From the IMG/VR virus record IMGVR_UViG_3300047273_000056, positions 1-24,557 of that record: DNA of 24,557 nt. One strand, given 5' to 3'. This document shows, piece after piece, positions 1-24,557 of the stretch; positions within the stretch are counted from its first letter, which is position 1, and each line of letters begins with the position of its first letter. The DNA comes from a virus. The position numbers were made by a program, and so were the translations under genes. The notes beneath the pieces are model-generated. The model had not been told where the DNA came from. It ran no database searches and saw only the letters and a program-made list of their open reading frames with translations.

Positions 1-18
1 CTTAATCCCCCTTCCAAA

Positions 19-444
19 ATGTCAATGACTGAGAAATCACTTAGGGAGCGGTTCGGTTTGGGCCGAGACGCTATGAAGCAGCTTAGAGATAAGGCTCCAG
101 CCGGGTCTTGGGCTAAGGAGGGTGGTAACAAGCCTGAGAAGCTCCAAGGTGTTCTGTGGACCCTTACAGGGGTGGAATGGCTATGTGCAGAGGTTGTCAA
201 GGGCCAGGAGATCCCTCCGCTGAAGCTGGCTGTAACGGCTTTGCTAGATAATCATGAAGTTCTAGTAACTAAGGCTGATTTTCTGAACAAGCGGATCCTT
301 GAGTGCCAGTCTGTCGCTCATGGCAAGATTATGGTTAAGTGTGGGGATGCTACAAAATTTACTAAGCAAATGAAGGTTCCGATTAGGCGAGACGGCATGG
401 GGTGGGTTGTGGCTCGTCATCCCAGATTCAAGGGAAAGATGTAA
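19..444 (+). CDS. Small protein with possible N-terminal helix-turn-helix; small-terminase or regulator candidate
   Basis: This 141-residue protein is not recognised with certainty. Residues about 5-25 (LRERFGLGRDAMKQLRD) look like the first helices of a winged helix-turn-helix, followed by a short strand-like part ending in TGVEWL near residue 53. The rest is mixed alpha/beta and ends very basic (RHPRFKGKM). Being the first gene before a terminase/portal cluster, with a putative DNA-binding N-terminus, it could be the small terminase subunit, but no family signature proves it. ATG 19 is used, with a second ATG at 25. The frame is open to the window edge (bases 1-18), so a longer N-terminus cannot be excluded. 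The stop at 442-444 is one base before the next ATG. No Shine-Dalgarno sequence is visible. Confidence 0.75.
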   Translation: MSMTEKSLRERFGLGRDAMKQLRDKAPAGSWAKEGGNKPEKLQGVLWTLTGVEWLCAEVVKGQEIPPLKLAVTALLDNHEVLVTKADFLNKRILECQSVAHGKIMVKCGDATKFTKQMKVPIRRDGMGWVVARHPRFKGKM

Positions 445-445
445 C

Positions 446-709
446 ATGGCTAAACGGAAGCCTAAGATTAATCATGAGCAGCTGGAGGCCGAGCTTATGA
501 ATGCAATCAAGGACATTTCGGCAAAGCATAAGGTTAGCGCCGGGGCCACAATGCTCTGGTGTCCTGATGGGGTTGTTAAGATATTGATGCACAAGGGGGG
601 CGAGGAGATCAGCCCTGAGGACGCACGCAACATGATGAACCAGTTTGCTCTAATGGCTTTGAGCACGGCAAATGGGGAAAATCCTGATGGTGAACACTTT
701 CAGCTGTGA
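446..709 (+). CDS. Small hypothetical protein, 87 aa
   Basis: I do not recognise this 87-residue protein. It begins with a lysine-rich stretch (MAKRKPKINHEQLEAELMN), continues with a predicted helix, then a short beta part around MLWCPDGVVKILMHKGGEE, then another helix (SPEDARNMMNQFALMAL) and an acidic tail. I chose ATG 446, one base after the preceding stop, rather than the in-frame ATG at 407: the earlier start would overlap the previous gene by 38 bases and add an unlikely leader, whereas stop-adjacent starts are the rule in this window. It is probably co-transcribed with gene 19-444. A 42-base gap follows. Confidence 0.75.
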   Translation: MAKRKPKINHEQLEAELMNAIKDISAKHKVSAGATMLWCPDGVVKILMHKGGEEISPEDARNMMNQFALMALSTANGENPDGEHFQL

Positions 710-751
710 CCTCTTGACTGATACGGTGTTTAAGTAAAACTAATAGCACTT
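710..751 (+). promoter_or_regulatory. Short intergenic region, possible weak promoter
   Basis: This is the second-largest gap in the window. It holds a TTGACT hexamer (714-719), but there is no good -10 element at 16-18 bases. The AT-rich TAAAAC (735-740) sits after only 15 bases. It also carries TGATAC (719-724), six bases, then TAAGT (731-735). The same TGATAC-N6-AAAGT layout occurs before the scaffold gene at 6516-6532, at nearly the same distance from the ATG. Function is inferred and weak. Confidence 0.25.
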
Positions 752-1939
752 ATGCCTCAACCCCCTTCTCAACCCCAATCTTCCTCCTATATGGGCGATC
801 CGTCCCAGATGATGGCTGGCCTTGCCCCTGCTTTCATGAACCAGCCCCAGCACCAGAAGCAGATGCAAAATCTTGCGATGCAGGTCCGGCAGCAGGAAGA
901 AGGGACTAAGAAGATTAAGAAGTACCTTAAGGCTTATGAAGACATTCAGCTAAGCGGTCCGATTTCCTACATGGGCGATCCCATGTCGCAGATGCAACCT
1001 GGGCAGCAGATGCAGCAACCCCAGGCCCCCCAGCAGCCTGGGTTTATGCAGCCTCCTGGCGGTGGCGTTAAGAGCATGAACAATACCATTCCTCGTAATG
1101 AGCCGGAGATTGAAGATGCGCCGACTTCTTTTACTGAGATGGCTGGTGGATCTGTTCCGGAAGAAGGCATGATGTCTACCAGTGAAGACACTGGGGAAAT
1201 GTCTACGCCTACTTCTAATGAAAGTGGAGGCGGCACTCCACAAGAGCAGCCTTTTGAAAGCGAAATGAGGCCGTCTCAACCTTCTGGATCTCCAGGTGAC
1301 CCAGGTCTTTCTAAAAGAGGCAAGCCTGCTAACAGCCCAATGAGACAGGCCGAAAGACAGGCAAATAATGAAGCTGGAAAGCAAAACGCTAAGAACGCTG
1401 CTTTTGACAGGACTATTAATGAAAACAGCTGGACTGGTATGCCCAGCTGGATGGCAGAACTTAAAGACTGGGTTTTCAAAGCCAAGAGAGAAGTTAAAAT
1501 TGCAGAGAACACTGGAGCCAGCAAAGTAGAAATGAAACTCTTAAAAGGGACCCTAAAAAATGTTGAAACTGATTTAAAGAATGCCAAGAAAATAGACAAG
1601 TCGATTGCAGACAAGCTTAAGAAAATTTCCAGCTCAATTCCTAACAAAGCCCTGGGTCTTGCTGGTCTCACTACTGGCATGCTTGCCGCAACCGGATCTG
1701 CTTCTGCTGGAGCGTTCCCGCCTGAAGACGCTGAGATCTTCTTTGGTCGCATGAATGCAGACAAGGATTTCAACAGACTTAACGCCAGAGAAAAAGCTGC
1801 CGTCCAGAAGTTCCTTGAATACAAGGCCGAGTCTGACTCTATTGATGCCAGAGTTGATGTCCCCAAGGGACGAAGCGGTCAAAGAGATAAAGAACCAATT
1901 GAATATACATCTGCTCAAAAGGCGATGCGTTCTCAGTAA
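752..1939 (+). CDS. Pro/Gln-rich structural-type protein with repeated SYMGDP motif, function unknown
   Basis: This 395-residue protein is not assignable to a named family. Residues 1-110 are low complexity (Pro, Gln, Met, Gly). They carry a near-duplicate motif, SYMGDPSQM at 12-20 and SYMGDPMSQM at 72-81. Residues 110-210 are acidic to neutral and disordered-looking (Ser, Gly, Pro, Glu). Residues 225-295 are lysine-rich and probably helical or coiled coil. A hydrophobic Ala/Gly/Leu stretch lies at about 300-320, followed by a compact C-terminus with FPPEDAEIFFGRM and an NAREKAAVQKFLEYK helix. The composition suits a virion or assembly protein, and its place ahead of TerL is unusual for a scaffold; a separate scaffold candidate lies at 6551. 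ATG 752 is the first start after the gap and has no Shine-Dalgarno sequence. Confidence 0.8.
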   Translation: MPQPPSQPQSSSYMGDPSQMMAGLAPAFMNQPQHQKQMQNLAMQVRQQEEGTKKIKKYLKAYEDIQLSGPISYMGDPMSQMQPGQQMQQPQAPQQPGFMQPPGGGVKSMNNTIPRNEPEIEDAPTSFTEMAGGSVPEEGMMSTSEDTGEMSTPTSNESGGGTPQEQPFESEMRPSQPSGSPGDPGLSKRGKPANSPMRQAERQANNEAGKQNAKNAAFDRTINENSWTGMPSWMAELKDWVFKAKREVKIAENTGASKVEMKLLKGTLKNVETDLKNAKKIDKSIADKLKKISSSIPNKALGLAGLTTGMLAATGSASAGAFPPEDAEIFFGRMNADKDFNRLNAREKAAVQKFLEYKAESDSIDARVDVPKGRSGQRDKEPIEYTSAQKAMRSQ

Positions 1940-1941
1940 AC

Positions 1942-2049
1942 ATGGGCAAAACTTACAAAGACACAAAGAACAAGGAATATGGCTCCAAAAAAGGAAGTCG
2001 GTTTCCGAAAGATCAATCCTCTCCTTCTAAACGAGGAGGAGGACGATGA
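1942..2049 (+). CDS. Basic micro-protein, 35 aa
   Basis: This predicted 35-residue, very basic peptide begins MGKTYKDTKNKEYGSKK and ends in a Ser/Pro/Lys part and KRGGGR. ATG 1942 lies two bases after the stop of the preceding gene, the spacing seen throughout the window. The frame ends in four consecutive TGA codons (2047-2058), created by a GAT repeat that encodes an acidic tract in the +1 frame. From 1979 it overlaps that second micro-gene. Small basic proteins of this sort are common near phage packaging genes, but I assign no function. A real alternative is that only the overlapping frame is translated. Confidence 0.5.
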   Translation: MGKTYKDTKNKEYGSKKGSRFPKDQSSPSKRGGGR

Positions 2050-2089
2050 TGATGATGACTATAATGTCATGAATTACCTTTACCTATGA
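1979..2089 (+). CDS. Micro-protein with acidic EEEDDDDDDY tract, 36 aa, overlapping the previous gene
   Basis: This predicted 36-residue peptide lies in the +1 frame relative to 1942-2049. It starts MAPKKEVGFRKINPLLLN, then has three Glu and six Asp (residues 19-27), and ends YNVMNYLYL. The evidence for translation is its end: the TGA at 2087-2089 overlaps the ATG of the next small gene in an ATGA junction, a classical coupled arrangement, and the sequence is organised (basic head, hydrophobic LLL, acidic tract, aromatic tail). Evidence against is its shortness and the 71-base overlap with another candidate. The acidic tract is encoded by the GAG/GAC/GAT repeat at 2033-2059. Function unknown. 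Confidence 0.5.
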   Translation: MAPKKEVGFRKINPLLLNEEEDDDDDDYNVMNYLYL

Positions 2090-2223
2090 AAAAGAACAAA
2101 GTCGGCATTAAGAACGCATTTACTAAGAACCTTTTGAATGACCTGGGAATCTCCGGGGGTAACAAGCCCATCAAAGCGGCTAGCCCTTCCTCTAAGAAGT
2201 TTCCTAAGTTTAAGTCAAAGTAA
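2086..2223 (+). CDS. Lysine-rich micro-protein, 45 aa
   Basis: This 45-residue peptide (starts MKKNKVGIKNAF, ends FPKFKSK) has about a dozen lysines and no clear fold. It could contact DNA or an acidic partner such as the neighbouring EEEDDDDDD peptide; that is speculation. ATG 2086 overlaps the stop of the preceding micro-gene in ATGA. Its TAA at 2221-2223 is in the same frame as TerL, 36 bases before the GTG used for TerL. No Shine-Dalgarno sequence precedes it. Confidence 0.6.
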   Translation: MKKNKVGIKNAFTKNLLNDLGISGGNKPIKAASPSSKKFPKFKSK

Positions 2224-2259
2224 CTGAAGCAGTTCGCTCCAACTCCGCATCCTGTCTTA

Positions 2260-3834
2260 GTGGCTCCCACTGAGACCGAACTGCTTGAGCTTTCCAAGAT
2301 ACACGGCCCGGAAAAGCTAGCGGAACTCCTTCAGCTCAGAGAAGATAAGATCCTTGCTGAAAAACTAGACCCCTATAGACACGGCTACGAGCCTTTTCAT
2401 TGGAAGGACGCTGATAAATTGCTTGAAACAAGCACAGAAGTGCTTGTTATGGGCGGCAACCGAGCCGGAAAGACAGAGTGGGCCGCAAAACGCATAGTAC
2501 AGTTACTCTGTTCAAAGCCTGATGCTAGAGTCTGGTGTCTTCACACGACAGATAAGTCCTCGATCCAGATGCAGCAGAACATTATTTATAAGTATCTGCC
2601 TGCCGAGTACAAGAACGCCAAGAAATCTAAGATTACTAATGTTCAGTACAGCCAAAAGAACGGTTTCTCTGATGGATCGTTTGTTCTTCCCAACAGATCT
2701 CAGTGCTTCTTCATGAATTATGCTCAGAAGCGCGATGTGATTGAGGGCGGTGAGGTCGATATGGTGTGGTGCGATGAACTAGTGCCTTTGGACTGGCTGG
2801 AAACCCTTAGGTATCGTGTTATTACCCGCCGTGGTAAGATGATTGTTACCTTTACCCCTATTACAGGGTTCTCCCAGGTCGTTAAGAACTACATTTCCGG
2901 CTCTAGGATCATTGAAACCAGAGAAGCAAAGCTTCTCCCTAAGGACGAAATACATGTTACAGGCTGCAGGCCCGGACATATGCCTTATATCGGAACTGCT
3001 AGAACAAATAATGCTGGAATAATCTTTTTTCATTCGGTTTTTAATCCATACAACCCATATGACCAACTTGCCCAAGCGTTGTCTGGCAAAAACAAATACG
3101 AGGTTAAGATTAGAGCCTATGGATGGGCCGAGTCTCTTGCGGGTGCTCAATTCCCTAGGTTCGGAGAGGCGCACATTATCAAAAGTGACACTATACCCAG
3201 GGAAGGGACCAATTATATGGTCTGCGACCCAGCAGGGTCGAGAAACTGGTTCATGCTCTGGTACAGAATAGACAAGAATGACAACCGCTATATATATCGT
3301 GAATGGCCCGACCAAAGTGTTGGCGAATGGGCCTTACCCAGTGAAAAAGCCGATGGAAAAGCCGGATCCGCCCAACGCAATGGGGCCGGAATGGGTATTG
3401 CAGAAATCCAAGAACTAATAAAGGACTTGGAAGGCGAAGAAGAGATTGTAGAGCGATATATTGACCCTAGAGCTGGTGCAACCAAGGCAGCTGCCCTTGA
3501 GGGAGGCATATCTATCGTTGAACTGCTTTCTAGCGGAGAAACCGGACTAGACTTCCTTCCTTCCTCAGGAATTAACATTGATCAAGGCGTTGCAATCGTC
3601 AATGACTGGCTTTTCTACGACCAATCTCAGCCTGTAACCTATTTGAATCAGCCCAAGCTGTTTGTGTCTGAACAGTGCGAAAATCTTATCTATTGCATGA
3701 AGGAATGGACAGGCCAAGACGGAGATAAGGGTGCTACTAAGGACCCTATCGATTGTCTACGCTATCTTGCAGTAATGGACCCTATCTACATTAATGAACA
3801 AACCTTTAAGCCTAGAGGCGGACATTCATATTAA
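2260..3834 (+). CDS. terL: Terminase large subunit (DNA packaging ATPase-nuclease)
   Basis: This 524-residue protein pumps phage DNA into the prohead through the portal and cuts concatemers. The ATPase half has a Walker A at residues 65-72 (GGNRAGKT) and a Walker B at 167-173 (DMVWCDE, with the catalytic Glu at 173). The VTFTP segment at 196-200 suits the coupling motif. The nuclease half has the expected acidic positions: Asp323 (VCDPAG), Asp402 (YIDPRAG) and Asp495/Asp498 (DPIDCLRYL). The length is normal for the family. The start is uncertain: GTG 2260 is the first standard start after the in-frame TAA at 2221, and no ATG lies in the first 60 residues. The final 41 bases overlap the ATG of the HTH gene. 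Confidence 0.95.
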   Translation: MAPTETELLELSKIHGPEKLAELLQLREDKILAEKLDPYRHGYEPFHWKDADKLLETSTEVLVMGGNRAGKTEWAAKRIVQLLCSKPDARVWCLHTTDKSSIQMQQNIIYKYLPAEYKNAKKSKITNVQYSQKNGFSDGSFVLPNRSQCFFMNYAQKRDVIEGGEVDMVWCDELVPLDWLETLRYRVITRRGKMIVTFTPITGFSQVVKNYISGSRIIETREAKLLPKDEIHVTGCRPGHMPYIGTARTNNAGIIFFHSVFNPYNPYDQLAQALSGKNKYEVKIRAYGWAESLAGAQFPRFGEAHIIKSDTIPREGTNYMVCDPAGSRNWFMLWYRIDKNDNRYIYREWPDQSVGEWALPSEKADGKAGSAQRNGAGMGIAEIQELIKDLEGEEEIVERYIDPRAGATKAAALEGGISIVELLSSGETGLDFLPSSGINIDQGVAIVNDWLFYDQSQPVTYLNQPKLFVSEQCENLIYCMKEWTGQDGDKGATKDPIDCLRYLAVMDPIYINEQTFKPRGGHSY

Positions 3835-4021
3835 CATCGAAGGAGTTCCCCTGCTCCTTTCGAGATCAGAAGCGTGGCGTTTCTGCGGCCTAGACGAGAA
3901 CTACCTCGATAGGCTAAGGCGATCCGGAGATCTTAAAACATATAAGACCAAAGGAGGCCACAACAGATTTTTCAGGGATGACCTTATAAACCATATAATC
4001 AAAAATGCTAAACGACTATAA
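3794..4021 (+). CDS. MerR/excisionase-like winged helix-turn-helix protein
   Basis: This 75-residue protein is almost entirely one DNA-binding domain. Helix 1 lies at about residues 23-30 (SRSEAWRF), the recognition helix at 35-44, and a wing at 47-61 with the typical KTKGGHNRFF pattern (compare TPGGHRRF in MerR and excisionases). A last helix lies at 62-70. Known relatives include excisionases, MerR regulators and the DNA-binding domain of lambda gpNu1, a small terminase. It may therefore be a packaging-site recognition factor or a regulator. ATG 3794 overlaps TerL by 41 bases. A non-ATG start closer to 3834 is possible, because the conserved part begins only near residue 18. It overlaps the portal gene by 17 bases, so its expression is tied to both. 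Confidence 0.75.
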   Translation: MNKPLSLEADIHINIEGVPLLLSRSEAWRFCGLDENYLDRLRRSGDLKTYKTKGGHNRFFRDDLINHIIKNAKRL

Positions 4022-6176
4022 AGACAAGCGCGACAAGCTAGCCATCAATGATGGTAAGCCTGACATCAAGCTTTTGCAGCACGAACTGCAAAGATCGCTC
4101 TATAATGGGGCCAACATTGCCAAGCTCAATGCCAATGACGATATGCGTCTTTGTCGATGGGAAGGCCAAACTGAAGACGGCAAGAAGCACAGCGACTATC
4201 GCCAGGACCAAGATCCTGCTATGCCGTTTGAAGGTGCTTCTGATGTCCGTGTCCGTCTTGCCGATAAGCTTATCAATGAGCTTGTAGCCGTTAAGATGGC
4301 TGCTTGGAGCAAGTCCAGAAGAAAGGTTAATGGAATCACCCTTGAGGATGCAGCTATGGCTGCTGCCGCCACAACGCTCATGTCTTGGATTCTTGATAAC
4401 AAGATTGGCATGGAAGTGCGCCGGGAAGCTCATCTTCTTGCTCAATATGCTGAACAGTACGGATGGTCTGTCATGCATGTGGGCTGGGACCAGCAAATTG
4501 GTAAGAGACCGGAGACAATCACGATGGAGCAGCTTGCGGAAATCCAAGCTACAGCAGAACAGACAGATCCCAACACTGTTCTTAGAGACTTTTGTCAGAA
4601 CATAATGGAGCCGTCAAAGGATGACTTTAACTCTAATATTATTCTTAGCGTTGTTCCTATTGATGACACACAGGTCAGAAAGATGCTTAAGGACCTCCGT
4701 GAAAACGGAACGGCTACTGTTTTCTTTGACTCTATCGTCAGAAACCTTCCTACCATTACGGCCTTAAAGCCGTTTGATGAAATTGCCTTCCCCCCGGAAA
4801 CTATCGAGCTGGAAAAAGCCAGAATCATCTTTAGACGAGTTTTCATGACCGAAGTAGAGGTCAGATCCATGATTGAAACGGATGGCTGGGATAAAGAGTT
4901 TGTTGAAGAAGTGATTCAAACCAGCGGTAGCCATACATGGTATAATGACCCTAACATTGTTCCTGCAGCCGCCCTGTTGACTAACCAGCAGTACAGAGGC
5001 AACAACCTGATCGAAATTGTCTACTCTTATGCCAAGCAGATTGGTGAAGACGGCAAACCCTGCATTTTCTACACTATCTTTAATCCGTTCATTCGCAGCG
5101 ACAGTTGTGCTAAGCACGAAAGACTTGCTTATTCGCATGGTGCTTATCCTTTCGTCTCCTACAGAAGAGAACACATCCGAAAGATCTTTTGTGAGTCTAG
5201 AGGAGTACCGGAGATTGTTATTACTGACCAGTATGAAATTAAGGCTCAGCATGATGCCCTGAGAGACCGAACTGCCTTTGAAACGCTTCCTCCCATCAAG
5301 GTTAAGAAGCGCAACGGCTATGTTGGCTCTATCGGTCCAGGCATGCAGTTGCCTGTGTCTACTCCTGATGACTATCAGTTCCTTGAGCCGCCAAGAGGTA
5401 ATCCTCAGCTAGCTTTTAACTTGATCGAGACAGTTAAGCACAACTGTGCCGAGTATTTTGGTCTACAGCACCCTCAGATCCAGCCGGAACGCACCGCTAT
5501 GATGCAACAGGTCATGATTGATAACTGGCTGTCCGTCTGGGCAAGAATTTATCAGCAGATTTTCCAGCTTTCTCTGCAGTACATGGACGCTGCCGAAATT
5601 GAGAGAGTCACTAACTTTGAGCTCTCTAAGAAGTCTTCCGACATCGCTGGTCAGTTTGATTTTGCGGTTTCGTTTGATGTTAATGAACTTAACCCGGCCT
5701 GGGTGAGCGAAAAGCTCAGCGCGATCACGCAGTTTGTCATTCCTCTTGATAGCGGTGGCATCATCGACAGAAATAAGCTTATCATGAAGATTTGTGAGTC
5801 TATCTCTCCTGACATTGCTAAGGAAATCGTTATTGAGCAGGCTACAGCCACTCAGAGAATGGAAAAGGAAGTTAAGACTGACCTTGCCATCATGATGCTT
5901 GGTATGGAGCCTCAGTATGTTGAAAATGACCCTGCGGCAGAAGCCAAGATGCAGATCATGCAGCAAGTCATGCAAAGCAATCCTAAGGCCGCTCAGGCCG
6001 CTCAGATGGACCAAACATTTAGTCTTATCTTCCAGAACTACACAAAGAACCTTCAGATGTCCGTTGAACAGCAGAAGAACAAGCAGATTGGAAGACAAGG
6101 CGTGTCTCCTGTTGGTCCTGAGCTGCAGCAGCAAACTCAGGTAGTTAACGGACAGATGCCTCAGATGCCTCAATGA
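4005..6176 (+). CDS. Portal protein
   Basis: This 723-residue protein is called the portal from its size, its place directly after TerL and before scaffold and capsid genes, and its general pattern. It has an N-terminal mixed region with MPFEGASDVRVRLADKLINEL near residue 75, a long central part with the FPPE segment, many aromatic and charged residues, then helices (stem and crown) and a Gln/Met-rich C-terminal tail from about residue 640. The dodecameric portal ring is the DNA entry and exit channel, nucleates assembly and binds TerL. It has the size class of P22-like podovirus portals. Start ATG 4005 lies inside the HTH gene (17-base overlap), and TGA 6174-6176 overlaps the next ATG (ATGA). 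Confidence 0.85.
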   Translation: MLNDYKDKRDKLAINDGKPDIKLLQHELQRSLYNGANIAKLNANDDMRLCRWEGQTEDGKKHSDYRQDQDPAMPFEGASDVRVRLADKLINELVAVKMAAWSKSRRKVNGITLEDAAMAAAATTLMSWILDNKIGMEVRREAHLLAQYAEQYGWSVMHVGWDQQIGKRPETITMEQLAEIQATAEQTDPNTVLRDFCQNIMEPSKDDFNSNIILSVVPIDDTQVRKMLKDLRENGTATVFFDSIVRNLPTITALKPFDEIAFPPETIELEKARIIFRRVFMTEVEVRSMIETDGWDKEFVEEVIQTSGSHTWYNDPNIVPAAALLTNQQYRGNNLIEIVYSYAKQIGEDGKPCIFYTIFNPFIRSDSCAKHERLAYSHGAYPFVSYRREHIRKIFCESRGVPEIVITDQYEIKAQHDALRDRTAFETLPPIKVKKRNGYVGSIGPGMQLPVSTPDDYQFLEPPRGNPQLAFNLIETVKHNCAEYFGLQHPQIQPERTAMMQQVMIDNWLSVWARIYQQIFQLSLQYMDAAEIERVTNFELSKKSSDIAGQFDFAVSFDVNELNPAWVSEKLSAITQFVIPLDSGGIIDRNKLIMKICESISPDIAKEIVIEQATATQRMEKEVKTDLAIMMLGMEPQYVENDPAAEAKMQIMQQVMQSNPKAAQAAQMDQTFSLIFQNYTKNLQMSVEQQKNKQIGRQGVSPVGPELQQQTQVVNGQMPQMPQ

Positions 6177-6418
6177 AACCTTTGAATAAATCTCAGCTTA
6201 ACTGCCTAGGCCAGATCGATGAAGATGCATGGCTTGTAATTTGCTCTGTCTTTGACAACGCAAGCAACATTGAGACGGACAACGCAATTAGATTTGATAT
6301 TCCGGTTGATCAGCGAGCACATGCATGCGGAAAGGTAGAAGCAATTAAGGATTTGCTAATGGTTCTAAAAAGTGAACGCCACGATGCCATGGTAAGACTT
6401 GGCAGGATCCAAAAGTGA
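6173..6418 (+). CDS. Small hypothetical protein after the portal, 81 aa
   Basis: This 81-residue protein resembles the short proteins often found next to portal genes, but I cannot name it. It has an N-terminal helix, a hydrophobic segment (AWLVICSVFDNA, residues about 19-30), a middle strand-rich part, and a helix from residue 44 on (HACGKVEAIKDLLMVLK) ending in charged residues. Three cysteines (residues 11, 24 and 52) are unusual for such a small protein, with no clear metal-site spacing. ATG 6173 overlaps the portal stop by four bases, so coupled translation is likely. A 132-base gap with a promoter follows, so it closes the first transcription block. Confidence 0.7.
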   Translation: MKPLNKSQLNCLGQIDEDAWLVICSVFDNASNIETDNAIRFDIPVDQRAHACGKVEAIKDLLMVLKSERHDAMVRLGRIQK

Positions 6419-6451
6419 TGAGTGTTGCGGAATCTTACTAGAATCGTGCGT

Positions 6452-6469
6452 GTCATTGACAGTCATTGA
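6452..6469 (+). repeat. Tandem GTCATTGA direct repeat with 10-bp period over the -35 region
   Basis: Two perfect copies of GTCATTGA (6452-6459 and 6462-6469) are separated by CA, so their starts are 10 bp apart, about one helical turn. The first copy contains most of the -35 hexamer. That geometry is typical of operators where two protein subunits bind the same face of DNA. The role is inferred. The HTH proteins encoded at 19 and 3794 are natural candidates to bind it. Confidence 0.5.
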
Positions 6470-6485
6470 TTTCCGGAGATATATA
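6456..6485 (+). promoter_or_regulatory. Sigma-70-type promoter for the scaffold/capsid block
   Basis: A perfect TTGACA (-35) at 6456-6461 is followed after 18 bases by TATATA (-10) at 6480-6485. TATAAC at 6482-6487 is an alternative with a 20-base spacer. Transcription would begin near 6492, leaving a leader of about 60 bases before ATG 6551. It is the only consensus -35 found in an intergenic gap and lies in the largest gap of the window, just before the genes needed in greatest amount. GTGCGT (6446-6451) and ACGCAC (6486-6491) form a 6-base inverted pair flanking the promoter, possibly by chance. Confidence 0.55.
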
Positions 6486-6515
6486 ACGCACACGGCCCTG
6501 GGACCGCCCATTCCC

Positions 6516-6524
6516 TGATACAAT
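6516..6524 (+). promoter_or_regulatory. Possible extended -10 promoter element
   Basis: TGATACAAT reads as an extended -10 (TG, one base, TACAAT, five of six matches to TATAAT). There is no matching -35 at the right distance, so it would depend on the TG extension. A start near 6531 would leave a leader of about 20 bases before ATG 6551. It may act alone, together with the upstream promoter, or not at all. Confidence 0.3.
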
Positions 6525-6550
6525 CATAAAGTCTCTTACGAACTTATCGT

Positions 6551-7534
6551 ATGTCCAATACAGAACAGTCGAATAGTGGTTACGACTCTAAAAAGTCCAC
6601 GAATGAGGCAGTCGGGCCTCTTACAACAGAATCTCTAGCAGAAATGCTCAGAGGAGATCTTGCAGCCGACCCGCAAGATACGACCACCGCTGAGGACGAG
6701 AACAATACAGCGGAAGCCCATGAAGATGCTAGCTCTCCGGAGGAATCCGAAGCAGTAGCCGAAGATGGCGAAGAAGTTCCTTCACAGACTGAAGAACACA
6801 ACGAAGACCAAGCGGAAAACCTACCAAAGGGTTTTAAGAAGCGCATTGATAAGCTGACTGCCAAGCGAAAGCAGGCTGAAGCTGAAATTGAGCGACTTAA
6901 GGCTGAGTTGGAAGAAGCTAATAACAGAACGACAGAAGTGCCGGTTCCTGTTGTTAGAACGGACAACCCTTACTCCCATCTCGATTCTCCTGACAAAATC
7001 AGGAACGAAATGGATAAGGCCAGGAAGGTTAGATATTGGGCCGAAGAAAACTCTGATGGTTGCACCGTAACCAATCCAGACGGATCTGAGTCCGAATATT
7101 CCGCAAGACAGGTAAAGGAAATCAAGCTTAATGCCCTGAAAGCCTTAGATGAGCATCTGCCAAAGCAGGCTGCTTTTATCACAGAAAAGGTAAAGATGGA
7201 CACCTACGCCGAGAGCGAGTACTCTTGGTGGAAGAAAAAGGAAGCCAGAGAACGAGTGATAGCCGATAAGTTTATCAGTGCGTTCCCTGAGATTACCAAG
7301 TTCCCTGACTATAAGGTCGTAGTTGGTGATTATATTGCAGGATTTACCAGCCGGGAAGCCAAGCTCAAGGCAAACACCGCTGGTTCAGTTAATAGAGCAC
7401 CTGTAGTTCCCAAGTCTTCATATGCTCCGGCCACTCAATCGCAAAGAGATACTAGTGCGAAAGAGTCCAAGCAGCGGTTCATGCAAACTACACGATCCGA
7501 GGACCTTGCAGATTATCTCAAATCTATCCTCTAA
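6551..7534 (+). CDS. Capsid scaffolding / assembly protein
   Basis: This 327-residue protein has the layout of a scaffold, placed immediately before the capsid gene. Residues 1-95 are strongly acidic and disordered-looking (many Glu, Asp, Ser, Thr). Residues about 96-130 are a charged heptad-type coiled coil (KRIDKLTAKRKQAEAEIERL). The middle is helical with a tryptophan-rich part (YSWWKKKEARER), and the C-terminus is basic, then amphipathic (DLADYLKSIL). Scaffolds line the inside of the prohead, bind the capsid protein through a C-terminal helix and leave before DNA fills the head. No protease signature is seen in it. The gene is first after the promoter at 6456-6485 and has no Shine-Dalgarno sequence. 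The call rests on composition and position. Confidence 0.75.
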   Translation: MSNTEQSNSGYDSKKSTNEAVGPLTTESLAEMLRGDLAADPQDTTTAEDENNTAEAHEDASSPEESEAVAEDGEEVPSQTEEHNEDQAENLPKGFKKRIDKLTAKRKQAEAEIERLKAELEEANNRTTEVPVPVVRTDNPYSHLDSPDKIRNEMDKARKVRYWAEENSDGCTVTNPDGSESEYSARQVKEIKLNALKALDEHLPKQAAFITEKVKMDTYAESEYSWWKKKEARERVIADKFISAFPEITKFPDYKVVVGDYIAGFTSREAKLKANTAGSVNRAPVVPKSSYAPATQSQRDTSAKESKQRFMQTTRSEDLADYLKSIL

Positions 7535-7560
7535 CCCCCCTATACAGAAAATATACTACT

Positions 7561-8616
7561 ATGGCCCTTCTTACAGAAAGAAACATCGTCAGCGGCAAGC
7601 GTGAAGACCTTGCTGACCTGATCTCCCTTGTTGACGCAAAGGAAACCCCCTTCACCTCCATGGCGAAGAAGGGTTCCAAACCCGGCAACACTCACTTCCG
7701 CTGGCAGGTCGATTCCCTTCCGTCTCCCCAGACTGGTGGTGTCATCGATGGCACGGATGTGTCTGCCTATGACAATTATGTCAACAACGGCGGCACTCAG
7801 TACAGAGCTGAGCTGTCGAACAACATCCAGATCTTCCGCAGAGCTGTCAGAGTTTCCAAGCTCTCGCTCGACATCGCTAATGTTGCTGGTGTCCGTGACG
7901 AGCTTGCTAACAATGTCGCTAAGGGCATCACGATGCTTAAGCGCGACATGGAAAAGACCTTCTGCGGTAACTCCGGTGTTCAGGACGAAACTGGTTCCGT
8001 TCCTTACCTCACCAGAGGTCTCGACAAGTGGCTGACGCATTCTGGTGCTACCAATCAGGCCAGCGTTTCGGCTGATGGTCACGACACCCTCTACGCCGTC
8101 CCTGCTGCTTGGAGACTCCCAGATGCTTCCAGACTTACTGGATCTATCGCTTCTGGTGCTCTTACCGAAACATCGATTCAGGATGTCTTGACCTCGATGT
8201 TCAACCAGACTGGTCAGTTCCGTGATGTCGATGGTCTTGTCGGTACTGCTGTCAAGCGTGCCTTCACGAACCTGGCCTTCACGACCAAGGTTGAAACAGG
8301 TGCTACTAACTCCTCCGCTGCCTCCGTTGTCCGCACTCTTAACAGAGAGCAGGGCGAATCCTCTTACATCTCGTCTATCGATGTGTTTGAAGGCGATTTC
8401 GGCAGAGTCCGTCTGCATCCTTCCGTGTTCCTGCTTTCGGAAAACAAGGGTTACCTGATTCCCTTTGACAAGGTTGAAATCAAGTACGGCGGTAATGTCG
8501 CTCAGGTGACAGAACTTCCGGACTATGGTGCTGGTCCCGCTCGCCTTATCGAGGCTGTGGCTGCTCTTGCGGTCCACAACCCCCTCGCTTTCGGTAAGCT
8601 TGATCTGTCGGCTTAA
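7561..8616 (+). CDS. Major capsid protein, SU10/DUF5309-like HK97 fold
   Basis: This 351-residue protein forms the icosahedral shell. Its N-terminal pattern (KREDLADLISLVDAKETPF, then a GKxHFRWQVD-type strand, then VIDGTDV) and its middle (RAVRVSKLSLDIANVAG, LKRDMEKTFCGN) match the SU10 capsid family as I know it, with the long spine-helix segment around residues 100-145. The length is usual. Codon choice is shifted toward C-ending codons (CTC, GTC, TCC, CGC) compared with the T-ending neighbours, as expected for the most abundant virion protein. It is 26 bases after the scaffold gene. That leader (CCCCCCTATACAGAAAATAT) has no Shine-Dalgarno sequence but is A-rich. The stop at 8614-8616 is directly followed by the next start. 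Confidence 0.9.
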   Translation: MALLTERNIVSGKREDLADLISLVDAKETPFTSMAKKGSKPGNTHFRWQVDSLPSPQTGGVIDGTDVSAYDNYVNNGGTQYRAELSNNIQIFRRAVRVSKLSLDIANVAGVRDELANNVAKGITMLKRDMEKTFCGNSGVQDETGSVPYLTRGLDKWLTHSGATNQASVSADGHDTLYAVPAAWRLPDASRLTGSIASGALTETSIQDVLTSMFNQTGQFRDVDGLVGTAVKRAFTNLAFTTKVETGATNSSAASVVRTLNREQGESSYISSIDVFEGDFGRVRLHPSVFLLSENKGYLIPFDKVEIKYGGNVAQVTELPDYGAGPARLIEAVAALAVHNPLAFGKLDLSA

Positions 8617-8982
8617 GTGAACGGCCTGGTCCAACACCTGGCAGAAGTTATCCCAGACCATCTCCGCAAGGATGTGGAAAGGGAGCTTCTGACCGGGTGG
8701 CGGATGCAGGAGGCCTCTGCACGGCATCATGCTGATCAGCTTGGTGCTTTTCACAAAAACCTTGAAGCCAAGGATATGGGTAAGCTTGGCAGAAAGATTG
8801 CTAGCATTCCCCCGGAATCATACCACTACTGGGGCCATAGACTTGGATACGAATGTTGGAGCGATAAAGCTTTTATGGACGAGTTCCTTCGGGACAATCC
8901 TAACTGCGGTGTAAATTACGGCAAGCGCACCATGGTCGGTGGGGCCAAAGAGTTTGTCGATCAATTTGGAAAGAAAATTTGA
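8617..8982 (+). CDS. Small protein between capsid and adaptor genes, 121 aa
   Basis: This 121-residue, mostly helical protein is not recognised. It has an N-terminal helix pair (HLRKDVERELLTGWRMQEASA), a histidine-rich spot (ARHHADQ), then a compact part with SIPPESYHYWGHRLGYECW, FMDEFLRDNP and a glycine-rich end (GKRTMVGG). Genes at this place encode small head-completion or capsid-associated proteins in many podoviruses, which is only a hint. The GTG at 8617-8619 follows the capsid stop with zero spacing. The TGA at 8980-8982 overlaps the TTG of the adaptor in TTGA. Re-initiation after the heavily translated capsid gene would fit. Confidence 0.7.
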   Translation: MNGLVQHLAEVIPDHLRKDVERELLTGWRMQEASARHHADQLGAFHKNLEAKDMGKLGRKIASIPPESYHYWGHRLGYECWSDKAFMDEFLRDNPNCGVNYGKRTMVGGAKEFVDQFGKKI

Positions 8983-9749
8983 GAACAACTGATTTCAGCA
9001 CCATACTTTTCGAGGCCTTGCAACTAGCAGGCCTTGATCGTTATTTCATCTCTGATGAGACATTTGGGCAGGTTCGTGACATTACCAACCAGCGTCTACG
9101 CATGGCCTGGGAGTCACAGCAGTGGCCTGAGCTTATTAAGATTGTAAGCGTTGCTATCACTATTGATGGAAATGGCGTACAGTCAGCCGCAATGCCAAGT
9201 GATGCCGGAGAAATCTTTGATTGTTATAACAACGATCCTAGGGTTACCAATAAAGCCTTAAGCGTTCCGTTTGATCTATATTCAGAGAATGGTTCTAATA
9301 AACTTCTCTTTAACTTAGACAACCTTACATCTGTATGGGTCCGCTACAGGATTAAAAAGCCTACAATCTTTGGGTCTAAATATGACAACACGACTACCTA
9401 TTACCTTGGTTCCCAAGTCTATTTTGATTCGGGATCTACTTCTGGTACTTATACACCTGTCGTTGGCAGGCCTCATGCTGGCAACTTTTATACCTGCCTA
9501 GTCAGCTCTACCACCCCAGGCACTAATCCTACTGCCAACAGCGCACAGTGGGAAAAAGTCGAACTGCCGTATATCTTTGGCACATATTTGACTAGAGCTT
9601 TTGTTGCTGATAACCTTAGGTCAGAACTTCAATTTGAAGCAGCTAATGCTGCGGAAAACGATGCATCAATTGCCATGGATCTTGAAGTTGACAAACTTCT
9701 CAGACAACAGGGCCAGATGCCTAAACTTAGATTTAACAATCCATACTAA
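8979..9749 (+). CDS. Head-tail adaptor (tail tubular A-like) with inserted carbohydrate-module-like segment
   Basis: This 256-residue protein is called the adaptor ring below the portal. The N-terminal part has the typical pattern of podoviral adaptors (FSTILFEALQLAGL, then ITNQRLRMAWESQQWPEL), it follows the capsid gene, and it ends in a helix with LLRQQGQMPKLRFNNPY. Residues about 135-193 form an insertion with the spacing of a small chitin-binding-type carbohydrate module: Tyr141/Tyr142, LGSQV, GNFYTCLV, Pro, and Trp191. The start is a TTG (8979-8981) overlapping the preceding stop; no ATG lies in the first 35 residues. The gene ends one base before the next ATG. Confidence 0.75.
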   Translation: MRTTDFSTILFEALQLAGLDRYFISDETFGQVRDITNQRLRMAWESQQWPELIKIVSVAITIDGNGVQSAAMPSDAGEIFDCYNNDPRVTNKALSVPFDLYSENGSNKLLFNLDNLTSVWVRYRIKKPTIFGSKYDNTTTYYLGSQVYFDSGSTSGTYTPVVGRPHAGNFYTCLVSSTTPGTNPTANSAQWEKVELPYIFGTYLTRAFVADNLRSELQFEAANAAENDASIAMDLEVDKLLRQQGQMPKLRFNNPY

Positions 9750-9750
9750 C

Positions 9751-10050
9751 ATGTCAAACATCTCCTTCTCCTCTCCTTTTATCCGGAAATTTATTCACGC
9801 TACAGTAACTGTAGGCACTAGTGCTAGTACTGCCCTTGCGGTTGCAACAGCTTCTGAACGCCGCATTAGCGTCATCATCCAGAACCAACACGCTACGGCC
9901 CTGGTGACTGTGTTCTTTGCTGCGACTGGCACGGACGGCCTGAAGGTCAAGGCTGGCGAAAGCATCTCGCTTGATAACTACAACGGCATCGTGCGTTGTG
10001 TTTCTGATACCGCTGCTACCCCTGTCCATATCGCCTACGCCACGGCATAA
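9751..10050 (+). CDS. Small beta-rich virion-type protein, 99 aa
   Basis: This 99-residue protein has alternating small and hydrophobic residues (HATVTVGTSAS, RRISVIIQNQ, LVTVFFAATG, KVKAGESISL) predicting a beta sandwich. Its end is IAYATA. Such proteins in phage structural modules are often decoration or fibre-associated proteins; no family is named. I chose ATG 9751, two bases after the adaptor stop, over an in-frame ATG at 9601 that would overlap the adaptor by about 150 bases. The third codon position is richer in G and C in the second half than in neighbouring genes. The TAA overlaps the next ATG as TAATG. Confidence 0.75.
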   Translation: MSNISFSSPFIRKFIHATVTVGTSASTALAVATASERRISVIIQNQHATALVTVFFAATGTDGLKVKAGESISLDNYNGIVRCVSDTAATPVHIAYATA

Positions 10051-10874
10051 TGGGCGTTGACCTCCATCGGATCGGCACAGGCATCTCGTCCGGCACTAGC
10101 CGTACCGGGTTCGGGAACATCGTTTCGTTTCCTAGCGTCCCATCCTTCCCTGCTAATGGGTCGTACAACAGCACTTTGAACAATGTCGTATATCCGATTG
10201 CCGAGGGCGGTGAGTCAGTAACTGTTGACGCAATTGCATATCCTAGTCAATTCTGCGATGTTACGGTAAAGAATGATGGGTCTGGAGGCACTTACACCGA
10301 TTGGTCAACCGCTACGAATATTGAGTATTTTACAAGCGGGACTATTACTACTATTACATCAACACAGACTCCTGTTGAGATGCCAGCCCCCCACGAAGGA
10401 ACTTACTTTGACTCAGAGGTGAAGGTTGAAGTATTTACACACGATGGTACTGGGAGTTCTACTGTAAGCGGAGATTGGGCTTACTATGCCGACAATACAT
10501 TAATTGTTGGTTCTCCTTCAACTGATCAACAGGCTGAAGTGCCTTCGGGAAGTAGCAGTTACCATAATAACGGCAAGTACGATACCTACGCTTGGGACGG
10601 TGCTGGTGCTATTGAGTCTATTACATTAGGTTCATTCTACGCCGATAACACCTTGATTTACAATTCAAACAATCAAACAGAAGTACCTTCTGGAAGTAGT
10701 AATTATTTCGACAACGGAACGACTACAAGTTACAAGTGGAATGGTTCTGGTGGGTACACAGCAACAGGCGGGGGTTCTTATTATGCCTATGGAACTTACA
10801 TCACTGGTGATGGCACTACTTCTTATTATTGGAGTAATGACGGAACTGGCGGCTACTACGATGAGACTGTATAA
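10050..10874 (+). CDS. Gly/Ser/Thr/Tyr-rich repeat fibre or decoration protein
   Basis: This 274-residue protein is low in charge and rich in Gly, Ser, Thr, Tyr and Asn, a beta-fibre composition. The C-terminal half has three repeats of about 50 residues starting near 145, 196 and 244. Each begins YYADNTLI or a variant. The first two continue with EVPSGSS(S/N)Y, and all contain a Y-x-W-(D/N/S)-G/N core followed by glycines. The last unit is shortened and ends the protein (GGYYDETV). The N-terminal 40 residues (GVDLHRIGTGISSGTSRTGF) differ in composition and may be the virion anchor. Head fibres and decoration proteins have this plan. ATG 10050 overlaps the previous stop (TAATG). Confidence 0.7.
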   Translation: MGVDLHRIGTGISSGTSRTGFGNIVSFPSVPSFPANGSYNSTLNNVVYPIAEGGESVTVDAIAYPSQFCDVTVKNDGSGGTYTDWSTATNIEYFTSGTITTITSTQTPVEMPAPHEGTYFDSEVKVEVFTHDGTGSSTVSGDWAYYADNTLIVGSPSTDQQAEVPSGSSSYHNNGKYDTYAWDGAGAIESITLGSFYADNTLIYNSNNQTEVPSGSSNYFDNGTTTSYKWNGSGGYTATGGGSYYAYGTYITGDGTTSYYWSNDGTGGYYDETV

Positions 10875-10876
10875 CA

Positions 10877-11062
10877 ATGACTACTGCTCCTAAAAAACTC
10901 CCAAAGGGTTGGGTTGCCTTTGTTCAAGGCACTAAAGCCCAACTGATTTCCGAACTCAAGAAGGACGGAAAATACTACGGACAACTGACCCTTATCTCCA
11001 AGCCCACCGAAGCCGAACTGAAGGCTGAACTCAAGCGTCTCAAAATCTCTCTCCCTGCCTAA
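10877..11062 (+). CDS. Small hypothetical protein, 61 aa
   Basis: This 61-residue basic protein has a short strand part (GWVAFVQG), then two helices (TKAQLISELKKDGKYYG and PTEAELKAELKRLKI). It could be a small chaperone of the preceding repeat protein or of the tail fibre, but nothing proves it. ATG 10877 is two bases after the previous stop. The next micro-gene starts one base after its stop. Confidence 0.65.
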   Translation: MTTAPKKLPKGWVAFVQGTKAQLISELKKDGKYYGQLTLISKPTEAELKAELKRLKISLPA

Positions 11063-11063
11063 T

Positions 11064-11171
11064 ATGCTTACCCTAATTCTGATCTCCATCTCGCTCCTTG
11101 GCGGTATCTATGTCGGCGCTCGCTACTCCGGCAAACTCCTTGCCATCTGGCACTCCATCACAGGTAAGTAA
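11064..11171 (+). CDS. Single-span membrane micro-protein, 35 aa
   Basis: The gene encodes 35 residues. An N-terminal hydrophobic segment, MLTLILISISLLGGIYVGA (residues 1-19), is long enough to cross a membrane and is followed by a short basic, aromatic tail (RYSGKLLAIWHSITGK). ATG 11064 is one base after the preceding stop, and the TAA at 11169-11171 overlaps the ATG of the nozzle gene as TAATG, so both ends fit the coupling pattern here. A holin-like or membrane-anchoring role is possible, but a lysis gene alone in the middle of a tail module would be unusual, and no endolysin is visible nearby. Confidence 0.6.
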   Translation: MLTLILISISLLGGIYVGARYSGKLLAIWHSITGK

Positions 11172-12817
11172 TGCCAGCTAGAGAGTATCTAGTCGATGGT
11201 GACCAGGGGTTCATCGGCTTGAACTCAAGGGACAATCCGTTGAATTTGGGCAAGAACTATGTTTCTAAATCCCAGAATTTCCGGATGGATCGTGGTATAG
11301 CAATACTACGCAAAGGTACTAAGCGTCTTACTGATGCTGGTTTAGCTGCCCTAGGGAACATCTATGGTGCTTGTTCTTACACTAAATCAGATGGCACTGA
11401 AAGGATGATCCTTGTATTTTCAGACAGAATAGCTGTCTACAATCAGGAAACGCAGGCAATAGAAAACACTGTTACCTTTCCGGCTGGAGAGACAATAATT
11501 GCGTCTGACGATGTTGATGTGTATCAGGCTCAAGGAATTGGCTATGTCTATATTTGCCGGGGATTTTCCAAGTCTGTTTTAAGATGGAATGGGGTTAACA
11601 CTGCAGGATCAGTTGTTACACCTGGGGTAGGAACCCATCATAACTATCCACCTACACGGCAGGCTGTTTATTACGGCAACCGTCACATTGTTCAAACAGA
11701 TGGAAATAGCTTTAGCGTAAGTCACTACCTAGATGACAATGCCTGGTCTGCTCTTGATATGTTTAATATCAATGATGGATCCAGCGACAGGTTAATTGCC
11801 ATAACTCCATGGACCCTTAACGAGTTTGTGATCTTTATGCGTAACAGCGTCTTCTATTGCGCTGTTGGCGTAGGAGCCGAGCTAGATGGTCAAGCGGCCC
11901 AGGAGTCCAATTCTTATGTAAAGTCGCTTGCTAGCGATATTGGATGCATTGCCAGGGGGTCTGCCATCCAAGCTGCAGGAGGGATTCTATTCCTTTCGGA
12001 TAATGGCATCTATATGCTTAATCCTGCCGGAGCCGCTCAGGGTGGGGTAAATACCCCTGAAGGGATGAGACTTCTTGCTTTGGCTGAGCCGATCTCAGCT
12101 CCAATAAACGATGTCATTGCTAGAGTAAATTATAACTATGTAGACAAGGCTACGGCAATTTACTGGGAAAACAGATACTACATAGCTGTTCCTCTTGATT
12201 CTAGCACTAAAAATAACGCCGTATTGGTGTATAATTTTGTTAACAAAGCATGGGAATCCGTTGATGTTTACCCGGAAAACTTTGACATTAAACAGTTTAT
12301 TGTAGCAAAGCGTGGAAGCAAAAGACGCTTGTTTGCGATAGATGGCGAAGAGGGCGTGTTTTTGTTAGAAGAAAACAACTGGGATGAGTACGGCGGTGCT
12401 ACAGGTCTTCCTCGCCTTCCGGGGGCAGGACAGGTTGACACTTTTGTGTTAAACACTGCTTCAGCTATCCTTCAAGCATCTGAATTCCAAGCTAACCAGA
12501 TCCAAGGTCAGTTAATAACTAGAGCATACTCTTTTGACACAAACAAAGAAAAGCGTTTCTCTGGTATTCAAACAGATATTTTTGCCCCAGGTGGCGGCAT
12601 TGTATATGCGTCTGTACTAACAAGTAATCCTGACATTGAAAGCGAACTTATTCGATATGGTATAAACGCAGATGAAGACACGATCCTTAGGCTTCCTGTT
12701 AGAAAATGTGGTCAATACCTTCAGGCTAAGTATGTTACAACTAACTCAAGACCCCAAATTCATTCAATAACAACCAGCGCAATTGTCGTTGGATATAACC
12801 ATAAATCTCAAAAATAA
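11171..12817 (+). CDS. Tail nozzle / stabilisation protein (beta-propeller type)
   Basis: This 548-residue protein is beta-rich throughout, with repeated strand pairs and turns (YSYTKSDGTERMILVFSD, YVYICRGFSK, GGILFLSDNGIYML, KRRLFAIDGEEGVFLLEE). The N-terminus (GFIGLNSRDNPLNLGKNYV, then SQNFRMDRGIAILRKG) is the opening typical of phage nozzle and P22 gp10-like proteins. In podoviruses this protein forms the ring below the adaptor and extends the DNA channel. Its size is normal. It sits between small decoration genes and the tail fibre, an order that supports the call. ATG 11171 and the stop are both fused to neighbours through TAATG, at 11169-11173 and 12815-12819. Confidence 0.75.
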   Translation: MPAREYLVDGDQGFIGLNSRDNPLNLGKNYVSKSQNFRMDRGIAILRKGTKRLTDAGLAALGNIYGACSYTKSDGTERMILVFSDRIAVYNQETQAIENTVTFPAGETIIASDDVDVYQAQGIGYVYICRGFSKSVLRWNGVNTAGSVVTPGVGTHHNYPPTRQAVYYGNRHIVQTDGNSFSVSHYLDDNAWSALDMFNINDGSSDRLIAITPWTLNEFVIFMRNSVFYCAVGVGAELDGQAAQESNSYVKSLASDIGCIARGSAIQAAGGILFLSDNGIYMLNPAGAAQGGVNTPEGMRLLALAEPISAPINDVIARVNYNYVDKATAIYWENRYYIAVPLDSSTKNNAVLVYNFVNKAWESVDVYPENFDIKQFIVAKRGSKRRLFAIDGEEGVFLLEENNWDEYGGATGLPRLPGAGQVDTFVLNTASAILQASEFQANQIQGQLITRAYSFDTNKEKRFSGIQTDIFAPGGGIVYASVLTSNPDIESELIRYGINADEDTILRLPVRKCGQYLQAKYVTTNSRPQIHSITTSAIVVGYNHKSQK

Positions 12818-13974
12818 TGCCTCAAATTCAATGCCCAATTGACTATGTGCCTCTTCAACAGGTTACAGCAGCCAATCTTAACGCTCATGTAAATAGTGCC
12901 GTTATACTTCCTGGGATCATTACTGACCAGACCAACCTCGCTGCTAATACAGTTGCCTCTGGTGATTCTGTCCTGCTGTACGATCTGTCTGCCACGGCCT
13001 TGCGTGAGGCTAATGTCTCTGATGTGCTTGGGTCTAATGTACCTGTCACAACCTCCGCTATCACGGCTGGCGCTAACAGCGACATTCTCGTTACGCCTAA
13101 TGACGGTACTATCGTCACCGGGCAATCGTACACCTCTGCGGATGGCTTGACTGTCACGGTCACTTCTACGGCTCACATTTTGACGGTAGGACAGGTCATC
13201 CTAGTAACGGCGGCTGGAACTGGTTATAACGGCACATTCCGGGTGGCTACCATCGCTACAAACTCGTTTACCTATGTAATGACTACGGCGGCTACGGCTG
13301 GGTCTGGAACGCTTTCGTACACGAAGAAGGGTCTTGTTAAGAACCTTGCAAATAAGTCAATTGCTGGAAACCTGTATGTTGATGGAACTACGGAAGTTAA
13401 TGGTTCTGCTAAGTTTTCTCAAAGCGTTTTAGCCTCTGGGTCTGTCACAGCTTCTGGTTCATTTACATCTAGCGGGACGGCTAATTTTACAGGGGCGTTG
13501 CAAGTCAACGGTACTGTCGGTTATGTGCTTACTGAGATTGTAGAGGAGACGCTTGCTTCTTGGTCAGCGGCTTCTGCTGGCGTTCAGTCTGCTGTTGTAA
13601 CAACTGCTTCTTTCACAAAACCCGCTGACGAAATCTGGGTTTTAGAAATTGAAGGAACTTGGACTATGGTAAGAGGATATGGTGCTAGTTATGCTTTCAG
13701 GTATTCTACGGAAACATTTAGAACAGGTGCATATCTAAAAATTGATGGCGACTACTCAAGCGGGGTTACTGCATTATCTTCACGCTCTATTCAGCATAGT
13801 TGGGTAGTCCCACTTGGAACGGCTTTAACTGCAAGAACTGTTGCCGTAGATGTTCTTGTAGGTTCAGGTTCTCAATTAAATATGTTTGGAAACACCTCTC
13901 TTTATACGGACATAATTACAACTGGAACTCTCCCTGTGTCCAAGTTCCGCATCTACAAATACAAGACTGCCTAA
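12817..13974 (+). CDS. Tail fibre / receptor-binding protein
   Basis: This 385-residue protein shows the plan of a fibre. Residues 1-60 are an anchor-like part (CPIDYVPLQQVTAANLNAHV, then LPGIITDQTNL). Residues about 90-172 are a beta module (TVGQVILVTAAGTGYNGTFR, FTYVMTT). Residues 185-230 are a Ser/Gly/Thr collagen-like or beta-helical shaft (SGSVTASGSFTSSGTANFTG). The tail from about 240 is a beta-sandwich tip, with Trp, Tyr and a final RIYKYKTA. Codon third positions change near base 13330: upstream is rich in C and G endings, downstream T and A. That suggests the two halves have different histories. It is followed three bases later by the next gene. Confidence 0.75.
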   Translation: MPQIQCPIDYVPLQQVTAANLNAHVNSAVILPGIITDQTNLAANTVASGDSVLLYDLSATALREANVSDVLGSNVPVTTSAITAGANSDILVTPNDGTIVTGQSYTSADGLTVTVTSTAHILTVGQVILVTAAGTGYNGTFRVATIATNSFTYVMTTAATAGSGTLSYTKKGLVKNLANKSIAGNLYVDGTTEVNGSAKFSQSVLASGSVTASGSFTSSGTANFTGALQVNGTVGYVLTEIVEETLASWSAASAGVQSAVVTTASFTKPADEIWVLEIEGTWTMVRGYGASYAFRYSTETFRTGAYLKIDGDYSSGVTALSSRSIQHSWVVPLGTALTARTVAVDVLVGSGSQLNMFGNTSLYTDIITTGTLPVSKFRIYKYKTA

Positions 13975-13977
13975 TTT

Positions 13978-15081
13978 ATGAGTGGTTTACTTTTTGGATC
14001 AGCATTCAGAAATAGAGGAAGAAATCAATCTGCTCCTCCTCCGGACCCTTCCGGCCTTACAGGTGACTCTCTTCAATACTATCAAGAAACACTAGGTGCG
14101 CTAAACGCTCAGAAGCGTATTGTCCCACAAGCAATTGATGCCGAAAGGCAGATGCTGCCTGGGATGCAGGACTACCAGCGGTTCCTGTACGGATCCCAGT
14201 CGAGAAACCTCATGGGTATCTATGGAGGTCTTCAAGACGATTCTATCCAAGCTCAGGGCCAATATGGAGGCCAGCTTCTTGGCATGTATGGTCAAATGGG
14301 CCAAAGTGCTACAGAGCAATCTGTAAACAGCCTTACGCCTTGGGCTAGGGATATCTATAACACTTACGGAAACCAGACAATGTCTGATCTGTCTATGGGC
14401 TCTTCTCTTAACGCTCAAGAAACCACCCAGGCACAGCAGGCTGCAAGGGCCGCTGCTCAGGCCAGAGGTCTTCAATTTAGCAGACAAGGATCAGACATGG
14501 AGGTTCTTAACACCTACAACATGGGTCAGAACCGGATGAATCAACGCAGACAGGCTGCTCAGGGAGCATATGGCATGGCTCAGGGTCAGCAGGCATTTGG
14601 AGCTCAGGCTTACCTTAACCCGGCCCTGCAGACTTCTAACATGTACTCTACCCCTGCTCTCCTACAGGCTGCTCAGGGCAGCTTTGGTCAGATGGGATCT
14701 CAGTTCCTCCAGCCAGAATCTCAGTACCTTGCTAACATCCGTGCCAATAGAATCCAGCAGGAAAATGCGGATAAGGCTGCGGCTGCTCAGCGATCTGCAG
14801 GTGCTGCGGCTGGCATTGGTTCTGCCGTTGGCGGTGGACTTATGGCTCTTGCTATGCTGTGCTGGGTTGCTAGGGAAGTCTATGGTACTGAGAACAACCA
14901 TTGGAAGATATTCCGTGCGTGGCTTCTTACTGAAGCACCAGAATGGCTTTATGAGCTTTACAAAGAGCATGGTGAAGCTTTTGCTGAATACATCTCCGAT
15001 AAGCCGCTGCTAAAGCGGATCGTCAAGTCCGCCATGGACCTTGTCGTTGAACCCAGACTTAAACTAATCCAAGCTAACTAA
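13978..15081 (+). CDS. Internal virion (ejection-type) protein with C-terminal CFI-box-like domain
   Basis: This 367-residue protein is rich in Gln, Ala, Gly and Met, with long helices (LNAQETTQAQQAARAAAQAR), as in T7 and P22 ejection proteins. A hydrophobic Ala/Gly segment at about 274-294 is followed by CWVAREVYG (Cys295, the only cysteine) and a helical tail of about 60 residues (WKIFRAWLLTEAPEWL, then LYKEHGEAFAEYI). The short motif resembles the CFIATA-type C-terminal box known from secreted and phage proteins; the likeness is partial. It lies directly after the fibre and is fused by TAATG to the next ejection-type gene. The role in delivering DNA across the envelope is inferred from composition and position. 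Confidence 0.65.
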   Translation: MSGLLFGSAFRNRGRNQSAPPPDPSGLTGDSLQYYQETLGALNAQKRIVPQAIDAERQMLPGMQDYQRFLYGSQSRNLMGIYGGLQDDSIQAQGQYGGQLLGMYGQMGQSATEQSVNSLTPWARDIYNTYGNQTMSDLSMGSSLNAQETTQAQQAARAAAQARGLQFSRQGSDMEVLNTYNMGQNRMNQRRQAAQGAYGMAQGQQAFGAQAYLNPALQTSNMYSTPALLQAAQGSFGQMGSQFLQPESQYLANIRANRIQQENADKAAAAQRSAGAAAGIGSAVGGGLMALAMLCWVAREVYGTENNHWKIFRAWLLTEAPEWLYELYKEHGEAFAEYISDKPLLKRIVKSAMDLVVEPRLKLIQAN

Positions 15082-17201
15082 TGGCTACACCACAAGGCAA
15101 CCCAGGTGGCGGCATGTTTGCCAAATACACTTCTGAACAAATCAATCAGATCCCGGCTGGCTATGTTGAGGCCATGGGATCCATGGGCAAAGCCTATGCC
15201 CAGATTGGCGCAACGCTAGGTCAAGCCTTTCAAGGCATGGCTGGTGAGTACCAGAAGCAGGACCTCCAGAAGTCACAGGCCCAGGGCCTGCTTGACTCTT
15301 ACACTGGTGGAGATGTTGAGTCTGCTATGTATAGGGATGACACCCCTAGCCATGTTAAGTCTTTCCTAGACAGATCGTTTACGGCAGGCGGAGTAAGCAA
15401 CATGAGTCAGCGCGACATCAACGCTTTCATGGCTGGTGAGCAGGCTTACAACACTCAGTTTGATAGGCAGCTCAAACTTCGCCAGATGACTAATGAAGAA
15501 AGCAAAGCTACTACTGCTGCAGCCAATGCTGCTGATCCTGTAGAAAAACTTACAAAGAGATTCGACCTTGGTGCAAAGTTAAACACTCAGATTAGTCCGT
15601 CTGTAAGAACTGATGTAATTGCTGGAGTACCTGATGCCCCTGCTCTCTTTAACAAAAATGTTCAAGCTTCAGCGGCAGAAGCCAGCAAGAACGCTACAAA
15701 AGCTGGACAGCCAAAGGTAGACGCACTAAGAAATGCCTATAACCTTGCTAGGCAGGATCTAGACAGGACATCGGAAAACCCTGTTGACCTCAATTCTATC
15801 ACAGATATATCTGGGTATGAAACTGAAGTAACAAGAAATGAGAAAGAGGTAGCTGCTGCCTCGCAAAGAGCTTCTACAACTCTTGCTGCGTTTGACCTTG
15901 CTAAAGACGAACAAACAAAAGCTGGATCCTTTGCAGCCCTTGAAGCAATTAAGTCCGGTTACAGTAATCCTGCACTTCTTGAACAGACTAAAGACCAAAG
16001 AAGACAAATTATTCTTGATGGCATTAGGGACAAGAAAGCTTCATTAAGAGAAACAGTAGCACAACAGCTTGGTCCTGAAGTTGCTTCAGGCATTAATATT
16101 TCAAAGGATGACGAAGAGTTTGCTGCAAAGCTTGCTGCTGAGATTCCAGATGGCACTGTTATTAACTCCGGAGAAGGCTATTCCTGGGTCTACCAAGGCG
16201 GCAAAGCTGTGTTCAAGACTGCCAAGCAGATGGGCGTTAGTGACACTGCTGGCGTTGTTCTTCCTCCTAACATTCAATTGGATTATGGTAAGATGTTTGG
16301 CGGCATGTCTCAAGAAGAATTTAACAAGCTTTCTCCTAATACACAGAAGTTTATCTCTACAGAAGCAAAAAAGTATCAGGATCAAGTTAACGCATCTTAT
16401 GATGCAATTCTTAAGCAGGGCCAGATTTCCGGGTCAACACTTACCCCTGCAAAGTTCTTTGGATGGAAGGGCATGATCGACAATAAAACAGAACTTCGAT
16501 ATGTCATTAACCTTACGACTGCTAGAAAGTCTTTAGAGTACGGCATTGATCAAGTTATTGCTGCTTATGAAAAATATGGCGTGAGCAGAGCTTGGAGCCC
16601 GGAAGCTAGAGCTGTCTTTAACGCTACAAAGCCTACTCTTATTGCATCAGTAAGACCAATGGTCGCTGGTGGTAATCAGCAGTCTGACACGGAATTGCGT
16701 ACAATCCTTTCCGCCTTACCTATGGGATCTGATATCACTTCCTTAGCGGCCTTTGATATTGCACAGTACAGGTTCATGAAAATCATGTTTGCTAAAAACT
16801 ATGAGAATCACATGAGTTCTGTTCCTGGCCTTGAAAAAGTAGGCACAGGGTCTGCTCTTGATTACAGCGGATTGCCTGATCGAACTAAAACATTGATTAA
16901 CGAATTTTATGCTGGTTCCGGAAATTTTGCTGGTCTTGATGGATTAGGTAAAATGAAACATCTACAAGCTGTTCTTGCTGCTGCTAATGATAAAGGAGAT
17001 CCATATCTTGATGCCTCAAGAGGATCTGTTTTGATTAAAACTATTAACGAAGCTCCTTTTCGTGCTGACAATGTTAATATCTATCTCAGAAACGAACAAG
17101 GAAAGCTTACCGCTGACGAGCTTACTGAAGCAGCTAGACTTAACCCCGCATTTAAAGATTACAGAACCCTTGAAGGCGTTCTTACTACTGAACCTAAATA
17201 A
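15081..17201 (+). CDS. Internal virion (ejection-type) protein, 706 aa
   Basis: This large helical protein has an N-terminal Gly/Ala/Gln/Met-rich part (residues about 12-75, containing KAYAQIGATLGQAFQGMAGEYQ) resembling that of its neighbour. Long charged helical regions follow, with Ser/Asn-rich turns. I see no enzyme motif; in particular there is no lysozyme or transglycosylase catalytic pattern I can point to. By order (fibre, small ejection protein, this, giant protein) it corresponds to the middle ejection proteins of T7-like or P22-like phages. Both ends are coupled: the ATG at 15081 overlaps the preceding TAA, and its own TAA at 17199-17201 overlaps the ATG of the giant gene. Confidence 0.7.
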   Translation: MATPQGNPGGGMFAKYTSEQINQIPAGYVEAMGSMGKAYAQIGATLGQAFQGMAGEYQKQDLQKSQAQGLLDSYTGGDVESAMYRDDTPSHVKSFLDRSFTAGGVSNMSQRDINAFMAGEQAYNTQFDRQLKLRQMTNEESKATTAAANAADPVEKLTKRFDLGAKLNTQISPSVRTDVIAGVPDAPALFNKNVQASAAEASKNATKAGQPKVDALRNAYNLARQDLDRTSENPVDLNSITDISGYETEVTRNEKEVAAASQRASTTLAAFDLAKDEQTKAGSFAALEAIKSGYSNPALLEQTKDQRRQIILDGIRDKKASLRETVAQQLGPEVASGINISKDDEEFAAKLAAEIPDGTVINSGEGYSWVYQGGKAVFKTAKQMGVSDTAGVVLPPNIQLDYGKMFGGMSQEEFNKLSPNTQKFISTEAKKYQDQVNASYDAILKQGQISGSTLTPAKFFGWKGMIDNKTELRYVINLTTARKSLEYGIDQVIAAYEKYGVSRAWSPEARAVFNATKPTLIASVRPMVAGGNQQSDTELRTILSALPMGSDITSLAAFDIAQYRFMKIMFAKNYENHMSSVPGLEKVGTGSALDYSGLPDRTKTLINEFYAGSGNFAGLDGLGKMKHLQAVLAAANDKGDPYLDASRGSVLIKTINEAPFRADNVNIYLRNEQGKLTADELTEAARLNPAFKDYRTLEGVLTTEPK

Positions 17202-20200
17202 TGGATTCCGATCCCTCTCAAACAACTAAACCCCTACAAAAGCCCCTGGAATTACCCAGGGACTTTGCTTTGTCAGAAGCTGAGCAGTACGCCAAAAAGG
17301 TTGCTGCCGGAGAGATTAAGCCAAGCAAAGAAGACCTAAGAGGTTTTCTCCCCCAGAAAAATCTTTACGGTGGTGCTGGTGGATCAACTCGCGCTTCTGA
17401 GGCCAAAGGTGACGCTACTGATAAAGCAAAAAAAGAGATCGACAAAGACAAGCTTACTTTATCTGCGTTAGTTCCTAGGGAGCCAAAAGAAACAGCGTTG
17501 ATAGAAAATAGGGGTTATGAAGCTGCCGTAAAACAGCAAGGCGATGACCTTGCCATGGCTAGTGCTGCTCTTGTAGCTACCATTAACACGGACTCAATGT
17601 TCTTCCGTGGCATGAAACTGCACCAGAAGATCTTGGCTGGAGAAAGACCTTTTGAAATAGAAAAAGAATCCGGGCTGCTTACAGAAAAGGCAAAGATGGA
17701 TGTGGCTGATTATGAGTATTTCTACGACCACCCAAACAGACAGATTACCTTGCTACATGGTGCTGCTGAAGTTTTAGGCATGGTAGGCAGCGAGGTTGGA
17801 CACACATTTCAACACCTTATTGGAGACGGAACCCCGATTCTTAATCCTTATTATAAGGACAAGCCTAATTGGGTAGAACTTCAAGAGGAAGCCAAATCTT
17901 TCGTCATGCAGGGCGTTACCCTAAAAATTGGGGTAGACGAGCTTAAGGCCGGAAGAGCCAGCAAAGACAATGCTATAGCCGTTGCAGAAATGTCAGGGCG
18001 TGAAGTAAGAGAAGTGCATGCTGAACGATCCAGATACATTGAACTGTACAAGCGTTATGTAAATCCGCCTGAAGTTAAAGGTAAGGACGGAAAGGTGTTT
18101 AGAGCACAACCTTTGTTCCGTGATCCTTCTTTCTGGGAAAGTGCAGGTAACAAAACTATGGGCTCAGTTGAGGCTGGAACTAGAGTGCTTAAGGGTTGGT
18201 ATAACCTAGCGGCTGACGCTAGCAAAGATCCTTTATCTTGGCATGGTGCTGCTGATGACAAGCTTAGACACCTGGCGCTTGAGCATGAATATCAATTTGT
18301 TAAGGACGATCCTAGTAAACAGGATGAAGCAAGAAAACTGCTAGCTCAGATAAAAGATTCTAAGAGCATTCGTGCAGCCAGAATTAACACTGCTGCCGAT
18401 GATATTGCCTCAATGAACAAGTGGGCTTCCGGAGAGTATATGGTTTGGGCTCCTCACAAAGGAAGTTCATTTGAAGTAGATCCTGCCCATAGCCCCGGCA
18501 TTATGCCAGATCCCAACATCTGGAGCCCAGGACAAACATGGATGGATCCCATGATGATTTACGGACTTGGCTCTGGTGCTTTTCGGGCCATGAAAGCCGC
18601 CTCTGCCGCAGAAGCATCAATGCTTTCTAGATATGCTGCTATTGCTAAACTAGCTTCCGTTGAGTCTTTTGCTCTTGATGTAGCTACTATTGCTAAGGGC
18701 CTTGCTGGCATGGACGATTTTATGAAGGCTACTGGCCTTGAGGCTGCTGCGGATGCTGGTATGGACGCAACTAAACTTAGCCAAGAGCAACTTATTGAAA
18801 TGGGTCTTCGTAGGATTTTGGAAAATCCAATGGCCCTTGATCCTTCCAAGTTCACAACAAAGCTTATTGATGATGTCTTAAACTCTTTCCCTAAGCCTGC
18901 AGCCGTTGCAATGACTGAAGAACAGTGGCAACTTCTTTCTGGAACTGATAAACTTAGAAACCTTGATCCTCCAGCTTCTTTTGCTGGAGTTCCTGAAGGC
19001 CCTCAAGTGTGGGCAAGTATGAGCGTTGAACAACGCATGCAAGTTATCATGGGCGAAAAGACCTCTGAGGTCTATAAGCTTGCCAGACAAAGACAGGTAG
19101 CAGCAATGGCCTCTGCCCAGGCAGATGCGTCAAGAGCTGCAGCCGAAACAGCTGACACAAACAGCAATGCTGGCGTTGTCAGAAGAACTGCAGGTAAGTT
19201 CACATCTATTTTTGGCGAGTGGGTCTTGGGCGGTAGAGAGCTTGGAAGAGGTTTCTGGAGAGACCTTTCGCTTGCCGGATTGCTTAATGGCAGTGCTGAT
19301 ATTGTAGAGGGTGCTCTTCGTGGAAGCGTGTCCGCCACACTTGGAAAAGGTGCAGGCCAGAAGGTTGAAGAATTCCTCAGGGATCAATCCCAAGCTAGAT
19401 TTGTCTTCAGAGCAAAGGTTGCATTTGGGGCTGCATTGGGCATCAACCTAGCAGACACTATTTTTGCTGATAACCAAACATGGCTTAAGTACCCTAAGTA
19501 CATGATTAATGTCCTTGGCTTTGTTGCTGGCGCAAGAGTGCTTGGATACAACAGTCAATCTATCGGCAAGTTTGTGAAGGTCTGGGGCGATGAAATTGCC
19601 AGAGGTGACCCTACGCTTTGGCGTGGCTATGCTGCTAAGATTGCTAAAAACCCGGAAGCCTATGGATTTGATCCTACGGAAGTAATGGGTCCTAAGGGTA
19701 TTGCTAACTTTGTTGCTAACTTTGGCATAGAAGGCGGACTCCGTTTTGGCAAGCGAGCCCTATATGACTTTGGTGTCAAGGGCGGCGGCGTTGCTGAGCT
19801 TATGGTTTACGGTAAAGACCGAGACTCTAAAGGCCAGGGCCTTGCCATTGGAACTGTTTTCTCTGCTGTAGGTTATTACATGGCTCTTGGTGTTAACAAG
19901 GGCCTTGGTCGAACAAGACTCAACGCCATGAGAAGTGATGCCTTTAATAGAATGGGCATGACCATGGAAGGTGATCCTACCAACATGATGATGTTTATCA
20001 AGGCTCACGACACCGCCCTTAAAGCAGGTTTTGAAGAAGACTTCCTTGGGTTTGTTCTTGGCGTTGATAACTCCACCAAGGCAAAGATTCGATTCATTGA
20101 CGGCAAGTCCGCTAACATGCTTCGTTTTGCCTATGACTATGGTATGGTTAATCAGTCTGAAAGCATCCGCAAGATGGTTGCCCTTGGTTTTAGAACTCCG

Positions 20201-23200
20201 GAAGATATCATTGGCGCAAAGCTCAAGCAGGAAGAATTTGCCAAGATTGCTACGGAACTTCGCAACAAGATGACAGAAGAGTCTAGAGTGTTGACTCTTG
20301 ATTTTGAGGCACAGCGAGATGTTGCCAGACAGCTTACCGATAGGCTTAAGGATCCAAGACTTACCACTGAGGAGAAGATGGACATTGGTACACAAAAGAT
20401 GATGGTCCAGGCAAAGATCAAACAACTTCAGATCAGAAAAAATGAGATTGCTCAGTCTCTTAAGATTGGAGACAACCTTACATTTATCAGAGCGAATGGA
20501 ATTGACCCTGCCACAGTCAACGCAAGGGTTAGAGCAGGCGTTAATGAAATCACCGGAAACCCGCTGATCACATTTAAGGGCCTTACGATTGAAACAACAA
20601 AGGACGGCCCTATTGTCTACATGAATGTCGATAGGCTTACGACAAAAGCTATGTGGCATGAAGCTGCTGAAGCCGTGTTGCTTGCTGGTGGCATTGAAAC
20701 AGTAGTCAAAGACGCTACTATAAAGCTGTTCGGCAACATGGGTAAGAACCCAGGCACGATGAAAGAAAACAAGCGTGTTGTTGATGAGGCCCTTAAGGCC
20801 GGAAAAGCTGTTGATACATATGAGTTTTTCACAACAGAACTAGTTCACCAGGCAACAAAGGATGGCGTTCTTAATCCGGCATTAATTGCCGACATGATCA
20901 GAGCACACGCTAAAAGCGCAAACCTTGATGGAGCGTGGGAAGCAAATGCGTTTTCTGCTGTCCGTGAGTATCTTACAACAGGAGATCAAACCGCTATCTC
21001 TTCTCTTACTAGAGAAATCTTTGCCAACTATGTTGGTCTTCACCTAGAACAGACAACTACACTTGCTGGAACCCCCAACAAGCTTGCTTTGTTTGAAAAT
21101 GGTTCATGGGGTATGACGCTTTATGGGTTCTCAGAAAGAATCCTAAACACAATGAGGGGAGACACTTCCCTTGCTTTGGAAGGGCATTCCCAGCTTTCAG
21201 CTAATGCTTCTGCTGCTCCCGGAACTCAGACTGGAATTAGAAGCTTCTTTACAGATCCTGCTACAGGAAAAAGAATTACAATTACGGCCCTTGAACGACT
21301 CTCTAGAGAGGCTATTAAGAGATCCGGAAAGGGAGGCCTTGACGCAGAAGGCAGAGCTTTAGTTGACCTACGCAAGCTTAAACCTGAAGAAAGAAGAGCC
21401 TGGGTCACTGCTAATAATGTTTCTCATTGGGTAGACGAATCTGGCAACCTGCGTGACCCTAAGGAAATTGTACGCATCGAGGCTGGAATGATGAACCAGT
21501 CTATCGTGGAGCTTGAGCGTGTTCGCTCAGACAATCCTAATATTGTCCGTGGCGTTAAGAGGGTTGAAAAGAATAAGAACGGAGAGACGCATACGATCAC
21601 CGGAAACCTTAGCGCACCTGAGATTATGGTGATGCTTAATAACCCTGATGTTCCTGAGAACATTAAGAAGACCCTGCTTGCCTATAGCAAAGCTGTCTTT
21701 AGATCTGATGGTCAGATTGGCCTTATCCAAGGCATGTATTCCGGAGAGTCTAAGGAAACAGTTTATACTCCTCAGTCCACGCCTAGTCTTAGAGAATGGG
21801 GTAGCCCATTGCTTGCTCCTGAGCATAGAGCACTGCTCCCGCTTTCGCTTACTGTCGCATGGGAAACCGACAATGCAGGGGCTATTATTGCAGCAAGGGT
21901 CAATGTCAACGGACTTGACTGGAAGAAGGGCATTGAGCCTAGAGTTCGTATTGCCGCTGGCAGCGACCTCGCTAAGGCCAATAACCTTACGATGTCTGAA
22001 CTGTATGGTTACATGCAGGACTACATTACAAACCTTAACAAGGGTACAAACAATAAGCTTGGTACAGAGAACGCGATCCCTTCTGCTGAGTTGTTTGACC
22101 CTACCGGAAACAATCCGACAAGAGGTGAGAACATTAGAGACCTCATGCATTTCATCTTTGACTTCCAAAAGAAGAAGGGTGACGCATACATTAACCAGCC
22201 AGCAGATTGGGGTGAACTTGGCCTAAGAGGTCCTACGCATCCTTACACAACCTTTAGTGCTAATCGCTGGACCGGAGCTGAAGCGGACGCTGATGGCAGA
22301 TTTATTAGAGTCAATGATGCTGCCTACAAGCTAAGCCAAGGCAATTTCATGGGCGCTGCTGATGACAATGTGCCGCCTAGGAAGCTTAACAGGGCAGATG
22401 TCGGAGAACAGTCAGCAGAAGCTGAAGCGGAAGCAGTACGCAGAGCCGGAGGCCCTGAAACGACTATTGATCCTCCAATTGAAAAGGGGAAAGTTGTAGA
22501 TCCCACCAGTTCTATTGAGTCTAACCCTGCTATTGCTCTAGAGCAGATTAGCGATGTTTACTCGTTGGAAGGTAAGGCTATCCCAAAGGTGATAATGAAT
22601 TGGATTAAAGCTTACGAGGGAGATCTTATCAACAGACCTCCTAAAACAACTGAGGAGTATGTCAGAAGACTGTATGAAATTGCTTACGAAAAATCTAATC
22701 GTTCTGTAGGTCCAACTTTTAGAAAGTCAGAAAAGGAAAGGGCTCAGTATGCATTGCCAGTTCTAAGCGAGTTGTATGAAAACGTTAAAGCATTGGCAAA
22801 TAAAAAGAGAGATCAAGTTGACGCTGAAAAGCGTGGCATTGTACAGGCTAACGCAGAGGCCACTAATGCTGAAGCGTTAGCTATTGAAGCAGCAAGGGAT
22901 GTTAATACTAACGCAGCTAGACAGGGTGACGCTGCTAAGAATGTTCCGACACCTATGTCTAACGCTGCTAGAAAAGATCTGGAAATGGCTAACGACCAGA
23001 TTTCTATGTGGAGAGAAATTGTTGACCAAGGCCTTAAGGATGAAGCCGGAGGCGTTGAGGTCAGCTTGTCTGCTGCAGAGCTTCCCTATAACCAGAAGCA
23101 GCTGAGAAAGTACCTCGACCTAGCTTATTCTATTAAGGAAAACTTTGATCCCGGTTTTGATGTAGCCACCTATTTCCCTGACTACAAGAAGCCAGACCTA

Positions 23201-24557
23201 CGACAGGATGTGCAAGCTGCCATCAATGCTGAAGCTGCTGCGGTGCGCCAGGTTGAGGTAGCCAATACTCCTACAGGCCAGGCCAACATGCCCCTGGTCA
23301 CTCAGTTTAAAGACAAGGCTACAGATGCCCTTACAAGGCTTGCTGTTATGAGACTTCCGGGATCTAAAGACATCCCTGAAATTATCAGCACCTTGACAAC
23401 AAGGAGCAACAGCATCGCTAAGAATGTTACTTCCCTTCTTAATGTGCTAGAGGGCGGCAAAGGAACTGTCGATTATGTCTATGCTGCTGATGCGGCTGCA
23501 GGATACTCTAAGTCTATTGACTTGATGATCCAAGCTCAGAACAAGGCAGAAGCTGCCGCTCTTAAGGCTGGCAATAAAGACAAGGCTAAGCTTGCCGTTG
23601 ATGTCCGCACTCAGCTTGAGGTGCTTAAGAACACAGTAGACGGCATTCAGGAGTATGCCCAGGACCTTGCAGATACTGCTCCGGCAAGACAGGTTGCTGC
23701 TTCTGGCATTGATCTTAATGATCCTAAGGTTGTCGAATGGAGAAAGAAAAACGGCGTTACTAATAACAAGGATGGTGATTGGATTGAACAACCCTCCAAG
23801 GAAGTCATGAAATTAATTGATGGCCCTTTTGAGCATCTTGCTCAAAGCATTGATTCTGCAAAGATTGATGGCTATGGTCCTGAGGCCTATCAGGATGAAG
23901 CAAACGCAGCAAGGGCTGCTTTAAAGAAAGCTATGGACAAAGGACTCACTGCTAAGGAGTTCTATGCATTATACGACCTGGGCAAGGGCTCTAATAGAAC
24001 AGCCCTACTTAAGGAGATCGAACCTGTAATTGGAAAAGCTTTCCCTAAAGAAGGCCTTTCTAATGTTCTTGTTCCGGTAGAAGATACAATTAAGAATTTT
24101 GGAGGCAGCAAGCCTAAGCCTAAGAAGCCTGTAGCTGAAACAACAGAGCCTGCTGCTACTGCCGAAGCTGCACCGGCTCCTACTACTGAAGCTACAACCT
24201 CATGGCAAAATAGAACTGATGGAGAAGGAAGAAAGTTGGGCGTAAGCACTGCCGACAAAGATGGGTTAATTACTTTTCGCACAAAGGGAGAAGGAACTGT
24301 TCATGTGGTTGCGCGAGCCATATACAATGCTGATGGATCCATATATACATATTTGGAGATTGGTACAGCAAAGACTCTTGAGAAAGCTCAAGCTATTTAC
24401 GCTAAATCATTAAAGGACGGCCCTCTTCCTACTGCCGGATCTGCAGCTAGGCAGGCTGATGCCCCTGAGACTACTCCTACAGGCAAACCTAAGTTGGATG
24501 AAAAGGCAATAATTAAGAAGCTTAGAGAGTTTGCTAAAGAGTTTGATAATATAGAAG
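17201..24557 (+). CDS. Giant virion-type protein, at least 2452 residues, incomplete at window end
   Basis: One frame stays open for 7357 bases from ATG 17201, fused to the previous stop (TAATG), to the window edge; I read all of it and found no stop. The N-terminal 100 residues are polar. Helical regions follow, with hydrophobic stretches near 738-756 (KVAFGAALGINLADTIFA), 768-787 and 881-900 that could touch or cross a membrane. A zincin-like segment has HEAAE at 1153-1157 after a YMNVDRLTTKAMW strand/helix, and EIFANY at 1272-1277. Long coiled-coil-like Ala/Glu/Arg/Lys parts lie at about 1860-2100. A Pro/Ala/Thr/Lys linker (about 2304-2330) precedes a small domain. No RNA polymerase motif was seen. 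A large polyvalent, head-stored ejected protein is the likeliest role; function is unproven. Confidence 0.85.
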   Translation, partial: MDSDPSQTTKPLQKPLELPRDFALSEAEQYAKKVAAGEIKPSKEDLRGFLPQKNLYGGAGGSTRASEAKGDATDKAKKEIDKDKLTLSALVPREPKETALIENRGYEAAVKQQGDDLAMASAALVATINTDSMFFRGMKLHQKILAGERPFEIEKESGLLTEKAKMDVADYEYFYDHPNRQITLLHGAAEVLGMVGSEVGHTFQHLIGDGTPILNPYYKDKPNWVELQEEAKSFVMQGVTLKIGVDELKAGRASKDNAIAVAEMSGREVREVHAERSRYIELYKRYVNPPEVKGKDGKVFRAQPLFRDPSFWESAGNKTMGSVEAGTRVLKGWYNLAADASKDPLSWHGAADDKLRHLALEHEYQFVKDDPSKQDEARKLLAQIKDSKSIRAARINTAADDIASMNKWASGEYMVWAPHKGSSFEVDPAHSPGIMPDPNIWSPGQTWMDPMMIYGLGSGAFRAMKAASAAEASMLSRYAAIAKLASVESFALDVATIAKGLAGMDDFMKATGLEAAADAGMDATKLSQEQLIEMGLRRILENPMALDPSKFTTKLIDDVLNSFPKPAAVAMTEEQWQLLSGTDKLRNLDPPASFAGVPEGPQVWASMSVEQRMQVIMGEKTSEVYKLARQRQVAAMASAQADASRAAAETADTNSNAGVVRRTAGKFTSIFGEWVLGGRELGRGFWRDLSLAGLLNGSADIVEGALRGSVSATLGKGAGQKVEEFLRDQSQARFVFRAKVAFGAALGINLADTIFADNQTWLKYPKYMINVLGFVAGARVLGYNSQSIGKFVKVWGDEIARGDPTLWRGYAAKIAKNPEAYGFDPTEVMGPKGIANFVANFGIEGGLRFGKRALYDFGVKGGGVAELMVYGKDRDSKGQGLAIGTVFSAVGYYMALGVNKGLGRTRLNAMRSDAFNRMGMTMEGDPTNMMMFIKAHDTALKAGFEEDFLGFVLGVDNSTKAKIRFIDGKSANMLRFAYDYGMVNQSESIRKMVALGFRTPEDIIGAKLKQEEFAKIATELRNKMTEESRVLTLDFEAQRDVARQLTDRLKDPRLTTEEKMDIGTQKMMVQAKIKQLQIRKNEIAQSLKIGDNLTFIRANGIDPATVNARVRAGVNEITGNPLITFKGLTIETTKDGPIVYMNVDRLTTKAMWHEAAEAVLLAGGIETVVKDATIKLFGNMGKNPGTMKENKRVVDEALKAGKAVDTYEFFTTELVHQATKDGVLNPALIADMIRAHAKSANLDGAWEANAFSAVREYLTTGDQTAISSLTREIFANYVGLHLEQTTTLAGTPNKLALFENGSWGMTLYGFSERILNTMRGDTSLALEGHSQLSANASAAPGTQTGIRSFFTDPATGKRITITALERLSREAIKRSGKGGLDAEGRALVDLRKLKPEERRAWVTANNVSHWVDESGNLRDPKEIVRIEAGMMNQSIVELERVRSDNPNIVRGVKRVEKNKNGETHTITGNLSAPEIMVMLNNPDVPENIKKTLLAYSKAVFRSDGQIGLIQGMYSGESKETVYTPQSTPSLREWGSPLLAPEHRALLPLSLTVAWETDNAGAIIAARVNVNGLDWKKGIEPRVRIAAGSDLAKANNLTMSELYGYMQDYITNLNKGTNNKLGTENAIPSAELFDPTGNNPTRGENIRDLMHFIFDFQKKKGDAYINQPADWGELGLRGPTHPYTTFSANRWTGAEADADGRFIRVNDAAYKLSQGNFMGAADDNVPPRKLNRADVGEQSAEAEAEAVRRAGGPETTIDPPIEKGKVVDPTSSIESNPAIALEQISDVYSLEGKAIPKVIMNWIKAYEGDLINRPPKTTEEYVRRLYEIAYEKSNRSVGPTFRKSEKERAQYALPVLSELYENVKALANKKRDQVDAEKRGIVQANAEATNAEALAIEAARDVNTNAARQGDAAKNVPTPMSNAARKDLEMANDQISMWREIVDQGLKDEAGGVEVSLSAAELPYNQKQLRKYLDLAYSIKENFDPGFDVATYFPDYKKPDLRQDVQAAINAEAAAVRQVEVANTPTGQANMPLVTQFKDKATDALTRLAVMRLPGSKDIPEIISTLTTRSNSIAKNVTSLLNVLEGGKGTVDYVYAADAAAGYSKSIDLMIQAQNKAEAAALKAGNKDKAKLAVDVRTQLEVLKNTVDGIQEYAQDLADTAPARQVAASGIDLNDPKVVEWRKKNGVTNNKDGDWIEQPSKEVMKLIDGPFEHLAQSIDSAKIDGYGPEAYQDEANAARAALKKAMDKGLTAKEFYALYDLGKGSNRTALLKEIEPVIGKAFPKEGLSNVLVPVEDTIKNFGGSKPKPKKPVAETTEPAATAEAAPAPTTEATTSWQNRTDGEGRKLGVSTADKDGLITFRTKGEGTVHVVARAIYNADGSIYTYLEIGTAKTLEKAQAIYAKSLKDGPLPTAGSAARQADAPETTPTGKPKLDEKAIIKKLREFAKEFDNIE

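Follow-up and report, generated by a model that had tools for sequence, protein, structure and literature searches.

Short-tailed phages of the LUZ24/P22 lineage carry the genes of their internal virion proteins to the right of the tube genes (PMC10386132). In P22, the ejection proteins gp7, gp20, and gp16, of 229 to 609 aa each, are encoded after the portal, scaffold, coat, and hub genes, and in LUZ24 (Bruynoghevirus) the late block includes gp50, a protein of 1,055 aa annotated as a "virion structural protein" or "phage particle protein." The late block of N4 (Schitoviridae) encodes a 3,500-aa ejected giant, the virion RNA polymerase (vRNAP) gp50, beside a 644-aa ejection protein. For the N4 giant, which has an HExxH domain in its C-terminal region, expulsion in beads-on-a-string form, following smaller channel proteins, has been proposed (PMC12633501); encapsidation requires the C-terminal region (PMC5512222). 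Another group of very large, multipart proteins encoded beside virion genes is that of the polyvalent phage proteins, whose commonest part is a zincin-like (MPTase) domain (PMC5512222).

Here, we analyzed a 24,557-nt stretch of viral DNA (the window), which is the entire IMG/VR record IMGVR_UViG_3300047273_000056. A preliminary description, made from the letters of the DNA, had drawn attention to a giant open reading frame at its right end and had compared it with the N4 polymerase and with polyvalent proteins.

RESULTS

Structural module and lineage

The gene order of the window (Table 1) is collinear with that of LUZ24 and, more loosely, with that of P22. Because the terminase large subunit (TerL) and the major capsid protein (MCP) match those of LUZ24 by profile and the genes come in the same order, the window is assigned, on sequence grounds, to a LUZ24/P22-lineage (short-tailed) podophage. 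N4 is more distant: its portal matches that of the window, while no profile match was found between its MCP, TerL, and ejection genes and those of the window. The 548-aa open reading frame (ORF) belongs to a family of which other members match the PHROG of head-closure Hc3/P22 gp10-type hubs. Tail-fiber genes lie nearby in podophages, and the 385-aa ORF is tail-fiber-like by its position. In most relatives, an ORF of 620 to 850 aa stands in place of the 706-aa ORF.

TABLE 1 Features of the window and of its giant ORF
Feature	Position	Strand	Basis or remark
Terminase large subunit (TerL)	2260..3834	+	PF03237; PHROG match; LUZ24 gp66, hhalign 97.5%
Portal protein	4005..6176	+	Similar to annotated portal; N4 portal, hhalign 92.6%
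Scaffolding protein	6551..7534	+	phrog_8865, 8.8e-5
Major capsid protein (MCP), SU10_MCP	7561..8616	+	PF17236, 7.5e-46; LUZ24 gp62, hhalign 99.8%
Tail hub/nozzle protein, 548 aa	11171..12817	+	Relatives match Hc3 phrog_578 and virion structural phrog_3287
Tail-fiber-like ORF, 385 aa	12817..13974	+	By position; G029 homologue matches PHROGs of unknown function (phrog_2295)
Candidate ejection protein, 367 aa	13978..15081	+	Homologous in 20 records
Candidate second ejection protein, 706 aa	15081..17201	+	Overlaps giant start (TAATG)
Giant ORF, 2,452 codons	17201..24557 (codons to 24556)	+	ATG start; cut by contig end
Tentative N-terminal motif counterpart, residues 322-348 (SVEAGTRVLKGWYNLAADASKDPLSWH)	18164..18245	+	Motif order; hhalign 0.8%
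Gly-rich/hydrophobic stretch, residues ~854-900	19760..19900	+	Possible counterpart of family Gly-rich segment
Family core (zincin-like plus following domain), residues 1125-1720	20573..22360	+	hhalign
HEAAE, residues 1153-1157	20657..20671	+	Aligned with HExxH of G006 and G016b
E1272, position of zincin third ligand, helix TREIFANY	21014..21016	+	Invariant, 22/22

Two other ORFs of the window deserve mention. A 404-aa antisense ORF (7540-8754, minus strand) spans the whole MCP gene; ORFs of similar length lie opposite the MCP gene in the closest relative found, IMGVR_UViG_3300021963_000686 (L002), where the ORF has 405 aa, and seemingly in G004, G019, and G025. The window's antisense ORF is probably a shadow ORF of codon usage. 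The 395-aa ORF before TerL (752-1939) gave weak matches near residues 235 to 318, to transcription regulators as well as to a PHROG labeled "hemolysin" (6.4e-5); it possibly encodes a small-terminase or HTH-type protein.

The giant ORF is coding and is cut by the contig end

The ATG at 17201 opens a frame that runs stop-free to the last base of the window and takes up 7,357 of its 24,557 bases (30%), so that the length of over 2,450 codons and the share of the window given in the preliminary description both held. Since the chance of a stop-free run of 2,452 codons is about (61/64)^2452 = 1e-51 (our own arithmetic, for even base composition), the ORF is not random. The frame is kept in L002, where it is open for 2,604 codons and likewise runs to the contig edge; the two giants share about 50% amino acid identity across the full length of the window's giant, and in every 400-codon block dS was saturated or nearly so, with dN between 0.31 and 0.68. 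The giant ORF is real and protein coding. Its start codon overlaps the stop codon of the preceding 706-aa ORF, which suggests translational coupling of the two.

A terminal repeat was sought at the window ends and none was found; since the window is the whole record, has no such repeat, and holds no stop for this frame, the contig end truncates the gene. When the last 28 bases of the window were searched for exactly in IMG/VR, no extension of the contig was found. After the residue aligned with R1646 of the window, complete relatives have 1,468 to 2,916 residues versus 806 in the window, so that approximately 660 to 2,100 codons are probably missing and the full length is probably 3,100 to 4,550 aa or roughly so. 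The window ORF would then be the 5' two-thirds or so of the complete gene, which we consider fairly probable, a grade that applies to the whole reading of the protein given in Discussion.

A family of giants across IMG/VR

A search with the MCP yielded 80 loci of the same broad lineage, and the relatives fetched were records of about 37 to 47 kb, plus one of 88 kb. In these relatives, too, a giant ORF closes the structural block. BLAST joined 18 giants from 17 records; all but one are complete, with lengths of 2,501 to 4,317 aa. In the 17 complete cases the giant comes after TerL, portal, scaffold, MCP, hub, and two or three mid-size ORFs, and its share of the record is between about one-fifth and one-third. 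Homologous giants were found in at least 33 IMG/VR records, a number counted from result tables that comprises the BLAST-linked records, the window, L002, and further search matches and leaves out G005.

Searches of Pfam, PHROG, NCBIfam, and PDB sequences gave no match that explains any part of the giants, the few library matches being weak, of low complexity, or to families of unknown function; the earlier impression that much of the protein resembles no nameable family is thus borne out. tblastn found no match for the window's giant among cultured phages and none for a 1,448-aa fragment of a relative among cultured phages and plasmids. Two scans of genome contigs, each with only two short peptide patterns, found no prophage relatives, and a literature search that covered few subscription papers found no description of such proteins. 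As judged from these comparisons, the giants are a previously unnamed family of proteins of 2,500 to 4,300 residues that resemble no known polymerase or catalogued protein.

Several individual records stood out. The 88-kb record G016 (IMGVR_UViG_3300010970_000150; L141-L145) contains two full structural modules, each with a giant of its own (3,511 and 2,586 aa), and, close to its end, a third pair of TerL and portal genes; it is probably two phage genomes of about 44 kb joined in assembly. The giant of G005 (L127; 2,625 aa) matches the zincin-like region weakly at residues 1287 to 1372 (hhalign 13.7%, E 0.002), has EELNH in place of HExxH, and bears near its C-terminus a stretch resembling the C-terminal domain of the family, of which it is probably a distant member by these resemblances. 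The G032 giant (2,020 aa), which carries HETVH, was considered as a member and does not match. In G029, two genes ahead of the giant, a 267-aa ORF (L090:11781-12581) matches PAPS-reductase PHROGs (1e-10), the matches being confined to short separate stretches, which leaves that function doubtful. The nearest named genome, phage C75C1 (L003, OQ984151.1), has a 2,769-aa ORF that lies behind the tail genes and crosses the origin (38751-7576), and a second large ORF of 1,343 aa (8707-12738); neither matched the giant family by profile (0.3%).

Layout of the giants

Sequence alignment gives the family one layout: the N-terminal part and the core are conserved, the middle varies greatly, and the C-terminus is formed by a conserved domain of about 85 aa. 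The N-terminal part comprises about 530 residues in most members and shows the motif EGxxxGTxNWxxM..Y(D/N)xxS and a conserved Gly-rich segment, HGxxYGGAFG...GGEEG...G.GTG. The N-terminal 1,100 residues of the window's giant are about 550 longer than those of most relatives and resemble the family in motif order only; the homology is not significant (hhalign probability 0.8%) and is claimed as tentative only. Alignments of the N-terminal part and of the middle are uncertain, and two of them placed the family Gly-rich segment differently on the window, so its counterpart in Table 1 is likewise tentative. The hydrophobic segments of the preliminary description were reduced to a single borderline one in the window (residues 880 to 898, mean hydropathy 1.53); a conserved transmembrane helix was sought by hydropathy in the family and not found, the Gly-rich stretch being conserved instead.

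It is through residues ~1120 to 1720 that the window's giant joins the family, this region being homologous to the core of the relatives (hhalign 98.4%, E 9e-15). With a model that includes the window the E values were 1e-75 and 4e-68, and a model built without the window and L002 still gave a match of 97.3% (E 2e-11). The conserved core begins with the zincin-like domain and continues after it to about residue 1720. The length of the middle that follows differs greatly between members. The C-terminal domain ends every complete member and lies beyond the reach of the window; in the complete gene it would be expected to take the form N.LGY.I....F+LFNP....A. A short unit of the window's giant (residues 2334 to 2404, 24200-24414; GLITFRTKG..VHVVARAIYNADGSI..TAKTLEKAQAIY) looks like this domain, and was rejected as such by a profile test (0.1%). 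Neither internal repeats nor a recognizable lytic transglycosylase or other ejection-protein enzyme turned up in the giant when sought.

The zincin-like domain

In most members the zincin-like domain lies near residues 570 to 600. Among 22 aligned giants, the Glu of the motif is present in all; the second His is kept by 20 of them and the first His by 4, so that most relatives have xExxH and only two (G006, with HELFH, and G016b) the full HExxH. In the window (HEAAE) and L002 (HEAGE) the second His is replaced by Glu. The window therefore does not have a canonical metallopeptidase site, while a Glu at the position of the third ligand is found on a following, predicted helix (E1272). An AF2 model of the window's core, of low confidence (mean pLDDT 63), shows a helix, two strands, the HEAAE helix, and the later E1272 helix. 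The zincin-like site of the preliminary description is accordingly upheld as a region whose homologues in two relatives have HExxH, and not as an HExxH site in the window itself. Judging from the motif, the window's domain probably does not function as a classical peptidase; in most members it is probably a structural or metal-binding scaffold, and a self-processing peptidase is possible only in members with an intact HExxH.

Comparison with known ejected and polyvalent proteins

No sequence similarity of the giant was found to LUZ24 gp50 or gp51, P22 gp16 or gp20, or N4 gp50, gp51, or gp52. LUZ24 gp50 nevertheless occupies the slot of the giants in a collinear late block and, like them, has a Gly-rich N-terminal segment; it differs in being 2.4 to 4 times shorter and in having no zincin-like domain, and it did not match significantly (hhalign 0.7%, with gp50 as a single sequence only). 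The P22 ejection proteins, with the place of their genes as the shared feature, gave no sequence match to the giants.

With N4, the window shares a giant that ends the late block and adjoins a mid-size gene for an ejection protein, a candidate one in the window. In contrast to N4 gp50, the giants have a different MCP beside them, a zincin-like domain much nearer the N-terminus, and no detectable polymerase, as the preliminary description had noted: hhalign against the vRNAPs of N4, LIT1, and DSS3phi2 gave 0.5% for the 17-member family and 0.2% for the window pair, whereas the positive controls gave 99.5% (N4-LIT1) and 100% (N4-DSS3phi2), and no single-subunit RNA polymerase domain was found in this comparison. 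Regular expressions for polymerase motifs were discarded, as the N4 positive control did not pass, and a PF00940 search was set aside because its control genomes gave no match.

Like polyvalent proteins, the giants are very large, multipart, encoded beside virion genes, and equipped with a zincin-like element. They differ in that the catalytic motif is lost in most of them, the window included, and in that no named polyvalent domain is present; two recognized domains of disparate activity were not found, the window protein having no Pfam, PHROG, or NCBIfam domain and those of relatives only weak or unnamed domain matches in these libraries. Overall, the reading in the preliminary description is upheld in part, and the closest known layout is that of LUZ24/P22, not N4. 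By position, the giant closes the head/tail/ejection block as its last large gene, as the preliminary description had it.

DISCUSSION

The best explanation of the giant, and one we consider fairly probable, is that it is the largest, enlarged internal-virion (ejection) protein of a LUZ24/P22-lineage podophage. This reading is favored because the slot is that of the internal virion proteins, occupied by the annotated particle protein gp50 in LUZ24 and by ejection proteins 7, 20, and 16 in P22, and, by analogy, because the ejected giant of N4 has a corresponding place and an HExxH domain. The TerL and MCP matches to LUZ24 and the recurrence of the giant in 33 records also favor it. A fixed N-terminal part and core, a variable middle, and a fixed C-terminus are also what would be expected of a cargo with packaging and exit ends. 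What speaks against it is that the searches found no sequence similarity to LUZ24 gp50 or gp51, P22 gp16 or gp20, or the N4 ejection proteins, no transmembrane helix conserved in the family, and no enzyme domain typical of ejection proteins. We infer packaging, ejection, and every step of action by analogy with the known systems. Synthesis of the giant would occur late and be coupled to that of the 706-aa protein encoded just before it. In the procapsid, the giant would be packaged close to the portal, probably alongside the products of the 367- and 706-aa ORFs, with the C-terminal domain of the family as the likely tag for packaging or docking. After adsorption, it would be driven out by way of the tail hub, either before the DNA or together with it, in the form of unfolded domains on a string. 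The N-terminal region with its Gly-rich segment may then help to complete an inner-membrane conduit, and the variable middle may act in or on the host envelope or in the cytoplasm, in the manner of polyvalent proteins.

A packaged polyvalent effector, acting on host targets only and having no role in a conduit, would fit the differences in the middle among members and the habit of polyvalent proteins of sitting beside late genes with a zincin-like domain as their commonest one (PMC5512222). We rate it as unlikely but conceivable, since no named polyvalent domain family was recognized, and the N-terminal part and core are too conserved, and the gene position too constant, for a mere accessory. 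That the protein is instead a giant tail fiber, spike, or adhesin appears improbable. Podophage tail-fiber genes lie in the neighborhood (PMC10386132), and adhesins are common among giant phage proteins, but the giant has no internal repeats, the domain libraries (Pfam, PHROGs, and NCBIfam) returned no fiber, lectin, or depolymerase, and a separate tail-fiber-like ORF exists; moreover, what is best conserved is the N-terminal part together with the zincin-like core and the very end of the C-terminus, and not an anchoring N-terminus followed by a variable tip.

A highly diverged N4-type virion RNA polymerase, its polymerase domain too divergent to be seen, is hardly credible despite the common size class, the same end of the late block, and an HExxH-type domain in both proteins. 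The profile comparison that readily joined the vRNAPs to one another left the giants apart, Pfam and PDB gave no polymerase match, and the zincin-like domain comes too early for the N4 order of NTD, RNAP, and zincin. A more novel reading would be that the region after the core (1,500 to 2,900 residues) contains one or more catalytic domains of an unrecognized kind, perhaps for transcription or other work on nucleic acids, whose action in the host would precede the expression of any phage gene. The giants would then be an independently evolved second kind of N4-sized ejected enzyme, a proposal that we rate as unlikely.

If the ejection-protein reading is true, a single ejected protein claims between about one-fifth and one-third of the genome in a short-tailed phage lineage that is widespread and has come to light chiefly in metagenomes. 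Giant virion proteins would then no longer be tied to a virion RNA polymerase, as these giants have no detectable polymerase, and the family would offer a second system in which to study the passage of chains longer than 3,500 residues through a narrow tail. In it, the N-terminal part with the core, and the C-terminal ~85 residues, are testable candidates for the packaging and exit signals.
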